DNA of 64,000 bases. Source: Pseudoduganella albidiflava (GTDB lineage: Bacteria > Pseudomonadota > Gammaproteobacteria > Burkholderiales > Burkholderiaceae_D). The stretch lies in assembly GCF_004322755.1 (NCBI RefSeq), contig NZ_CP036401.1, positions 6,944,001-7,008,000 on the forward strand, given 5' to 3'. The first letter of the stretch is position 1. Each line of letters opens with the position of its first letter. This document shows, one piece after another, positions 1 through 64,000 of the stretch. A program made the translations under genes and the position numbers. The notes beneath the pieces were generated by a model that saw only the letters and a list, made by a program, of their open reading frames with translations, was not told the origin of the DNA and made no database searches.

Positions 1-1521
1 GGCGAACCAGGCACTGACGCCCTCGCCTTCCTCGTCCAGCTCGGCATACCAGTCTTGCGGATCATCGAAGTCGAAGCGGAAACCGGTGTTCATCGAGACC
101 TGCCAGCCGGCCGTGCGCAGGCGCGGCAGGCCATGGCGCATGAAGTCGATCCAGTCTTGTGGCGCAGGCAGCCGCATGGAAGGGTATCGCCCCGGTAGCG
201 ATTTCTCCGTGTCGGCGGCAAATCCCTGGCTGGCGAGCAGGCCCGCAGCCGCCCGTTCGGCTTCCATGTCGCGCGCCACCAGTTCGATCGTGTCCCCCGT
301 CGTCCGGCGCAATACCGGTCCGGTCTCGCCTTCGGTGGATAGGCCGTCGTAACTGAAATGCAGCAGCGCGTGATCGTCCCACGCCGGCTTGTCGCGGAGG
401 TTGGCGGCCCGGCTGTCGAGCAGCAGGTGCGGCACCGGTGCAATATCGCTGCGCTGGCGCGTCGCCAGTTCCAGCGGCGCGGGCAGCACCCGGTCCAGGC
501 CTTGCGCGGCCAGGCGTGCCGCCATGCCGGCGCGCTGCTGAGGTGCCAGTTGCGGTGCGTTCGCGACCAGGTCCAGCAGGTCGGCAAGGGGAAGCACGGC
601 AAGTTCCCGCGGCAGCGCCAGCTCGCCCAGCATGCCGCCGTCCACGTAGTGTGCCGGCTCCGTGGCCAGCACATGGCCGACCGGCGTGCCGTCGTCGAAG
701 CGCCAGCCCAGCCGGACCTGGTCATTGCCGGCGTTGTCGGCGTCGTCGGCGTGCCAGCCGAGCGTGGCGCTGCGTCGCGGGCCTTGCCGGACTGATACCA
801 CATCGCCGTTCTTCAGCCTGGCGGTCGAGTGCGCGAACAGCAGGCGGTTTTCCGCACGCAACTGCTCCAGCAGGCGGGTGCCGATCGGGCCGGCAGGCCG
901 GATATCGCCGGCAAACATGCTGCCGGTGCGCAGTGCGGACAGCAGACGGACCGGCTCTTCGTCCTCCGGCCGCATGTAGTTCGGCAGCGTGGATAGCAGG
1001 CTGTAGAAGTCGTTGTGGATGGTGGCGGCGACGATGCCGCCATCCTTGCGCAGGCGCGCCTTGCACACGTTCAGCCGCAGCGCGCCGTCCTCGCCGTCCG
1101 GCACCAGCACGTACACCAGGCGGTATTCCGGGCCGCGGGCCGGCACCGCTGGCGTGCTGGCTTGCTTGAACGTGCGCGCAAGGCGTTCCAGCCATCGTTC
1201 CGCACTGGCCGGCAAGGCTGACGGAGGTGCCGCCGGCGCTGCCTTCTGGTGTTTCATGCTGGCCAGCAGCACCGCGACCACGTGCTTGCAGTTGTAGTCC
1301 ATCGGGCAGGTGCAGGAACCCTTTACCCGCAAGCCGCGCCGGCCTGCTTCCAGGTAAATGCTTTGCACATAGACTTCAGGGCCGCTGCCCTCGACTTCGC
1401 CATACAGGAATGTATCGTCCCACTCGAAGGTGACGACCTTGCGACGGCGTACGTAATCTTCGCCGCGTGCAAAGGTGGCGGTATCGAACTCGTGTGCGAT
1501 CTGGTCGATGGACAAGTGCAT
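1..1521 (-). CDS. SWIM zinc-finger protein, N-terminal part of an SNF2-type helicase (partial)
   Basis: The frame is open from an ATG at 1519-1521 to the left edge (507 codons) with no stop, so the gene continues outside the window. Residues 70-80 read CTCPMDYNCKH, the C-x-C-x5-C-x-H signature of a SWIM zinc finger. This motif sits in the N-terminal region of many bacterial SNF2/HepA-like ATPases, where it is thought to bind nucleic acid or protein. The rest of the visible part is an acidic, Leu/Arg-rich region without catalytic motifs, as expected upstream of the helicase core. Such proteins usually exceed 1000 residues, so roughly half is visible. The helicase assignment is inferred from the SWIM-first layout, because no Walker motif is in view. 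Confidence 0.72.
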   Translation of the reverse strand, partial: MHLSIDQIAHEFDTATFARGEDYVRRRKVVTFEWDDTFLYGEVEGSGPEVYVQSIYLEAGRRGLRVKGSCTCPMDYNCKHVVAVLLASMKHQKAAPAAPPSALPASAERWLERLARTFKQASTPAVPARGPEYRLVYVLVPDGEDGALRLNVCKARLRKDGGIVAATIHNDFYSLLSTLPNYMRPEDEEPVRLLSALRTGSMFAGDIRPAGPIGTRLLEQLRAENRLLFAHSTARLKNGDVVSVRQGPRRSATLGWHADDADNAGNDQVRLGWRFDDGTPVGHVLATEPAHYVDGGMLGELALPRELAVLPLADLLDLVANAPQLAPQQRAGMAARLAAQGLDRVLPAPLELATRQRSDIAPVPHLLLDSRAANLRDKPAWDDHALLHFSYDGLSTEGETGPVLRRTTGDTIELVARDMEAERAAAGLLASQGFAADTEKSLPGRYPSMRLPAPQDWIDFMRHGLPRLRTAGWQVSMNTGFRFDFDDPQDWYAELDEEGEGVSAWFA

Positions 1522-1643
1522 GACAGAAGCATTGCAAGGTAGATGGATGCGACATTATCGCCGGTCGCCGTTGCCGATTGTCCGCCGCCGCGCAGGTTTC
1601 CCTCAGGTTCGCTCCGGATGTCCGCCCGTGTCCTGCCTGTTCC

Positions 1644-1709
1644 TGCTTATACGCTGCTCATGTCTTGCTCATTTCCTGCTCACGGCTTGCTCATGGCTTG
1701 CTCACGTTC
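1644..1709. repeat. 11-bp tandem repeat, about six degenerate copies
   Basis: Successive 11-base units start at 1644, 1655, 1666, 1677, 1688 and 1699. The consensus is TGCTCATGGCT, and the first unit is the most divergent. The array covers the stop codon (1702-1704) and the last codons of the esterase remnant and runs into the gap before the SWIM gene. The unit is not a multiple of three, so it would not be neutral in coding DNA. Confidence 0.8.
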
Positions 1710-2254
1710 CCGGCTGCACATACGGCACCTTGGCGAAAATCCGCCGTTCGGCGCCGCGCGGATCGTCTTCCAGCCGGGGCGGCACGTCGAAGATCATGGT
1801 CTGACGCCGCGTCATGTCGTAAGGTTCCCAGCGCGGGATGAACCTGCTGTCGGGATCACCGCTGCGCGCGAAGGCGATGAATGCCTCGCTCATCATGTCC
1901 GCCATGGCCTGCGCCTGCGGGCCGATGGCGGTGGCGCCCGGCTTGGCGATGTTGTCGAACACCAGCTGGATGTCCGACGCATGCGGCGCGCCGAACTTGC
2001 CGCCATCCTTCGGCGTCGCCCAGTCGAGGCAGTGGCGCGAGGAAGCGGCGCGGCGCGGTATCGGCGCCATAGCGCACGCCCTTGAAGACGAGCACGCCGT
2101 TGTCGCGGTAGCCGCGCACCTGGCCATGGCGGGTCGCCGCGACCGGTGCTTCGCCCGTGGTGGCGGCATGGGCCCGCAGGGCGGCAAGGCTGGAGAGACT
2201 GGAAGCGGCAACGATCGATTGCTTCAGGAAGGCGCGGCGGGTCGGGTCGGTCAT
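1702..2254 (-). pseudogene. Carboxylesterase type B remnant (internal deletion plus frameshift)
   Basis: The N-terminal piece starts at 2254 with a Tat-like signal (TRRAFLKQ) and continues through FKGVRYGADTAPRRFLAP, the classic N-terminus of type B carboxylesterases. At about 2025-2040 the homology jumps to a different frame. There it reads DWATPKDGGKFGAPH and runs to a normal C-terminus ending at 1702. The family normally spans about 500-550 residues. Here the central 300 or more residues are missing, including the nucleophile elbow GESAG and the acidic triad member; only the GAPH histidine region remains. The two ends are in different frames, so no working enzyme can be made. An 11-bp tandem repeat overlaps the 3' end. 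Confidence 0.85.
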
Positions 2255-2332
2255 GGCGGGCGGCGGTCGATGGGTCCGGCCAGTTAGCTTAGCCGAACAG
2301 TATCGCGGGTGGCCGCCTCACCCGTTCCAAAA

Positions 2333-2365
2333 ATGAAAAACGCCACGTCGGGTGGCGTTTTTCAT
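2333..2365. terminator. Bidirectional rho-independent terminator
   Basis: A 14-bp perfect stem (2333-2346 with 2352-2365) with the loop GTCGG has A-runs on the left and T-runs on the right, so it could terminate from either side. It lies between the short membrane peptide gene, whose transcript would end here, and the esterase remnant. Confidence 0.85.
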
Positions 2366-2387
2366 TGCGCGCGGCAGCACGGCCGCA

Positions 2388-2462
2388 TCAGAAAATCAGG
2401 TAGATCAGCACCAGCACGATGGCGGGAACGCCCAGCAGCCAGGCAAGCAGGTATTTACCCAT
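2388..2462 (-). CDS. 24-residue single-span membrane peptide
   Basis: An ATG at 2460-2462 is preceded by a strong Shine-Dalgarno sequence (GAGGAGAG, spacing about 6). It opens a 24-codon frame: MGKYLLAW, then a hydrophobic stretch of about 17 residues, ending LIYLIF. A perfect terminator follows 23 bases after the stop. One membrane span with a charged N-terminus (Lys3) is all the protein contains. Very similar short peptides are, from memory, common hypothetical proteins in betaproteobacteria. The ribosome site, the span and the terminator support a real gene. The function is unknown. Confidence 0.72.
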   Translation of the reverse strand: MGKYLLAWLLGVPAIVLVLIYLIF

Positions 2463-2671
2463 GATGTCTCTCCTCGAGATGTTGTACGGTATGGCTGCAT
2501 GATGCCGCCATACGGTAGCGTCGTCGGTACGCTGGTGCACGGTTTGCGAACGAATCCGCCGAGGGACGCCTCGCAGTACGGCGTATCACCCGTGGATTGA
2601 TCGTCAGTCACACGCCGGTGGTAACAGCCGGTTCGACTGCATCGAGGAGTACTTACCCGGCCGGGCGGCAG

Positions 2672-3331
2672 TCAATCCCGTTCCGGTGCTCCTGGCGGAA
2701 ACAGGTGCCGATAGGGCCTTGCCTCGTTCACGGCGCGCTGGACCGATGGCCGCGCCAGCAGCCGGGCCCGGTAAGCCCGGGCATGCGCGTGCCGCGCCGG
2801 TATCGGGTGGACCCAGTCGGCATAGAACAGCGACGGCGCGGCGGCGCAGTCGGCCAGCGTGAAATCCGCGCCGGCGGCCCAGTGCCGTCCGGCCATGTGC
2901 GCGTCGAGCCACGCATAGGCGCGGTCCAGCAATGCGCGGGCATCGGCCACGCCGCGCGCGTCGTGCTGTTCCGGCGGGCGGATCGCATCGTAGACGATGC
3001 GCTGCATGGGCGTCATCACGTAGTTGTCGAAGAAGCGGTCGAGGAAGCGCACGTCGAGCGCGCGGTCGCCGTCGCCCGGCAGCAGCGACGGCGCCGTGCC
3101 GCGATAGCGTTCCAGGTACTCGATGATGATGGTGGCTTCCATCACGTCGCGCGTGCCGTCGGCCAGCAGCGGCATGTGCAGCATCGGCCAGCGGCCAGCG
3201 AATTCTTCTTCCGCGCCGGCATCGCCATCGTTGATGCGCTTCAGTGTGAACGGCAGGCCATGTTCGTACAGCGCGATGATCGCTTTCTGGCAGTACGACG
3301 AAAAGGGGTGGGCGTACAGGGTCAGGTTCAT
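2672..3331 (-). CDS. Glutathione S-transferase family protein
   Basis: 219 residues. The N-terminal thioredoxin-fold half (1-80) contains LYAHPFSSYCQKA, the usual glutathione-site segment with Ser and Cys near the first helix, then MPLLADGTRDVMEATIIIEYLE. The C-terminal helical half (90-210) contains the conserved FTLADCAAAPSLFY segment around the N-capping box. The start at 3331 is preferred because its ATG overlaps the stop of the SRPBCC gene (ATGA at 3328-3331), which makes it the last gene of an ArsR-SRPBCC-GST operon. The probable role is glutathione conjugation or thiol chemistry on a small electrophile. The substrate cannot be read from sequence. Confidence 0.9.
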   Translation of the reverse strand: MNLTLYAHPFSSYCQKAIIALYEHGLPFTLKRINDGDAGAEEEFAGRWPMLHMPLLADGTRDVMEATIIIEYLERYRGTAPSLLPGDGDRALDVRFLDRFFDNYVMTPMQRIVYDAIRPPEQHDARGVADARALLDRAYAWLDAHMAGRHWAAGADFTLADCAAAPSLFYADWVHPIPARHAHARAYRARLLARPSVQRAVNEARPYRHLFPPGAPERD

Positions 3332-3828
3332 CGCTGCCCTCCCGCGAGCAGGGCGGCGAGGCAATCGAGGTGCACGGCGGTACCGTGTTCGCGCGATGGC
3401 ACGCCTTTGTCCGCCGTGGTGCCATCGAGGAACGCCACCTGCTCATGGAAACGCTGCAGCGTGCCGGCGCCGTCCGGCAGGAATTCCACCGTCGCCAGCG
3501 AAGCGGAATGATGCGTGCCGTTCAGGTGCATGTCGTAGATGTACACCAGCCGCCGGGCCGGCAGCACGTGGTGGTAGCGTGCGGTGAAACGGGTGTCCAG
3601 CGGCGGTGGGCCGGTAAAGCGCCCGTTCAGCGTTTCGCTGCCGCCTTCGCGCAGGTCCAGCGACCGGCCGTACAATTCCCATCCCGGCGGCCCGCGGAAC
3701 CAGCGCTCCTTCAAGGCTGGTTCGGCCCATGCGGCGAACACCCGTTCGGGCGGCACCGGGTAGCGCCGTTCGATCACGAACGAACCATGGAAAATCGGCG
3801 ATGACGCAACATGGCTGGCATTCTTCAT
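3328..3828 (-). CDS. SRPBCC (AHSA1-like) domain protein
   Basis: 166 residues with typical AHSA1/START-like features: FVIERRYPVPPERVFAAWAEPALKERW near the N-terminus, a central beta-rich region, and VEFLPDGAGTLQRFHEQVAF towards the end. These proteins form a helix-grip fold with a hydrophobic pocket. They are very often co-encoded with an ArsR-type regulator, as here. Both ends overlap their neighbours by four bases (ATGA at 3825-3828 and at 3328-3331), so the three genes are translationally coupled. The ligand is unknown. Confidence 0.9.
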   Translation of the reverse strand: MKNASHVASSPIFHGSFVIERRYPVPPERVFAAWAEPALKERWFRGPPGWELYGRSLDLREGGSETLNGRFTGPPPLDTRFTARYHHVLPARRLVYIYDMHLNGTHHSASLATVEFLPDGAGTLQRFHEQVAFLDGTTADKGVPSREHGTAVHLDCLAALLAGGQR

Positions 3829-4175
3829 GATTTCCTTTCACTGGCTGGGTTGGTGTCCTCGGCAAGCACGGCGCCGAGCCGGTCGAAATGGCCTTCCCAT
3901 TGCAGCCGCCGCTGGCTGAGCCACGACTCGGCGAGGCCGATCGCCTGCGGGTCGAGCATGCAGGTGCGTACCCGGCCGGTCTTGTGCGTTGTCACCAGGC
4001 CGCTCTGTTCCAGCGCCTGCACGTGCTGCACCACGGCGGCCAGCGACATCGCCAGCGGTTCGGCGAGTTCGCTCACGCTGGCACTGCCACGGGACAGCCG
4101 CAGCACGATCGCGCGGCGCGCGGGTTCGGACAGGGCACGGAAAACGGCATCGAGGCGGGCATCATGGTCAAGCAT
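3825..4175 (-). CDS. ArsR-family transcriptional regulator
   Basis: 116 residues forming one winged-helix domain: LDAVFRALSEPARRAIVLRL, then SVSELAEPLAMSLAAVVQHV as the recognition helix region and QSGLVTTHKTGRVRTCMLD as the wing. There is no cysteine metal site of the ArsR/SmtB type. It belongs to the ArsR-SRPBCC subgroup that usually represses its own operon. The ATG at 4173-4175 fits a consensus promoter whose -10 box ends only seven bases upstream, so the mRNA is predicted to be leaderless or nearly so. A longer reading frame continues upstream over the divergent aminotransferase gene but is a shadow. Confidence 0.9.
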   Translation of the reverse strand: MLDHDARLDAVFRALSEPARRAIVLRLSRGSASVSELAEPLAMSLAAVVQHVQALEQSGLVTTHKTGRVRTCMLDPQAIGLAESWLSQRRLQWEGHFDRLGAVLAEDTNPASERKS

Positions 4176-4182
4176 GGACTTG

Positions 4183-4211
4183 AGTATCGGCGTGTCGCGG
4201 TCAATAGTCAA
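4183..4211 (-). promoter_or_regulatory. Sigma70-type promoter of the ArsR-SRPBCC-GST operon
   Basis: Read on the minus strand: TTGACT (4211-4206), a 17-base spacer, and GATACT (4188-4183). Transcription would begin at about 4175-4177, essentially at the ATG of arsR, which predicts a leaderless transcript. Confidence 0.65.
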
Positions 4212-4216
4212 GCGTT

Positions 4217-4226
4217 CACTTAAGTG
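4217..4226. promoter_or_regulatory. Candidate ArsR operator (palindrome)
   Basis: CACTTAAGTG is a perfect 10-bp palindrome lying six bases upstream of the -35 box of the arsR promoter and 25 bases before the -35 box of the divergent aminotransferase promoter. The position suits autoregulation, possibly of both genes. The assignment is inferred from position and symmetry only. Confidence 0.45.
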
Positions 4227-4250
4227 TTCGGCATGACGGCCGGTACAGCG

Positions 4251-4279
4251 TTGATGGGCTGTCAAGTGGCTGCTATGCT
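4251..4279 (+). promoter_or_regulatory. Promoter of the class V aminotransferase gene
   Basis: TTGATG (4251-4256), a 17-base spacer, and TATGCT (4274-4279), followed by a GGAG ribosome site and the ATG at 4308. Confidence 0.55.
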
Positions 4280-4307
4280 GGACGATCCCCATTGCCCGGA
4301 GCCCGCC

Positions 4308-5504
4308 ATGCATCAAGCCGTCAGCGTTCCCCATATCGTTCCGCTGGACGAGATCCTTCCCGACGAACCGCTGCTGATGATGGGTGCCGGCCCCGTGCCG
4401 ATCCCGCACAGCGTGGCGACGGCGAACTCGATCGTCATCAACCACCTGGGCGAGACCATGAACCGGGTCATTGCCCAGGTCAAGGACATGGGCCGCTATG
4501 TGTTCCAGACGAACTCGCGCTACGTGCTCGGCGTGGGCGGCCCGGGCTCCGCCGCGATGGAAATGGCGATCGCCAACCTGGTGCACCCCGGCGACAAGGT
4601 GCTGTGCATCTGCAACGGCTACTTCAGCCGCCGCATGGCCGAGATGGTCAACCGCGTGCGCGGTGAAGCCACCATCCTGGAAGCGGGTGTCAACGAAGGC
4701 GCCAGCCTGGAAGCCGTGGAACGCGCATTGCGCAGCAAGCGCTATGACGCCGTCACGCTGGTGCAGGGCGAAACGTCGAACACGGTCTGCAACGGCAACC
4801 TGGCCGGCATCGCGCAACTGGCACGCGAACATGGCGCGCTGGTCATCGTCGACGCGGTCTGCACGCTCAGCACGATGCCGCTGGAGATGGACAACTGGCA
4901 GATCGACGCGGTGATCACCGGCGGGCAGAAAGGCCTGTCGTCGATCCCGGGCGTGTCGCTGCTGGCGTTTTCCGAACGGGCCTGGGCGAAGAAGATCGCC
5001 TCGCGCAGCGACCTGCCGTTCCACTGGGTCCTCGATGCGAACCTGGCCGACAAGTTCTGGAACCAGAAGTCCTACCACTACACCGCGCCCGTGTCCGGCA
5101 TCCTGGCACTGCACGAGGCGTTGCGGCTGGTGTGCGGCGAAACGCTGCCGAAGCGTTTCGAGCGTCACCTGAACTGTTCCCAGGCACTGCAGGCCGGCAT
5201 CGAAGGCATGGGCCTGCGCTTGCTGGTGGCGAAGGAGCACCGGCTCAATTCGGTGGTGGGCATCGTCGTGCCGGACGGCGTCGTGGCGGCCGAAGTGCTG
5301 GCGGACCTGTCGCGCGTGCACCGTGTGGAAATTTCCGGCGCGTTCGGCCTGAATATCGTGCGCATCGGCCAGATGGGCGAGCAAAGCCGCGCGCACAACC
5401 TGTTCCGCACGCTGCACGCGCTGGGATCGAGCATGCAGGCCTCGGGAGCAAAACTCGACCTGCCGGCCGGCATGGCCGAGCTGGAGCGCTCGCTGACGCA
5501 GTAA
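4308..5504 (+). CDS. Class V aminotransferase (alanine-glyoxylate aminotransferase-like)
   Basis: 398 residues from the ATG at 4308, which has GGAG seven bases upstream; earlier in-frame ATGs lie in the promoter region. Family landmarks in order are MMGAGPVPIPHSV, VGGPGSAAMEMAI (phosphate cup of PLP), QGETSNTV, VIVDAVCTLSTMPLEMD (Asp for the pyridine nitrogen) and VITGGQKGLSSIPGVS, in which the Lys after GGQ is the expected Schiff-base lysine. The layout matches alanine-glyoxylate and ureidoglycine-glyoxylate (PucG-like) transaminases. No purine-degradation genes are near, so a general glyoxylate or pyruvate transamination role is more likely. The gene stands alone, divergent from the ArsR operon. 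Confidence 0.88.
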   Translation: MHQAVSVPHIVPLDEILPDEPLLMMGAGPVPIPHSVATANSIVINHLGETMNRVIAQVKDMGRYVFQTNSRYVLGVGGPGSAAMEMAIANLVHPGDKVLCICNGYFSRRMAEMVNRVRGEATILEAGVNEGASLEAVERALRSKRYDAVTLVQGETSNTVCNGNLAGIAQLAREHGALVIVDAVCTLSTMPLEMDNWQIDAVITGGQKGLSSIPGVSLLAFSERAWAKKIASRSDLPFHWVLDANLADKFWNQKSYHYTAPVSGILALHEALRLVCGETLPKRFERHLNCSQALQAGIEGMGLRLLVAKEHRLNSVVGIVVPDGVVAAEVLADLSRVHRVEISGAFGLNIVRIGQMGEQSRAHNLFRTLHALGSSMQASGAKLDLPAGMAELERSLTQ

Positions 5505-5517
5505 GTGCAATGCATCA

Positions 5518-5540
5518 GGCCTCCTTAAGCCTGGGAGGCC
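5518..5540. terminator. Stem-loop after the aminotransferase gene
   Basis: GGCCTCC (5518-5524) pairs with GGAGGCC (5534-5540) around a 9-base loop. It has no clear T-tract, so it is a weak or rho-assisted terminator candidate. Confidence 0.4.
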
Positions 5541-5577
5541 ATTAAGCCTTATCATTGACGCATCGATATCGGCAAGG

Positions 5578-7743
5578 ATGAGGGAAGTGACGTCACTGTA
5601 CAAGTTCGCGGCGGCCAGCCTGCTGTTATCACTGCAGTTCGCTGCCCTGCCGCTGGCGCAGGCCGCCGGACCCGTGGTCGTCACCGACCATGTGCGCAGC
5701 GAATTGCTCGTCCATGCGCCGGACGGTATCCGGCCCGGCAAGACGCTGTGGCTGGGCCTGGCCATCGACCACCAGCCGCACTGGCATACGTACTGGAAGA
5801 ATCCCGGCGATTCCGGACTGGCCACCACGCTGGCCTGGAAGCTGCCGGCCGGTTTCACTGCCGGCGAAATCGCCTGGCCGACGCCGAAGAAGCTCCCGCT
5901 CGGTCCGCTGACCAATTACGGCTACGAAAACAAGGTGCTGCTGCCCGTGCCGGTGCAAGTGCCGGCCGGTTTTTCCGGGAGCGAGCTGAAGATCGGCCTG
6001 CATGCCGAATGGCTGGTCTGCAAGGAAATCTGCCTGCCCGAAGCGGGCGACTTCGAACTCGTCGTTCCCGCCGGTGCGGCGCTTGCCGCCCACGGCGCCC
6101 TGTTCGACGCGACCCGCGCCGCCACGCCGGTGGCACCCGAAGGCGCCAGTGCCACCGCCCGCGTGGAAAACAATGCCTTGGCGATCGAGGTGCGCGGCTT
6201 GCCGGCACCGCCGTCCGGCGAAGTGCAGTACTTTGCCGAGGATATCGGCGTCATCGACTACGCCGCCAAGGCTGGCCAGCAGTGGGTGGACGGCACCCTG
6301 CGCCTGCGCGTGCCCCTGTCGCCGCAGCGCAGCGAGAGCCCGGCGGTCATGAAAGCCCTGCTGGTGGTACCGGGACAGCCGGCCGGCTGGACGCTGTCGA
6401 TTCCCGTCGAGGGCCCGTGGCCCGCGCTCGGCAGTGCTGCGCCGGCGCCGGCCACGGCGGCGGCGACGACGACCACGGCACCCGCACCCGCCACGTCCGT
6501 TGCACCTGCCGCCGCCACGTCCTTCATGCTGTCGCTGCTGTTCGCCTTCCTCGGCGGCGCGCTGCTCAACCTGATGCCCTGCGTGTTCCCCGTGCTGTCG
6601 CTCAAGATCTTCAGCCTCGTGCAGCACCGCGACCAGCGCGGCAAGGCGGTGGCCGGCGGCCTGGCCTACACGGCCGGGGTGGTGGTGTCGTTTGTCGCGC
6701 TGGCCGGGCTGCTGCTGGCGCTGCGCGCCGGTGGGGCCGGGCTGGGCTGGGGCTTCCAGTTGCAGTCGCCCCTGTTCGTTGCCGGGCTGGCCGCGTTGTT
6801 CACCTTGATCGGGCTGAACCTGGCCGGGGTGTTCGAGTTCGGCGGCGTGTTGCCCGGCGCGCTGGCCGCCCATCGGGCGAAGAATCCGCTGGTCGACGAT
6901 GCGCTCAGCGGCGCGCTGGCCGTGGCCGTGGCATCGCCCTGCACCGCCCCCTTCATGGGTGCCGCGCTGGGCGTGGCATTGACGGAACCGGCGCCGCGCG
7001 CCCTGGCCATCTTCGCCGTGCTGGGGCTCGGCATGGCCGCGCCGTACCTGGCCGTGGCGCTGGTGCCGGCGCTGGGCCGGCTGCTGCCGCGCCCGGGCGC
7101 CTGGATGGTGCGCTTCAAGGTGCTGATGGCGTTCCCGATGTTCGCCACCGTGGTGTGGCTGCTGTGGGTCCTGGGCCAGCAGACCGGCATCGATGCGATG
7201 GCCGGCGTGGCCGCGGTGCTCGTCGCGCTGGCGTTCGCCTGCTGGACGATCGGCACGCCGGTGCAGTCGCGCCGCACGCGCGGCCTGTTCGCGGCGGCGG
7301 GCGTGGTGGTGCTGGCCGGCGCCGTGCATCTCGCATGGCCGCTGCTGAAGGCGGAACCCGCGACGGCCCAGGCGCAGGCGGCGGGCGACTGGGCACCGTG
7401 GTCGGTCGAAGCGGTCGGCCAGGCGCGCGCCGCCGGCAAGCCCGTGTTCATCGACTTCACGGCCGCATGGTGCATCACCTGCCAGTTCAACAAGCGCACC
7501 GTGTTGAACGACGCGCAATTGCTGAAGGATTTCGGCGCCAGGAATGTCGTGCTGCTGCGCGCCGACTGGACGCGCCGCGACCCCGCCATCACCGAGCAGC
7601 TGGCCCGGCTGGGGCGCAGCGGGGTGCCCGTATATGTGTTGTTTGGAGCGAATGACAGCCAGCCGCCGCAAGTGCTGTCCGAGGTGCTGACCGTGGAGCA
7701 GGTGCGGGCGGCACTGGGCAAGATCCGACCTGCGCCGATGTGA
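5578..7743 (+). CDS. ScsB/DsbD-type protein-disulfide reductase, cytoplasmic membrane electron transporter
   Basis: 721 residues. A signal peptide (about 1-30) is followed by a periplasmic ScsB-type N-domain (31-290) with VCKEICLPE, whose cysteines are at 148 and 152. After a Pro/Ala/Thr linker comes an eight-span DsbD core with NLMPCVFPVLSLK (Cys335) and ASPCTAPFMGAALG (Cys455), the electron-carrying pair. The C-terminal thioredoxin domain (about 610-720) has WCITC (Cys632 and Cys635). Such proteins pass electrons from cytoplasmic thioredoxin to periplasmic thiol partners. The N-domain resembles the copper-tolerance ScsB type more than E. coli DsbD. The next gene, 21 bases on, encodes a secreted peroxiredoxin-like protein, a plausible electron acceptor. 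Confidence 0.92.
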   Translation: MREVTSLYKFAAASLLLSLQFAALPLAQAAGPVVVTDHVRSELLVHAPDGIRPGKTLWLGLAIDHQPHWHTYWKNPGDSGLATTLAWKLPAGFTAGEIAWPTPKKLPLGPLTNYGYENKVLLPVPVQVPAGFSGSELKIGLHAEWLVCKEICLPEAGDFELVVPAGAALAAHGALFDATRAATPVAPEGASATARVENNALAIEVRGLPAPPSGEVQYFAEDIGVIDYAAKAGQQWVDGTLRLRVPLSPQRSESPAVMKALLVVPGQPAGWTLSIPVEGPWPALGSAAPAPATAAATTTTAPAPATSVAPAAATSFMLSLLFAFLGGALLNLMPCVFPVLSLKIFSLVQHRDQRGKAVAGGLAYTAGVVVSFVALAGLLLALRAGGAGLGWGFQLQSPLFVAGLAALFTLIGLNLAGVFEFGGVLPGALAAHRAKNPLVDDALSGALAVAVASPCTAPFMGAALGVALTEPAPRALAIFAVLGLGMAAPYLAVALVPALGRLLPRPGAWMVRFKVLMAFPMFATVVWLLWVLGQQTGIDAMAGVAAVLVALAFACWTIGTPVQSRRTRGLFAAAGVVVLAGAVHLAWPLLKAEPATAQAQAAGDWAPWSVEAVGQARAAGKPVFIDFTAAWCITCQFNKRTVLNDAQLLKDFGARNVVLLRADWTRRDPAITEQLARLGRSGVPVYVLFGANDSQPPQVLSEVLTVEQVRAALGKIRPAPM

Positions 7744-7764
7744 TCAACCTGGACGAGGAAACCC

Positions 7765-8373
<609 letters not shown>

Positions 8374-8459
8374 GCCGCGCGGCAGGCCTGCAGGCCGCGC
8401 GCTTGCATGCCGGCGCACCGTTCACTACCACCCTGCGAGATCGACGGCCCTGTAACGAC

Positions 8460-8480
8460 AAAGCCCACGATGTGGGCTTT
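8460..8480. terminator. Bidirectional terminator between redoxin and toxin-antitoxin genes
   Basis: A 9-bp stem AAAGCCCAC/GTGGGCTTT with the loop GAT, followed by T, lies between convergent genes and serves both. Confidence 0.8.
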
Positions 8481-8485
8481 TCGGG

Positions 8486-8800
8486 TCAGAGGATCGCAAT
8501 CTGGTCGAGGATCGCGGGATTCAGGTCGATCAGTTTCAGCAGGATTGCGGCCTGATCATTGGGTTTGGAGATACCCTGCTCCCAATTCTTGATGGTCCGC
8601 ACCTCGGTACGAAGTTTTCGCGCGAATACCGGTTGGGATACGTGAAGCTTCTTGCGCAGCGCCCGCACGTTCTCGGGTGTCATTTCCGGCGCCGGCCTGT
8701 ACTCCACCTCCGACGTGCGAAGCGTGAGCTTGCCTTCGCGCGCCTGTTCCAGCGCATCGAAGCCTTCCATCAGGTCGGCAAAAATATCTCGTTTGGTCAT
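8486..8800 (-). CDS. XRE-family antitoxin (NadS/HigA-like)
   Basis: 104 residues. The C-terminal half is a helix-turn-helix: MTPENVRALRKKLHVSQPVF, then RTEVRTIKNWEQGISKPNDQ. The N-terminal half (MTKRDIFADLMEGFDALEQA) is typical of antitoxins paired with HigB2/RelE-like toxins. The ATG at 8798-8800 has an AAGGAGAG ribosome site and overlapped the original toxin stop by four bases. In this genome the toxin frame has been shifted into this same frame, so the antitoxin could also be made as the C-terminal half of a 223-residue fusion (8486-9157). Its own start signals look intact. Confidence 0.88.
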   Translation of the reverse strand: MTKRDIFADLMEGFDALEQAREGKLTLRTSEVEYRPAPEMTPENVRALRKKLHVSQPVFARKLRTEVRTIKNWEQGISKPNDQAAILLKLIDLNPAILDQIAIL

Positions 8801-9157
8801 TGTCGGGCTCTCCTTGCCTTGATTTCCGACTCCAGTCGCTGCTTCAGCATCTTGCATTGATCCGGGGTGAGGTCGTGTGCCTCGTCCTTGTCGTAGACGG
8901 TAAATAACCAGAACTGGCCCTCGGCGTCCTTCCAGAAATAGATGACCCGCAGAGATGACCCGCAGGCCGCCCCGCTTGCCTTTCCCGCGCCGCTCGTCGG
9001 CATAGCGGATTTTCCTCAGGCCCCCGGTACCCTTGATCACGTCGCCCGCCTCGGGATTCTTCATCAATTCGCTCTGCAGGGCCCTGAACGCATCGTCATC
9101 GAAGTATTCGGCACGCAGGCGCTGGAATGAAGGCAGTTCGATAAACGTTGCTTTCAT
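8797..9157 (-). pseudogene. RelE/HigB2-like toxin, frameshifted by a 13-bp tandem duplication
   Basis: The frame starts at 9157 and encodes the N-terminal 60-70 residues of a RelE-superfamily toxin (KATFIELPSFQRLR, GTGGLRKIRYADERRGKGKR). It is then interrupted. The C-terminal half, RVIYFWKDAEGQFWLFTVYD through to RARQ and stop at 8797, lies in another frame. At the switch point the plus strand carries GATGACCCGCAGA twice in a row (8941-8966; the second copy ends in G). Removing one copy restores a continuous toxin of about 115 residues whose stop overlaps the antitoxin ATG. The toxin is therefore recently inactivated by slippage, and the lesion is reversible in principle. Confidence 0.88.
8941..8966. 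repeat. 13-bp tandem duplication inside the toxin gene
   Basis: Two adjacent copies of GATGACCCGCAG(A/G) at 8941-8953 and 8954-8966. The 13-base length is not a multiple of three, so the duplication causes the toxin frameshift. Confidence 0.9.
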
Positions 9158-9184
9158 CGAAGTGTACCTAATGTGGATATACTT

Positions 9185-9223
9185 TGGTGGGATTTCCGCA
9201 CCATTGGCGCAGAAATCCCACCA
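9185..9223. promoter_or_regulatory. Inverted repeat upstream of the toxin-antitoxin operon
   Basis: TGGTGGGATTTC (9185-9196) and GAAATCCCACCA (9212-9223) are perfect 12-bp inverted copies with a 15-base centre, about 28-66 bases upstream of the toxin ATG. This is a natural place for the XRE antitoxin to bind, but it could equally be a hairpin in the divergent direction. The role is inferred. Confidence 0.5.
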
Positions 9224-9371
9224 GTATCGCTATCACCCGGCGAGCCGGGTTGATGCCGCACCAGAATGCTCCGGGTGCAGGACCAATCGTGAGCATCGGC
9301 CGGGCATGTGGGTGAAGGCAAAAACTGGCATCCCACTCCAAGCTCGTGCATAATACCGCCCGTGTCCTATA

Positions 9372-9383
9372 TCTTATATAAGA
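9372..9383. promoter_or_regulatory. Palindromic operator candidate upstream of icd
   Basis: TCTTATATAAGA is a perfect 12-bp palindrome about 268 bases upstream of the icd ATG and overlaps A+T-rich -10-like sequence. From memory, palindromes of this type have been proposed upstream of TCA-cycle genes in betaproteobacteria as sites for a GntR-family regulator. I cannot confirm the match here. Confidence 0.45.
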
Positions 9384-9650
9384 CTTGATCGGCAAGGCAG
9401 GCCTGCCCGGCTACCGGACCCCGACCTCTGGCATAGCGAAACAGCATCATTCCGGACCCCTCAGCAGGGGCTACTGGGGTATGATTTGGCGCTGTCCCAA
9501 GGAGTCTGCACGGCAGAAAGAAGTGTTTTCTACCGCGCAGGCTCCTGGCGCCGCCGGAGCGTCTCGGTGATGAAGGATATTGCGTTGACGCGCGACCAGG
9601 CAGGCGATTTTTCAGTATCAGGAACCCCACGAATTCCGAGGAACGAGCGC

Positions 9651-11885
9651 ATGAGCAATGATCCGACCATTATCTACACGTTGACCGACGAGGCGCCCCT
9701 GCTGGCGACCCACGCATTCCTGCCGGTCGTCAGGACTTTCACCAAGCCCGCCGGCATCCGCGTCGACGAGGCCGATATTTCCGTGGCCGCGCGTATCCTC
9801 GCGAACTTCCCGGAATACCTGACGGAAGAACAGCGCGTGCCCGACGTGCTCTCCGAGCTGGGCAAGAAAACCCTGGAGCCGGACGCGAACATCATCAAGC
9901 TGCCGAACATCAGCGCTTCGGTGGCGCAGCTGCAGGCGGCCATCAAGGAACTGCAGGGCAAGGGCTACAAGCTGCCCGACTACCCGTCCGATCCGAAGAC
10001 CGACGAAGAAAAGTCCATCAAGGCCCGCTACGGCAAGTGCATCGGTTCCGCCGTGAACCCGGTGCTGCGCGAAGGTAACTCCGACCGCCGCGCCCCGCGC
10101 GCCGTCAAGGAATACGCGCGCAAGAACCCGCACTCGATGGCCGAGTGGTCGCAGGCATCGCGCACCCACGTGTCGCACATGACGCACGGCGACTTCTACC
10201 ACGGCGAAAAGTCGATGACGCTGGACCGCGCCCGTGAAGTCAAGATGGAACTGATCACCAAGTCGGGCCAGACCATCGTGCTGAAGCCGAAGGTCGCGCT
10301 GCAGGAAGGCGAGATCATCGATTCGATGTTCATGAGCCGCAAGGCCCTGCTGGACTTCTACGAGAAGCAGATCGAGGATGCCAAGAACACCGGCGTGATG
10401 TTCTCGCTGCACGTGAAGGCGACCATGATGAAGGTGTCGCACCCGATCGTGTTCGGCCACTGCGTGCGCATGTTCTACAAGGAAGCGTTCGAGAAGCACG
10501 GCGCGCTGTTCGACAGCCTGGGCATCAACGTCAATAACGGCATGGCCGACCTGTACAACAAGATCGCCACGCTGCCGGCGTCGCAGCGCGAAGAAGTCGA
10601 ACGCGACCTGCACGCCTGCCAGGAAAACCGTCCGCCGCTGGCGATGGTCGATTCCGCCAAGGGCATCACCAACTTCCACTCGCCGAACGACGTGATCGTC
10701 GACGCGTCGATGCCGGCGATGATCCGCGCCGGCGGCAAGATGTACGGTGCCGATGGCCGCCTGAAGGAAGTCAAGGCCGTGATCCCGGAATCCACCTTCG
10801 CCCGCATCTACCAGGAGATCATCAACTTCTGCAAATGGCACGGCGCCTTCGATCCGCGCACGATGGGCACGGTGCCCAACGTGGGCCTGATGGCCCAGCA
10901 GGCCGAGGAATACGGTTCGCACGACAAGACGTTCGAAGTGCCGGAAGACGGCATCGCCAACATCACCGACCTGGCCACCGGCGAAGTGCTGCTGACGCAG
11001 AACGTCGAGAAGGGCGACATCTGGCGCATGTGCCAGGTGAAGGATGCGCCGATCCGCGACTGGGTCAAGCTGGCCGTCACCCGCGCCCGCAACTCCGGCA
11101 TGCCGGCCGTGTTCTGGCTGGACCCGTACCGCCCGCACGAAAATGAACTGATCAAGAAGGTCACCACGTACCTGAAGGATCACGACACCACGGGCCTGGA
11201 CATCCAGATCATGTCGCAGGTGCGCGCGATGCGCTACACGCTGGAACGCGTGATCCGCGGCCTGGATACCATCTCCGTCACCGGCAACATCCTGCGCGAC
11301 TACCTGACCGACCTGTTCCCGATCATGGAACTGGGCACGTCGGCCAAGATGCTGTCGATCGTGCCGCTGATGGCCGGCGGCGGCATGTACGAAACGGGCG
11401 CCGGCGGTTCGGCACCGAAGCACGTGCAGCAGCTGACCGAGGAAAACCACCTGCGCTGGGATTCGCTGGGCGAATTCCTGGCCCTGGCGGTGAGCCTGGA
11501 AGACCTGGGCATCAAGACCGGCAGCGCGCGGGCCAAGCTGCTGGCCAAGACGCTGGACGCGGCCACCGGCAAGCTGCTGGACAACCGCAAGTCGCCGTCG
11601 CCGAAGACCGGTGAGCTGGACAACCGCGGCTCGCAGTTCTACCTGTCGCTGTACTGGGCCCAGGAACTGGCGAACCAGACGGAAGACGCGGAACTGGCCG
11701 CCAAGTTCGCGCCGCTGGCCAAGACGCTGGGCGAGAACGAGCAGAAGATCGTTGCCGAACTGCTGGAAATCCAGGGCAAGCCGGCCGACATCGGCGGCTA
11801 TTACCAGCCGGACAGCGCGAAGGTGAAAGCCGTGATGCGCCCGAGCGCCACGTTCAACCAGGCGCTGGAAGTGCTGGGCGCCTGA
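9651..11885 (+). CDS. icd: NADP-dependent isocitrate dehydrogenase, monomeric type
   Basis: 744 residues, the normal length of monomeric IDH (about 740). The N-terminus [20 protein letters not shown] is characteristic, as are [16 protein letters not shown] (substrate region), [14 protein letters not shown] and [20 protein letters not shown]. It oxidises and decarboxylates isocitrate to 2-oxoglutarate in the cytoplasm, making NADPH. The ATG at 9651 has a GAGGAA ribosome site; the longer upstream frame has neither homology nor a ribosome site. A strong terminator follows 20 bases after the stop, so this is a single-gene unit. Confidence 0.97.
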
Positions 11886-11904
11886 TAGCTCCTTGCTGCA
11901 TGTG

Positions 11905-11938
11905 AAAACGGCCGGTTGCGCGAGCAACCGGCCGTTTT
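11905..11938 (+). terminator. Rho-independent terminator of icd
   Basis: A 15-bp perfect stem (11905-11919 with 11924-11938), loop GCGA, then a T-run. Confidence 0.92.
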
Positions 11939-11966
11939 TTCGTTGCCATCTCCCGAAAGGAAAGAC

Positions 11967-12641
11967 ATGTCGCGCACCAGCTGGATATTGCTGATGCTTG
12001 CAGGAGCGGGGCTGGTCGCCGTGGTACCGCGCGTGGCGGAGTATCTTTTGCCGCCGATCGGCAATGAGCTCGATCCCGCACACCACACCTACCCTCGGCT
12101 TGCCGGGCAGTCCAGCAACGAAATCGAGATGGCGGGCACGATTTCCCCACGATTCGGCCTGCGCCTGACGGCCCATTATGAGACCAATGGCGCCCGTGGC
12201 TGCAAGTCGATCCCGTCGTTCCTGGCCGGCTACCTGGAAGGGGCAAGCTTCCCGTCCGAGGTAAGTGTTCCGCTTCGCGTCGAAAGACGTGGCACGGCCT
12301 TCACGGCGCGGTTGACGGTGGACCGCTACATTCCGGGGCCATGCGACTGGCGGCTCGGGTACGTGAAGGCCGTGATATCGAAAGGAAGCCTCGTCAGCCT
12401 GCCCAACTACATCATCGTCGCCCGGAGTGATTTCAACTGGCCACCGAAGGATACGCCGTTCGAGAACTCATCGGATAGCCCGGTGACCCTGCGCTGCTCG
12501 TTCGAGCAGCTGAAAGGGCTGCCTGCCAACGCTTCGATGAATGCCTGTGTCATTCCTGGCGTCCGGATCAGCGACAAATACCGGCATTACCTGGTCCGTC
12601 CAACGAAGCGGATCGTCGTCCATATCATGGACTACGATTGA
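11967..12641 (+). CDS. Uncharacterised secreted or membrane-anchored protein
   Basis: 224 residues from an ATG with an AAGGAAAG ribosome site. Residues 5-22 (SWILLMLAGAGLVAVV) form a signal peptide or N-terminal anchor; the rest is hydrophilic with several cysteines that could form disulfides (ARGCKSIPSF, PGPCDWRL, TLRCSFEQL, MNACVIPG). The four Cys-bearing segments and the alternating polar strands suggest a small periplasmic beta-rich domain. I do not recognise the family. The gene stands alone between icd and a convergent PEP-CTERM gene. Confidence 0.7.
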   Translation: MSRTSWILLMLAGAGLVAVVPRVAEYLLPPIGNELDPAHHTYPRLAGQSSNEIEMAGTISPRFGLRLTAHYETNGARGCKSIPSFLAGYLEGASFPSEVSVPLRVERRGTAFTARLTVDRYIPGPCDWRLGYVKAVISKGSLVSLPNYIIVARSDFNWPPKDTPFENSSDSPVTLRCSFEQLKGLPANASMNACVIPGVRISDKYRHYLVRPTKRIVVHIMDYD

Positions 12642-12701
12642 ACCGGTTCAGGTAACACTGGCGGGAGATCTGCCTGATTGGCAGGCGCGCGATTCGCTGG
12701 T

Positions 12702-13337
12702 TCAGCTGCGCACCTTGCGCCACCGCGCCAATCCCAGCACACCCAGGCCCCCCAGCAGCAGCAAGCCCGTCGCCGGCTCCGGCACCGGCGACACGCCGAC
12801 AGCGACGTCCGTCATGCCGGGCAGGTAGCCATCGCCCAGCGTGTCGATGCGAAAGCCCGTGAAATACTCGCCTGCACCGGTCGACTGGAAGCCCTGGAAC
12901 GTCAGGCCGCTCACGCCGTCGGCCAGGGCCACGCCGTTGAACGTGTAGCTGGCCCGGTTGGTGGTGATCGTGATGTCGACCGGCCCTTCGTTCACCGCCG
13001 CATCGAAGCCGAACAGGCTGTAGCCCGCCGCGATGGTACCCGCCAGCCCGCTGAAGTAATTGTTCGAGACCAGCGTGCGCAAGCTGCCGATGCCGAATTC
13101 GGTGCCGGCGCCGACGGTGATGTTCATGTCGGACGCATAGGTGACATCGCCGCGGGTGAAGGGATCGCCCGGCACGTTGAAGCCGGCGCCGAAATCGTCG
13201 AAATTGCTGTTGTAGGCAATGGTGCCGAGCGCATTGAACGCGGCGCGGTCGGTGACGAGGAGGACATCGGCGGAGGCCGTCGTGCCGGCGGCTGCCAGCA
13301 GCGCGGCCACGGCCAGGTGAGCGAGTCGGGTATTCAT
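12702..13337 (-). CDS. PEP-CTERM sorting-signal protein
   Basis: 211 residues. A signal peptide (1-23) is followed by a beta-rich extracellular domain of about 160 residues (FDDFGAGFNVPGDPFTRGDV and similar). The C-terminal sorting signal is VPEPATGLLLLGGLGVLGLARWRK: a PEP motif, a hydrophobic helix and a basic end. Such proteins are processed by an exosortase and exported with exopolysaccharide; no exosortase is in this window. The gene is transcribed in the same direction as the GH43 gene upstream and begins 24 bases after its stop, so the two may share a transcript. Confidence 0.92.
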   Translation of the reverse strand: MNTRLAHLAVAALLAAAGTTASADVLLVTDRAAFNALGTIAYNSNFDDFGAGFNVPGDPFTRGDVTYASDMNITVGAGTEFGIGSLRTLVSNNYFSGLAGTIAAGYSLFGFDAAVNEGPVDITITTNRASYTFNGVALADGVSGLTFQGFQSTGAGEYFTGFRIDTLGDGYLPGMTDVAVGVSPVPEPATGLLLLGGLGVLGLARWRKVRS

Positions 13338-13361
13338 GGGGTCATTCCTTTTGAGTGGGGA

Positions 13362-14777
13362 TTACTTGCGCTGCAGCGACCACTGCTGGCTGGCGCCGCC
13401 ATGCAGCGGGTATTGCAGGACCGGCGCATTGTTCGCCGTGCTGCCGCCGCTCACTTCGGCCATCAGGCCGTTGATCTTGTTCTGGATGGTGTGCTTGCCG
13501 TTGGCGGCGTCGGCGAAGCGCCACTTCTGGCCTTCGCCGCCCCAGTAGGACCACTGTGCGACCTTGGCGCCCGGCGACATCGACACTTCCCAGTCGTCTA
13601 TCGCCAGCAGGCTGTGCTCGTTGATCACGCTGTAGTCGCCGTTGCCGTGCCCGATCACGTACCAGTACTGGTTCTTCAGGTTGGCGAAGGTCTTTTGCTG
13701 GACCATCGCGCCCGGCTGGGTGGCGCGCAGCATGGCGGTATCGGCCACCGTCATCGCCTTGCCGCTGGCGCCGTTCATGATCGCGTAGCGGCCATCGCTG
13801 ACGCCGTCGCAGCCTTCCTCGAAGCTGTCGAAGTCGCGCGTGAGCTGCGGCCAGTCGATATCGGTACCGCGGTCGGCATACGTCATCTTCATGATCTGCA
13901 GCTTGGCGTTGCCGTTGTCGGCCGTGTCGTAGTAGTGCGTGGAGACGAAGTTGCAGCCACCCTGCTTCAGCACGCCCACGTGGCCCGGGCCCTTGTGCCG
14001 GCCATCGACATTGGCCAGGATGGTGCGCGGCTCGGAGTAAGGGCCGTCCACGCTGGTGGCGCGCTGCACTTCCACGTAGTACGTGCTCTCGCTGCCCCGG
14101 CAGCACGAACCGCGGTTGGTGAACAGGTAGTAGTAATCGCCGTTGCGGGTGATGTAGGGCGCCTCGATATCGCGCCGGGCGTTGGTGCCGCCGGCGACCT
14201 TGGTCACGTAGTTGGCCAGCTTGCCGGTGGCCTGGTCGATCTCGGCCACGCCGATGCCGCCGAAGAAGGAACCGAAGCTCATGAAGACGCGGCCGTCATG
14301 GTCGCGGAACAGGGCCGGGTCGATCGCGTTGATTTCGGCATTGCCGCGGCCGAACGATTGCACCACGATGCCGAGGTCCGTCCACACCGGGTTCTTCAGC
14401 GAGGGGCTGCGTGCCACGCCGATCGCCGAGTTGGTGGTGCCCCACTGCGACACCGAATAGTAGATGTAGTAGGCGCCGTTCATCTGGATCACGTCCGGCG
14501 CCCAGTACGACGAGCCGTTGGCCTTGAAGTTGGGGATCTTCTGCTCGACCCAGGCCGGATTGGTCGCGAACACGGGGGCCGCGCCGCCCTGCCAGTTCCG
14601 CAGGTCGGTCGAGGTGGAATACCAGATGCCGGTGCCCGTCGTGAAGTTGAAATAGGTATCGCCATCCTTTGTGATCGTGCCCGGGTCGTGCGCATTCTGC
14701 AGTCCGGCCAGTTCGATCGCGCCGCTCGAAGCGGCCGCGCATGCGAGCATTGCGCCCACCACCAGTTTTTTCAGCAT
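13362..14777 (-). CDS. GH43 family arabinanase/arabinofuranosidase with C-terminal ricin-type lectin domain
   Basis: 471 residues. Signal peptide 1-20, then a five-bladed propeller GH43 domain (about 21-320). The expected acids are visible in LQNAHDPGTI (base), NAIDPALFRD (pKa modulator) and RRDIEAPYI (general acid). SSYWAPDVIQMNGAYYIYYS is the usual GH43 segment. Residues of about 335-471 form a ricin-like trefoil with QYWYVI, KWRFAD and QQWSL-type repeats. The protein is probably secreted and acts on arabinan or arabinoxylan side chains. The start at 14777 is chosen because GGAG lies six bases upstream; an ATG two codons earlier is too close to it. Confidence 0.9.
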   Translation of the reverse strand: MLKKLVVGAMLACAAASSGAIELAGLQNAHDPGTITKDGDTYFNFTTGTGIWYSTSTDLRNWQGGAAPVFATNPAWVEQKIPNFKANGSSYWAPDVIQMNGAYYIYYSVSQWGTTNSAIGVARSPSLKNPVWTDLGIVVQSFGRGNAEINAIDPALFRDHDGRVFMSFGSFFGGIGVAEIDQATGKLANYVTKVAGGTNARRDIEAPYITRNGDYYYLFTNRGSCCRGSESTYYVEVQRATSVDGPYSEPRTILANVDGRHKGPGHVGVLKQGGCNFVSTHYYDTADNGNAKLQIMKMTYADRGTDIDWPQLTRDFDSFEEGCDGVSDGRYAIMNGASGKAMTVADTAMLRATQPGAMVQQKTFANLKNQYWYVIGHGNGDYSVINEHSLLAIDDWEVSMSPGAKVAQWSYWGGEGQKWRFADAANGKHTIQNKINGLMAEVSGGSTANNAPVLQYPLHGGASQQWSLQRK

Positions 14778-15176
14778 TGTCATCTCCGCGTTATCGTTGC
14801 TTGTTGTGTGAATCAGGTCGACGTTCCCATGGCACGGGCGTGCGAACGCCACCTGCGCCGCTCGTGTAAGCGGCCGGATCGCGTGCATGGGTTCAGGTGT
14901 CCGGGGCCGGGCGGTACTTGCCCGGCAACGTCACCGGGCTATGGGGAAAAGGCGTGGCGAAGCGCGGCGGCTACGCGATGGGCGATGCGGTGCATGGTGG
15001 TCTCCGATGTTTTATGTATGTCTCCCGCCGGTGTGGCGGTGCATTATTGGAAATATCGTACCCACATCGATATGCGTGCGCCAATGACAAATTTCCAATT
15101 GCCGATACCTGTTTGAATATCGCATCGGCGCTACACTGGCGTGGCAGCGATCCTGAAAACCCAACGGATGCACGAC
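14778..15176. other. Intergenic region between the GH43 gene and acylphosphatase
   Basis: 399 bases without a supportable gene. On the minus strand a possible promoter TTGGCG-N18-TACGAT is flanked by the 9-bp inverted repeat at 15046-15099. Otherwise I see nothing. Confidence 0.5.
15046..15099. promoter_or_regulatory. Spaced inverted repeat at the GH43 promoter
   Basis: ATTGGAAAT (15046-15054) and ATTTCCAAT (15091-15099) are perfect inverted 9-mers whose centres are 45 bp apart, about four helical turns. They bracket a candidate minus-strand promoter. This spacing suits a regulator that loops or binds both half-sites. No adjacent regulator gene is evident. Confidence 0.4.
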
Positions 15177-15455
15177 ATGGCAACCCGACTGATCATCGAA
15201 GGAACCGTCCAGGGCGTGGGCTTTCGCCACGCGCTGGCAACGCAGGCCGCGGCGCTGGGGCTCGCCGGCCGGGTATGCAACCGCCGCAACGGCACGGTGG
15301 AAGCCTGCCTGCGCGGCCCGCAGCAGGACGTGGAAGCCCTGGTGGCCTGGTCGCGGCACGGCCCGCCCGGCGCGCGCGTGACCGGCATCACGCGCACCGA
15401 AGTGGACGAGGAAGAAATCGCCGGCAGCGGCTTTCACATCGCCGCTACCCGCTAG
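15177..15455 (+). CDS. Acylphosphatase
   Basis: 92 residues. The signature GTVQGVGFRHAL supplies the catalytic Arg and phosphate loop, and the expected Asn is in RVCNRRNGTVEA. It hydrolyses acylphosphates such as acetyl- or 1,3-bisphosphoglycerate in the cytoplasm. The length matches the family (about 90). The ATG at 15177 is used because the family starts just before this motif. Confidence 0.93.
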   Translation: MATRLIIEGTVQGVGFRHALATQAAALGLAGRVCNRRNGTVEACLRGPQQDVEALVAWSRHGPPGARVTGITRTEVDEEEIAGSGFHIAATR

Positions 15456-15666
15456 CGTCGTAGTCGGCTAGCCTAGTCGGCTGTCGACCTGCACGTTTGC
15501 CTGGCAGAGATGTACGAGTCCCTCGAGATTGTTCTGTACGCGTTCTGATGCGTCTTGTAGACAACTGGCGCGTTTCGATTCTTGCTGTTGCCTACCATCA
15601 ATATCCTGATTTTCACTTTCGTCACCATGGATTCCACGACCATTTGCGGTCGGAAGAAAGGGATCT

Positions 15667-16083
15667 ATGGGCCACGTGTACAGCGGTGTCGATGAGCTAG
15701 CCAAAGGTCAAACCCCCAATGCGGGCAGCGGGGAATGTGTCGACCTCATCAAGGAATACGTTTCGGGTCTGAGAGGCAGGACTACAGCGACTTGGCGCGC
15801 CGGCAATTGGGTGATGGAAGCTGGTAATTCGATCAGAAGGGGGACGGCAATTGCCACCTTCGACAAGAACGGCCGTTACCCGCAGCGGCACACTGGGCAG
15901 CATGCGGCGCTGGTCGTCCGCGTGATGGACTCTGGCATATGGGTGGTTGATCAGTGGCGAAACAACGGCGGTAAGATCACCATGCGTTTGATTCGAGTCC
16001 CTCCGCCCCGTCAACAGCGCAATGCTGACGGATCGTTTCCGAATGCGAGTAACAATGCCCTGGCCTTCCGAGTGATCGAATGA
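15667..16083 (+). CDS. BPSL0067-family protein, candidate peptidoglycan amidase effector
   Basis: 138 residues without a signal peptide. AGSGECVDLIKEYV (Cys24) and RHTGQHAALVV (His79), followed by WVVDQWRNN, reproduce the Cys-His layout of small NlpC/CHAP-like hydrolases, as in the BPSL0067 family of Burkholderia. The gene overlaps by four bases (ATGA at 16080-16083) a gene for a signal-peptide-bearing STY0301-family protein. A cytosolic toxin without a signal plus a periplasmic partner is the arrangement expected for a type VI secretion amidase effector and its immunity protein. No secretion genes are in the window. The effector role is inferred. Confidence 0.78.
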   Translation: MGHVYSGVDELAKGQTPNAGSGECVDLIKEYVSGLRGRTTATWRAGNWVMEAGNSIRRGTAIATFDKNGRYPQRHTGQHAALVVRVMDSGIWVVDQWRNNGGKITMRLIRVPPPRQQRNADGSFPNASNNALAFRVIE

Positions 16084-16547
16084 GCGACCTGACTTACCCG
16101 ATGACCCCGCTGCTGGCAGCTGTCGGCGGTGCCGTATGCCTGTTCTGCTCGAATGCGGTATGGGGCGCCGAGCATCACATAGCCTGTCCATCCACGCTGG
16201 AGCCGGGATCAGTGCAGGGCAAGGCCCCGGCGGGCTGGCGCTTCGCGATGCTGCAGGCGGCCCCGCTGACATCTGCAGGAATGTTGCATGGGCCGCCTGA
16301 GGAGTCCGGATACCTCGTCCCGGAGGATAACAAGGAGACCGGGCGTGGCGGGCGCCGGGCGCAGCTCTGGCGCTTCGAGCAGCCGCATTGGTATCCGACC
16401 TACGTGTATTGCGGCTATGGCGGCGGGCGTGGTCTGCTGCAGCTGTTCTATCCGATCCCGAAGGCAGCGACGGAATGCACGGCGACCACGTTGGCGAAGA
16501 ATGGCGTGCTCGAGCTGGCGACCTTCACCTGCCGCGTATCGAAGTAA
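16080..16547 (+). CDS. STY0301-family periplasmic protein, candidate immunity partner
   Basis: 155 residues with an N-terminal export signal (LLAAVGGAVCLFCSNAVWGA) and a mature domain carrying paired cysteines (HHIACPSTLEPG, YCGYGGGRGLL, ATECTATT, ATFTCRVSK). The pattern of conserved Cys, Trp and Tyr (PTYVYCGYGGG) matches STY0301-like proteins, first noted beside a Salmonella type VI cluster. Its ATG is within the stop of the BPSL0067 gene, so the two are co-translated. The likely job is protecting the periplasm from the partner enzyme. Confidence 0.75.
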   Translation: MSDLTYPMTPLLAAVGGAVCLFCSNAVWGAEHHIACPSTLEPGSVQGKAPAGWRFAMLQAAPLTSAGMLHGPPEESGYLVPEDNKETGRGGRRAQLWRFEQPHWYPTYVYCGYGGGRGLLQLFYPIPKAATECTATTLAKNGVLELATFTCRVSK

Positions 16548-16572
16548 GCCAACAGCCCTGGCGGAATATGGG

Positions 16573-18912
<2,340 letters not shown>

Positions 18913-18979
18913 AAAGCCTCCTGAACGCATGTCATGTCGGTGGCGGATTATTTTAGGGGGATCGGCGATCAGGGGAGAT

Positions 18980-21900
18980 TCAATTCCGGGAGGTAACCGG
19001 TTCCGTTTTCTCCTCCTCGTTCCGGCGCCACGTGTACAGCGCCGGCAAGATCAGCAGCGTCAGCGCCGTCGACGACAGGATGCCACCGATGACCACCGTC
19101 GCCAGCGGCCGCTGCACCTCGGCGCCCGTGCTGGTGGCCAGCGCCATCGGCAGGAAGCCCAGCGACGCGACGAGCGCCGTCATCAGCACCGCCCGCAGCC
19201 GGCCCTGCGCGCCTTCGCGGATCGCCTGTTCCGGCGAGTGGCCCTGTTCACGCAGCACCCTGACGAACGACAGCATGACGAGACCGTTCAGCACCGCCAC
19301 GCCGGACAGGGCGATGAAGCCGATCGCCGCCGAGATCGACAGAGGCATGCCGCGCAGCCACAGGGCCAGCACGCCGCCCGTCATCGCGAACGGAATGCCG
19401 GTAAAGACCAGCAGGCCGTCGTGCAGGCTGTTGAACATCAGGTACAGCAGCACGAAGACGATCGCCAGCGCCAGCGGCACCACGATGGCCAGCCGCTGCG
19501 CGGCCTTCTCCAGGTTCTCGAACTGTCCGCCCAGGGTCAGCCAGGTGCCGGCCGGCAGTTTCACGCCCTTCAGCTCACCCTTCAGGTCCGCCACGAAGGA
19601 GCCCAGATCGCGGCCGCGCACATTGGCCGTGACCACCACGCGGCGCTTGCCGTTCTCGCGGCTGACCTGGTTGGCCTCGGGCACGAACGCCAGCGTGGCG
19701 ATCTCGGACAGCGGGATGCTGGACGCGCGGCCATTGTTCGAGGAAGAGGCGGCCGGCAGCGCGATCGGCAGCTGGCGCAGCGTGTCCACGTCGTTGCGCA
19801 AGCCCTCCGGCAGGCGCACCGTGATCGCGAAGCGGCGGTCGCCTTCGAAGACCAGGCCCACGTCGCGCCCGCCCACCAGCGTGCCGAAGGCTTCCTGCAC
19901 GTCCGCCACGTTCAGGCCATAGCGTGCCGCCTTGATGCGGTCGACCTGCAAGGCCAGCGCCGGCAAGCCTTCGGTCTGCTCGACCTTCACCTCGGCGGCG
20001 CCGGGCAGCTTCTGCAGGCGCTGCGCCACCTGCCGGGCCGCGGCCTGCATCGCTTCCGGGTCGTCGCCGAACACCTTCACGGCCACGTCGCTGCGCACGC
20101 CGGAAATGAGTTCGTTGAAACGCAGCTGGATCGGTTGCGAGAACTCGTAGTTGTTGCCGGGGATGCGCTGGGCCGCCGCGGTGATCGCCGCCACCAGCTC
20201 GGCGTGCGACTTGCGCGGCGCGGGCCATTCCTTCTCGGGGCGCAGCATGATGTAGCTGTCCGCCGCGTTCGGCGGCATCGGGTCGGTCGCCACTTCCGAG
20301 GTGCCGATGCGGGCGAACATGCGCTCGATCTCGGGAAACTGCTGCAGCAGGGATTTTTCCAGTTGCTGCTGCATGCGCACCGATTGCTGCAGGCTGGTGC
20401 CGGGGATGCGCATGGTCAGCACGGCCAGGTCGCCCTCGTCCAGGTTCGGCGCGAACTCGGTGCCCAGCCGCGTCGCCAGCAACCCCGACAGCAGCACGGC
20501 CAGCACGGCGAACGTCAGGGCCACCGGACGGTTGCGCAGCACCCAGTCGAGCACCGGGGCATACCAGTCTCGCGCCTTGACCATGATGCGGCTGTCGCGT
20601 TCGGCCACGGGTTTTGTCACGAACAGCGCCACGGCGGCCGGCACGAACGTTACCGACAGCACCATCGCCGCCACCAGCGCCATCACCACCGTCACGGCCA
20701 TCGGATGGAACATGCGGCCCTCGATGCCGGTCAGCGCGAAGATCGGCAGGTAGACCGTCATGATGATCAGCTGGCCGAACAGCAGCGGGCGGCGCGCCTC
20801 GGCGGCGGCGGCGGCCACCTCGGCGAAGCGTTCGCCACGCGTCAGTGGCCTGCCCGCCGCGACCTGCGCGTGGGCCAGCCGCCGGATGCAGTTTTCCACG
20901 ATCACCACGGCACCATCGATGATGATGCCGAAATCCAGCGCGCCCAGGCTCATCAGGTTGGCGCTGACCCCTGCCTGCACCATGCCGGTAAACACCATCA
21001 GCATCGTCAGCGGGATCACCATGGCCGTGATCAGCGCCGCGCGCAGGTTGCAGAGGAAGAGGAACAGGATCGCGATCACCAGCAGCGCGCCTTCGGCCAG
21101 GTTGGTGCGCACCGTGCCGATGGCCTTGTTGACGAGCACCGAGCGGTCATAGACGGGCAAGGCCTGCACGCCGGCGGGCAGCGAGCGGTTGATGTCTTCC
21201 AGCCGGTGCCGCGCCGCGTCGGCCACGCTGCGGCTGTTTTCGCCGATCAGCATGAACACGGCGCCCAGCACCACTTCACGGCCATTTTCCGTGGCGGCGC
21301 CGGTGCGCAGCTCGCGGCCCGTTTCCACGTCGGCCACGTCGCGCACGCGGATCGGCGCACCCTGCACCACGTCGAGCACGATGTTGCGGATTTCTTCTAG
21401 CGTGCGCAGCTGGCCCGGCGTGCGCACCACGAACTGTTCGCCGCCGCGCTCGATATAGCCGGCACCGGCATTGCCGTTGTTGCGTTCGAGCGCCGTCATC
21501 AGTTGCGCGAGGCTCAGGCCATGCGCCGCCAGCCGGTCCATGTCTGGCGCCACCTGGAATTCCTTCTCGTAGCCGCCGATCGTGTTGACCTCCGTAACGC
21601 CGGGCACGCCGCGCAGCTGCGGCGCCACCACCCAGTCCTGGATCTCGCGCAGGTCGGTCGGCGTGTACGGCGTGCCATCGGGCTTGCGGGCGCCATCCCT
21701 GGCCTCCACCGTCCAGTAGAAGATTTCGCCGAGCCCCGTGGCGATCGGCCCCAGCGACGGCTCCACGCCCGGCGGCAAGCCGGAGCGGGCCTGCTGCAGC
21801 CGTTCATTGACGAGCTGGCGGGCAAAATAGATGTCGGTACCGTCGCGGAACACCACCGTCACCTGCGACAGGCCGTACTTCGACAGCGACCGCGTGCCTT

Positions 21901-22138
21901 CCAGTCCCGGCAAGCCGTTCATCACCGTTTCGATCGGGAACGTGATGCGCTGCTCCACTTCCAGCGGCGAGTAGCCGTGCGCCGGCGCGTTGATCTGCAC
22001 CTGCACGTTGGTGATGTCCGGCACCGCGTCGATCGGCAGCTTTTGATAGCTGTACAGGCCGAGCGCGGCCAGGCACAGCACCGCGCACACGACCAGCCAG
22101 CGCCGCGCGATGACCGCGGCAATCAGTTGTGCATACAT
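18980..22138 (-). CDS. czcA: Heavy-metal efflux RND transporter, CzcA/CusA family
   Basis: 1052 residues, the normal size, with twelve membrane spans in two repeats and two large periplasmic loops. The fourth span carries DFGIIIDGAVVIVEN, which fits the HME1 signature DFGx3DGAx3VEN of zinc/cobalt/cadmium pumps rather than the copper/silver type. It exports divalent metal from periplasm or cytoplasm through CzcB and CzcC. It is the last gene of czcI-czcC-czcB-czcA, nine bases after czcB. Confidence 0.95.
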   Translation of the reverse strand: MYAQLIAAVIARRWLVVCAVLCLAALGLYSYQKLPIDAVPDITNVQVQINAPAHGYSPLEVEQRITFPIETVMNGLPGLEGTRSLSKYGLSQVTVVFRDGTDIYFARQLVNERLQQARSGLPPGVEPSLGPIATGLGEIFYWTVEARDGARKPDGTPYTPTDLREIQDWVVAPQLRGVPGVTEVNTIGGYEKEFQVAPDMDRLAAHGLSLAQLMTALERNNGNAGAGYIERGGEQFVVRTPGQLRTLEEIRNIVLDVVQGAPIRVRDVADVETGRELRTGAATENGREVVLGAVFMLIGENSRSVADAARHRLEDINRSLPAGVQALPVYDRSVLVNKAIGTVRTNLAEGALLVIAILFLFLCNLRAALITAMVIPLTMLMVFTGMVQAGVSANLMSLGALDFGIIIDGAVVIVENCIRRLAHAQVAAGRPLTRGERFAEVAAAAAEARRPLLFGQLIIMTVYLPIFALTGIEGRMFHPMAVTVVMALVAAMVLSVTFVPAAVALFVTKPVAERDSRIMVKARDWYAPVLDWVLRNRPVALTFAVLAVLLSGLLATRLGTEFAPNLDEGDLAVLTMRIPGTSLQQSVRMQQQLEKSLLQQFPEIERMFARIGTSEVATDPMPPNAADSYIMLRPEKEWPAPRKSHAELVAAITAAAQRIPGNNYEFSQPIQLRFNELISGVRSDVAVKVFGDDPEAMQAAARQVAQRLQKLPGAAEVKVEQTEGLPALALQVDRIKAARYGLNVADVQEAFGTLVGGRDVGLVFEGDRRFAITVRLPEGLRNDVDTLRQLPIALPAASSSNNGRASSIPLSEIATLAFVPEANQVSRENGKRRVVVTANVRGRDLGSFVADLKGELKGVKLPAGTWLTLGGQFENLEKAAQRLAIVVPLALAIVFVLLYLMFNSLHDGLLVFTGIPFAMTGGVLALWLRGMPLSISAAIGFIALSGVAVLNGLVMLSFVRVLREQGHSPEQAIREGAQGRLRAVLMTALVASLGFLPMALATSTGAEVQRPLATVVIGGILSSTALTLLILPALYTWRRNEEEKTEPVTSRN

Positions 22139-22147
22139 GGCGGCCCC

Positions 22148-23428
22148 TTAGTGATCGTGCTCGGCTTCGGCCTTGCCGAGATCGGCCTTCAGCAGGTAGC
22201 TGCCGGCCGCGGCGTAGCGCGTGCCGGCCGCCAGCCCCTTGACGATTTCCGTGCGCCGCCCGTCCGACCGCCCGAGGGTGACGGTGCGCGCCTCGAAGCC
22301 GCCGGGAGTGCGCACGAACACTACGCTGCGTTCATGGATCGTCTGCACGGCATCAGCCGCCACGGTCACGGCGGCATCGCCCTTCGGCCCGAGCAGGTCG
22401 ACGGTGGCCAGCATGCCCGGCCGCAGCCGCATGCCGGGATTGGCCAGCGTGACGCGGGCGGTCGCCATCCGCGTGGCTTCGCCCAGCACCGGCCCGACGA
22501 ACGACACGGTGCCCTGCACCGCGTCGGCCAGCGCGGCCGCCGTCACCGTCGCCGGCATGCCCGGTTCCACCTGCGCCAGGCTGCCGGACGGCACGGCGGC
22601 TTCGATCCACACCCGGTCCAGGTCGGCAATGGTCAACAGCGGCTGCGTGCCGTCCGACGCCATGCCGGCAACGGCGGGCCGGTCGATCACCACGCCGGAC
22701 AGCGGTGCGCGGAGGGTGACGCTGGCACCGCCCGACGCGGCGATACCGAGGGCGGCCAGGCGCTGGCGTGCGGCATCGGCCTGCACCTGCGCTTCACCCA
22801 GCGTGGCCTGGGCGGTGTCGAGGTCTTGCCGGGCCGAGATGCGCTCATCCCATAACTTGCGTTCGCGTTCCGCCACCGTGCGCGCCAGTTGCAGCCGTTG
22901 CGCGGCGGCCGCGGCTTCGGCGCGCCATTGCGCCACTTCCGGACTTTGCAGCGTCACCAGGGCATCGCCCTTGCGCACCACGCTGCCGGGCGAAACGGGC
23001 ACCGATTGCACCATGCCGCGTGCCGGTGCCGCGATGGCGACGGTGCGCTCCGCATCGGCACGCACCTGCGCCGGCAGGTGCAGCATCTCGCGGATGGCGG
23101 CCGGCTGTGCGGCATCGATGGCGATGCCATTGGCCTTGATCTGCGCCTCGCTCATCGCGATCGCATCCGAGGGTGCTGCCGGCGGCGCCGTGTCGGCATG
23201 GCGGTCATCGTGGCCGTGCGAATCCTCGTGTTCCTTGTGCTCCCCGTGTTCCTCGTGCTTGCCATCGTCGGCGTGTTCATTGTTGGCATGTTCATTGTTG
23301 GCGTGTTCTTGCTGCCCGCCATGGCCATGCGCATCGGTGCCGGCCGGCTGGCGCCACAGCATCAGCGCGGCCAGCAAGGCGGCGGCGACGCACATCAGCG
23401 CGATCGCCAGTATCTGTTTTCTTGTCAT
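22148..23428 (-). CDS. czcB: Metal efflux membrane-fusion protein, CzcB family
   Basis: 426 residues. A signal or membrane anchor (1-24) is followed by a very His/Glu/Asp-rich segment (about residues 30-75, with HGHGGQQEHANNEHA and HGHDDRHAD) that probably binds metal in the periplasm. Then come the barrel-sandwich and coiled-coil domains (VRADAERTVAIAAPARGMVQ, VVRKGDALVTLQSPEVAQWR) and the beta-barrel and membrane-proximal domains. It links CzcA to the outer-membrane CzcC. The His-rich segment contains a 15-bp tandem repeat in DNA (23271-23315), so its length may vary between strains. Confidence 0.93.
   Translation of the reverse strand: MTRKQILAIALMCVAAALLAALMLWRQPAGTDAHGHGGQQEHANNEHANNEHADDGKHEEHGEHKEHEDSHGHDDRHADTAPPAAPSDAIAMSEAQIKANGIAIDAAQPAAIREMLHLPAQVRADAERTVAIAAPARGMVQSVPVSPGSVVRKGDALVTLQSPEVAQWRAEAAAAAQRLQLARTVAERERKLWDERISARQDLDTAQATLGEAQVQADAARQRLAALGIAASGGASVTLRAPLSGVVIDRPAVAGMASDGTQPLLTIADLDRVWIEAAVPSGSLAQVEPGMPATVTAAALADAVQGTVSFVGPVLGEATRMATARVTLANPGMRLRPGMLATVDLLGPKGDAAVTVAADAVQTIHERSVVFVRTPGGFEARTVTLGRSDGRRTEIVKGLAAGTRYAAAGSYLLKADLGKAEAEHDH
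23271..23315. repeat. 15-bp tandem repeat in the His-rich part of czcB
   Basis: Three copies of GCRTGTTCATTGTTG-like units (the third degenerate) encode repeated EHANN pentapeptides on the minus strand. The unit is in frame, so copy-number changes alter only the length of the metal-binding segment. Confidence 0.75.
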
Positions 23429-23437
23429 GTCGGTCTC

Positions 23438-24679
23438 TTAGTCTGATTGTGCCGGGCCGGCCAGGCGCTCGATGTCGGCGTGGGCGCGCCACGCGTCGAG
23501 CATGGCCTGCCACTGCCGGGCGCGGGCCTGGAAATAGGTGCGCTGCGCATCGAGTACGTCGAGGAAGGTGAACTTGCCGTACTCGAAACCCTTCAGGGTG
23601 AGAGCGTGCACATTGCGCGCTTCGGGCACCACGTCCTGCGCCAGCAGCAGGGCTTCGCCGCGCGCCTGGCCATAGCGCAGGTGGGCGGCCGCGAGGCCGG
23701 TATGCGCCGCCAGTTCGGCCGCTTCCAGTTCGGCCCGCGCACCGTCCGTGCGGGCGACGGCCGCTGCCAGGTTGCCGCCATTGCGGTCGAAAAGCGGCAG
23801 CGGGATGGCCAGCCCGACCACGGCCTGGCGGTGCGCCAGCTGGTCGTCGCGCTGGCTGCCGATGGTGAGCGTCACGTCGGGCATGCGCGCCGCGCGTTCC
23901 GCATCGGCCTGTGCCTGCCGGTACGTCAACTGCTGGCGCGCGCGGCGTACGGACAGCGCAACGGCGGCCCGCTGCAACAGCGCCGGCAGCGCTTCGACCG
24001 GCGGCAGCGCGTCCACCGCGCCACCGGCCAGCTCGCGCGCCTCGAGCGGCTCGCCGACCAGCGCGCCCAGCGCATTGCGGGCGATCACCAGGTCCGCCGC
24101 CGCGCGTGCCAGTTCGGCGCGGGCATCGGCATGTGCCACGCGCGCCTTGCTGGCTTCCACCGGCGAGACCTTGCCGGCGGCGACCCGGCCGTCGGCGGCT
24201 TGCAGGCCCTTGCCGGCCAGCTCCACCGTTGCCTGGGCGAGCTGCACGCGCTCCCCGGCGATCAGGGCCGTATAAAAGGCGTCGATGACGTCGGCGCGCA
24301 GGGCCTGGCGGCGCAGCGCGTGCTCGCTGGCAGCCAGGTCGAACGCGCCTTGCGCGACGGCGATGCGGGCCTTCCTCTTGCCGCCCAGTTCGAGCGGCTG
24401 GCTGACCTGCACGGTGGTGGTGCGGCTGCCCGCGCGGTGGCCTTCGCGCAGGTACGCCAGTTCGGGGTTGGGCAGGCGGCCGGCCTGCTCCACGGCGGCC
24501 GCGCTGGCGCTGGCCTCGTGGGCCGCGGCGCGCAGGGCGGGATGGCGCTCGGCCGCCAGCGCGATGGCGGCCGGCAGGTCGAGCGGAATGACCGTGGCCG
24601 GCTCCCCCGCCGCGGCAATGCCGCAGGCGAGGGCCAGCACCACGGCCGGGACGAATCGTCGTCCGGGCTGGATGAACAT
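23438..24679 (-). CDS. czcC: Outer-membrane efflux protein, CzcC family
   Basis: 413 residues from an ATG with CAGGAG five bases upstream. It has a signal peptide ending near AAAGE, then two TolC-type repeats rich in long Ala/Leu helices (LPAAIALAAERHPALRAAA, NPELAYLREG, SQPLELGGKRKARI, FLDVLDAQRTYFQAR). It forms the outer-membrane channel of the Czc pump. The gene lies between czcI and czcB with gaps of 47 and 9 bases. Confidence 0.93.
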   Translation of the reverse strand: MFIQPGRRFVPAVVLALACGIAAAGEPATVIPLDLPAAIALAAERHPALRAAAHEASASAAAVEQAGRLPNPELAYLREGHRAGSRTTTVQVSQPLELGGKRKARIAVAQGAFDLAASEHALRRQALRADVIDAFYTALIAGERVQLAQATVELAGKGLQAADGRVAAGKVSPVEASKARVAHADARAELARAAADLVIARNALGALVGEPLEARELAGGAVDALPPVEALPALLQRAAVALSVRRARQQLTYRQAQADAERAARMPDVTLTIGSQRDDQLAHRQAVVGLAIPLPLFDRNGGNLAAAVARTDGARAELEAAELAAHTGLAAAHLRYGQARGEALLLAQDVVPEARNVHALTLKGFEYGKFTFLDVLDAQRTYFQARARQWQAMLDAWRAHADIERLAGPAQSD

Positions 24680-24726
24680 GGATGCTCCTGATGAGGGGAT
24701 CGGATCAGGCGTGCCGAATGCCTGCG

Positions 24727-25077
24727 CTACTGGACGGCGGCAGGCTGCCACTGCGGCCGTTCGGGACGGCCGGGGCTATGCGAAGCCAGCCAGTGGCTGG
24801 CGGAAGACGATGCTGGCACGGTGCCGTACATGGCCGGCAGCATGGCGATGGTGGGAGGAACGCTGATCGTGTGCACGAACACGCAGGCGGCGCAGTGCGG
24901 ATCGCTGGCGCTGCCGTGGTCGTCCACTGCCAGCGCCACCGGTTGTGCATCCGGCTGCGCCGCGCTCGCGTGATGCGTCACGCCCTGCGGTGTCGTCAGG
25001 CAGCAGCGGTCCGCCATCGCCAGGGCAACCTGGAACGGGTAGATCAGCAGCAGCATGATGAGGATCCAGCGGCGCAT
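24727..25077 (-). CDS. czcI: Small secreted protein at the head of the czc operon (CzcI-like)
   Basis: 116 residues, starting MRRWILIMLLLIYPFQVALA, a clear signal peptide. The mature part has cysteine and histidine residues suited to metal binding (MADRCCLTTPQGVTHHA, SDPHCAACVFVHT). The position (first gene of czcICBA), size and signal match CzcI, a periplasmic protein proposed to modulate efflux expression. The assignment rests on context and general features more than strong sequence recognition. The upstream region carries four helically phased 10-bp repeats. Confidence 0.72.
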   Translation of the reverse strand: MRRWILIMLLLIYPFQVALAMADRCCLTTPQGVTHHASAAQPDAQPVALAVDDHGSASDPHCAACVFVHTISVPPTIAMLPAMYGTVPASSSASHWLASHSPGRPERPQWQPAAVQ

Positions 25078-25110
25078 GGCGGCAATGGGAACAAGCAGTA
25101 ATGGAACAAT

Positions 25111-25153
25111 CCGGAAAAATCCGGAAGAAGCCGGAAGAAGCCGGAAGAAGCCG
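25111..25153. repeat. 10-bp tandem repeat upstream of the czc operon
   Basis: CCGGAAAAAT then three exact copies of CCGGAAGAAG (25111-25150) and a partial CCG. The array lies 34-76 bases upstream of the czcI ATG, in the promoter-leader region. A 10-bp period places each copy on the same face of the helix. Confidence 0.85.
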
Positions 25154-25238
25154 TTTTCGGTCACCGCCGGTGATGGCCCGGCGGCGCTATCGACTATGAT
25201 ACCCGTCATTGCCATCCCAGCAAACAGGAGCCTGCCGC

Positions 25239-25739
25239 ATGATGTTGCCGACCCGCGTTTTCCTGCATTACCTGGATCACCTGGACCAGCTGTTGCAGCA
25301 CGTGGCCGCCTTCGATCCGGCGGTGGCCGCCAACCGGCTGCACCCCGGCATGGCGCCGCTGCTGCAGCAGGCGCGCACCGCCATCGGCTTCACGCTGCGC
25401 GTCAGCTGCCCGCTGGCGGGCCGGGACATCGTGTCGTTCGAGGGCGAGGAATTCACGCTGGAAGGTGTGCGGCGCGAGCTGGCCAGCACCATCGCCTACC
25501 TGGACGCGCTGCCCGCCGCGGCGTTCGACGACCTCGCCGCACGGCAGGTGGACACGGTGGCGGGGTTTGCCGAACTGCATTTCAACGGGCCCGATTACTT
25601 CCTGCTGTACGGCCTGCCCAACTTCTTTTTCCACTACAGCATGGCGTACGCCATCGCGCGGCAGGCCGGCGTACCGGTGGGTAAAGCCGATTTCGACGGC
25701 TTTCACGCGTATCCGGCGGGCTTTTCGTTCCCGGCCTGA
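25239..25739 (+). CDS. DUF1993-family protein
   Basis: 166 residues with an AGGAG site eight bases upstream. Characteristic DUF1993 segments are VFLHYLDHLDQLL near the N-terminus, ISCPLAGRD-like FTLRVSCPLAGRDIVSFEGE, and LHFNGPDYFLLYGLPNFFFHYSMAYAI towards the end. The fold is predicted to be a DinB-like four-helix bundle. The function is unknown. The 3' end overlaps the convergent Lnt-like gene by 37 bases. Confidence 0.88.
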   Translation: MMLPTRVFLHYLDHLDQLLQHVAAFDPAVAANRLHPGMAPLLQQARTAIGFTLRVSCPLAGRDIVSFEGEEFTLEGVRRELASTIAYLDALPAAAFDDLAARQVDTVAGFAELHFNGPDYFLLYGLPNFFFHYSMAYAIARQAGVPVGKADFDGFHAYPAGFSFPA

Positions 25740-27244
25740 ACCGGGCGCCGCCGCCGATCGAGCCACAGCCACAGCCACCGCAGCAGCATCAGCGCGGCGG
25801 CCGCCGTGCACAGCCAGCCGAAGGCATCGCCGGTGCGCGCGTACAGCGTGCCGATGCGCTGCGCCGGCAAGGCCGCCAGCAGGGTCGCGCCGGGCAGCGG
25901 CGCCGAACGGGCTTCGGCGCTTACGCGGCCGTAGGCATCCGTGACGGTCAGCAGCCCGTCGCGCGCCACGCGCACCATTGCAAACCCGCTCTCGACGCCA
26001 CGCAGCGCGGACAGCCTGGCGGCATACCAGGCATCGAGCCCGAAATCCCAGGCCGGCACCAGCATCGCCTGCGCGCCGCGCTGGCCATAGGCCCGGCCCA
26101 TGCCGGCGAAGTGCATGTCCTTGCAGATCGCCAGCCCGTAGGCGGTACCGCCGATGGTGCGCACGTCGTAGGCGGCGCCGGGCAGGAATTCGCGCTCCGG
26201 CGGCGCCATGTGGTGTTTCAGGTAGCTGGCGCCCAGCCGGCCATCGGGCCCGAACAGCCAGGCCAGGTTGTGCTTGCGGCCGCCGTCGTCGGTGCCGATG
26301 CCCACGACCAGCCACAGGCGATGGCGCGCGGCCAGCGTGGCGAGGCGCCGTGACAGCGGCGCGGCGGCATCCGGCGCCAGCACCGCGATCTTTTCCGGCA
26401 GCACCACGATGCGCGCGCCCTGCGCGGCCAGCGCGGCCACGTGGCGTTCGTATTGCGCCCAGATGCGCTCGGCGTGCGCGGCCGGCACGCGCGGGCCGAT
26501 GAAGTCGTCGATCGACACCAGGCCCACCAGCTCGCCGCCGGCCGGCGCCGCCGCGGGGATGCGCGTGTAGCCGAACGCGAAGATGGCGGCCACCACCGCC
26601 ACCGTGGCGAGGGCGGGCACCCGTGCCGCGCGCCAGCCGCGCGTCACCGCGAAGGCGATCGCCGACGGTACCAGCGACAGGCCGAACACCAGCCCGGCAA
26701 CCCCGGCCAGCGACACGACCTGCACGGCCGGCGCGAAACCGGCCTGCGAGTACGCCAGGCTGCTCCAGTTGCCGTCCGGGTGCAGGGTGGCCATCAGCGT
26801 ATCCACCGCGCACCACAGCAGCGGATACGCCAGCACGGCCCACGGCGAGGCGGTACGCAGCATCGCGCGCCGTGCCAGCAGGATCACCAGCGTCCAGGTC
26901 AGGGCCAGCAGCACGGTGACCAGCACGGCGGGGGGCACGGGCATCAGCAGCGCGAAATAGGAGAACGGCCCGCTGGTGGCGATCAGCGACGCCGCCAGGA
27001 CCAGCAGCCGCGCCGCGCCGGTACCGCTGCGCAAGGCCGCCACCAGCAGCGGCGCGGGCGCGATCCAGGCCAACCACCACACCGGCTCCAGGCCGAAAGC
27101 CTGGCGCATCGCGAAACCGCCCGCCAGGGCCAGCGCGAGGTTGACCAGGATGGCGGACCGGCTGGTGGAGTTGATAGTGGAGTTGCTGGCGGAGTTGCTG
27201 GCGGAGTTGCTGGCGGAGCGGCTACCGTTGGTGAAGCTGCGCAT
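25703..27244 (-). CDS. Apolipoprotein N-acyltransferase-like membrane nitrilase
   Basis: 513 residues. An N-terminal six- to seven-span membrane domain (about 28-220) is followed by a periplasmic CN-hydrolase domain (about 225-470). The expected catalytic Glu, Lys and Cys appear in IVVLPEKIAVL, ASYLKHHMAPPE and GLAICKDMHF, and a final span lies near 480. This is the Lnt layout, but the sequence is divergent, so it may be a paralogue acting on another acyl or amide substrate rather than the housekeeping Lnt. The first 30 residues are a Ser/Asn-rich repeat (SASNSASNSASNST) encoded by a 12-bp tandem array. Confidence 0.8.
   Translation of the reverse strand: MRSFTNGSRSASNSASNSASNSTINSTSRSAILVNLALALAGGFAMRQAFGLEPVWWLAWIAPAPLLVAALRSGTGAARLLVLAASLIATSGPFSYFALLMPVPPAVLVTVLLALTWTLVILLARRAMLRTASPWAVLAYPLLWCAVDTLMATLHPDGNWSSLAYSQAGFAPAVQVVSLAGVAGLVFGLSLVPSAIAFAVTRGWRAARVPALATVAVVAAIFAFGYTRIPAAAPAGGELVGLVSIDDFIGPRVPAAHAERIWAQYERHVAALAAQGARIVVLPEKIAVLAPDAAAPLSRRLATLAARHRLWLVVGIGTDDGGRKHNLAWLFGPDGRLGASYLKHHMAPPEREFLPGAAYDVRTIGGTAYGLAICKDMHFAGMGRAYGQRGAQAMLVPAWDFGLDAWYAARLSALRGVESGFAMVRVARDGLLTVTDAYGRVSAEARSAPLPGATLLAALPAQRIGTLYARTGDAFGWLCTAAAALMLLRWLWLWLDRRRRPVQAGNEKPAGYA
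27162..27221. repeat. 12-bp tandem repeat at the 5' end of the Lnt-like gene
   Basis: Five units of CTGGCGGAGTTG (the first two and the last degenerate) encode repeated SASN tetrapeptides. The unit is in frame and lies 24-83 bases after the start codon. Confidence 0.85.
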
Positions 27245-27302
27245 GGGGGGCTCCCGGATCGGCGAGAGCTTCACTCTAGCATTCGCCAGCGCGCCGGGGC
27301 AA

Positions 27303-27674
27303 TCAGGGCATGCGCGCAAACGCCAGGAACAGCCAGGCCACCGTGATGACGACCATGCCGGTCACGGTCACGCACGACCACGTGAAGAACCAGGCCGACA
27401 GCAGCGTGGCCTGCACCACCTTCTCGAACAGGATGCCCAGGCAGAAATCGAATGCCGCCAGCACCGACCAGCGGCGCAGGTAGACGGGCAGGTAGCGGCT
27501 CATGCGCTGGTTGTGCTGGCGGGCGGCGTGGCGTTCGTACAGGTCGCGCGCCGCATTCACGTCGCGGAACAGCCAGTCGAAGAACAGGAAGCGGTAAAGC
27601 AGCTGGCCGAACGACAGCTCCGGCTTCTGGTCCGGGTCCGGTGGGGTTGCGGATGGCTGATGCTCGCTCGTCAT
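27303..27674 (-). CDS. Small membrane protein of unknown function
   Basis: 123 residues from the ATG at 27672-27674. The N-terminus is polar (MTSEHQPSATPPDPDQKPEL), followed by an amphipathic/basic region (DVNAARDLYERHAARQHNQR) and two C-terminal membrane spans (about 70-90 and 100-122: VLAAFDFCLGILFEKVVQAT, VVITVAWLFLAFA). I do not recognise the family. The gene is between the Lnt-like gene and the AraC gene, on the same strand as both. The longer upstream frame runs through repeat DNA and is not used. Confidence 0.62.
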   Translation of the reverse strand: MTSEHQPSATPPDPDQKPELSFGQLLYRFLFFDWLFRDVNAARDLYERHAARQHNQRMSRYLPVYLRRWSVLAAFDFCLGILFEKVVQATLLSAWFFTWSCVTVTGMVVITVAWLFLAFARMP

Positions 27675-27717
27675 GATCGGCGGCCGGAAGCGAATGAATA
27701 AGAGGATGAGTGGTGAT

Positions 27718-27836
27718 GCAGCAGTAATCGCAGCAGCAGTACCCAGCTGCAGTACGCAGCAGCAGTACGCAGCTGTAATAAGCAGCAGCGGCGCTACGCG
27801 GCAGCAGCAATACGCGGCAGTGACACGCGGCAGTGA
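27718..27836. repeat. Degenerate GCAGTACGCAGC-type tandem repeats
   Basis: About 120 bases of imperfect units of 10-16 bases built on GCAGCAGTACGCAGC fill the gap between the small membrane protein gene and the AraC gene. All forward frames through it give low-complexity peptides. It may form hairpins (CAGCTG centres). Confidence 0.7.
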
Positions 27837-27921
27837 CCATACTATGTCGAATCCGGCTGCAACACCAATCGCCGCGCCAATCGTGCTCGCGGCGCACGCC
27901 TGCGCAGCTTCCCATGCCGGC

Positions 27922-28809
27922 CTATGCCGGGGCGAGGCGCTCCCGTGCTGTCCGGGCATCGCGCACCGGCGTGGTGCCGAACAGCCGCCCGTACTCGCGC
28001 GTGAACTGCGGCACGCTTTCATAGCCGACGGCGAAGGCGGCGCTGCTGGCGGAAGCACCTTCGGCCAGCATCAGCCGGCGCGCCTCGATCAGCCGGAGCT
28101 GCTTCTGGAATTGCAGCGGCGACAGCGACGTCACCGCACGGAAATGCTGGTGGAAGGAGGAAAGGCTCATGCCCGCGACATCCGCCAGCCGCTCGACCGG
28201 CAGCGTGCGGGTGAAATCCTTGCGCAGCAATGCGACCGCGCGCGCCACGCGCTGTGCCGGCCCGTTCGGCCAGCCCAGGCGCCGCAGCGCGGCACCGTGC
28301 CGCCCCGCCAGCAGCCAGTAATGCAGTTCGCGCACCAGCTGGGCATGCAGTACGGGCACGGCGGCGGGCCGCTCCAGCAGGCGCAGCAGCCGCAGCGCCG
28401 CATCCGCCACTTCGGCATCGGTGGTGTCGACGCGCACCGGCGCGTGGGTCTCTTCGGGCGCCGCGCCCATCTGCACGCCCAGTTCGGCGATCAGCGCCGG
28501 GTCCAGTTCCAGCACCAGCGACAGGTAAGGGGCCGCCAGGCTGGCCCGGGTGACCTGGCTGACGATCGGCACGTCGGCCGTGATCAGCAGGGACTCGCCG
28601 GCGCTGAAGTCCACCGACGTGGTGCCCATCGTCACGTTCTTGCTGCCCTGCACCACCAGGCAGACGATCGGCCTGGCGATGGCGTGCTGCAAGCCGCTGG
28701 GCGCGAACGCGCGCACGGTCATCAGGCCGGGAATGGGGGAAATGCCGAGACCGCTGGCATCCGTATGGAGGTCGGCGTGGCGGCGCACGGCGTCGAGCAG
28801 GGTCGTCAT
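27922..28809 (-). CDS. AraC-family transcriptional regulator (CupR-type N-terminus)
   Basis: 295 residues. The N-terminal ligand domain of the AraC_N type (LQHAIARPIVCLVVQGSKNV, FSAGESLLITADVPI) is followed by a C-terminal double helix-turn-helix with VERLADVAGMSLSSFHQHF and AFAVGYESVPQFTREYGRLF. The gene diverges from an SDR oxidoreductase gene across a 141-bp gap, the usual arrangement in which the regulator controls the reductase in response to an aldehyde or related compound. Confidence 0.9.
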   Translation of the reverse strand: MTTLLDAVRRHADLHTDASGLGISPIPGLMTVRAFAPSGLQHAIARPIVCLVVQGSKNVTMGTTSVDFSAGESLLITADVPIVSQVTRASLAAPYLSLVLELDPALIAELGVQMGAAPEETHAPVRVDTTDAEVADAALRLLRLLERPAAVPVLHAQLVRELHYWLLAGRHGAALRRLGWPNGPAQRVARAVALLRKDFTRTLPVERLADVAGMSLSSFHQHFRAVTSLSPLQFQKQLRLIEARRLMLAEGASASSAAFAVGYESVPQFTREYGRLFGTTPVRDARTARERLAPA

Positions 28810-28950
28810 GCCGCCAATGTAACCGGAAACCGGCGTTTCGCCACGCCGTTTGGAGGATCAGGCAAAAACGCCGGGGATTCGGGAAATTTCCGGCCGGCCG
28901 GCGGCCGCATCATGGCGTCTCCCAACCAGCTTTTGTCCAAGGAGCCCAGC

Positions 28951-29706
28951 ATGACCACCATTTCCCTCGTCACCGGCGCCAGCCGCGGCCTCGGCCGCAA
29001 CACCGCCCTCAGCATCGCCCGCCAGGGCGGCGACGTCATCCTGACTTACCAGAGCCGCGCCGAGGAAGCGCAGGCGGTCGTGGCCGACATCGAAGCGCTG
29101 GGCCGCAAGGCGCTGGCGTTCCGGCTCGACAGCGGCGATATCGCATCCTTCCCGGCGTTCGCGGAAACGCTGCGCGGCGCCCTGCGCGACACGTGGCAGC
29201 GCGACACGTTCGACCACCTCGTCAACAACGCCGGCCACGGCGAATTCGCGCCGCTGGCCGACACCACCGAGGCGCAGTTCGACCGCCTGGTCGACGTGCA
29301 TTTCAAGGGCGTATTCTTCCTCACCAGCGCACTGCTGCCGCTGCTGGCCGACGGCGGCCGGATCGTCAACCTGTCGTCCGGACTGACGCGCCTCACCTTC
29401 CCGGGCTATGCCGCGTATGCGGCGATGAAGGGAGCGGTGGAAGTGATGACCCGCTACATGGCCAAGGAATTCGGCAGCCGCGGCATCGCCGTCAACACCG
29501 TGGCGCCGGGTGCCATCGAGACCGATTTCGGCGGTGGCGCGGTGCGTGACAATCCCGACCTGAACCGCACACTGGCGCAGATGACGGCACTGGGCCGGGT
29601 CGGCGTGGCCGACGACATCGGACCGATGATCGCCAGCCTGCTGTCGCCCGGCAACCGCTGGGTGACGGGCCAGCGGATCGAGGTGTCCGGCGGCCAGGCG
29701 CTGTGA
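28951..29706 (+). CDS. SDR-family oxidoreductase
   Basis: 251 residues with AAGGAG six bases before the ATG. The Rossmann motif TGASRGLGRN (8-17), NNAG at about 90, and the catalytic Ser-Tyr-Lys set in LSSGLTRLTFPGYAAYAAMK are all present. The C-terminus GQRIEVSGGQAL is typical of classical SDRs. It is probably NADP(H)-linked (Arg after the glycine motif). It is the likely target of the divergent AraC regulator. The substrate is unknown. Confidence 0.93.
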   Translation: MTTISLVTGASRGLGRNTALSIARQGGDVILTYQSRAEEAQAVVADIEALGRKALAFRLDSGDIASFPAFAETLRGALRDTWQRDTFDHLVNNAGHGEFAPLADTTEAQFDRLVDVHFKGVFFLTSALLPLLADGGRIVNLSSGLTRLTFPGYAAYAAMKGAVEVMTRYMAKEFGSRGIAVNTVAPGAIETDFGGGAVRDNPDLNRTLAQMTALGRVGVADDIGPMIASLLSPGNRWVTGQRIEVSGGQAL

Positions 29707-29716
29707 CGGCGCGCGC

Positions 29717-31957
29717 TTACAGGCTGGTGCGCAGCGTCAGCGATACGTAGCGCGGATCGCCGTAGTAGTAGCTGATGTTGGTGGGCGCGAATTTCTTGTA
29801 GTACGTCTTGTCGAACAGGTTGTCCACGTTCAGCTGCACCGAGTAACGCTCGTTGAACCTGTAGCCGGCCATCGCGTTGAAGATCGAATAGCCGCCCTGG
29901 CGCGTCGTCAGGCCGCTGGCGGTCACGTAGCTGCCATCCTGCGTGCGCACGCCGCCGCCCACCGTCAGGCCGGCCAGCGCGCCTTCGAAGCGGTAGCTGG
30001 AGAACAGGTTCAGCTTGTGGCGCGGATCGATGCTGCGCAGCGGCAGGCCGGTATTGGCGCTGTTGGTGTCGGTGATGTATTTGGTGCGGGTGTTCGTATA
30101 GCCCGCCTGCACCTGCCAGCCCGGCAGGATCTCGCCGGCCATCTCCAGTTCCCAGCCCTTGCTTTGCGTCTTGCCGCCGGCCACGCGGCAGAAGCCGGCA
30201 ATGTAGTGCGGCAGGCAGGGATTGCTCGAGGCGAGATCCTCGACCGCCTTGCCTTCGTTGGTGATGCGGAAGATGCCGGCCGATGCCGTCAGTTTGCCAC
30301 CGAAGAAGTCGCCCTTCACGCCGGCTTCGTAGTCCTCGCCGCGGACCGGCTGCAGGATGTTGCCGTTCACATCCTTCACGTTTTGCGGCGTGAAGATTTC
30401 CGTGTAGCTCAGGTAGGCGTTGACGTTCTGGTTGAAGTCATAAACGAGGCCGGCGAACGGCGTGGCTTCGCGCTCGATCTTGTAGTTGCTGGCCGGCGTG
30501 CGCGGCACGGCATATTCCCACCACGACAGGCGCCCGCCCACCAGCAGCGTCAGCGGATCGGTGACGGACAGCCGCGCCGTGCCGAACACGCCCTTCTGGC
30601 GCGTGTAGTTCGGATTGGCGCTGCCCGGCGTGGCCACGTCGCGCTCGGCATACGTGGTGTAGGGGTCGAAGGTGCGGATGTCCACCACTTGCGGGTACAG
30701 GTTGCCCTGGCCCCAGCTGTCGATCGCCTCGGTGCGCAGCGCTTCACCACCGACGATCAGCTCGTGCTTGCGGCCGAACAGCGTGAACGGGCCGTTGGCC
30801 ACCAGGTTCAATACCTTCTGCGTGCTCTCGGCACCCGTGTACTGCGCCGACGCCACGCTGAACATGTAGGGGTTGGTGGCGCCGGCCACGCGCGTGAAAT
30901 ACGACTGCTTGAAGCCGGCGTCCTTCAGCGCCAGGTGCACCCAGGCCACGCTGGCTTTCGCGGTCCAGCCATTGGCGAAACGGTGCTCGATCTCGGCAAG
31001 GGCGATGTCGTTGTAGCGGTTCCAGCGGTTCCAGTCCACGCCCAGGTAGGTATCGCGCGGCAGGTACAGCGGCGAACCGTCGAAGTTGCCCGGCATGCCG
31101 CCCCAGGCGCCGGTGGCATCCAGGTCCGTGTGCTGCAGGCTCGCGGTGACCGTGGTGGACGGGGCCAGGTCGTATTCGACCACGCCGTACAGCACTTCGC
31201 GCTTTTCCTGCTTGGCCTTCTGGAAGAATTCCTTCTCGTCCGCCACCACCACGGCGCGGCCGCGCAGCGAGCCGGAAGCGTTCAGCGCCCCGGAGATATC
31301 GCCTTCCACGCGATGGCGGTCCCAGCGCCCCACCGTGGCCGCGCCGGACAGCTGGAATTCCCGCGTGGGCCGCTTGCGCACCATGTTCACGGTGGCCGAC
31401 GGGTTGCCCGACCCGCGCAGCATGCCCGAGGCGCCGCGCAGCACTTCCACGCGGTCCAGCACGGCCGTATCCGGCTGCACGAAGTGAGAACCGCTCTGGT
31501 TGATCGTGATGCCATCGACCTGCAGCGCATCGATCTGGTAGCCGCGCGAGTGGTACGACACGCGCTCGCTGTCCGTGTAGTCGACCGACACGCCGGGCGT
31601 GTTCTGCAGCACGTCGTGCAGGTCGAGCAGGTTGCGGTCGTCCAGCAACTGGCGGGTGATCACCGTCACCGGCTGCGGAATGTCGCGGACCGATTCGAAG
31701 CCTTTCATCACGCTGGCCTTGCGGCTGGCGAGGGAGCCCGTGTTTTCCGTATTGTTGTCGGCCGTGCCCGTGACGGTGACGGTCTGCATCGTGGCTGCCG
31801 CGTCCACGGCTTCCGCCGCGGGATCTTCCGCCGCATGCAAGGCCAGCGGATAGGCCACCGACAGGCTCGCGCACAGCATCGTCAGCCGCGTCCGGCGCCC
31901 ACGTGAAGGCTGGCGGGACGGGTGCGGGGCGGGGCTGGCTGCGCGATCGGAAAACAT
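29717..31957 (-). CDS. TonB-dependent siderophore receptor
   Basis: 746 residues. A signal peptide (to about 42) is followed by a TonB box region (MQTVTVTGTADN), a plug domain (DIPQPVTVITRQLL, NTPGVSVDYTDSERVSYHSRG, QPDTAVLDRVEVLRGASGML) and a 22-strand barrel ending RYVSLTLRTSL with a C-terminal hydrophobic residue. The YHSRGYQIDALQVDGI segment is typical of FhuE/FpvA/FoxA-type ferric-siderophore receptors. No N-terminal signalling domain is present, so it does not control an ECF sigma factor. A Fur box lies just upstream. No siderophore synthesis genes are near, so xenosiderophore uptake is plausible. Confidence 0.93.
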   Translation of the reverse strand: MFSDRAASPAPHPSRQPSRGRRTRLTMLCASLSVAYPLALHAAEDPAAEAVDAAATMQTVTVTGTADNNTENTGSLASRKASVMKGFESVRDIPQPVTVITRQLLDDRNLLDLHDVLQNTPGVSVDYTDSERVSYHSRGYQIDALQVDGITINQSGSHFVQPDTAVLDRVEVLRGASGMLRGSGNPSATVNMVRKRPTREFQLSGAATVGRWDRHRVEGDISGALNASGSLRGRAVVVADEKEFFQKAKQEKREVLYGVVEYDLAPSTTVTASLQHTDLDATGAWGGMPGNFDGSPLYLPRDTYLGVDWNRWNRYNDIALAEIEHRFANGWTAKASVAWVHLALKDAGFKQSYFTRVAGATNPYMFSVASAQYTGAESTQKVLNLVANGPFTLFGRKHELIVGGEALRTEAIDSWGQGNLYPQVVDIRTFDPYTTYAERDVATPGSANPNYTRQKGVFGTARLSVTDPLTLLVGGRLSWWEYAVPRTPASNYKIEREATPFAGLVYDFNQNVNAYLSYTEIFTPQNVKDVNGNILQPVRGEDYEAGVKGDFFGGKLTASAGIFRITNEGKAVEDLASSNPCLPHYIAGFCRVAGGKTQSKGWELEMAGEILPGWQVQAGYTNTRTKYITDTNSANTGLPLRSIDPRHKLNLFSSYRFEGALAGLTVGGGVRTQDGSYVTASGLTTRQGGYSIFNAMAGYRFNERYSVQLNVDNLFDKTYYKKFAPTNISYYYGDPRYVSLTLRTSL

Positions 31958-32321
31958 TGACTACTCCTGTGGTGTGGGAACGAAATGAGAATCTAAATGA
32001 GAATCACTCGCAATAATAGCTGAACAATTGCCCGCTTGTCGATGGCCCTTTCCGGTGATTGCGCCTTCCGGAAGCCGCGAGGCAGCATGGTTGAGCGTTT
32101 TTGCACGGAAACTTCGATGTTCGGCCGTTATCGTCGCGCTGTATCACGGAGCACGTGATCGATGGCTTTGGAGATCATTCATGCGATGGCCATGCGCGTG
32201 CACTGCCGGCTTTTCCACGCCGGGTCCCGTTCGCGCCGGCCGTGCGGGCCGACCGCTGCGCCGCGCGCAAAGCGGATGGGGTAACTTGCTCGACTCCTTC
32301 ATCCGTTGAAAGGTGGTCAGC
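31958..32321. other. Intergenic region between the siderophore receptor and an SDR gene
   Basis: 364 bases with no supportable gene. The left part holds the Fur box at 31984-32013. The remainder shows short frames on both strands without ribosome sites. Confidence 0.55.
31984..32013 (-). promoter_or_regulatory. Fur box of the siderophore receptor gene
   Basis: Repeated AATGAGAAT units (AAATGAGAATCTAAATGAGA from 31984 on, followed by an inverted half ACTCGCAAT) match the overlapping-hexamer Fur site, 27-56 bases upstream of the receptor ATG. Iron-loaded Fur would repress the receptor. Confidence 0.75.
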
Positions 32322-33284
32322 ATGAAGCAGAACTCATTACGCGTCGTTATCACGGGCGCATCGAGCGGCATCGGCGCCGCGACGGCGGTGGCATTCGCCA
32401 GGCAGGGCGCGTACCTGGTCCTGGGTGCCCGTGGCAGGGAGGGTCTCGAGGATATCGCCACCCGCTGCAGGGAAGCGGGCGGGCAGGCGGAAATCGGCAT
32501 CGTCGATGTCACCGATGCCGGCGCGGTCGCGACGTTCGCGGCAGCGGCGCGCGCCGCGCTGGGCGGGATCGATTTGTGGTTCAGCGATGTCGGCATCGGC
32601 GTGGTCGGCAAATACCTGGACGTGCCGATGGCCGACCACCGGCAGGTGGTCGAGACCAATCTCGTCAGCCACATGAACGAGGCGCATGCCGTGCTGCCAG
32701 TCTTCGTGCACCAGGGCCACGGCATCTGGGTCAACATGATCTCGCTGGGCGGCTACATCACCTCGCCCTATGCCGCGGCCTACTCGGCCAGCAAGTTCGG
32801 CCTGCGCGGCTTCAGCGCGGCACTGCGCGGCGAAATGCACGACCATCCGGACATCCACATCTGCGACGTCTATCCCACCTTCGTCGATACCCCGGCGATC
32901 TTCCATGCCGGTAACTACACGGGCGCCAGGCTGACGTATCCGCCCGGCGCGCTGGCGCCTGAAACCGTGGCGAACGCCGTGGTCAAGCTGGCGCGGCAAC
33001 CGCGCGCCACGACCGTGATCGGCATGCCCGAGACCATGCTGAAGCTGGGCCAGTTCGCGGCGCCGCTCACCAACCTGCTGATGAAACGCTTCATGGACCG
33101 GTGGTCCAGGCGTGCGGAACCGGCCAGGGATACTGTCGGCACCATGTACACGCCGGCGCCCGACGCCAGCGGCATTCATGGCGGCCAGCGCCGCCACGGC
33201 GGACAGCGCAACACGGCTCTGGCGGTGGGCGCGGCGGTGGTCGGCGTGGCGCTCGCCGCGCGGCTGTTGAGCCGCCGTGGCTGA
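32322..33284 (+). CDS. SDR-family oxidoreductase with C-terminal hydrophobic tail
   Basis: 320 residues from the ATG with an AAGGTGG site. TGASSGIGAATA is the cofactor motif, and MISLGGYITSPYAAAYSASK supplies Ser, Tyr and Lys. The usual NNAG is replaced by FSDVGIG, which is unusual, since the Asn helps hold the catalytic water. After the SDR core a Gly/Arg-rich linker (GGQRRHGGQRN) leads to a short hydrophobic tail (ALAVGAAVVGVALAARLL) that may anchor it to the membrane. The next gene begins just after the stop on the same strand. Confidence 0.88.
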   Translation: MKQNSLRVVITGASSGIGAATAVAFARQGAYLVLGARGREGLEDIATRCREAGGQAEIGIVDVTDAGAVATFAAAARAALGGIDLWFSDVGIGVVGKYLDVPMADHRQVVETNLVSHMNEAHAVLPVFVHQGHGIWVNMISLGGYITSPYAAAYSASKFGLRGFSAALRGEMHDHPDIHICDVYPTFVDTPAIFHAGNYTGARLTYPPGALAPETVANAVVKLARQPRATTVIGMPETMLKLGQFAAPLTNLLMKRFMDRWSRRAEPARDTVGTMYTPAPDASGIHGGQRRHGGQRNTALAVGAAVVGVALAARLLSRRG

Positions 33285-33300
33285 TCACGGCAGGCCAGGC

Positions 33301-33705
33301 ATGGAGCAGGTGATGGAGCAGGTGAGGGGCGGCTGCCTGTGCGGCAGCGTGCGCATCGTGGCGACCGGCGCGCCGTACCGCGTGGGCATCTGCCACTGCC
33401 TCGATTGCCGCAAGCACCACGGCGCGCTGTTCCACGCCTCGGCCATCTTTCCCCAGGATGCCGTGGCGATCGAAGGCGAGACGCGCGACTACGCCGGCAG
33501 GCACTTCTGCCCGCGCTGCGGCTCGTCGGTCTTCTCCCGCAGCGCCGATGAAATCGAGGTGAACCTCGGCGCGCTCGATGCGCCCGGCCAGTTCCAGCCC
33601 ACCTATGAACTGTGGACGATCCGCCGCGAGCCCTGGCTGCCGGCATTCCCGCTGGCGAAACGCTACCGGCATGACCGCGCGGCGGGCGGCCGCCAGGAAG
33701 GCTGA
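33301..33705 (+). CDS. GFA/CENP-V-family zinc protein
   Basis: 134 residues. The zinc-binding pattern is RGGCLCGSVRI, CHCLDCRKHHGALF and HFCPRCGSSVFSR, as in glutathione-dependent formaldehyde-activating enzyme-like proteins. The start may be 33301 or 33313 (a second ATG with GGAG six bases upstream). It lies 16 bases after the SDR stop, so the two may be co-transcribed. These proteins bind glutathione adducts; a specific substrate cannot be assigned. Confidence 0.88.
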   Translation: MEQVMEQVRGGCLCGSVRIVATGAPYRVGICHCLDCRKHHGALFHASAIFPQDAVAIEGETRDYAGRHFCPRCGSSVFSRSADEIEVNLGALDAPGQFQPTYELWTIRREPWLPAFPLAKRYRHDRAAGGRQEG

Positions 33706-33750
33706 GCGGCCGGCTATACTGGCGGGCACCCACAGCGACCCGACAGCACG

Positions 33751-34539
33751 ATGAACCGCAGCGCCCTCTGTATCCTGGTCGTCGAAGACCACCCGGCGAT
33801 CGCCCGCCAGATCGTGCAGTTCCTCGATGGCCTGCAGTGGCAGGCGGACCATGCGGCCACCGGCGCGCTGGCCATCGAGCTCGCCACGCGCGAATCCTAC
33901 GACGTGGTCCTGCTCGACCTGAACCTGCCCGACATCGACGGCTTCGAGGTCTGCCGTGCCATTAAGGCGCGCGCGCCGCGCAATGTGCCGGTGCTGATGC
34001 TGACCGCCCGCGATGCGTTCGAGGACAAGGCGCGCGGCTTCCATGGCGGCGCCGACGATTACGTGACCAAGCCGTTCGACTTGCGCGAGGTGGCGCTGCG
34101 CTGCGAAGCGCTGGCGCGGCGCGGGCAGCTGCACATCGGCCAGGAACTGCGCGTGGGGTCGCTGGTGCTGCTGCCGAGGGAGCGGCGGGCGCTCTGCAAC
34201 GGCGCACCGGTCGCGCTGACGCAGGCCGGCTTCAAGATCCTGCTGATGCTGTGTACCGCCTTTCCGCGTGCCGTGTCGCGGTCGGCGCTGATCCACGAGC
34301 TGTGGGGCGCCGATCCGCCGGACAGCGATGCCCTCAAGTCGCATGTCTATGCGCTGCGCCGGCAGCTGGAACTGGCCGGGGCGCCGCACGCGATCGTGAC
34401 CATCCCGCAGCTCGGCTACCGGCTGCAGGCCGATGAGGTAATCGATGCGGCAAGCAATGCGGCAGGCACTGAGTCAGGCAGTGAGTCAGGCAGTGAGTCA
34501 GGCAATACTGCAAGCGATGGCCAGGTCGATCCGGCATAG
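33751..34539 (+). CDS. OmpR/PhoB-type response regulator
   Basis: 262 residues. The receiver domain (1-120) has ILVVEDHPAI, the phospho-acceptor Asp in YDVVLLDLNLPDIDG, Thr in LMLTARD and Lys in YVTKPFD. The winged-helix output domain (about 130-230) ends with HAIVTIPQLGYRLQADE. The last 30 residues are a Ser/Gly/Glu repeat (GSESGSESGN) encoded by 12-bp repeats and overlap the start of the kinase gene, so the pair is coupled. The target genes are unknown. Confidence 0.93.
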   Translation: MNRSALCILVVEDHPAIARQIVQFLDGLQWQADHAATGALAIELATRESYDVVLLDLNLPDIDGFEVCRAIKARAPRNVPVLMLTARDAFEDKARGFHGGADDYVTKPFDLREVALRCEALARRGQLHIGQELRVGSLVLLPRERRALCNGAPVALTQAGFKILLMLCTAFPRAVSRSALIHELWGADPPDSDALKSHVYALRRQLELAGAPHAIVTIPQLGYRLQADEVIDAASNAAGTESGSESGSESGNTASDGQVDPA

Positions 34540-35737
34540 CCTGTTCGCCGCGCTGGCCGGCTTCACGGTGCTGATCTGCGCGGTCTATACGGGACTGGCG
34601 CTGGTGATTGCCTACGTGACGGAAGACATGCTGGTCGACCGGCTGCTGGAGCGCGAGTCGGCCGCCATCGCGGCGCATTTCCATGCGCACGGCGAGGTCC
34701 GGGCACCGGCCCACGATTTCATCGGCATCCACCGCGGCACCGCTACGCTGCCGCCGGAAGTGCGCGTGCAGGCCGCCGGCAAGGCGCGCGCCGAGATCTT
34801 CGCCGGCACGGGCCGGCACTACCACTTCCGCGCGCTCGACCTGCAGGGCGCGCATGGCTCGCAGCGCATCTACCTGCTGGCCGACGTGGGGCCGCTGCTG
34901 GTGGTGGCCAAGCTGATCGAGGATGTCGGCGGTGTCGTGATCGTCGTTGCCCTCGGGCTGGTCGCGCTGGCGCTGCTGCTGGCGTGGCTGCTGGCCAGGC
35001 GGCTCGTATCTCCCTTGCTCGAGCTGGCGCGGGAAGTGCGCAATGTGACACCGGAGGGTACCGTCGCCTTCAGCGCAAGGCGGCGCCCGGATGAAATCGG
35101 CTACCTGGCCGACAAGCTCGGCACCACGATCGCCGGGCTGCACGCGGCGCTGCGGCGCGAGCACGCCTTCACGCGCGACGTCAGCCATGAATTGCGCACC
35201 CCTCTCACGGTGATGAACAATGTCCTCGGCCAGGCAGGCCCGCGGCCGCTCGGCACGGAGGAGGTGGCGCAGCTGCGGGCCGGCCTCGAGGACATCGGCC
35301 ACACCATCGACGTGCTGTTCGCCCTGGCGCGCGCGGAGCACATCGCCCGTGAATCGTTCGACCTGCGCGGCGCCATCGAGGAAAGCCTGCTGCGGCTGGT
35401 GGACGGCGGCTGGGACAGTGAAGGGCTGGTGCTCGACCTGCCCGACCGGCTGGACGTGACCGGTAACCGCCACCTGGCCAGGCTGCTCATCGATAACTGC
35501 CTGGGCAATGCCCGCTTCCACGGCGCGCCGGGCTTGCGGATAGCCTTCGGGCCGGGTGCGCAGGGCGGGGTACTCAGCATCGGCAACGCGGTCGAGCCGG
35601 GCCGCGCGGGCACGATGCAGGGTTTCCAGCACGGCCAGGACCTGCTGCGGCGGATCGCCACCGCCATGGGCTGGGAGATCGGCTTCCACGCCGCCGCCGC
35701 CAGCTACCGCGTGGACATCGTGCCGCTGCGCCGGTGA
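34445..35737 (+). CDS. Sensor histidine kinase
   Basis: 430 residues from an ATG with GAGG upstream; an alternative start is at 34517. A Gln/Ala/Ser repeat N-terminus is followed by a membrane span (about 32-58), a periplasmic sensor, a second span (about 160-186), HAMP, and the HisKA box FTRDVSHELRTPLTVMNN. The N-box is visible (LLIDNCLGNARFHG), but the G1 box is poor (SIGNAVEPG in place of DxGxG), so the ATPase lobe is atypical. It partners the response regulator whose gene it overlaps. Its first codons lie in a six-copy 12-bp repeat read in another frame by the regulator. Confidence 0.88.
   Translation: MRQAMRQALSQAVSQAVSQAILQAMARSIRHSLFAALAGFTVLICAVYTGLALVIAYVTEDMLVDRLLERESAAIAAHFHAHGEVRAPAHDFIGIHRGTATLPPEVRVQAAGKARAEIFAGTGRHYHFRALDLQGAHGSQRIYLLADVGPLLVVAKLIEDVGGVVIVVALGLVALALLLAWLLARRLVSPLLELAREVRNVTPEGTVAFSARRRPDEIGYLADKLGTTIAGLHAALRREHAFTRDVSHELRTPLTVMNNVLGQAGPRPLGTEEVAQLRAGLEDIGHTIDVLFALARAEHIARESFDLRGAIEESLLRLVDGGWDSEGLVLDLPDRLDVTGNRHLARLLIDNCLGNARFHGAPGLRIAFGPGAQGGVLSIGNAVEPGRAGTMQGFQHGQDLLRRIATAMGWEIGFHAAAASYRVDIVPLRR
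34447..34518. repeat. 12-bp tandem repeat in the regulator/kinase overlap
   Basis: Six units start at 34447, 34459, 34471, 34483, 34495 and 34507, with consensus GAGTCAGGCAGT. They are read as SGSE in the regulator and as QAVS in the kinase. The 12-base unit keeps both frames open whatever the copy number. Confidence 0.88.
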
Positions 35738-35816
35738 TGGAAACCGGCCGGAATTCACCACGATTTCACCGCCGGCTTCCTATGCTGCGTACTGGTCAAC
35801 CCACACCGTACGCCCC

Positions 35817-36704
35817 ATGAAGATCCTGCTCAGCCTCATCGTCCTCGCCTGCACCGCCGCTCCCGCGTTCGCGCAGGTGAAATCGCTCGTCCACAAGGAG
35901 GAAAAACGCCGCTACCTGGTCTACACGCCGCCTGCGTATGCGGCCGCGCCGAGCCAGGCTTTCCCTGTGGTCTTCAACTTCCATGGCGGCGGCATGACAA
36001 TGGCCGAACAGATGCTGTACACGCAGATGAACCGCACGGCCGACCGGCACGGCTTCATCGTCGTCTACCCGGCCGGCATCAAGGGCGACTGGAACGTCGG
36101 TTTCGGCATGTCCTACCTCGAAGGCACCGACGACATCGGCTTTACGGCGGCACTGCTGGACAAGCTGAAGGCCGATTACCGGGTCGACCCGCGGCGGGTG
36201 TACGCCACCGGCCTGTCGCGCGGCGGCTTCTTCGCGCTGCGCGTCGCGGCGGAACTGCCGCACCTGTTCGCCGCGGTGGCCCCGGTCGGCGCGCCGATGC
36301 CGGAACCGGTGGTGCAGCACCATGCGAATCCCGGCCGGGTCGGCATGCTGCTGGTGCACGGCACCGCCGACGAGGTGGTGGCGTACGCCGGCAAGCCGGC
36401 CGGCTACCTGTCGGCGGAAGACACGTATGGCTACTGGCTGAAGCGGAACGGCATCCGTGCCGAGGATGGGGCGGATGGTGCAAGCCGCCGCGTCATCGAT
36501 ACGGATGCCGGCGACGGAACGAGCGTGACATGGATCGAGGCCGGCAACGGGCAGCAGAGCGTGGCGCTGGCCACGATCCGGGAAGGCGGCCACACGTGGC
36601 CCGGTGCGGACCCGTTCAACGTCGGGCTGCCGATCGGGAAAACCAGCCGCGATCTCGATGCGAACGAAGCGATCTGGCGGTTCTTCGAGAAGCACCGCCG
36701 CTGA
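35817..36704 (+). CDS. Secreted PHB depolymerase/feruloyl esterase-like hydrolase (LpqC type)
   Basis: 295 residues with a signal peptide (1-19, AFAQ). The alpha/beta-hydrolase features are VVFNFHGGGMT (oxyanion region), the nucleophile elbow YATGLSRGGFFALR, Asp in LVHGTADEVVAY and the catalytic His in REGGHTWPGAD. The family acts on polyhydroxybutyrate or on feruloyl esters of plant xylan. Given the GH43 and GH16 enzymes elsewhere in this window, the ester role is reasonable, but the substrate cannot be fixed. It is a stand-alone gene, convergent with the next. Confidence 0.88.
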   Translation: MKILLSLIVLACTAAPAFAQVKSLVHKEEKRRYLVYTPPAYAAAPSQAFPVVFNFHGGGMTMAEQMLYTQMNRTADRHGFIVVYPAGIKGDWNVGFGMSYLEGTDDIGFTAALLDKLKADYRVDPRRVYATGLSRGGFFALRVAAELPHLFAAVAPVGAPMPEPVVQHHANPGRVGMLLVHGTADEVVAYAGKPAGYLSAEDTYGYWLKRNGIRAEDGADGASRRVIDTDAGDGTSVTWIEAGNGQQSVALATIREGGHTWPGADPFNVGLPIGKTSRDLDANEAIWRFFEKHRR

Positions 36705-36718
36705 TCCGGCGCGCGCCG

Positions 36719-37396
36719 TCAGAAGCCGATCTTGAGGTTGGCCCTGGCGCCGGTGGAGTTGGCGGCCTTGCCCCACTTGCCGGCAGACTCGCCGTGGCTG
36801 CCATACTGCGCGTCGATCGATGCCTTGTCGCTCAGCTTGTACTGCGCGCCCACGCCCAGGTAGCGGCCCCTGTCGGCTTCCTTCTTGCGTGCCGGCTTGT
36901 CGGTGTCATAGGCCTTGTCCAGCGCCACCGCATTCAGGCTCGGGGTCATCACGCTGTGGGCGACGCCCACCTTGCCGAAGGCAGTCAGCCTGCCGGTCAG
37001 TGGCAGCGAGTACTTGAGCGCCAGGTGGCTGCTGAAGTTGCTGGTGCTCAGGCTGCCCAGCGCGTTGTCCGGCTCGAACGCATCGATACGGTGGAAGCCC
37101 CGGTCCAGCAGGTACACGTAACCCGCCTCGATGGCCAGGTTCGGCGTCAGCTGGTAGCCGCCGAGCAGCCTCGGGTCGCGCCTGAAACGCTCCTGGAATA
37201 CCTTGTCGTTGGGGCTGGCCGCCTCGTTCCCGCCATAGGCATGGGGATAGGGCCGGTAAGCCTTGTCGAACAGGGCTTGCGTGGCCGATTGTCCCGGCGC
37301 GGTGAACGTACCGGGCGCCTGCTCGACGACCTGGGCGTGCGCGGCGCCTGCAAGGAGGAGTGCTGCTGCAAAGGCCAGCCGGTGCGGTGTCATCAT
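36719..37396 (-). CDS. Outer-membrane beta-barrel protein (OmpA-like N-terminal barrel)
   Basis: 225 residues with a signal peptide ending AAHAQ. Alternating strands follow (LLGGYQLTPNLAIEAGYVYL, HLALKYSLPLTGRLTAFGKV, RYLGVGAQYKLSDKASIDAQ), and the protein ends with a Phe (LKIGF), as expected for BAM-assembled barrels. It is about eight strands, with no peptidoglycan-binding OmpA domain. It starts from the ATG with GAAGGGAAC immediately upstream. The role is unknown. Confidence 0.8.
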   Translation of the reverse strand: MMTPHRLAFAAALLLAGAAHAQVVEQAPGTFTAPGQSATQALFDKAYRPYPHAYGGNEAASPNDKVFQERFRRDPRLLGGYQLTPNLAIEAGYVYLLDRGFHRIDAFEPDNALGSLSTSNFSSHLALKYSLPLTGRLTAFGKVGVAHSVMTPSLNAVALDKAYDTDKPARKKEADRGRYLGVGAQYKLSDKASIDAQYGSHGESAGKWGKAANSTGARANLKIGF

Positions 37397-37519
37397 GTTC
37401 CCTTCAAAAGGTGGTGGAAGCGGCGGCAATGCTGTCACAGTCTTGCTTTGATGACAAGTGCTCTGGCGAGCTCTCCGACTAGTCCTTCATGAATCCTTCA
37501 TGAACCCTGACGACACTTC

Positions 37520-37816
37520 CTACGATGCCGCCTTCAGCCAGTCCCGCCCCTTCTCGTCCAGCGCGGCATCGATGACGTCGGGCGGCAGGCTGTACACCGT
37601 GGCCCAGGTGGCGCGGCCATCGGCGGCGTTGGACGGGAAGCTCGTCGTGTCGATCGGCCAGTGGTACTTGCGCTTGAGCGCGCGCACGATGGCCGCCAGC
37701 GTGACACGGCCGCGCAGTGGTTCGGCGCCGGCCTGGTCGGCGTTGGAGAGCAGGACGGCAAGGACGGCGCCGCGCGCGGTGCGGGGCCCGGGGAAGATCG
37801 GAGATTTGCGGGGCAT
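37520..37816 (-). CDS. Small hypothetical protein with a winged-helix-like core
   Basis: 98 residues. RGRVTLAAIVRALKRKYHWPIDTTSF resembles a helix-turn-helix preceding a short strand, and the C-terminal half (YSLPPDVIDAALDEKGRDWL) is helical. Similar short proteins are common in Burkholderiales without known function. The ATG is only six bases after a TAGAAT -10-like sequence, so the message may be nearly leaderless. The gene is divergent from the XRE-cupin regulator. Confidence 0.6.
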   Translation of the reverse strand: MPRKSPIFPGPRTARGAVLAVLLSNADQAGAEPLRGRVTLAAIVRALKRKYHWPIDTTSFPSNAADGRATWATVYSLPPDVIDAALDEKGRDWLKAAS

Positions 37817-37902
37817 GGCGGTATTCTAGCCGGGCGCGGGATCGATCGCGGTACGGCTGCGGGGCCGGCCGGGCGTGTGGTGTGGCTGTATACTCGCGCC
37901 CC

Positions 37903-38487
37903 ATGGATATCAATCAAATCATCGCCCACCGCCTGCGCGAACTGCGCAGCGCCCGCGGCATGACCCTCGCGGTGCTGGCCGAACACAGCGGCGTGAGCCG
38001 GTCGAACATCTCCCTGATCGAACGCGGTGAAAGCAGCGCCACCGCGACGGTGCTCGACAAGCTGGCCGCCGCCCTCGGCGTGCCGGTGGCTTCGCTGTTC
38101 GAGCGGCCGGTCGACGCGACGTCGCCGATCGCGCGCGCCGATGAGCAACCGGTCTGGACCGACCCGGGTTCGGGCTACGTGCGCCGCACTCTTTCGCCTA
38201 CGGTGCCGTCGCTGATCCAGATGGTCGAGATCACCTTCCCGGCTGGCGCGCGGGTGGCCTATGAAACCTCGTCGCAGGACATCGACCGGCAACTGTGGAT
38301 GATCGAGGGGCGGATGGAAATCACCGTCGGCACCAGCCGCTGGGACCTCGCCGCCGGCGACTGCCTCGTCATGCGCCTCGACGAGCCAAGCACCTATCAC
38401 AATCCCGGCGACATCGCGGCGCGCTACCTGATCGCCCAGGTCATGCAGGCGCCCATCGTTCCGCGCGTGGTGGTCGACCGCCAGTGA
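37903..38487 (+). CDS. XRE-family regulator with C-terminal cupin domain
   Basis: 194 residues. The helix-turn-helix (10-65) is HRLRELRSARGMTLAVLAEH, SGVSRSNISLIERGESSATA. The cupin sensor domain (about 105-185) contains IDRQLWMIEGRMEITVG and LAAGDCLVMRLDEPSTYHNP. Such HTH-cupin proteins regulate amino-acid or polyamine metabolism, often that of a neighbouring transaminase; here a class V aminotransferase converges on it. A TATACT box eight bases before the ATG again suggests a very short leader. Confidence 0.9.
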   Translation: MDINQIIAHRLRELRSARGMTLAVLAEHSGVSRSNISLIERGESSATATVLDKLAAALGVPVASLFERPVDATSPIARADEQPVWTDPGSGYVRRTLSPTVPSLIQMVEITFPAGARVAYETSSQDIDRQLWMIEGRMEITVGTSRWDLAAGDCLVMRLDEPSTYHNPGDIAARYLIAQVMQAPIVPRVVVDRQ

Positions 38488-38488
38488 T

Positions 38489-39655
38489 TCAACCCGCCAG
38501 CGCGCGGATCGCCGCCACCAGCGCGTCGAGATCATCGGGCGAGGTATACAGGTGCGGCGTCACCCGCACGCATTCCTCGTCGCCGATGCCGCGCACCACG
38601 GTGAAGATGCGGTGGTCGCGCATCAGCCGTTCGGCCACGTCGCGGGCGGCCATGCCGGCGATGCCGAACGACGCCAGCGCGCCATGGCGCCGGGCGTCGC
38701 GCGGCGTGAACAGGCGCACTCCCGGCACATCGCGTACGCGGTCCATCCAGTAGCGGGCCAGGTAGCGCAGCCGTGCCTCCTTGTTGGGCGTGCCGATCGA
38801 TGCGTGGAAGCGCAGCGCATCCTCGATCGCCAGCACCGGGGCCGGGGGCACCGCGCTGAAGTGGCCGAGCTTCATGATGTCGCCGGGCGCGTGCCCCACG
38901 TCGCCGAACAGCGGGGCGATATCGGCGATGCGGTGCCTGGCGATGTACAGCAGCCCGGTCCCCAGCGGCGCGCCGGCCCACTTGTGCAGGTTGAAGGCGG
39001 CGAATTCCACGCCCAGCGCGGGCACCGTGTAATCGATGTGGGCCAGTGAATGCGCCGCGTCGGCGATCACGTCGATCCCGCGCCGGCGCGCCATCGCAGC
39101 GATCTTCGCCAGCGGCATGACCTGGCCGGTGCGGTGCACCAGGTGCGTGACCAGCACCACCCGCGTGCGCGGCGTGATGGCGCGCTCGTACAAGTCCACG
39201 ATTTCCTCGTCGCTGCCAGGATCGAGCGGCACATCCACCGTCACCAGCTGCAGCGACCTGCGCTCGCCGACCATGCCGAAGGTGTCGATGACGCTGTCGT
39301 AGTCATGCCGCGCCAGCAGCACCGCGTCGCCCGCCGCGAACGGGTAGCCCTGGATCAGGATGTTCAGCGATTCCATCGCATTGCGGGTGATCAGCAGCTC
39401 GTCGCGCGCAGCACCGGTGAACGCGGCCAGTGCGGCCATCACCTGTTCCAGCCGCTCGGGAAAGCGCACGCGCAGGAAATAGGAATTTTCCCGGTCCACC
39501 TGCTCCTGGTAGCGGCGCAACGCTGCTTGCACCGGCAGGGCCGGTGGGCCGAAATAGCCGTTTTCCAGGTTGATGAATTCGGGCGAAGGCGTGTACTGGC
39601 GGCGGATCGCGCTCCAGTAATGTTCGTCGTCGGGCGCGATGGCGGGTGGCGGCAT
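38489..39655 (-). CDS. Class V aminotransferase (isopenicillin-N-epimerase/cysteine-desulfurase-like)
   Basis: 388 residues from the ATG at 39655; a TTG two codons upstream (39661) has the better GGAG spacing and may be the true start. Family landmarks are FINLENGYFGPPAL, LITRNAMESLNIL, the Asp in VIADAAHSLAHID and the Lys in FAAFNLHKWAGAPLGTGLLY, which binds PLP. No cysteine loop of the NifS type is present, so sulfur transfer is unlikely. The gene ends one base from the XRE-cupin gene and diverges from a small gene across a long perfect inverted repeat. Confidence 0.88.
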   Translation of the reverse strand: MPPPAIAPDDEHYWSAIRRQYTPSPEFINLENGYFGPPALPVQAALRRYQEQVDRENSYFLRVRFPERLEQVMAALAAFTGAARDELLITRNAMESLNILIQGYPFAAGDAVLLARHDYDSVIDTFGMVGERRSLQLVTVDVPLDPGSDEEIVDLYERAITPRTRVVLVTHLVHRTGQVMPLAKIAAMARRRGIDVIADAAHSLAHIDYTVPALGVEFAAFNLHKWAGAPLGTGLLYIARHRIADIAPLFGDVGHAPGDIMKLGHFSAVPPAPVLAIEDALRFHASIGTPNKEARLRYLARYWMDRVRDVPGVRLFTPRDARRHGALASFGIAGMAARDVAERLMRDHRIFTVVRGIGDEECVRVTPHLYTSPDDLDALVAAIRALAG

Positions 39656-39688
39656 GGACAAGGCAGGGCTCCTGTGGCAGCGAATGCA

Positions 39689-39730
39689 AAATCCAGTATA
39701 CAAGAATATCCTGTCCGGTATACTGGATTT
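39689..39730. promoter_or_regulatory. 13-bp perfect inverted repeat, likely operator
   Basis: AAATCCAGTATAC (39689-39701) and GTATACTGGATTT (39718-39730) flank a 16-base centre and lie between two divergent genes, 34 and 37 bases from their starts. Each arm contains GTATAC. The XRE-cupin regulator two genes away is a candidate binder. Confidence 0.65.
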
Positions 39731-39766
39731 GAGGTTTTTGATAACGTCGTCAACGGGGAGATCATC

Positions 39767-39955
39767 ATGAACAGCCAAGCCGTGCGCCAGCAGTCCGCCG
39801 CTACCGGGGCCAGTGAACGCGACGAGCCGGTCGAGGTCACGGAACGCGGCCCGTCCGCGCCGGCAGTCCCGGGCGCGGCCGCACCGGCCGTCGAGCCGGA
39901 GCGCACGGTGTTGCGTGAACTGCACAGGATGTTCGCGTTGATCGCCATCCGCTGA
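39767..39955 (+). CDS. Small hypothetical protein, 62 residues
   Basis: The ATG has GGGGAG six bases upstream. The protein is Ala/Pro/Glu-rich in the middle and ends with a more ordered segment, TVLRELHRMFALIAIR. There is no signal or membrane span. I do not recognise it. The ribosome site and the shared operator region with the aminotransferase support its reality. Confidence 0.55.
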   Translation: MNSQAVRQQSAATGASERDEPVEVTERGPSAPAVPGAAAPAVEPERTVLRELHRMFALIAIR

Positions 39956-40014
39956 ATCGGGATACTGCACGCCGTGGCAATCGCGGCCCCGCCAGCGTGC
40001 GGGTGCCGTGCCGC

Positions 40015-41586
40015 TCAGCGGCCGGGAAACTCCGTGGCCAGGAGATCGCGCAGCTTGCCCAGTTCGATGGGCTTGGTCATGTGGTGGTCGAACCCCGCTG
40101 CCTGCGCCTGCTCGCGGTCCTTCTGCTGCCCCCAGCCGGTGATGGCGATCAGCTTCATGGCGGTGCCGCCCGGCGCCTGGCGCAGCCGGCGTGCCAGTTC
40201 ATAGCCGTTCATGTCGGGCAGCCCGATGTCGAGCAGCGCCACGTCCGGCCGGAAGGCGGCAACGATATCGAGTGCCGCGCCAGCCGTATGCACGGTGCGC
40301 GTTTCGCAGCCGAACATGGCCAGGGCCATCGTCAGCGTTTCGGCGGCGTCCTGGTTGTCGTCGACGACCAGGATGCGCACGGATGCCGGCGGCGTATCGT
40401 CCTGCTCCGGCGCCGCGGGACAGGCCGCGCCCATCGCCAGCGGCAGGCGCACCGTGAATTCGCTGCCCCGGCCGGGGCCTTCGCTGGCCGCGCCCACCGT
40501 GCCGCCATGCAGTTCGACGATGCCGCGCACCAGCGCCAGGCCGATGCCGAGACCGCCCTTGGCGCGGTCCAGCGCCGGTTCCAGCTGCGAAAACATGTCG
40601 AACACAGTGGCCAGCGCGGCGGTGGGGATGCCGATGCCGTTGTCGCGTACCCGGATCTCCGCCATGCCCGGAACGCACGCCAGGTGCAGTTCGATGGTGC
40701 CGCCGTCGGGCGTGTATTTCGCCGCGTTGGCGAGCAGGTTGAGCACCACCTGGGCCAGCCGGGTCGCATCGCCGTCGACCAGTACCGGGCCGTCGGCGAC
40801 GTGGACGTGCAAGGTATGCCGTGCCGCCGCCATCATCGGCGCCAGGTCGTGCGCGGCGCTGCGCACCAGCGCGGTGAGCTCCACCGTGGCGCGGCTCAGC
40901 TGCATGCGCCCCTGGGTGATGCGCGAGACTTCCATCAGGTCGTCGACCAGCCGCGTAAGGTGGCGCAATTGCCGGTCGAAGGCCTGGATCAGGCGTGGTT
41001 CGGCGCTGTTTCCCAGCTTGAACGTCAGCACGTCCAGTGCGCTGCGCATCGGCGCCAGCGGATTGCGCAGTTCGTGCGACAGCGTGGCCAGGAATTCATC
41101 CTTGCGCCGGTCGGCCGCCGACAGCCGGGCGTTCGCGGCCTGCAGCCGGGTCTCGGCTTCGCGGCGCGCCTCCAGCGCCGCCTCGGCCGCCTTGCGGGCG
41201 GCCAGCAACTCGCGCTCGTAGGCGTGGCGGTCGGCCGCCTTGAACAAGGCCCAGTGATCGAAGCTGGCGCCATCCGCCTGGCGGCGCGCGATGTTGATCA
41301 GCACGGGCAGCCGTTCCTTGCCGCGGTTGACCAGGTTGACCTGGATTTCCGCCACCGATCCCTGCACTTCCAGGATCGGCTGGCAATGCGTGTGATAGAA
41401 CAGCCGGGCGCCGACCGGCAGCAGGTCGCGCATGCGCACCTTGCCGACCAGCTCTTCTTCCCCGTAGCCCAGCCACGTGCAGGCGGTGGCGTTGGCCCCC
41501 AGGATCACGCCGTCCGCGCCGGTGACCACCAGGGCACAGGCGGCGTGCTCGAACAGGGTATCGCCTCCGGGAAGCGCGCCGTTCAC
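40015..41586 (-). CDS. PAS-hybrid histidine kinase with receiver domain
   Basis: About 523 residues from a GTG at 41586, five bases past the stop of the hydrolase gene; an ATG at 41664 inside that gene is an alternative. Order: PAS (about 10-120: FEHAACALVVTGADGVILGA), coiled coil (130-170), HisKA (EFLATLSHELRNPLAPM), HATPase (VVLNLLANAAKY, VRDNGIGI, GGLGIGLALVRGIV) and a C-terminal receiver (ILVVDDNQDAAET, DVALLDIGLPDMNG). No membrane span is present, so sensing is cytoplasmic. The partner is the RsbQ-like hydrolase directly upstream. Confidence 0.9.
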   Translation of the reverse strand: MNGALPGGDTLFEHAACALVVTGADGVILGANATACTWLGYGEEELVGKVRMRDLLPVGARLFYHTHCQPILEVQGSVAEIQVNLVNRGKERLPVLINIARRQADGASFDHWALFKAADRHAYERELLAARKAAEAALEARREAETRLQAANARLSAADRRKDEFLATLSHELRNPLAPMRSALDVLTFKLGNSAEPRLIQAFDRQLRHLTRLVDDLMEVSRITQGRMQLSRATVELTALVRSAAHDLAPMMAAARHTLHVHVADGPVLVDGDATRLAQVVLNLLANAAKYTPDGGTIELHLACVPGMAEIRVRDNGIGIPTAALATVFDMFSQLEPALDRAKGGLGIGLALVRGIVELHGGTVGAASEGPGRGSEFTVRLPLAMGAACPAAPEQDDTPPASVRILVVDDNQDAAETLTMALAMFGCETRTVHTAGAALDIVAAFRPDVALLDIGLPDMNGYELARRLRQAPGGTAMKLIAITGWGQQKDREQAQAAGFDHHMTKPIELGKLRDLLATEFPGR

Positions 41587-41591
41587 GTCGA

Positions 41592-42395
41592 TCAGCGCAG
41601 GGTCCGCGCGAGGAAGCCCTCTATGACACGCGAACTCTCGGTCGGTGCGCTCATGTGCGGGCAATGGCCCACGTTGTCGATCACGTGCAGGGTGCTGTTC
41701 GGCAGGTGGCGGTGCAGGTAGCGGCCCACTTCCAGCGGTGCCACCAGGTCGTCACTGCATTGCAGGATCAGCGCCGGCACGGTGGAATGCGGCAAGTCGG
41801 CCCGGTGGTCGGACAGGAACGTCACGCGCGCAAAATGCTTGGCGATCTCGGGATCGTTGCGGCAGAAGCTGTCGGTCAGCTCCGCGCGCAGCTCCGGGCG
41901 CCCCGGCGCGCCCATGATGGCGGGCGCCAGGCTGCTCGACCAGCCCAGGTAATTGGCATCCATCGTTTCCAGCAGTTCGCCGATGTCTTCCCGGCTGAAG
42001 CCGCCCACGTAGTCGCCATCGTTGATATAGCAGGGCGAAGGCCCGACCATGACCTGGGCGACGAAGCGTTCCGGCGCCTTGATCGTCGCCAGCAGGCCGA
42101 TCATCGTGCTGACCGAATGGCCGACGAAGACCACGGGGCCGGTGGCGAAGGCGTCGAGGATTTCCAGCAGGTCGTCCGCATAGCCGTGCAGCGTGCCGTA
42201 CTTGTCGCGGTCATAGGCAGATAAATCGGATCGCCCGCTGCCGACGAGATCGAACGAGATCGTGCGGAAGCGCTCGGCGAAGGCGGGTGCCAGGAAGCGC
42301 CACATGGTCTGGTCGCAGCCGAACCCGTGCGCGAACACCATGGTGGCCGACCCGTTCCCCGCGACATGAACATTGTTTCGGATCTGTACGGACAT
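41592..42395 (-). CDS. RsbQ-like alpha/beta hydrolase
   Basis: 267 residues without a signal peptide. NVHVAGNGSATMVFAHGFGC begins the fold; the nucleophile is Ser94 in VFVGHSVSTMIGL, with Asp in LILQCSDDLVAP and His in DNVGHCPHMSAP. RsbQ-type enzymes (also related to plant D14/KAI2) supply a small hydrophobic product to a PAS-domain partner. Here a PAS hybrid kinase begins right after the stop, which strongly suggests such a signalling pair. Confidence 0.88.
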   Translation of the reverse strand: MSVQIRNNVHVAGNGSATMVFAHGFGCDQTMWRFLAPAFAERFRTISFDLVGSGRSDLSAYDRDKYGTLHGYADDLLEILDAFATGPVVFVGHSVSTMIGLLATIKAPERFVAQVMVGPSPCYINDGDYVGGFSREDIGELLETMDANYLGWSSSLAPAIMGAPGRPELRAELTDSFCRNDPEIAKHFARVTFLSDHRADLPHSTVPALILQCSDDLVAPLEVGRYLHRHLPNSTLHVIDNVGHCPHMSAPTESSRVIEGFLARTLR

Positions 42396-42497
42396 GATGG
42401 ATTCGATGTTGGTTGGAATGCAACAGGCGATTATACCCGAGCGATCCGGCCAGGCGATTTCGGTTGGCGGCGCCCGGTCACTGGCGGCGGCAGGCGA

Positions 42498-43559
42498 TCA
42501 CGCTTCCGCCGCCACCGGCATGCCCTCGATTTTCCAGCGCAGCATGCCGCCGGCCAGGTTGGCCACCTGGCCGAATCCCGCCTTGGCAAGCAGCACGCAA
42601 GCCTGCGCCGAGCGCACGCCGGAGCGGCAGACGGCTACCACCGGGCGTTCCTTGTCCAGTGCTTCCAGATGCTCCGCCAGTTGCGACAGCGGTACCAGCC
42701 GCGCACCCGGCAGGTGGCCCAGCTTGTCGATGAATTCCGCTTCCTCGCGCACGTCGAGGATTTGTGCCTTGGCGCCATGTTCGAGCAGCGCCATGGGCTC
42801 GATTTCCCACACGCCGGAAAAGCGCAGCGTCAGCGGCGCCCAGTCCGGCGCCTCCGGCGGCAGGGCGCCCCCTTCCGGCTGGCCGCAGCGCAGGTTGGCG
42901 GGCACGGCCACCGCGATCATCTTCGGATGCGGCAGGTGCAGGTTGTTCATGTGGCCCGTGAAATCGCCCACGTCGACCTCGCCGCCCAGCCGCGGATTGA
43001 AGCGGCGTTCCTCTGCCACGCTGGTGACCGTGATGCCGCGATAGTCGTGCGCCGGGTACAGCAGGCAGCTGTCGGGCAGCGACAGGATCTGCTCGCGCAC
43101 GGAGGTGAACAACTGCTGCGGGCTGCCCTGCTGGAAGTCGGTGCGGCCGCAGCCGCGGATCAGCAGGCTGTCGCCGGTGAAGGCCATGCTGGCGTCATCG
43201 AGCACGTAGGTCAGGCAGCCGTTGGTGTGGCCCGGCGTGGCCCGCACGTCCAGGTGGCGCGCACCGAACACGATACGGTCGCCGTGCCGCAGCGGGCGAT
43301 CCACGAGTTCGGCGCCGGCGGCCGCGGCCAGCGCGATGTCGCTGCCGCAGCGCTGGTGCAGCCGCCAGGCGCCGGTCACATGGTCGGCATGCACGTGCGT
43401 GTCGAGCGTGGCCCGCAGCACCAGGCCGAGTTCCTGCAGCAGGGCCAGGTCGCGCGGCACCTGCTCGTAGACGGGATCGATCAGCAGTGCCTCGCCGCCG
43501 TCGGCAAGCAGGTACGTGTAGGTCGATGAAACGGGATCGAACAGCTGGCGGAAAATCAT
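42498..43559 (-). CDS. Persulfide dioxygenase-rhodanese fusion (ETHE1/PRF type)
   Basis: 353 residues. The N-terminal metallo-beta-lactamase domain has LDTHVHADHVTGAW (H-x-H-x-D-H), TPGHTNGCLTYV and LLYPAHDYRG, as in glutathione persulfide dioxygenases. The C-terminal rhodanese domain (about 255-350) has the active-site loop VAVCRSGVRSAQ. The fusion couples sulfur transfer with persulfide oxidation to sulfite. AGGAG precedes the ATG. It lies 49 bases after a 1-Cys peroxiredoxin gene on the same strand. Confidence 0.93.
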   Translation of the reverse strand: MIFRQLFDPVSSTYTYLLADGGEALLIDPVYEQVPRDLALLQELGLVLRATLDTHVHADHVTGAWRLHQRCGSDIALAAAAGAELVDRPLRHGDRIVFGARHLDVRATPGHTNGCLTYVLDDASMAFTGDSLLIRGCGRTDFQQGSPQQLFTSVREQILSLPDSCLLYPAHDYRGITVTSVAEERRFNPRLGGEVDVGDFTGHMNNLHLPHPKMIAVAVPANLRCGQPEGGALPPEAPDWAPLTLRFSGVWEIEPMALLEHGAKAQILDVREEAEFIDKLGHLPGARLVPLSQLAEHLEALDKERPVVAVCRSGVRSAQACVLLAKAGFGQVANLAGGMLRWKIEGMPVAAEA

Positions 43560-43608
43560 GTCGGGCTCCTGGCGGATGGCCGGCCTCGTGAGCCGGCCGG
43601 ATGGCACC

Positions 43609-44265
43609 TCAGGCGGGTTGCCGCGTGGTGCGCAGATACGGTTTGATCATTGTAAAACCGGGGAAGGATTTTTCGGCTTCTTCGTTGCTGACGGCCGGCG
43701 TGATGATCACGTCGTCACCCTGCTTCCAGTTCACCGGGGTGGCCACCTTGTGCTTCGCGGTCAGCTGCATCGAATCGAGCACGCGCAGGATCTCGTCGAA
43801 GTTGCGGCCGGTCGTCATCGGGTAGGTCAGCATCAGCTTGATGCGCTTGTCCGGGCCGATGATGAAGACCGAGCGAACGGTCGCATTGGTGGCTGCGGTG
43901 CGTCCTTCGCTGGTGCCCTCTTCCTCGGCCGGCAGCATGTTGTAGAGCTTTGCCACGGCCAGGTCGGTATCGCCGATCATCGGATAGTTCACTTTCGCGC
44001 CCTGGGTTTCCTCGATGTCGGCCACCCATCGGTCGTGGTTTTCCACGGGGTCGACGGACAGGCCGATCAGCTTCGCGTGACGGCGCGTGAACTCGGGTTC
44101 GATGCGGGCCATATAGCCCAGTTCCGTCGTGCAGACGGGCGTGAAATCCTTCGGATGCGAGAACAGGATCGCCCAGCCCTCGCCAAGCCAGTCGTGGAAG
44201 CGGATCGTGCCCTGCGTGGTCCGGGCGGTAAAGTCGGGCGCGACGTCATTGATGCGAAGTGACAT
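43609..44265 (-). CDS. 1-Cys peroxiredoxin (Prx6 type)
   Basis: 218 residues. The peroxidatic Cys45 lies in SHPKDFTPVCTTELGYMAR; the Prx6-type C-terminal extension (MTTGRNFDEILRVLDSMQLT, then VNWKQGDDVIITPAVSNEEA) is present and there is no resolving Cys. It reduces peroxides in the cytoplasm. AGGAG precedes the chosen ATG. It is probably co-transcribed with the persulfide dioxygenase and lies downstream of a Crp/Fnr gene. Confidence 0.94.
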   Translation of the reverse strand: MSLRINDVAPDFTARTTQGTIRFHDWLGEGWAILFSHPKDFTPVCTTELGYMARIEPEFTRRHAKLIGLSVDPVENHDRWVADIEETQGAKVNYPMIGDTDLAVAKLYNMLPAEEEGTSEGRTAATNATVRSVFIIGPDKRIKLMLTYPMTTGRNFDEILRVLDSMQLTAKHKVATPVNWKQGDDVIITPAVSNEEAEKSFPGFTMIKPYLRTTRQPA

Positions 44266-44342
44266 GGTGTGCTCCTGTGTGGTGAAGTGGGTGTGGACGG
44301 AAGTTTCCACCACCGGAGCGGAAAATCTCGGTGACAAATATT

Positions 44343-44402
44343 ACAGACCCGATCACAGACCCGATCACAAGCTCGATCACAGGCCCGATCACAGGCCCGC
44401 TG
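44343..44402. repeat. 12-bp tandem repeat between crp/fnr and peroxiredoxin genes
   Basis: Five units start at 44343, 44355, 44367, 44379 and 44391, consensus ACAGACCCGATC (the last is degenerate). The array ends 11 bases before the end of the Crp/Fnr gene and about 80 bases upstream of the peroxiredoxin start, so it falls in the leader or promoter of the latter. Confidence 0.85.
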
Positions 44403-44412
44403 ATCGCATCGG

Positions 44413-45078
44413 TCAGAGGCTGACGAATTTCTTCAGGGCCGCCGCGTCGAGCACCACCACCTGGCCCCGTTCGAGCTGCACCCAGCCCTTGTGCTCGAAA
44501 TCCTTCAGCAGGCGGCTCACCAGTTCACGGAAACTGCCCAGTTCATCGGCAATGGCCTGGTGCGTCATCGCCACGGGGTTGGGCTTGGCCGCCAGCAGCG
44601 AAGCAAGGCGCTGGTCGAGCTTCTGGAAGGCCACGGCCGTGACGAGGTTCATCAACTCCGTCAGCCGTTCCGAAAAACGGTTGAAGACCTGGTTGCGGAA
44701 CACTTCCAGCTGGGCGAACAGCAGCTTGAACGCGCCGGGCGGCAGCAGCACCAGCTCGATCTCTTCCTGCACCACGCCGCGCGCCTGGTACGGGGCATTG
44801 GCCAGCAGGCAGCTGCTGGTGAGAATGCAGGTTTCGCCGGGGAGTACCTGGTACAGGTGCAGGTCGCGCCCGCTGGGGGAGGATTTGATGACCCGTGCGC
44901 TGCCCGAAATGAGCATCGGAAAGCCGCGGCATGGCTGGTTCTCGTCGAACATCAGTTCACCGGCCGGCACCTTCATGTAGGCGGCATTCGCGAACAGCCT
45001 GGCAAGGTCCGGCGCGGGCAACTCGCCCAGCATCGGATACAGCGCGAGAACGCGGGCCTCCATGTGTGGTGTGATCAT
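44413..45078 (-). CDS. Crp/Fnr-family transcriptional regulator
   Basis: 221 residues from the ATG with CGGAGG six bases upstream. The cyclic-nucleotide-like sensor domain (about 15-125) contains GETCILTSSCLLANAPYQAR with two nearby cysteines; a further Cys is in NQPCRGFPM. The HTH (about 150-221) contains VAMTHQAIADELGSFRELVSRLL. The N-terminal four-Cys iron-sulfur motif of Fnr is absent. The position before peroxiredoxin and persulfide dioxygenase genes suggests it controls a sulfur-species or peroxide response. Confidence 0.9.
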   Translation of the reverse strand: MITPHMEARVLALYPMLGELPAPDLARLFANAAYMKVPAGELMFDENQPCRGFPMLISGSARVIKSSPSGRDLHLYQVLPGETCILTSSCLLANAPYQARGVVQEEIELVLLPPGAFKLLFAQLEVFRNQVFNRFSERLTELMNLVTAVAFQKLDQRLASLLAAKPNPVAMTHQAIADELGSFRELVSRLLKDFEHKGWVQLERGQVVVLDAAALKKFVSL

Positions 45079-45136
45079 CGGTCGCCTCCGCATGCGTGGT
45101 GGTGAAGCGCTCATTCTAGCGCTCGCCGGGCGACCT

Positions 45137-46147
45137 TCAACGGTCCAGTTTCGCCACCGAGGCCCGCAGCGTCACCGTCACCGGGAAATCGCGCTCGACC
45201 GGCCGCTTCAGGTCGTAGCACAGGTTCAGCAGCTGGTTGATGCCGTTCAGCGTCATCTGCTGCCATGGCATGCGCACCGACGTCAGGCGCGGGGCCGCAT
45301 ACTCCGCGCTGGGCGTGTCGTCGTAGGCCAGCACCGACAGGTCATGCGGCACGCGGATGCCCGCTTCCTGGAAATGCGACAGCGCGCCCACGGCCATCTC
45401 GTCGTTGGCGCAGAACAGCGCGGTGGGCTTGCGGCCGGACGCCACCAGCTCGCGCGCCGCGGCCCAGCCGGCGGCCGGCGAGAAGTCGCCTTCGCGCCGC
45501 CACATCGCCGTGGTGTCGATGCCCGCCGCCGCCAGCTCGGCGAGAAAGCCATCGATGCGGGCCACGCTGTCTTCCAGCTCCATCGGGCCGGTCAGCAGCG
45601 CGATGTCGCGGTGGCCGTTCTCCAGCAGCGTGCGCGCGGCCAGGCGGCCCCCCAGCATGTGGTCGACCGTGAAGCACTGGTCCGGGATGGTCGCGAAACC
45701 ATGGTTCAGCGCGACCAGGCGCGACAGCCGGCTGCCGGCCACCGCGAGGTCGCCCTCGTCCAGGGCGCTGGTCATCACGATCAGGCCATCGCAGCCGCGC
45801 TCGATCAGGAACTCGATGCCTTCCAGGGCCTGGCGGCGCGCATTGCCGAGGCCCACGCCGAACGCCACCACCATGTGCAGCCCCGCCGCGCGCAATTCGG
45901 TATCGATGATCTGCAGGATCGGCGTGAAGAAGGTGCCGGACAGCGCCGGGATGTACACGCCGATCATCTTCGACGAACCGGACAGCAGGGCCCGGGCCGC
46001 ATGCGATGGCCGGAAGCCCAGTTCGTCGATGGCCTTGCGCACGCGCTCCAGCGTGGCTGGCGACACCGGGCCGCTGCCATTGATCGCGCGCGACGCGGTG
46101 CCCAGGCCCACACCCGCCAGGCGGGCGACGTCTTTGATGGTTGCCAC
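45137..46147 (-). CDS. LacI-family transcriptional regulator
   Basis: 336 residues. The headpiece TIKDVARLAGVGLGTASRAINGSGPVSP is followed by the hinge RPSHAARALLSGSSKMIGVY and a periplasmic-binding-like sensor (about 62-330) with ALFCANDEMAVGALSHFQEAG and DLSVLAYDDTPSAEYAAPRL. It probably binds the palindromes at 47278-47291 and 48272-48289 that precede the GH16 and TonB receptor genes, and releases them when a glucan breakdown product is present. The target link is inferred from site type and proximity. Confidence 0.92.
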   Translation of the reverse strand: MATIKDVARLAGVGLGTASRAINGSGPVSPATLERVRKAIDELGFRPSHAARALLSGSSKMIGVYIPALSGTFFTPILQIIDTELRAAGLHMVVAFGVGLGNARRQALEGIEFLIERGCDGLIVMTSALDEGDLAVAGSRLSRLVALNHGFATIPDQCFTVDHMLGGRLAARTLLENGHRDIALLTGPMELEDSVARIDGFLAELAAAGIDTTAMWRREGDFSPAAGWAAARELVASGRKPTALFCANDEMAVGALSHFQEAGIRVPHDLSVLAYDDTPSAEYAAPRLTSVRMPWQQMTLNGINQLLNLCYDLKRPVERDFPVTVTLRASVAKLDR

Positions 46148-46309
46148 TGAAATTCCTGTTCCGCTGACAAAACATGACGAGCATACTGGAACTCACCCGC
46201 CCACGCCAAACGCGGCGGATGCCGCGCCCTTCCCGCCGGACGCGCGTTGCCGAATCCGGGGCCCAGTGGGTAGTGCCGCTTGGTTAAGCAAACCCCAAGT
46301 GCAAATTCC

Positions 46310-46336
46310 GGGGTCAGACCCGTCGGGTCTGACCCC
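46310..46336. repeat. REP-like palindrome GGGGTCAGACCC
   Basis: A perfect 12-bp inverted pair (46310-46321 and 46325-46336) with a three-base centre lies in the gap between the LacI and deacetylase genes. GGGGTCAGACCC elements of this type are, from memory, dispersed repeats in Burkholderiales genomes. It may also act as a terminator hairpin. Confidence 0.65.
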
Positions 46337-46408
46337 AGCCCTTCGCTGTTGGGGTGAATGCACGCGCTCTCAATGTGCCGGGTAACGCTTAACTTAACGG
46401 CATTAGGT

Positions 46409-47203
46409 TCATTGAGCCTTCACATGCTTCATGATGTTCAGGAACGTGTCGGTCCAGTACACCTTGCGGTTGTCGGCCAGGTACTTCACCAGTTCCTCGT
46501 GCGCGGCGCTCGAATTGGCGAGGTGGTCGCCGCCGATGCCGTGGAAGGTGAACGCCACCATCGTGCCCTTGTCCGCCGCTTCCTTGACCATCGCGATCAG
46601 TTGCTGGCCGGTGAGGCCGACGGGCGCCACCACCGGTACCCGGTACGGATCCAGCTTCGCCATCGACGGCACGGCGCCGCGGCCGACGCTTGCCTTGATC
46701 GCCACGAAGTCGGCGTGCACCGCCGGCAGGTACTCCTGCCCGCCGGCCGCCAGCAGGTCGCCGCAAGGCGCGGTGAAGGTGCGTTCGCGCCGCCCGTCGA
46801 TCGCGTACAGCATCGTGTTGGCCAGCGTGACCTGGTCCTTCATCTGCGCCACGCTCGTCGTGTCCAGGTCGCGGTGCGGTGCCACCCAGCCGCGCTCCGG
46901 CAGCGAGCGCCGGCACTGGTGGAACAGCGAGTGGTTGGCCAGCTCATGGCCCCGTTGCGCGGCGGCGCGCCACTCGGGCAGGCGCTTGTCGATGGTCTGG
47001 CTGGAGAGCGTAAGGTAGAACGTGCCCTTCACGCCGTATTTGTCCAGCGTGGGGATCGCATGATCGAGCTGCGAATCGGCGGCATCGTCATAGGCCAGGC
47101 TGACGGCCGCTTTGGCGCCGTTCGGCCAGGGGAAGGTTTCGGCGGCGCCGGCGCCGGTGGCTGCGCCGGCCAGCGCCAGCAGGATCCAGAAGGTTGTCTT
47201 CAT
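46409..47203 (-). CDS. Secreted polysaccharide deacetylase (NodB domain)
   Basis: 264 residues with a signal peptide (1-19). NodB motifs are SLAYDDAADSQLD (two Asp), HELANHSLFHQC (His pair), TAPCGDLLAAGG (third motif) and FTFHGIGGDH. It should remove acetyl groups from a polysaccharide or peptidoglycan outside the cytoplasm. It diverges from the GH16 gene across a LacI-type operator, so the two are probably co-regulated. Confidence 0.88.
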   Translation of the reverse strand: MKTTFWILLALAGAATGAGAAETFPWPNGAKAAVSLAYDDAADSQLDHAIPTLDKYGVKGTFYLTLSSQTIDKRLPEWRAAAQRGHELANHSLFHQCRRSLPERGWVAPHRDLDTTSVAQMKDQVTLANTMLYAIDGRRERTFTAPCGDLLAAGGQEYLPAVHADFVAIKASVGRGAVPSMAKLDPYRVPVVAPVGLTGQQLIAMVKEAADKGTMVAFTFHGIGGDHLANSSAAHEELVKYLADNRKVYWTDTFLNIMKHVKAQ

Positions 47204-47277
47204 CTCGTACCCGGGTATGTGACAAGAACGCAACGCATGCTGCGGTGCAGAGTGCGGCGCGGATTGCACTGTTAAAG

Positions 47278-47291
47278 TGGAAACGTTACCA
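47278..47291. promoter_or_regulatory. LacI-type operator between deacetylase and GH16 genes
   Basis: TGGAAACGTTACCA is a near-perfect palindrome (one mismatched pair) centred on AACGTT. It shares the core of the perfect site at 48272-48289 and lies between divergent starts at 47203 and 47345. Confidence 0.75.
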
Positions 47292-47344
47292 TACAACGAC
47301 ATTCATCTTTGCATGCGCCTGCCGCGCCGTCAATCCGGAGAACC

Positions 47345-48190
47345 ATGGCTGCTTTCCATCGACGCTCACCGACCGCCACCGGCATCGCTGCCGCCATGGC
47401 ACTGGCGCTGCTGGCGCTGGCCGACGCCGCGCCGGCCATGGAAGCGCCTCCCGGCTGGAAGCTGGCATGGGCGGATGAATTCGATGTCGACGGCCTGCCC
47501 GATCCGGCGAAGTGGGATTACGACACCGCATTCAACCGCACCGGCTGGCACAACAGGGAACTGCAGTATTACACCAGCGCGCGCCGCGAAAACGCCGAAG
47601 TGAAGAATGGCCGCCTGGTCATCACCGCCCGCAAGGAAGCGCTGGCGTCGATGCCGGACTACGGCGGCCAGGCCTACACGTCGGCACGGCTGGTCACGCG
47701 GGGCAAGGCCAGCTGGACGCACGGCTTCATCGAAGTGCGCGCGAAGCTGCCGTGCGGCCCGGGCAGCTGGCCGGCGATCTGGATGCTGGGCACCGGCGGC
47801 AAGTGGCCGGCCGACGGCGAGATCGACATCATGGAACACGTGGGCCACAAGCCCGGCGAAATCCTCGGCAGCATCTATACGAATGCGCAGAACTGGCCGC
47901 GTGGCACCGGCAAGACCAGCAAGACGATGGTGCCCGACGCGTGCGGCGCCTTCCACGACTACCAGCTCACGTGGACGCACGACCGGATCCTCGTGGGTGT
48001 CGATGGGCGCAATTACGCCGAACTGGCGAACCCGAAGGATGGCGACTACGACAAGTGGCCGTTCGACCGGCCGCAGTACCTGCTGCTGAACGTCGCGGTG
48101 GGCGGCGACCTCGGTGGCGCGGTGCGCGACGACAGCCTGCCATGGCGCATGGAAGTGGAATACGTGCGGGTCTTCCAGCCCGCCAGATGA
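47345..48190 (+). CDS. GH16 endo-beta-1,3-glucanase (laminarinase-like)
   Basis: 281 residues. A signal peptide (about 1-30) is followed by a single GH16 jelly-roll domain. The catalytic motif is DGEIDIMEHVG, with Glu159 and Glu164 as nucleophile and acid/base and Asp161 between them. WDYDTAFNRTGWHNRELQYY and PCGPGSWPAIWMLG are typical of bacterial beta-1,3-glucanases. The start is the ATG with CCGGAG four bases upstream. It is secreted to cleave laminarin-like glucans for uptake by the TonB receptor downstream. Confidence 0.93.
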   Translation: MAAFHRRSPTATGIAAAMALALLALADAAPAMEAPPGWKLAWADEFDVDGLPDPAKWDYDTAFNRTGWHNRELQYYTSARRENAEVKNGRLVITARKEALASMPDYGGQAYTSARLVTRGKASWTHGFIEVRAKLPCGPGSWPAIWMLGTGGKWPADGEIDIMEHVGHKPGEILGSIYTNAQNWPRGTGKTSKTMVPDACGAFHDYQLTWTHDRILVGVDGRNYAELANPKDGDYDKWPFDRPQYLLLNVAVGGDLGGAVRDDSLPWRMEVEYVRVFQPAR

Positions 48191-48271
48191 GTTTTTACAA
48201 CAGTATCGTCCAACAACAAATCTGTTCCGATTGACAACGTAGAAGTGCCCACCTACCATTGAGCGACCTGA

Positions 48272-48289
48272 TATGGAAACGTTTCCATA
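48272..48289. promoter_or_regulatory. LacI-type operator upstream of the TonB receptor
   Basis: TATGGAAACGTTTCCATA is a perfect 18-bp palindrome, 99 bases upstream of the receptor ATG, matching the shape of LacI-family sites with a central CG. Confidence 0.85.
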
Positions 48290-48387
48290 CACCTCTGGAA
48301 TACCTTGGAAAGCAAGGTGGACCGGATGGATTGGCGCCGCCAGGCAGGAACTCATCGGTAGAAAACCATAAGAACACAGGAGACCAC

Positions 48388-51363
48388 ATGCACTATCCAA
48401 GGACCAAACAGAAACTGATCGCCCTGGCCGTGTCCAGCGCCTGCGCCGCCACCGCGCTGCCGGCATGGGCACAGGACATTGCCCAAAGCCAGGGCGCCGA
48501 CCTGTCGTCGTCGCAGCCGGTGCAATCGGTGGTGGTGACCGGCATCCGCGCCTCGATGCAATCGTCGCTGAACCTGAAACGCAATTCCGACGGCATCGTC
48601 GACGGCATCGTCGCCGAGGACATCGGCAAGTTCCCCGACACGAACCTGGCCGAATCGCTGCAGCGCATTTCCGGCGTGTCGATCGACCGCTCGATCGGCG
48701 AAGGCTCGAAGGTCACGGTGCGCGGCGTGGGCCCCGACTTCAACATGGTGCTGCTGAACGGCCGCCAGATGCCGACGTCGAACCTGGGCGACCTGAATGG
48801 CCGCGCCTTCGACTTCGCCAACCTCGCTTCCGAGGCGGTGTCGCAGCTGCAGGTGTACAAGACCAGCCGCGCCGAAACGCCGACCGGCGGCATCGGCGCC
48901 ACGCTGAACGTGATGACGGCGCGCCCGCTCGACCGCCCCGGCATGCAGGCTTCCGTCGGGGTGAAAGGCGTCTACGACAAGTCGGCCTCGAACCTGCCGG
49001 GCGACGTCAAGGATGGCAAGCGCGTGACGCCGGAAATCTCGGGCATCTACAGCAATACCTGGAACGACAACATGTTCGGCGTGGCGGTCACCGCCAGCTA
49101 CCAGGAACGCAACCTGGGCTACAGCACGGCATCCGTGGGCAATGGCTGGAAGGGCCCGTACCGGGGCAGCTCCACCGCGGGCGGCACGATTCCCCAGCCC
49201 GGCGCGCCCGGCTCGGAAAACATCACCAACCGGCCCGGCGCCAACGACGTGTATTCGCTGCCGCAAAACCTGAACTACGCGTTCAACGGCGTGCAGCGCG
49301 AGCGCACCAACGGCCAGCTGACGTTCCAGTTCGCGCCGCGCAAGGATCTCACCACCACGCTCGACTACACCTACTCGCAGAACAAGATCCATACGCGCCG
49401 CCAGGACCTGTCGGCGTGGTTCAACTTCGGCCCGTCCGCCTCCAGCTGGACCGATGGCCCGGCCGCCGGCCCGCTGGTGTACACCGAGTTCCTCCCTGCC
49501 GGGACCAGCGACATCGCCATGGGCGGCGCCGACTTCGCCACCGTCAGCGAAAACAAGTCGGTCGGCTTCAACACGCTGTGGAAGGTCAATTCCGCGCTGC
49601 GCCTGGAACTGGACGTGCACCGTTCCACCGCCGAATCGCAGGCCGACAGCCCGTGGGGTTCGGACAACGTGCTGGGCACCGCGTCCTTCAGCCGCGGCGA
49701 CACCACGGCCGACTTCAGCGAGGATTTCCCCGTGCTGTCGATCGCCGGTGCCGATTTCGCGCGCGCACCGCAGCAGGTGACCGGCTCGGCGTTCCGCAAC
49801 GGCTACATGAAAGGCGAAATCAGCCAGGCCCAGTTCAAGGGCCGCCTGAAGGTGATGGAATCGTCGCAGCTGAACTTCGGCCTGTCCGCCACCAAGGTCG
49901 ACAACCGTTCCGCCTTCTCGACGATGCAGCGCGATACCTGGGGCGGCGCCACCAGCCCGGCCGACTACCCGAGCAGTGTGTGGCATCCGGCCACCGTGCG
50001 CGGCTACTTCGACAAGATCGACGGCTCCGGCAACCCGAAACTGTTCAACAACTTCTACACCTTCAACTTCGGCGAAGTGCGCGACCTGGCGATCAAGGCA
50101 TCCGGCCGGCCGGACCTGTATTCGGTCAAGGGCACCTGGGATACCGACCAGCGCACCGAAGAAAAATCCAAGGCGCTGTACCTGCAGTTCAATACCGACT
50201 GGGACACGGCGCTGCCGATCCACACCGCCGTCGGCGTACGCTACGAGAAGACCGACATCGTCTCTTCCGCGCTGGTGCAGACCGCCACCGGCATCTCATG
50301 GGTATCGCAGAATGAATTCCCGGTGCAGTTCGGCGCCCCGGACTTCACGACGCTGACCGGCAAGTACAACAACCTGCTGCCCAGCATCGATACCGATATC
50401 GAACTGCGCGAAGACATGAAACTGCGCCTGTCGTACGGCGAAACCATCGGGCGCCCCCGCTATGACCAGATCCAGGGCGGCACGGTGCTCAGTAACCTGG
50501 CGCGCGTGGACGGCGGCACCGGCACTGCCGGCAACCCGGGGCTGAAGCCGGTGGAGTCAAAGAACCTCGACCTGTCGTACGAGTGGTACTACGGCAAGCA
50601 GAACTTTTTCGCGCTGGGCTTCTTCAAGAAGAACCTGGATAACTATGCCGGCCAGTCCCAGGTCGACGCCAACCCGTTCAACCTGCACACGCCGGTGGGC
50701 GGAGCACTGTGGAACCTGGCCCTGGCCAACGGCTGCGCCAGCGCCGATACCACGTGCATCCGCAATTACATCTTCCGCAACCATCCGACGGCACCGGGCG
50801 TCACGCCAGGCAAGGATGATGCCTCCGGCAACGCCACCGGCACCATCGTCGGCCAGCCGGGCGATCCGCTCGCGAACTTCCGCATCACGTCGTTCTCGAA
50901 CCAGAAGAAGGCCAGCCTGAAAGGCTTCGAGGTAAACGTGCAGCACATGTTCGGCAACAGCGGCTTCGGGGTGTCGGCCAACTACACGTATGTCGATTCC
51001 GGCCTGGGCTTCGACAACGCCAGCGCCGGCGAGCAGTTCGCGCTGGTCGGCCTGTCCGATTCGGCCAACCTGATCGGTATCTACGAAAACGACAAGTGGA
51101 ACGTGCGCGCCGCGTTCAACTGGCGCGACAAATTCCTCGCTTCCACCTTCGATGGCGCGGGACCGAACCCGGTCTACACGGAAGCCTACGGCCAGTTCGA
51201 CCTGTCGGTGGGGTATGCCATCACGCCGCAGCTGTCGATGCAGTTCGAAGGCATCAACCTGACCAATGAAACGACGCGCCAGCACGGCCGTAACGAGCGC
51301 ATGCTGGTCAATGCCACCCAGGCTGGCGCGCGCTATATGTTGGGTCTGCGCTACAAGTTCTGA
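48388..51363 (+). CDS. TonB-dependent receptor for glycans (TIGR01782 type)
   Basis: 991 residues. A signal peptide (to PAWAQ, about 28) is followed by the TonB box region PVQSVVVTGIRASMQSSLNL, a plug (AEDIGKFPDTNLAESLQRIS, VTVRGVGPDFNMVLLNGRQM, TSRAETPTGGIGATLNVMT) and a barrel ending RYMLGLRYKF. The plug sequence is of the Xanthomonas/Caulobacter type used for oligosaccharide import. CAGGAG precedes the ATG at 48388. The operator upstream and the GH16 gene 197 bases before it tie it to beta-glucan uptake. Confidence 0.94.
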   Translation: MHYPRTKQKLIALAVSSACAATALPAWAQDIAQSQGADLSSSQPVQSVVVTGIRASMQSSLNLKRNSDGIVDGIVAEDIGKFPDTNLAESLQRISGVSIDRSIGEGSKVTVRGVGPDFNMVLLNGRQMPTSNLGDLNGRAFDFANLASEAVSQLQVYKTSRAETPTGGIGATLNVMTARPLDRPGMQASVGVKGVYDKSASNLPGDVKDGKRVTPEISGIYSNTWNDNMFGVAVTASYQERNLGYSTASVGNGWKGPYRGSSTAGGTIPQPGAPGSENITNRPGANDVYSLPQNLNYAFNGVQRERTNGQLTFQFAPRKDLTTTLDYTYSQNKIHTRRQDLSAWFNFGPSASSWTDGPAAGPLVYTEFLPAGTSDIAMGGADFATVSENKSVGFNTLWKVNSALRLELDVHRSTAESQADSPWGSDNVLGTASFSRGDTTADFSEDFPVLSIAGADFARAPQQVTGSAFRNGYMKGEISQAQFKGRLKVMESSQLNFGLSATKVDNRSAFSTMQRDTWGGATSPADYPSSVWHPATVRGYFDKIDGSGNPKLFNNFYTFNFGEVRDLAIKASGRPDLYSVKGTWDTDQRTEEKSKALYLQFNTDWDTALPIHTAVGVRYEKTDIVSSALVQTATGISWVSQNEFPVQFGAPDFTTLTGKYNNLLPSIDTDIELREDMKLRLSYGETIGRPRYDQIQGGTVLSNLARVDGGTGTAGNPGLKPVESKNLDLSYEWYYGKQNFFALGFFKKNLDNYAGQSQVDANPFNLHTPVGGALWNLALANGCASADTTCIRNYIFRNHPTAPGVTPGKDDASGNATGTIVGQPGDPLANFRITSFSNQKKASLKGFEVNVQHMFGNSGFGVSANYTYVDSGLGFDNASAGEQFALVGLSDSANLIGIYENDKWNVRAAFNWRDKFLASTFDGAGPNPVYTEAYGQFDLSVGYAITPQLSMQFEGINLTNETTRQHGRNERMLVNATQAGARYMLGLRYKF

Positions 51364-51387
51364 CAATCGTTTTCATACTATGAGAGG

Positions 51388-51423
51388 GGAGCGGCTTCGC
51401 AGGCAGCGGAGCCGCTCCGATTT
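51388..51423 (+). terminator. Terminator of the TonB receptor gene
   Basis: GGAGCGGCT (51388-51396) pairs with AGCCGCTCC (51410-51418), followed by GATTTTT. It may attenuate rather than end the transcript before the halogenase cassette. Confidence 0.75.
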
Positions 51424-51482
51424 TTCTTTCCAGCGTTAGTTTTTCGGTTAGACTAATTGCCACCTTTTCATTTTGGTTCCCC

Positions 51483-53036
51483 ATGTCCCAGCCGCCCGTT
51501 TCCAGCCTGGTCAACCATGTGGTCATCGTCGGCGGCGGATCGGCCGGCTGGCTGACCGCCGGCGTCATTGCCGCCGACCATCCAGCGCTTACCGTGACGC
51601 TGGTCGAATCGCCGGACGTGGCGCCGATCGGCGTGGGCGAGGGCACCTGGCCATCGATGCGCGACACGCTGCACCGTCTCGGCGTGTCCGAATCGGCGTT
51701 TTTCCGCGAGTGCGATGCGGCGTTCAAGCAGGGATCCCGCTTCAACGGCTGGCGCAGCGGCGGCGGCGCGGAAGACTACTACTTCCATCCGTTCGTGCTG
51801 CCCCAGGGCTTCGGCGAGGCCGACCTGGTGGAAAGCTGGCAGCGCGATGTTCCGGGCGTGCCGTTCGCCGACCTGGTGAGCTTCCAGCCGCACCTGTGCG
51901 TGCATGGCCGCGCACCGAAGCAGCCGGCCACGCCGGAATTCGCCGCCGTGGCCAACTACGGCTATCACCTCGATGCGGGCAAGTTCGGCGTGTTCCTGCG
52001 CAAGCACTGCCTGGAAAAGCTGGGCGTGCGCTACGTGCCGGACCACGTCACCGCCGTCAACAGCCATGACAATGGCGACATCGCCTCGCTGCAGACCAGG
52101 GAACATGGCGCCCTCGCAGGCGATCTGTTCATCGACTGCACCGGCATGCAGTCGCTGCTGCTGGGCCGCCACTACGGCGTGCCGCTGCTGCACCGCAAGG
52201 ACATACTGTTCAACGACAGCGCGCTGGCCGTGCAGGTGCCCTACGAGCGCGACGACAGCCCGATCGCCTCGCAGACCACCTCCACCGCGCAGCGTGCCGG
52301 CTGGATCTGGGATATCGGCTTGCCGACCCGGCGCGGCATCGGCCACGTGTATTCGAGTGCGCACACGAGCGATGAACAGGCGGAAGCGGACCTGCGCGCC
52401 TATATCGGCAAGGACGATATTCCCGCGCCGCGCAAGCTGACGTTCCAGCCCGGCTACCGCGAGCAGTTCTGGCACCGCAACGTGGTCGCCATCGGCCTGT
52501 CCGCCGGCTTCATCGAACCGCTGGAAGCTTCCGCGCTGGCGCTGGTGGAAATGTCGGCGGCGATGGTCAGCGACGATCTTCCGGCCACGCGCGAGGCCAT
52601 GGACATCGTGGCACGCCGCTTCAACGACGCCTTTACCTATCGCTGGGAGCGCGTCATCGAGTTCCTCAAGCTGCACTATGTGCTGAGTGGCCGGACGGAT
52701 CCGCGCAGTACCTCGGATTACTGGCACGACAACCGCCGCGCCGAAACGATTCCCGCGCGGCTGCAGGAACTGCTGGCGCTGTGGCGCCACCGGCCGCCAT
52801 CGCGCCTGGACTTCAACCGCATCGAGGAAGTCTTCCCGTCGGCCAGCTGGCAGTACGTGCTGTACGGGATGGGCTTCCAGCCCGACCGCGAACGCATCAC
52901 GCGGCGTGGTTCCACGGGCAGCGCCGGCGGCTACTTCCGCGAAGCCGCCGAGCTCACGCGCAAGATGCTGCGCGCGCTGCCGTCGAACCGCGAACTGATC
53001 GACCATATCCGCCTACACGGCCTACAGAAAATCTAG
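51483..53036 (+). CDS. Tryptophan-halogenase-like flavoprotein, first copy
   Basis: 517 residues. The FAD motif HVVIVGGGSAGWLTA is at 12-25. The lysine that binds hypohalous acid in PrnA has its counterpart at Lys82 (DAAFKQGSRFNGW). The partner Glu of PrnA corresponds to Glu348 in GFIEPLEAS. The halogenase WxWxI motif is present as GWIWDIGL (Trp274 and Trp276), with Gly in place of the usual Pro. Relatives next to TonB receptors are widespread, but their substrate is not established. It is the first gene of a five-gene-spaced cassette with SapC, JmjC and a second halogenase. Confidence 0.9.
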   Translation: MSQPPVSSLVNHVVIVGGGSAGWLTAGVIAADHPALTVTLVESPDVAPIGVGEGTWPSMRDTLHRLGVSESAFFRECDAAFKQGSRFNGWRSGGGAEDYYFHPFVLPQGFGEADLVESWQRDVPGVPFADLVSFQPHLCVHGRAPKQPATPEFAAVANYGYHLDAGKFGVFLRKHCLEKLGVRYVPDHVTAVNSHDNGDIASLQTREHGALAGDLFIDCTGMQSLLLGRHYGVPLLHRKDILFNDSALAVQVPYERDDSPIASQTTSTAQRAGWIWDIGLPTRRGIGHVYSSAHTSDEQAEADLRAYIGKDDIPAPRKLTFQPGYREQFWHRNVVAIGLSAGFIEPLEASALALVEMSAAMVSDDLPATREAMDIVARRFNDAFTYRWERVIEFLKLHYVLSGRTDPRSTSDYWHDNRRAETIPARLQELLALWRHRPPSRLDFNRIEEVFPSASWQYVLYGMGFQPDRERITRRGSTGSAGGYFREAAELTRKMLRALPSNRELIDHIRLHGLQKI

Positions 53037-53052
53037 AACAGACGAGACACGC

Positions 53053-53778
53053 ATGACGAACCACGTTTTACTGAACAACGTCCAGCACAAGGACCTGAAG
53101 GTCATCACCCGCCACGGCCCCGGCCTCGGCGACGAGCAGATGTACGTTGCCACCTTCCCCGCCGAGTTCCGCACGCTGCAGGCGCATTACCCGATCGTGT
53201 TCCGCAAGGCCGAAGATGGCCGCGGCTTCGAGCCGATCGTGCTGTTCGGCTTCCAGGCCGGTGAAAACCTGTTCCTGAAAGCCGATGGCTGGGATGCACC
53301 GGAAATCCCGCTGATGATCGAACGCCAGCCGTTCCTGATCGGCCGCAATGGCGACGAGATGCTGGTGCACGTGGACCTGGACAGCCCCCGCGTAGTTAAA
53401 TCCGATGATTCCCGTACCGAAGGCGAGCCGGCCTTCCTGCCGCACGGCGGCATCACCGAATACCTCGAACGCATCAACTCGATCCTGTTCACGATCCACG
53501 AAGGCTTGCAGAGCAACGTGGCCTTCGTCGACGCGCTGCTGAAGTACGAGCTGCTGGAATCGTTCGTGTTCGACATCGAACTGGACGACGGCTCGCAAAA
53601 CCGCCTCGCCGGCTTCTACACGATCCACGAGGAACGCCTGCACGCGCTCGACACGGAAGCCATCGGTGCGCTGCACCGGGCCGGCTACCTGCAGCCGATC
53701 CACATGGTGCTGGCGTCGCTGTCGCAATTCCGCGCGCTGATCGACCGGAAGAACCGGCAGCATGCTGCCCGTCGCTGA
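53053..53778 (+). CDS. SapC-family protein
   Basis: 241 residues, no signal. Characteristic segments are VATFPAEFRTLQAHYPIVFR, VLFGFQAGENLFLKADGW, MLVHVDLDSPRV and LDDGSQNRLAGFYTIHEERL. SapC-like proteins are named after a Campylobacter S-layer locus, but most members lie beside TonB receptors and tryptophan halogenases, as here, and their biochemical role is unknown. It overlaps the JmjC-type gene by 17 bases. Confidence 0.9.
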   Translation: MTNHVLLNNVQHKDLKVITRHGPGLGDEQMYVATFPAEFRTLQAHYPIVFRKAEDGRGFEPIVLFGFQAGENLFLKADGWDAPEIPLMIERQPFLIGRNGDEMLVHVDLDSPRVVKSDDSRTEGEPAFLPHGGITEYLERINSILFTIHEGLQSNVAFVDALLKYELLESFVFDIELDDGSQNRLAGFYTIHEERLHALDTEAIGALHRAGYLQPIHMVLASLSQFRALIDRKNRQHAARR

Positions 53779-54766
53779 ACTGCGCGGCCTCACGCCGCGC
53801 GACCTGAATGACCGCATCCTGACGTCCACGCAGCCGCTGCTGCTGCGCGGGCTGGTGGCGCAGTGGCCGATGGTGCGCGCCGCGCAGGCATCGCAGGAAG
53901 CAGCGTCCGCGTACCTGAAGCGCTTCTATACCGGCGCGCCGGTCGTGGCGATGCTCGGCCTGCCGGACATCGGCGGCCGCTTCTTCTACAACGACGACCT
54001 GTCCGGCTTCAATTTCCGGCCCGTGCACGCGCCCCTGGGCGGCGTGCTGGACGAGCTGGAAGGGCATCGCAACGACGAGCAGCCGCCGGCGATCTACGTG
54101 GGTTCCACCACGATCGATACCTTCCTGCCCGGTTTTCGCGCCGAGAACGACGTCGACCTGGGCGGCGGCCGCGAGCCACTGGCCTCGATCTGGATCGGCA
54201 ACCGCACGCGCATCGCCGCGCACTACGACGCGCCGGACAACCTGGCCTGCGTGACGGCGGGCCGGCGCCGCTTCACGCTGTTCCCGCCCGAGCAGTTGCC
54301 GAACCTGTACGTGGGGCCGCTGGACTTCACGCCGGCCGGGCAGGCGATCAGCCTGGTCGACCTGCATGCGCCGGACTTCGAACGCTTCCCGCGCTTTGCC
54401 GAGGCACTGGAACATGCCCAGGTGGCCGAAATGGAACCGGGCGACGCGCTGTTCATTCCCAGCATGTGGTGGCACCACGTCGAGGCGCTCGACGCCTTCA
54501 ACGTACTGGTGAATTACTGGTGGCGCCAGTCGCCGCACTACATCGATACGGCGACCAACGCGCTGATGTACGCGATCATGACGATCCGCGACCTGCCGCC
54601 GGCGCAGCGCAAGGCGTGGGAAGGATTGTTCCGCCATTACGTGTTCGAGCACGACGAACAGACTTCCGCCCACATTCCGCCGGCCGCGCAGCGCATGCTG
54701 GCACCGATGACCGAGGACATGTCGCGCGCGCTGCGCGCCCAGCTGCTGAAGCGCCTGAACCGCTGA
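53762..54766 (+). CDS. Cupin-like JmjC/FIH-type 2-oxoglutarate oxygenase
   Basis: 334 residues. The iron triad appears as HxD in RIAAHYDAPDN (His154, Asp156) and His238/His239 in SMWWHHVEALDAF. LVNYWWRQSPHYIDTATNAL follows. This is the Pass1/FIH-like subgroup that accompanies TonB receptors and tryptophan halogenases. It probably hydroxylates a protein or small molecule in the cytoplasm using iron, oxygen and 2-oxoglutarate. The 2-oxoglutarate residues were not identified. Confidence 0.88.
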   Translation: MLPVAELRGLTPRDLNDRILTSTQPLLLRGLVAQWPMVRAAQASQEAASAYLKRFYTGAPVVAMLGLPDIGGRFFYNDDLSGFNFRPVHAPLGGVLDELEGHRNDEQPPAIYVGSTTIDTFLPGFRAENDVDLGGGREPLASIWIGNRTRIAAHYDAPDNLACVTAGRRRFTLFPPEQLPNLYVGPLDFTPAGQAISLVDLHAPDFERFPRFAEALEHAQVAEMEPGDALFIPSMWWHHVEALDAFNVLVNYWWRQSPHYIDTATNALMYAIMTIRDLPPAQRKAWEGLFRHYVFEHDEQTSAHIPPAAQRMLAPMTEDMSRALRAQLLKRLNR

Positions 54767-54798
54767 AGCCACTACAAGAAGGCAAGAAGGAGACGAAC

Positions 54799-56301
54799 AT
54801 GGAACAACAACGCCAGAAAAAACCGGTGCGCCGCGTGGTGATCGCCGGCGGCGGCACGGCGGGATGGATGGTCGCCGCCGGGCTGTCGAAATCGCTGGGC
54901 AAGCTGCTGGACATCAAGCTGATCGAGTCCGAGGAGATCGGCACGGTCGGCGTCGGCGAAGCCACCATTCCCACGCTGCTCAATTTTCACCACCTAATGG
55001 AAATCAACGAGCAGGAGTTCATGGCCGAGACCATGGCCACCTTCAAGCTGGGCATCAGCTTTGAAAACTGGCGCAACGTGAACGAGGACTATATCCACTC
55101 GTTCGGCACCACCGGCACCGACCACTGGACGGCCGGCTTCCAGCACTTCTGGCACAAGGGCCGCGAGCGCGGCATCGCCGGCGACTACGGCGACTACTGC
55201 CTGGAACTGAAGGCCGGCCTGAAGAACCGCTTTGCGCACCTGCCGAACAACGGCATGAACTACGCCTACCACATGGATGCCGGCCGCTACGCGAAATTCC
55301 TGCGCCGCTTCTCGGAACGCTATGGCGTGCAGCGCGTGGAAGGCAAGATCGTCGAGGTCCGCAAGAACCTGCTGAGCGGCGACATCACCGCCCTGCGCCT
55401 GGACTCCGGCGCCGAACTCGAGGGCGACCTGTTCATCGACTGCACCGGTTTCCGCGGCCTGCTGATCGGGCAGACCATGGGCGTGGAATACGAGGACTGG
55501 TCGCACTGGCTGTTCAACGACAGCGCCGTGGCGCTGCAGACGAAATCGGTGCGCGATGCGGTGCCGTACACCCGCTCGATCGCGCGCGACGCGGGCTGGC
55601 AGTGGCAGATCCCGCTGCAGCACCGCGTCGGCAATGGCCTGGTGTACTCCACCCGCTACACGGACGACGAAACGGCGCTACGCACGCTGCAGGCGGCCGT
55701 CGATGGCGAACCGTTGATGACGCCGCGCGTGATCCGCTTCACGCCGGGCCAGCGCAAGCAGACGTGGAAGGGCAACTGCATCGCCATCGGGCTGGCCAGC
55801 GGCTTCCTGGAACCGATCGAATCGACCAGCATCCACCTGATCCAGCGCGGCATCATCCGGCTGATGCAGATGTTCCCGCAGGATGGCATCAGCCAGGCCG
55901 ACATCGACGAATTCAACCAGCAGGCCGACTACGAAATCCAGCACATCCGCGATTTCATCATCCTGCACTACAACGTGACGAACCGCCGCGACACGCCGTA
56001 CTGGCGCGACGCCGCCACGATGAAGCTGCCGCCGTCGCTGCAGCACCGCATCGACCTGTTCCGCGACACCGGCCGCGTGTTCCGCGTGCCGAACGAACTG
56101 TTCGCCGAGAACTCGTGGATCCAGGTGATGCTGGGCCAGGGCATCCTGCCCGCCTCGCACCACCAGACCGCGGACCTGATGGGCGATGAAGAACTGGCCC
56201 GCTTCCTCGGCAACATCAGCGGCACCATCGACCGTACCGTGGCCCAGCTGCCGTCGCACCAGAAATACGTCGAACAGTACTGCTCCGGCACCGGGTGGTA
56301 A
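54799..56301 (+). CDS. Tryptophan-halogenase-like flavoprotein, second copy
   Basis: 500 residues. VVIAGGGTAGWMVA is the FAD motif; Lys83 sits in TFKLGISFENW, Glu341 in GFLEPIESTSI, and the halogenase motif WQWQIP is complete (Trp267, Trp269, Pro272). All hallmarks of a flavin halogenase are kept, unlike the first copy, whose motif lacks the proline. AAGGAG precedes the ATG. A flavin reductase would be needed and none is nearby. The product and substrate are unknown. The stop is followed 17 bases later by a REP/MITE-like element. Confidence 0.92.
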   Translation: MEQQRQKKPVRRVVIAGGGTAGWMVAAGLSKSLGKLLDIKLIESEEIGTVGVGEATIPTLLNFHHLMEINEQEFMAETMATFKLGISFENWRNVNEDYIHSFGTTGTDHWTAGFQHFWHKGRERGIAGDYGDYCLELKAGLKNRFAHLPNNGMNYAYHMDAGRYAKFLRRFSERYGVQRVEGKIVEVRKNLLSGDITALRLDSGAELEGDLFIDCTGFRGLLIGQTMGVEYEDWSHWLFNDSAVALQTKSVRDAVPYTRSIARDAGWQWQIPLQHRVGNGLVYSTRYTDDETALRTLQAAVDGEPLMTPRVIRFTPGQRKQTWKGNCIAIGLASGFLEPIESTSIHLIQRGIIRLMQMFPQDGISQADIDEFNQQADYEIQHIRDFIILHYNVTNRRDTPYWRDAATMKLPPSLQHRIDLFRDTGRVFRVPNELFAENSWIQVMLGQGILPASHHQTADLMGDEELARFLGNISGTIDRTVAQLPSHQKYVEQYCSGTGW

Positions 56302-56318
56302 ATCCACAACACCCGCAC

Positions 56319-56478
56319 CGGGGACTGTCCCCGATTTTGAGCAACAGTTTTCTTGCAGGCACGGGATTTTTCGGCATTCCGACAAAAAATTCGTGCCGCG
56401 CTTGGCCAGATAAGCCAGTTAGAAGAATGCGGTGTAAAAACCACAAAATTGTTGCCAAAAATCGGGGACTGTCCCCCG
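56319..56478. mobile_element. REP/MITE-like element with nested inverted repeats
   Basis: The left end CGGGGACTGTCCCCGATTTT (from 56319) and the right end, the same sequence inverted (CGGGGACTGTCCCCC to 56478, preceded by AAAAATC), form terminal inverted repeats extending about 30 bp with GCAACA(G/A)TTTT. Inside, GGCACGGGATTTTT pairs with AAAAAATTCGTGCC. The whole 160-bp unit can fold into a cruciform and has no coding capacity. GGGGACTGTCCCC elements are, from memory, dispersed in related genomes. Confidence 0.8.
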
Positions 56479-56569
56479 TTTTTGGGAAATTAGTTGCCGT
56501 GTGATAAATAGTGAGTTTTCGACAGGGGGTGATGCGCTATAAACAGCATTTACCATTGCGGAGTTTATT

Positions 56570-57085
56570 TTGCGCATCATCCCTGCCATTGGCGCCGTTC
56601 TGGCGCTGTCGACCTTGCTGGCGCAGGCCCAGGAATACTCGATTAAAGCCGACGATCCCCAGACTGGCAGTAATCTCCGCCGTAGTACCGCACGCATCAG
56701 CTTCCCACCCGACAAGACCTATGCCGAATTGCCGGAGGCGGACAAGGCCCGCCTGCGCGCCGTGTACGAGAACATGGGACCGGATGACGAGCCGCCGTAT
56801 CCGGCGCGCGGGTATGGCAAGCTGATGCGGTCAATCAGTTCCGCCCAGAACAGCGTGCAGATCGAGGGCATGGTGGAGATGGGCGTGATCGTCGGTGCCG
56901 ATGGCCGGGCCGACAGCGTCAAGGTCTACCAGTCGCCCGACCCGAAGACGACGCAGGTGATCGCCAGCGTGCTGATGCTGGAGAAATACAAGCCGGCGCT
57001 GTGCAATGCCAAACCGTGTACCCAGGAATTCCCTTTTGCCATCCGCTTCTCGCTGGAGAACCAACAGCTGAAAACCTACCGCTAG
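56570..57085 (+). CDS. TonB C-terminal-like secreted protein, first tandem copy (TTG start)
   Basis: 171 residues from a TTG with GGAG six bases upstream; no better start exists. A signal peptide (1-20, LAQAQ) precedes a Lys/Pro-rich segment and a TonB-C-like domain (GMVEMGVIVGADGRADSVKV, then VLMLEKYKPALCNAKPCTQEF, with two cysteines that may bond). It shares about half its residues with the next gene, so the two arose by tandem duplication. The function is unknown. No membrane span or ExbB/D genes are present, so it is unlikely to energise receptors. Confidence 0.78.
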   Translation: MRIIPAIGAVLALSTLLAQAQEYSIKADDPQTGSNLRRSTARISFPPDKTYAELPEADKARLRAVYENMGPDDEPPYPARGYGKLMRSISSAQNSVQIEGMVEMGVIVGADGRADSVKVYQSPDPKTTQVIASVLMLEKYKPALCNAKPCTQEFPFAIRFSLENQQLKTYR

Positions 57086-57217
57086 CGGCCCCGCGATGTT
57101 GCATGAAGCCGATCAAGGGCCACCTGGATTTCCGGACCCTGGCCGATTTGATCATGGCTGGTTTTTCGATGAACATCGATGCGTCATGAACCGCGTTTCC
57201 ACCAGGGAGTCGTCAAC

Positions 57218-57712
57218 TTGCGAATCGCTCTTGCCTTTGGCGCCATGCTGGTACTGTCGACCAGCCTCGCCCACGCCCAGCAGTACCGCATGAAGGAGGA
57301 GGAGCCGCGCACCGGTACCCTCCTCAAGCGCGAGAATATCCGCCTCAGCCTGCCGCCCGACAAGACCTATGCCGAATTGTCCGAGACGGACAAGGCGCGC
57401 CTGCGCGGCATGTATGAACACATGGCGCCCGGCGACGAGCCGCCGTTCCCCGCGCGCGGCTACCGCAGCCTGATGCGGGCGATGTCCGCCGTGCAGGAGC
57501 GCCTGCAGATCGCCGGCAACGTCGACATGGGCGTCATCGTCGGCGCGGATGGCCGCGCCAGCGAAATCAAGGTGTACGGATCGTCCGACCCGCAGCTGAC
57601 GACCGTCATCGCCAACGTGCTGGTGCTGGAAAAGTACAAGCCCGCGCTGTGCGGCGGCACGCCGTGCACCCAGGAATTCCCGTTCCGCATGAATTTCAGG
57701 CTGCGGCACTGA
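57218..57712 (+). CDS. TonB C-terminal-like secreted protein, second tandem copy (TTG start)
   Basis: 164 residues from a TTG at 57218, aligned with the TTG of the first copy and preceded by GGAG eight bases upstream. An in-frame ATG at 57179 gives an N-terminus without homology and is less likely. A signal peptide (LAHAQ) is followed by the same layout as its neighbour: DKTYAELSETDKARLRGMYE, VDMGVIVGADGRASEIKVYG, KYKPALCGGTPCTQEFPF. Both copies use the rare TTG start. Confidence 0.78.
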   Translation: MRIALAFGAMLVLSTSLAHAQQYRMKEEEPRTGTLLKRENIRLSLPPDKTYAELSETDKARLRGMYEHMAPGDEPPFPARGYRSLMRAMSAVQERLQIAGNVDMGVIVGADGRASEIKVYGSSDPQLTTVIANVLVLEKYKPALCGGTPCTQEFPFRMNFRLRH

Positions 57713-57729
57713 AGCGATACGGTAATGAC

Positions 57730-57759
57730 TTGACACCACGCTGCTGTGCGCCTTACATT
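57730..57759 (+). promoter_or_regulatory. Promoter of the second ArsR-SRPBCC operon
   Basis: TTGACA (57730-57735), an 18-base spacer, and TACATT (57754-57759), 35 bases before the ATG of arsR. Confidence 0.65.
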
Positions 57760-57793
57760 ACCAACAGGTTAAATAAGCTTTTGGTCTTACCCC

Positions 57794-58156
57794 ATGGACG
57801 AGCAATCTCTCCATTCCGAACAATTGAGCCTGACGTTCGCGGCCCTGGCCGACCCCACCCGCCGCGCCATCCTGGCACGCCTGGCGCGGGGGCAGGCCTC
57901 GGTGTCGGAACTGGCGGCACCGTTCGACATGACGCAGCCGGCGATCACGAAGCACCTGAAGGTGCTCGAGCGCGCCGGCCTGATCTCGCGCAGCCGCGAT
58001 GCGCAGTGGCGGCCATGCCGCCTGGAAGCGGCGCCGCTGCGCGAGGCGAGCGGCTGGATCGGCCAGTACCGCCGGTTGTGGGAAGAGCGCCTGGACCGCC
58101 TCGACGATTACCTGGCTGAAGTGCAAACTAAGGAGAACGAGCATGGCAAACGCTGA
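57794..58156 (+). CDS. ArsR-family regulator (second)
   Basis: 120 residues, one winged-helix domain: LTFAALADPTRRAILARLAR, ASVSELAAPFDMTQPAITKH as recognition helix, and ERAGLISRSRDAQWRPCRLE as the wing. It is the SRPBCC-linked subgroup, different from the regulator at 3825 in its recognition helix (TQPAITKH rather than SLAAVVQH). It overlaps the next gene by 14 bases. Confidence 0.92.
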   Translation: MDEQSLHSEQLSLTFAALADPTRRAILARLARGQASVSELAAPFDMTQPAITKHLKVLERAGLISRSRDAQWRPCRLEAAPLREASGWIGQYRRLWEERLDRLDDYLAEVQTKENEHGKR

Positions 58157-58667
58157 CGAAGTTGGACTCACCATCCGCCGCGTGTTCGACGCGCCGCGCG
58201 ACCTGGTCTTCGCGACGATGACCGACCCGGACCACCTGCGGCACTGGTGGGGCCCGAAGGAATGCACGATCACGGTGGCGCGGGCCGACGTGCGGCCCGG
58301 CGGCATCTTCCACTATTGCATGCATCCGCGCGGCGGCACGGCCGACATGGATGTGTGGGGCCGTTTCGATTTCCAGGAAATCGAGCCGCCGCAGCGCTTC
58401 GCCTTCGTGAACGGCTTCGCGGACGAGCAGGGCAACCGCATCCGCTACCCGCTGCTGCCCATGTGGCCACTGGAAGTGCTGAACACCGTCACGCTGGAGG
58501 AAGACAACGGAAAAACGGCCTTCACGCTGCACTCCGCACCGTTGAATGCCAGCACGGCTGAGAACGCCATCTTCCTGGCCAGCCATGCCTCCATGGAAGG
58601 CGGTTTCGGCGGCATGTACGACGTGTACGAGGATTACCTGAAGACGCTCGGCACCGGCAAGCAATAA
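58143..58667 (+). CDS. SRPBCC (AHSA1-like) protein (second)
   Basis: 174 residues with AAGGAG upstream of the ATG. LTIRRVFDAPRDLVFATMTD, HLRHWWGPKECTITV and YDVYEDYLKTLGT follow the AHSA1/START-like pattern with the WWGP motif. It is the only partner of the second ArsR regulator. Unlike the locus at 3.3 kb, there is no GST. The ligand is unknown. Confidence 0.92.
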   Translation: MANADEVGLTIRRVFDAPRDLVFATMTDPDHLRHWWGPKECTITVARADVRPGGIFHYCMHPRGGTADMDVWGRFDFQEIEPPQRFAFVNGFADEQGNRIRYPLLPMWPLEVLNTVTLEEDNGKTAFTLHSAPLNASTAENAIFLASHASMEGGFGGMYDVYEDYLKTLGTGKQ

Positions 58668-58670
58668 CGG

Positions 58671-59678
58671 TCAATCCCCGCGCCGGGCCGCGGCGCGTTC
58701 CTCGTTCTCGCGTTCGATGCGTTCGCGGTGGCCGCCATCGATGCCGGTGGAACCTGGCATCAGCCGGTGTACCGCGCCGGCGGTGGCCGATGCGGGCGGC
58801 GCCGTCTCGTACTGGTAATGGTGGGCCACATTGGCGGAGAACCGTTCGGCCAGGTCGGGCGCCAGCCGCGCGCCGGCGTACGCGGCCTTGGCTTTCCACC
58901 CCACGGCCAGTTCTTCCCGCGGGTGCACCGACACCCACACGATCGCATCCACCACCTTTTGCGGTTCGTCCATCAGCGGCATGCGCGGCGTGCCGCCGCT
59001 GTAGTTCGCGGCGTGCGTGAAGAACGGCGTATCGGTGGCCCACGGCAGCACGGTGGCCACCGCGATGTTGCCGGCGCCGGTCAGCCGCAATTCCTCGTTC
59101 AGCGAGCGGCCGAGGGACAGCGTGGCCGCCTTGGTGGCCGAATACGTTGCGTGATAGGCCTGCGGGATCACGCTTTCCACCGAGCCGATATTGACCAGCG
59201 TGCCCGCGCCCTGCTTGCGGAACTGCCGGATCGCCACATGGCTGCCGTAAATGAGGCCCTTCAGGTTTACGTCGACGATGCGCGCATGGTCGTCCAGCGG
59301 GACGCTATCGAACGCGCCGATGGCACCCACGGCCGCGTTGTTGATCCACACGTCGACGCGGCCGAAGCGCGCCAGCGCCGCATCGAGCAGCCGCTGCACG
59401 TCTTCCTGGCGGCTGACATCCGTCGTCACCACGAGCGCATTGCCGCCTTTCGCCTCCGCTTCCGCCGCCACGGCTTCCAGCGCATCGGTGCGGCGCGCCG
59501 CCAGCACCACGTTGGCGCGCAATGCCGCCAGCTCCAGCGCGACGCCCTTGCCGAACCCGCTGGAAGCACCGGTGATCACATAGGTCTTGCCCGCCACGGC
59601 AGTGCGCTCGCTGTCCGACAGCACCGTGGCGCAGCCGCCCAGCTGCGCCACCAGCAGCAACAGGATCAGGTACCGCAT
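58671..59678 (-). CDS. SDR-family oxidoreductase with lipoprotein signal
   Basis: 335 residues. The first 16 residues, MRYLILLLLVAQLGGC, form a lipoprotein signal with the lipobox LGGC. After that comes a normal SDR: TGASSGFGKGVAL, NNAAVG and IGSVESVIPQAYHATYSATK with Ser-Tyr-Lys. The C-terminus is Arg/Glu-rich (RERIERENEERAAAR). A lipid-anchored SDR would have to meet NAD(P)H outside the cytoplasm, which is unusual; the signal may instead be an uncleaved membrane anchor. Its stop lies three bases from that of the convergent SRPBCC gene. Confidence 0.85.
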   Translation of the reverse strand: MRYLILLLLVAQLGGCATVLSDSERTAVAGKTYVITGASSGFGKGVALELAALRANVVLAARRTDALEAVAAEAEAKGGNALVVTTDVSRQEDVQRLLDAALARFGRVDVWINNAAVGAIGAFDSVPLDDHARIVDVNLKGLIYGSHVAIRQFRKQGAGTLVNIGSVESVIPQAYHATYSATKAATLSLGRSLNEELRLTGAGNIAVATVLPWATDTPFFTHAANYSGGTPRMPLMDEPQKVVDAIVWVSVHPREELAVGWKAKAAYAGARLAPDLAERFSANVAHHYQYETAPPASATAGAVHRLMPGSTGIDGGHRERIERENEERAAARRGD

Positions 59679-59787
59679 GCTTTCTCCTCCCTTCAGATCG
59701 CGTCATGATAGGGAGATCGCCGCGCCGCCATCGCACGATACCGGGCGGCACAAAAGCGGCAAACAGGTGCGCGAGTACGTGAACGGT

Positions 59788-60687
59788 TCAGCGGTTCGTC
59801 AGCGTCACCCCGGCCGCCACCAGCACCCCGCCGGCCACCATCGATGCCAGCACCTGCTCGCCCAGCAGCAGCGCCGCCAGGCCGATGCCGAACACGGGCA
59901 CCAGGTTGTTGAACACGGCGGTGCGCGATGCGCCGATCGCTTTCACGCCCTCGTAGTACCAGACGAAGCCCAGCACGGTGCCGAACGCGCCCAGGTAGCC
60001 CAGGCTGCCCCACACCTGCCAGCCGATGGCGCTCCACTGCAGCGTCACCAGGTCGCGCCCCGCGCCCACCAGCAGGAACAGCAAGCCCCACAGCGCGGCA
60101 TAGGTGGTGGCGGCGACCGGCGTCAGGCCCTTCAGCGCGGCGCGGCCCACCAGCGTGTACGCGGCCCAGCTGCTGATCGCGCACAGCATCAGCAGTTCGC
60201 CCTTGCCCAGCGACTGGCCGATGTCATGCAGGGCCGCCATCGGGTCGCCCCGGGTGATGACGATCGCCGCGCCGGCAAAGGCCAGCGCGATGCCGGCCCA
60301 CTTCACGGCATGCAGCCGTTCGCGCAGCAGCACGGCGGCGGCCAGCGCGGTCACGATCGGGTTCAGCGCGATGAACAGCGCGGCGCGCCCGGCCGGCATC
60401 GACCCCAGCGCGCCGAAGAAGCACAGGTTGTACAGGAAGATGCCGGTCAGGCCCAGCGCCGCGGTGGCCGCCATCTGCTTGCCGCTCAGGCGCGGCAGGC
60501 CGCCCTCCTTCATCCATGCGACCAGCAGCAGCAGGACCGCCGCCACGGCGAAGCGCAGCGCGGCGGCCGTCATAGCCGGCAGCGCATGGGCGACGATGCG
60601 GCCGGCGATGAATGTGCCACCCCAGAACAGGGTGACCAGTACGAGTTTCACGTACACGAGATTGTTTTTCAGGAGAGGGCTGTTCAT
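59788..60687 (-). CDS. EamA/DMT-family transporter
   Basis: 299 residues with ten membrane spans in two EamA repeats (LVLVTLFWGGTFIAGRIVAH, and AISSWAAYTLVGRAALKGL). LNPIVTALAAAVLLRERL and NLVPVFGIGLAALLLGEQVL mark the repeat ends. Members export amino acids, nucleosides or related metabolites. The ATG at 60687 has a GCGGAA site. It diverges from a LysR regulator across a gap holding ATGAGC/GCTCAT inverted repeats, and is probably its target. Confidence 0.92.
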   Translation of the reverse strand: MNSPLLKNNLVYVKLVLVTLFWGGTFIAGRIVAHALPAMTAAALRFAVAAVLLLLVAWMKEGGLPRLSGKQMAATAALGLTGIFLYNLCFFGALGSMPAGRAALFIALNPIVTALAAAVLLRERLHAVKWAGIALAFAGAAIVITRGDPMAALHDIGQSLGKGELLMLCAISSWAAYTLVGRAALKGLTPVAATTYAALWGLLFLLVGAGRDLVTLQWSAIGWQVWGSLGYLGAFGTVLGFVWYYEGVKAIGASRTAVFNNLVPVFGIGLAALLLGEQVLASMVAGGVLVAAGVTLTNR

Positions 60688-60738
60688 GTTCCGCTTGCAT
60701 CCGGGGTTGGGGAAGCTATACAGTATTGCTAATCCAAA

Positions 60739-60765
60739 CTCATAGGCAAATGAGCAAAAGCTCAT
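60739..60765. promoter_or_regulatory. LysR-type inverted repeats between EamA and LysR genes
   Basis: CTCAT (60739-60743), ATGAGC (60750-60755) and GCTCAT (60760-60765) form two overlapping inverted pairs, with ATGAGC-AAAA-GCTCAT perfect. Location and symmetry suit LysR binding to control both genes. Confidence 0.5.
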
Positions 60766-60792
60766 GGGCCGATTCATCCGCCGGATCACCAT

Positions 60793-60831
60793 AGCCATAA
60801 CCGGAGCCATAACCGGAGCCATACCCCAGCC
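60793..60831. repeat. 12-bp tandem repeat in the leader of the LysR gene
   Basis: Two exact AGCCATAACCGG units and a third degenerate one (AGCCATACCCCAGCC) run up to the ATG and supply the GGAG ribosome site. Changes in copy number would move that site relative to the start. Confidence 0.8.
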
Positions 60832-61716
60832 ATGACCTTCACCCAACTGGAAATCTTCGTGATGGTGGCCGAGATGCGCGGCTTCACCTCCGCTGCGCTG
60901 CGTCTCGGCATCAGCCAGTCCGCCGTCTCGCACGCCATCCGCTCGCTCGAACAGGAACTCGACGTGCAGCTGGTGGAACGCCAGCAGGCCGCCGTCGAGG
61001 TAACGGAGCTGGGCCGCCGCCTGCTGCTGCGCGCCCGCGAGATCCTTGGCCTGCAGGAAGCGATGCGGCAGGATGCCTCGGTGGCGCGCGGCCTGAACCA
61101 GGGCCTGATCCGCATCGGCTCGTTCGGCCCCACGTCGTCGCTGAAACTTCTGCCGGCGATCCTGCAGGCGTTCCGCGCGCGCTATCCCGGCATCGAAGTG
61201 CAGATCGACGAGGGGCCGGACGCCGCCGTCATCCAGTGGGTGGCGGACCGCCGCGTGGATGTCGGTTTCGCCGTGCTGCCGGACGACCGCTTCGACACCA
61301 TACCGCTGGTCGAAGACCAGCTGGTGGCCCTGCTGCAGCGCGATCACCCGCTGGCGGCCAAGAAGTCCGTTACGCTGGATGAGCTGGTGGGCATTCCCTT
61401 CATCATGCCGGAACAGGGTTGCTCGGCGCTGGTCGAGCCACTGTTCGCCAATGCCGCGCTGGCGCCGCACGTGCGCTACCGCATGTCGCAGATGGTCACG
61501 GTACTGGGCCTGGTCGACAATGGCGACGGCGTCACCGTGATGCCCGAGCTGGCGCTGCCGCACGCGATGGCGGAAACGCATCCGCGCATCGTCGCGCGGC
61601 CGCTGCGGCCCACGGCGCGCCGGCGCGTCGGGCTGATCCTGCGTAATCTATCGCGCGCCGCGCCGGCCGTGCAGGCGTTCGTGGAGATCGCGCGCACGGC
61701 GGCGAAGTCGCTTTGA
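60832..61716 (+). CDS. LysR-family transcriptional regulator
   Basis: 294 residues. The N-terminal HTH (FTQLEIFVMVAEMRGFTSAA, LGISQSAVSHAIRSLEQEL) is followed by the linker helix and a periplasmic-binding-like effector domain (about 90-290: IRIGSFGPTSSLKLLPAILQ, DDRFDTIPLVEDQLVALL, LGLVDNGDGVTVMPELAL). It probably controls the divergent EamA exporter and itself. Its leader contains a 12-bp repeat that carries the ribosome site. Confidence 0.93.
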   Translation: MTFTQLEIFVMVAEMRGFTSAALRLGISQSAVSHAIRSLEQELDVQLVERQQAAVEVTELGRRLLLRAREILGLQEAMRQDASVARGLNQGLIRIGSFGPTSSLKLLPAILQAFRARYPGIEVQIDEGPDAAVIQWVADRRVDVGFAVLPDDRFDTIPLVEDQLVALLQRDHPLAAKKSVTLDELVGIPFIMPEQGCSALVEPLFANAALAPHVRYRMSQMVTVLGLVDNGDGVTVMPELALPHAMAETHPRIVARPLRPTARRRVGLILRNLSRAAPAVQAFVEIARTAAKSL

Positions 61717-61736
61717 TCTGCAAAGGCATGCAGGGT

Positions 61737-62729
61737 CTATGGTCTCCAGATCCTGCAGGTTTCCCAGTGATCCGGCATCCCCATCGATGTCTTGACCCGA
61801 TCAGCTTCCGGGTATTTTTTTAACAGCTGATTGAGGCCGTCCTTGATGTTTTCAACGAGCCCCGAAATCTTGCTGATCTGCCGTATGACAAGGATGGCTG
61901 TGTAGGTTGTATTGTGGGCGTTTCGATGGCCACTGCCTACTGGAGAGACGCTGACAATGTTTGGCACGTCTATGCTTCTCGGTGCCGCCAGATTTCTGTT
62001 CCATAAGCGTGTGTGATGTGCACATAGATTCCTGACCGCACGCAATGCGTCGATCCAGGATAGCAATATGTCGAAACTGGCTGCACCCAATGTTTGCGCC
62101 ATTTTGTCGAGCGATGTACTGACAGGTGTTCCAGCAGTGTGGCCAAACGCCTTTGCATGCTGATCCAATGCCCTGAAAATTTCCCTTATCTGCCCGAGCG
62201 TAGTGAGATCAGCAACGACCCAGAATGGCGGCAAGCCTTTGTGAGATGAAGAAATTTGGTTGTAGTAAGAACGGTGATAGTGCTGCGCGAATTCTTCCTT
62301 GCTTCGGGTGAAGTCGGCATGAAGGCTGTCGATGATTCGCTGCGGATACCTCTGGCGATGAAACCATTTCTGCTCGAGATACCAAAATCCATCGCCTGAC
62401 GCGAGCGACATTGTGGCGTCCAGTTTCGTGCGAAATAAAACTTCGATTTGAGAAAGGACGCCAAAAAGCAGATGACGCAGCTCTTCATCGAAGCAATACA
62501 TTTGTCGAGCTTGCTCGACGTTGGTGCCCGCGGCAAATTGCCACGGTCTGGCCTTTGCCCGATCAAAGTAAGGATATAAATAGCCGCGGAAACGGTAGTA
62601 ATTTACTCGTCCCAGGAACGCTTCCGTAGCGGGAATATCGTTCACAACCAAGCCTTGAGCTTGCAACTTCCCTATCAGCTGCCGCGCAGTGCGGGAAGGC
62701 TTGGTGTAAGGGATCAGTGTGAAGACCAT
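61737..62729 (-). CDS. Abi_2-family (AbiD/AbiF) abortive-infection protein
   Basis: 330 residues from the first well-placed ATG at 62729; a TTG-started frame extends to 62831. IPYTKPSRTARQLIGKLQAQ, NYYRFRGYLYPYF and FDEELRHLLFGVLSQIEVLF are typical N-terminal Abi_2 segments. The HEPN-type motif RAVRNLCAHHTRLWNR (R-N-x3-H) near 240 is the expected RNase site. The family defends against phages by cleaving RNA after infection. Base composition is clearly poorer in G+C than its neighbours, with many AAA, AAT and TTT codons, which points to horizontal gain. It stands alone. Confidence 0.88.
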   Translation of the reverse strand: MVFTLIPYTKPSRTARQLIGKLQAQGLVVNDIPATEAFLGRVNYYRFRGYLYPYFDRAKARPWQFAAGTNVEQARQMYCFDEELRHLLFGVLSQIEVLFRTKLDATMSLASGDGFWYLEQKWFHRQRYPQRIIDSLHADFTRSKEEFAQHYHRSYYNQISSSHKGLPPFWVVADLTTLGQIREIFRALDQHAKAFGHTAGTPVSTSLDKMAQTLGAASFDILLSWIDALRAVRNLCAHHTRLWNRNLAAPRSIDVPNIVSVSPVGSGHRNAHNTTYTAILVIRQISKISGLVENIKDGLNQLLKKYPEADRVKTSMGMPDHWETCRIWRP

Positions 62730-62843
62730 AGATGTAGAAAAGCCACCAGTACTTTGAACAATTTCTCGTTCTCGGTTTGAACAGGTGGCGTTGTTGAACG
62801 CGATGTTAACCAAATTCGGGTAACGGCGCAAGCGAACTAAGCG

Positions 62844-62975
62844 CTAGCACAGCGTGAACATCGCGGCGAGCGCCAGCACGCTGGCCGGGTCCAGCAGCGC
62901 ATCGGTGGCCCAGGCGCACACGGCGCACAGCGCGAGCACCGCCGCGATGTGGCCGAGCGACTCGCGGCGCTTCAT
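62844..62975 (-). CDS. Small membrane protein, 43 residues, coupled to the MFS gene
   Basis: MKRRESLGHIAAVLALCAVC opens a 43-codon frame with two short hydrophobic stretches (about 9-22 and 30-43). Its ATG shares one base with the stop of the MFS gene (TGATG), so it is read by termination-reinitiation. It ends at a TAG at 62844. The function is unknown, possibly an accessory to the transporter. Confidence 0.5.
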   Translation of the reverse strand: MKRRESLGHIAAVLALCAVCAWATDALLDPASVLALAAMFTLC

Positions 62976-64000
62976 CACGCCGCCTGCAGCCGCGCCACGG
63001 CACGGTCGTCGATCGGCCAGTGCAGCGCGGCGGCGGCCAGGCCGATCAATACCGCGAGCAGCCACATCGTGTTGTACGAGCCGGTGGCATCGAACACGGC
63101 GCCGCCCAGCCACATGCCGAGGAAGCCGCCCAGCTGGTGGCCGACGAACACGAAACCGAACAGCGTGGCCAGGTACCGCACGCCGAAGACCTGCGAGACC
63201 AGGCCATTGGTCAGCGGCACGGTGCCGAGCCAGGTGAGGCCCATCACGAACGCGAACGCGTAGACGCTGGCCGTGCTGACAGGAAGCAGCGCGAACGCCA
63301 GCATCGCGGCGGAACGCACCAGGTACAGGCCGGCCAGCAGGTACTTGCGGCGGTAGATGCCGCCCAGTTGCCCGCACAGGTAAGTACCCGCCACGTTGGC
63401 CAGCGCGATGATGGCCAGCGCGGCCACGCCAGTCTGCGGCGGCAGGCCCTGGTCCATCAGGAAAGCCGGGAAGTGGCCGGCGATGAACGCAAGCTGGAAG
63501 CCGCAGGCGAGAAAGCCCAGGTTCAGCAGCCAGAAGCCGCGGTGCGACAACGCTTCGCGGATCGCGCCGCCCATCGACTGCGCCTGCCGGTCCGGCGAGG
63601 CGGCCTGGCGGTCGTCCAGCGGCCATGCGAGCGGCAGCGCCAAAGCCAGGACGAGGGCGAACACCGTCAGCGCAAGCATCCAGCCCAGGCCGCCGATCAG
63701 CTGCTGCGTGGCGGGCACCATGGCGAACTGGCCGACGCCGCCGACCGCGCCGGCCATGCCGAGCGCCCAGCTGCGCCGCGCCGGCGGCACGATGCGGCTG
63801 ATGGCGCCATACACGACACCGAACGTGGTGCCGGACAGCGCCACGCCGATCAGCAGGCCGGCCGACAGCGCCAGTTCCATGCTGGTGGCGGCATGCGCCA
63901 TCAGGTACAGCCCGAGCGCATACAGTACGCAGCCGGCGGCCAATACCCGGCGCGCACCCCAGCGGTCGGCAATCATGCCCGTGACCGGTTGCGCCAGCCC
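62975..64000 (-). CDS. MFS transporter (partial at right edge)
   Basis: The frame is open to the right edge, and the ATG at 63976 is internal: the upstream residues GLAQPVTG before MIADRWGARRVL form the conserved loop 2-3 motif of the major facilitator superfamily, so the true start lies outside the window. The visible 341 residues cover about ten of twelve spans, with a central polar loop (PLDDRQAASPDRQAQSM). The transporter resembles YbfB/OFA-type MFS proteins. The substrate is unknown. A small gene is coupled to its end. Confidence 0.9.
   Translation of the reverse strand, partial: GLAQPVTGMIADRWGARRVLAAGCVLYALGLYLMAHAATSMELALSAGLLIGVALSGTTFGVVYGAISRIVPPARRSWALGMAGAVGGVGQFAMVPATQQLIGGLGWMLALTVFALVLALALPLAWPLDDRQAASPDRQAQSMGGAIREALSHRGFWLLNLGFLACGFQLAFIAGHFPAFLMDQGLPPQTGVAALAIIALANVAGTYLCGQLGGIYRRKYLLAGLYLVRSAAMLAFALLPVSTASVYAFAFVMGLTWLGTVPLTNGLVSQVFGVRYLATLFGFVFVGHQLGGFLGMWLGGAVFDATGSYNTMWLLAVLIGLAAAALHWPIDDRAVARLQAA

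Follow-up and report, generated by a model that had tools for sequence, protein, structure and literature searches.

What do two tryptophan-halogenase-like flavoproteins, a SapC protein and a JmjC oxygenase do behind a TonB-dependent glycan receptor? The question is raised by a locus in the window, the 64,000-nucleotide stretch of Pseudoduganella albidiflava DNA analysed here. Tryptophan-type halogenases are common outside biosynthetic clusters, and those studied have no known native substrate; if such enzymes belong with a single receptor branch, and SapC with surface proteins that are exported, ordinary proteomics would have a concrete substrate and residue to look for.

The locus and its linkage to one receptor branch

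The first-pass annotation had placed four genes in one run behind a glycan TonB receptor. We find all four at those places, on the plus strand between positions 51483 and 56301, and the coordinates and the TIGR01782 match of the receptor agree with that description (Table 1). Profile searches matched HalA and HalB to PF04820, both above its curated cut-off, SapC to PF07277, and Cup8 to PF13621 (Cupin_8) and JmjC_2. The end of SapC and the start of Cup8 overlap by 17 bases, and an 812-aa open reading frame starting at 53863 consists of HalB and the open stretch upstream of it. The true start of the receptor is likely the ATG at 48388, ahead of the signal peptide. With a TIGR01782 receptor, a GH16 protein and a LacI-family regulator, the region has the make-up of a carbohydrate-utilisation locus and is predicted to serve glycan uptake.

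Table 1. Features of the receptor locus, in window coordinates
Feature	Position	Strand	Evidence or remark
LacI-family regulator, divergent	45137..46147	-	Pfam LacI/Peripla_BP_3
Polysaccharide deacetylase-like protein	46409..47302	-	PF01522, 57.1 bits
GH16 glucanase-like protein	47309..48190	+	PF00722, 75.6 bits; gene preceding receptor
TonB-dependent receptor, TIGR01782	48259..51363	+	635.6 bits (cut-off 310); in the tree branch of SapC-linked receptors; proposed cassette substrate
Receptor Trp387 codon	49417..49419	+	Candidate modified residue; W in 37/37 SapC-linked vs 0/35 outside branch
Receptor Arg1011 codon	51289..51291	+	37/37 vs 0/35; 11/12 further rows
Terminator-like hairpin, receptor/cassette gap	51388..51418	+	13 pairs, 10 G-C, then T-rich tail
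HalA, tryptophan-halogenase-fold flavoprotein, WIWDIG motif	51483..53036	+	517 aa; PF04820, 380.9 bits (curated cut-off 21)
SapC	53053..53778	+	PF07277, 218.6 bits (curated cut-off 28.9); proposed recognition or carrier partner
Cup8, FIH-like JmjC/Cupin_8 oxygenase	53762..54766	+	PF13621, 250.6 bits; JmjC_2, 24.0 bits
HalB, tryptophan-halogenase-fold flavoprotein, full WxWxIP motif	54799..56301	+	500 aa; PF04820, 633.4 bits (curated cut-off 21)

All 26 SapC loci fetched, which were gathered by similarity to the window SapC and are not a random sample, have a receptor directly upstream and Cup8 after SapC, so that the linkage of cassette to receptor goes beyond chance and is real. The locus of Pseudoduganella umbonata (L012) is almost identical to the one in the window. 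This bears out the earlier remark that such genes recur beside carbohydrate receptors in related bacteria, and the four genes do co-occur, with HalA present in 18 of the 26 loci and HalB in 22; among the four loci without HalB, one is cut within Cup8 (L031) and another ends about 1 kb past it (L024). The SapC-linked receptors form one branch of the receptor tree, and in one genome (G167) the cassette is not immediately behind a branch receptor. Subsets of one to four cassette genes occur, beside receptors whose neighbours indicate beta-glucan, agar or fucosylated glycans, and a halogenase without SapC is found in a starch-type locus; a fixed four-step pathway fits such interchangeable subsets badly. 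A hairpin similar to that in the receptor/cassette gap follows the receptor in 29 of 38 loci, as compared with 23 of 160 shuffled controls and 12 of 28 unlinked receptors. It weakly suggests that more receptor than enzyme is made, since unlinked receptors often have one too.

Catalytic residues of the flavoproteins and Cup8

Both flavoproteins carry the FAD motif at residue 17 (GGGSAG in HalA, GGGTAG in HalB) and the lysine/glutamate pair of the halogenation mechanism (Lys82/Glu348 and Lys83/Glu341, respectively), just as first described. After small loci (L001-L009) were dropped as duplicates, along with ORFs below 75% of length, both residues are kept in 27/27 HalA rows, and in HalB the lysine is kept in 34/34 rows and the glutamate in 33/34. 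Halogenating activity is predicted for both proteins. Only HalB has the full WxWxIP motif, again as annotated (WQWQIP from residue 267 vs WIWDIG from residue 274 in HalA). WxWDI[GA] is conserved in all 24 SapC-linked HalA rows, and WIWDIG appears to be a conserved alternative signature, not decay. The HxD...H iron site of Cup8 (His154, Asp156 and His238) is kept in 36/36 rows.

Receptor residues and the partners of SapC

Two receptor columns, Trp387 and Arg1011, are the only ones that set the SapC-linked branch perfectly apart (Table 1). Trp387 is also found in 13/13 further branch members covering that column and in three unlinked paralogues inside the branch, which account for its occurrence at 9% of the 32 unlinked receptors in the first column analysis; that analysis leaves out L033, and the linked set does not include the second receptor of L024. 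Receptors with halogenases but without SapC lack Trp387, which therefore cannot be the site in all cases, and it is kept where HalA is missing and where HalB is missing, and so is tied to neither enzyme. Trp387 may instead reflect common ancestry of the branch, or bind ligand. A search of the sampled genomes for a branch receptor without the cassette gave no clear case, the branch receptor and halogenase of G003, which has no SapC match, each lying at a contig end; with cassette-free branch receptors nearly absent from the samples, inheritance and modification are inseparable for this residue. A search by sequence found no homologous receptor structure in which Trp387 could be placed in three dimensions.

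When receptors were compared by enzyme presence (HalA, 24 with and 12 without; HalB, 28 and 6; Cup8, 31 and 5), no column followed HalA, and weak cases only were found for HalB. Tyr340 tracks Cup8 perfectly (31/31 with, 0/5 without) and Asn375 nearly so (30/31 vs 0/5, failing in L071, L033, L132 and L117). We treat this apparent association as a lead only, since about a thousand columns were compared and the five Cup8-less receptors are mostly deep branches, three changes being needed on the tree.

SapC copies away from such receptors adjoin a giant ORF of secreted-type composition in 16 of 21 loci vs 0 of 20 controls, by composition thresholds that were fixed after the loci had been viewed; the other five have no giant ORF, and a plasmid copy (L091) lies among unrelated genes. 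The label "surface protein" rests partly on composition, as a Pfam scan of eight giant ORFs found no domain in five of them. Another SapC copy in this genome lies beside a secreted DUF4214 protein with ABC, HlyD and OEP genes. Given that receptor-free copies are mostly found beside such ORFs, the partners of SapC appear to be surface proteins destined for export. The structure model of SapC is confident, and a search with it found no structural match.

Candidate substrates and related systems

Since SapC appears to have such partners, our best reading, held tentatively, is that the four genes form a receptor-modifying cassette and that the receptor is oxidatively modified before export. The sequences show which genes are present, that their catalytic residues are kept, that they go with one receptor branch in interchangeable subsets, and that SapC is also found beside giant secreted-type ORFs; the receptor as substrate, the residue, the chemistry and the benefit are inferred. 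SapC would recognise the newly made receptor precursor while it is still unfolded in the cytoplasm; HalA and HalB, supplied with reduced FAD, would halogenate or oxygenate one of its aromatic residues, most plausibly Trp387. Cup8 would hydroxylate a different side chain. The modified precursor would then be exported and fold in the outer membrane, and the modification might tune ligand binding or durability of the receptor. More doubtful is a fuller version, in which a SapC-guided cassette both halogenates and hydroxylates receptor side chains, Trp387 included, ahead of export, and SapC serves to recognise exported surface proteins in general. We know of no case in which a barrel protein is modified prior to its export. 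If true, directed halogenation would join the modifications of outer-membrane proteins and the SapC family would gain a role. Chemical alteration of the receptor itself would be protein modification of a new kind, and in the fuller version a large membrane protein would undergo enzyme-directed halogenation.

A rather unlikely alternative is that the cassette produces or changes a small aromatic compound, for instance one of indole type serving as signal, inducer or ligand. This compound would act together with an unmodified receptor, which imports or exports the effect of the product. Among relatives that have been assayed, the nearest are BrvH and the Xanthomonas enzymes, which add bromine to indole derivatives and not to free tryptophan according to the accessible text of PMC5945002 and PMC7336383, and an excerpt of PMC8269204 places 83 of 103 such enzymes outside biosynthetic clusters. 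However, the slow rate of BrvH on indole made its authors doubt indole as the natural substrate (PMC5945002, accessible text), the cassette has no scaffold-making gene, subsets of one to four genes are easier to reconcile with a substrate in common than with a pathway, and the link of SapC to giant ORFs is left unexplained. It is improbable that the two flavoproteins do no halogenation and act simply as monooxygenases, or in a redox or structural capacity: WxWxIP has been proposed to prevent monooxygenase activity (PMC5945002, same portion) and HalA is without its IP, but lysine and glutamate are conserved as given above. Monooxygenases would be compatible with receptor modification by hydroxylation.

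That SapC also occurs beside secreted-type proteins other than receptors would suit a substrate that is another exported protein of the locus or cell surface, recognised by SapC; we consider this quite improbable, the receptor being, among the proteins queried for, the sole surface protein constant across all 26 loci, whereas GH16 and the deacetylase vary. The first-pass annotation had suggested a post-uptake modification system, possibly acting on a protein or on aromatic groups attached to the glycan; the protein substrate, in the form of the receptor, now leads, and glycan aromatics are disfavoured. Halogenation of the glycan was rejected as a leading idea, as the hydrolases among the chosen cassette neighbours that were scanned differ and indicate beta-glucan, agar, fucosylated and starch-type glycans, which have no aromatic rings. 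Action on aromatic groups that the imported glycan carries or that come free with it, e.g., phenolic esters, is very unlikely; the cassettes do lie within glycan-uptake loci, and an HpaB-type phenol hydroxylase is near one of them (L076), but the same hydrolases argue against it, and a scan of 30 chosen neighbouring proteins shows no glycoside hydrolase in five loci (L036, L069, L070, L072 and L073). We know of no aromatic esters on beta-glucan, agar or starch-type glycans.

A literature search, preprints and most subscription papers apart, showed, among the matches listed, no paper that gives halogenase-SapC genes at TonB receptors a role; halogenase goes unmentioned in the 25 of 116 matches listed for one search, no paper among the 15 of 22 listed for another has both TonB and halotryptophan, and neither "halogenase" nor "SapC" occurs in PMC1790865. 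By sequence, the nearest solved relatives of HalB are the orphan flavin-dependent halogenases Xcc4156 (6y1w, 755.6 bits) and BrvH (6frl, 444.4 bits), which have the same motifs. Within the accessible text of the papers on these enzymes, BrvH does not halogenate free tryptophan and likewise has a second halogenase gene, upstream (PMC5945002), neither enzyme has a known native substrate (PMC7336383), and in both papers the term TonB has no occurrences and SapC is unmentioned. Database records of the putative tryptophan halogenases 2pyx (Shewanella frigidimarina), 9ltb (Altererythrobacter) and 9lu2 (Pseudoalteromonas) state no function. Compared with the peptidyl-tryptophan enzymes QhpG, MibH and SrpI, HalA scores far under the QhpG cut-off; against the NCBIfam tryptophylquinone-maturase models QhpG (cut-off 240) and LodB (cut-off 400), HalA reaches 38.8 and 27 bits and HalB 20.9 and 19.9 bits.

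Cup8 resembles the JmjC protein hydroxylases FIH, JMJD5 and JMJD7, and may likewise depend on 2OG and act on a protein. It aligns to FIH through the shared HxD...H iron site (73 bits), with Arg169, an arginine in 35/36 rows, replacing the 2OG-binding lysine of FIH, which we take to be Lys214 and for which the arginine could serve. SapC shares its family name with the protein encoded by sapC in the S-layer locus sapCDEF of Campylobacter fetus, described in the accessible part of PMC4943207. The DUF4214-linked copy in this genome is placed as in that locus, with ABC, HlyD and OEP genes, whereas the window SapC sits not with a secretion system but with a receptor and oxidative enzymes.

A conserved cassette behind TonB-dependent receptors

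The window lies in a single-contig genome of 7.44 Mb, where the tryptophan-halogenase-fold flavoproteins HalA and HalB (PF04820), SapC (PF07277) and the FIH-like Cupin_8/JmjC protein Cup8 are encoded behind a receptor, with a 17-base overlap between the SapC and Cup8 genes; genes for a LacI-type regulator and a deacetylase-like protein have the opposite orientation. SapC is 93% identical in the close relative Pseudoduganella umbonata. Searching with SapC yields 26 loci from named genomes, including Massilia, Pseudoduganella, Lysobacter, Steroidobacter, Rheinheimera and Catenovulum; the receptor is directly upstream and SapC and Cup8 are in succession in all 26, and all five genes keep the same order in 15, which bears out the recurrence beside carbohydrate receptors claimed in the first-pass annotation.

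An evenly drawn class sample (229 genomes) gives 41 SapC matches in 32 genomes, 8 of them within halogenase-bearing cassettes. With no more than six candidates scored in most genomes, it gives 23 full-length halogenases (370 bits or higher), and 16 of the 19 in genomes searched for receptors have a TIGR01782 gene within 5 kb, as do 4/4 in the own genome (chance expectation ~6% each). Among 79 genomes of a family sample, 11 carry a receptor of the SapC-linked branch; 10 of these have SapC, and in the eleventh (assembly 80% complete) HalA adjoins the branch receptor at a contig end. The cassette is real and conserved, and the literature searched assigns no role to a halogenase-SapC cassette at TonB receptors.

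A terminator-like hairpin at the receptor/enzyme junction, found in 29/38 loci and only somewhat less often at unlinked control receptors, would yield receptor in excess of enzymes. Directly 3' of the cassette, two secreted-looking paralogues show weak similarity to the TonB C-terminus, at 26.0 and 24.4 bits against a cut-off of 24.6. The palindrome GGGGACTGTCCCC, each copy followed by T-rich sequence, is by its pattern a dispersed terminator-like repeat: GGGGACTGTCCCCNNTTTT matches 13 genomic places and the reversed control pattern none.

Features of the window and of fetched stretches (L-numbers, each with its own coordinates)
Feature	Stretch	Coordinates	Strand
GH16 gene	window	47309-48190	+
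TonB-dependent receptor, TIGR01782	window	48259-51363	+
Receptor Tyr340	window	49276-49278	
Receptor Asn375	window	49381-49383	
Strong terminator-like hairpin between receptor and HalA	window	51388-51418	
HalA, SapC, Cup8, HalB in that order, tightly packed	window	51483-56301	+
Palindrome, two copies	window	56320-56332; 56464-56476	
Tandem paralogue pair	window	56570-57085; 57179-57712	
SapC with DUF4214 protein and ABC, HlyD, OEP genes	L037 (own genome)	4916-14540	
HalB-type halogenase in starch-type locus	L038 (own genome)	9215-10768	
Its neighbours: locus with receptor, alpha-amylase, GH97	L038 (own genome)	7320-9017; 10701-12833	
Three consecutive halogenase genes 3' of receptor	L074	4135-8960	
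Complete cassette, second, convergent Cup8 gene, divergent GH16 and HpaB-type phenol hydroxylase	L076 (gammaproteobacterium)	4094-13258	
Receptor, then lone Cup8 homologue, no halogenase or SapC	L079 (own genome)	6353-10210	

Enzyme integrity and gene subsets

Both flavoproteins have the FAD motif and Lys/Glu pair first read from the sequence, with the Lys conserved across loci in 27/27 HalA and 34/34 HalB rows and the Glu in 27/27 and 33/34. The reported motif contrast, WxWxIP in HalB and WIWDIG in HalA, likewise holds. Because WxWDI[GA] occurs in 24/24 HalA rows of SapC-linked loci, whereas HalA rows from loci without SapC (n=3) have WxWxIP, HalA is, as judged from this motif, a distinct and maintained type; the solved Shewanella protein 2pyx is of the same type, and the nearest relative of HalB is Xcc4156. 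The HalB-type halogenase of L038 reads WQWRIG and KPLEST (Lys for the first Glu of EPLEST), and the middle halogenase of L074 (WFRSIP/EALLFS) looks degenerate by its motifs. Alignment of Cup8 to the protein hydroxylase FIH runs through the iron site, whose HxD...H is present in 36/36 rows; Cup8 differs in having Arg at the position of the 2OG-binding Lys of FIH.

Beside receptors, SapC occurs with all three partners or as SapC-Cup8-HalB, HalA-SapC-Cup8, HalA-SapC or SapC-HalB, and loci lacking SapC have three halogenases, halogenase pairs, HalB alone (with alpha-amylase and GH97) or Cup8 alone. Accompanying hydrolases comprise GH16, GH3, GH1 and GH81, a GH95, and a beta-galactosidase with agarase; several cassette loci have none among the neighbours scanned. 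A divergent GH16 and an HpaB-type phenol hydroxylase lie near the L076 cassette, and L071 also has a second, convergent Cup8 gene.

SapC neighbours and the receptor branch

Of the 33 non-cassette SapC matches of the class sample, we read the neighbourhoods of 21 (20 fetched plus L037). By thresholds chosen after the loci had been seen, 16/21 have a same-strand giant ORF no more than 2 kb away, compared with 0/20 fixed control stretches drawn from 14 of these genomes. These ORFs (934-3116 codons, many interrupted by the stretch end) are high in D, N, T, G and S, low in Arg and almost devoid of Cys; scanning eight gave a two-partner-secretion domain in two, a repeat family in one and nothing in five. 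In L037, SapC lies between a 1307-codon DUF4214 protein and a type I secretion set, a setting like that of the Campylobacter fetus sapCDEF S-layer locus as excerpted (PMC4943207). Two Gemmobacter SapC genes adjoin VCBS-domain proteins, and Thiodictyon SapC has unrelated neighbours. On account of the giant ORFs, L037 and Gemmobacter, SapC seems to accompany exported surface proteins, halogenases present or absent. Its predicted structure is confident, and structure comparison gave no match.

In a tree of 72 receptors, 32/32 SapC-labelled rows fall inside a single 37-row branch (SH-aLRT 99). That branch also takes in three receptors of the own genome with no cassette gene beside them, another Catenovulum receptor and a partial row; receptors with halogenases but without SapC fall outside it, at three or more positions in the tree. 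Set against 35 other receptors, the 37 SapC-linked ones are told apart perfectly by two columns only, Trp387, in otherwise changeable sequence, and Arg1011, and further branch rows covering these columns have them in 13/13 and 11/12. Trp387 is the candidate site of modification. Such columns are also expected from shared ancestry: the linked set has 92 columns with conservation of 95% or more. Tyr340 matches Cup8 presence perfectly and Asn375 near-perfectly in the set compared, a lead only, as the independent cases are too few.

Proposed receptor modification and related systems

Modification of the receptor by the cassette is the best-supported reading, which we hold tentatively. In this scheme SapC would bind the still cytoplasmic receptor precursor, the flavoproteins HalA and HalB would modify an aromatic side chain and Cup8 would hydroxylate another, with export following. 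The receptor is the constant element across gene subsets, and the neighbouring hydrolases suggest glycan substrates that are not aromatic; of the two targets first proposed, a protein is favoured over glycan-borne aromatic groups. The main rival, a small aromatic product, we rate as less likely, as a fixed metabolic pathway fits badly with genes occurring in so many separate subsets and would not split in this way. The relatives that have been assayed take indoles in preference to free Trp, their native substrates being described as unknown in the excerpts available (PMC5945002, PMC7336383), a preference that would suit peptidyl Trp as much as a small indole. Receptor modification would have counterparts among related enzymes that, in the portions of the reports available, act on ribosomal polypeptides: QhpG, acting in the cytoplasm on Trp of QhpC (PMC7876137), and MibH and SrpI, with peptide substrates (PMC12615548).
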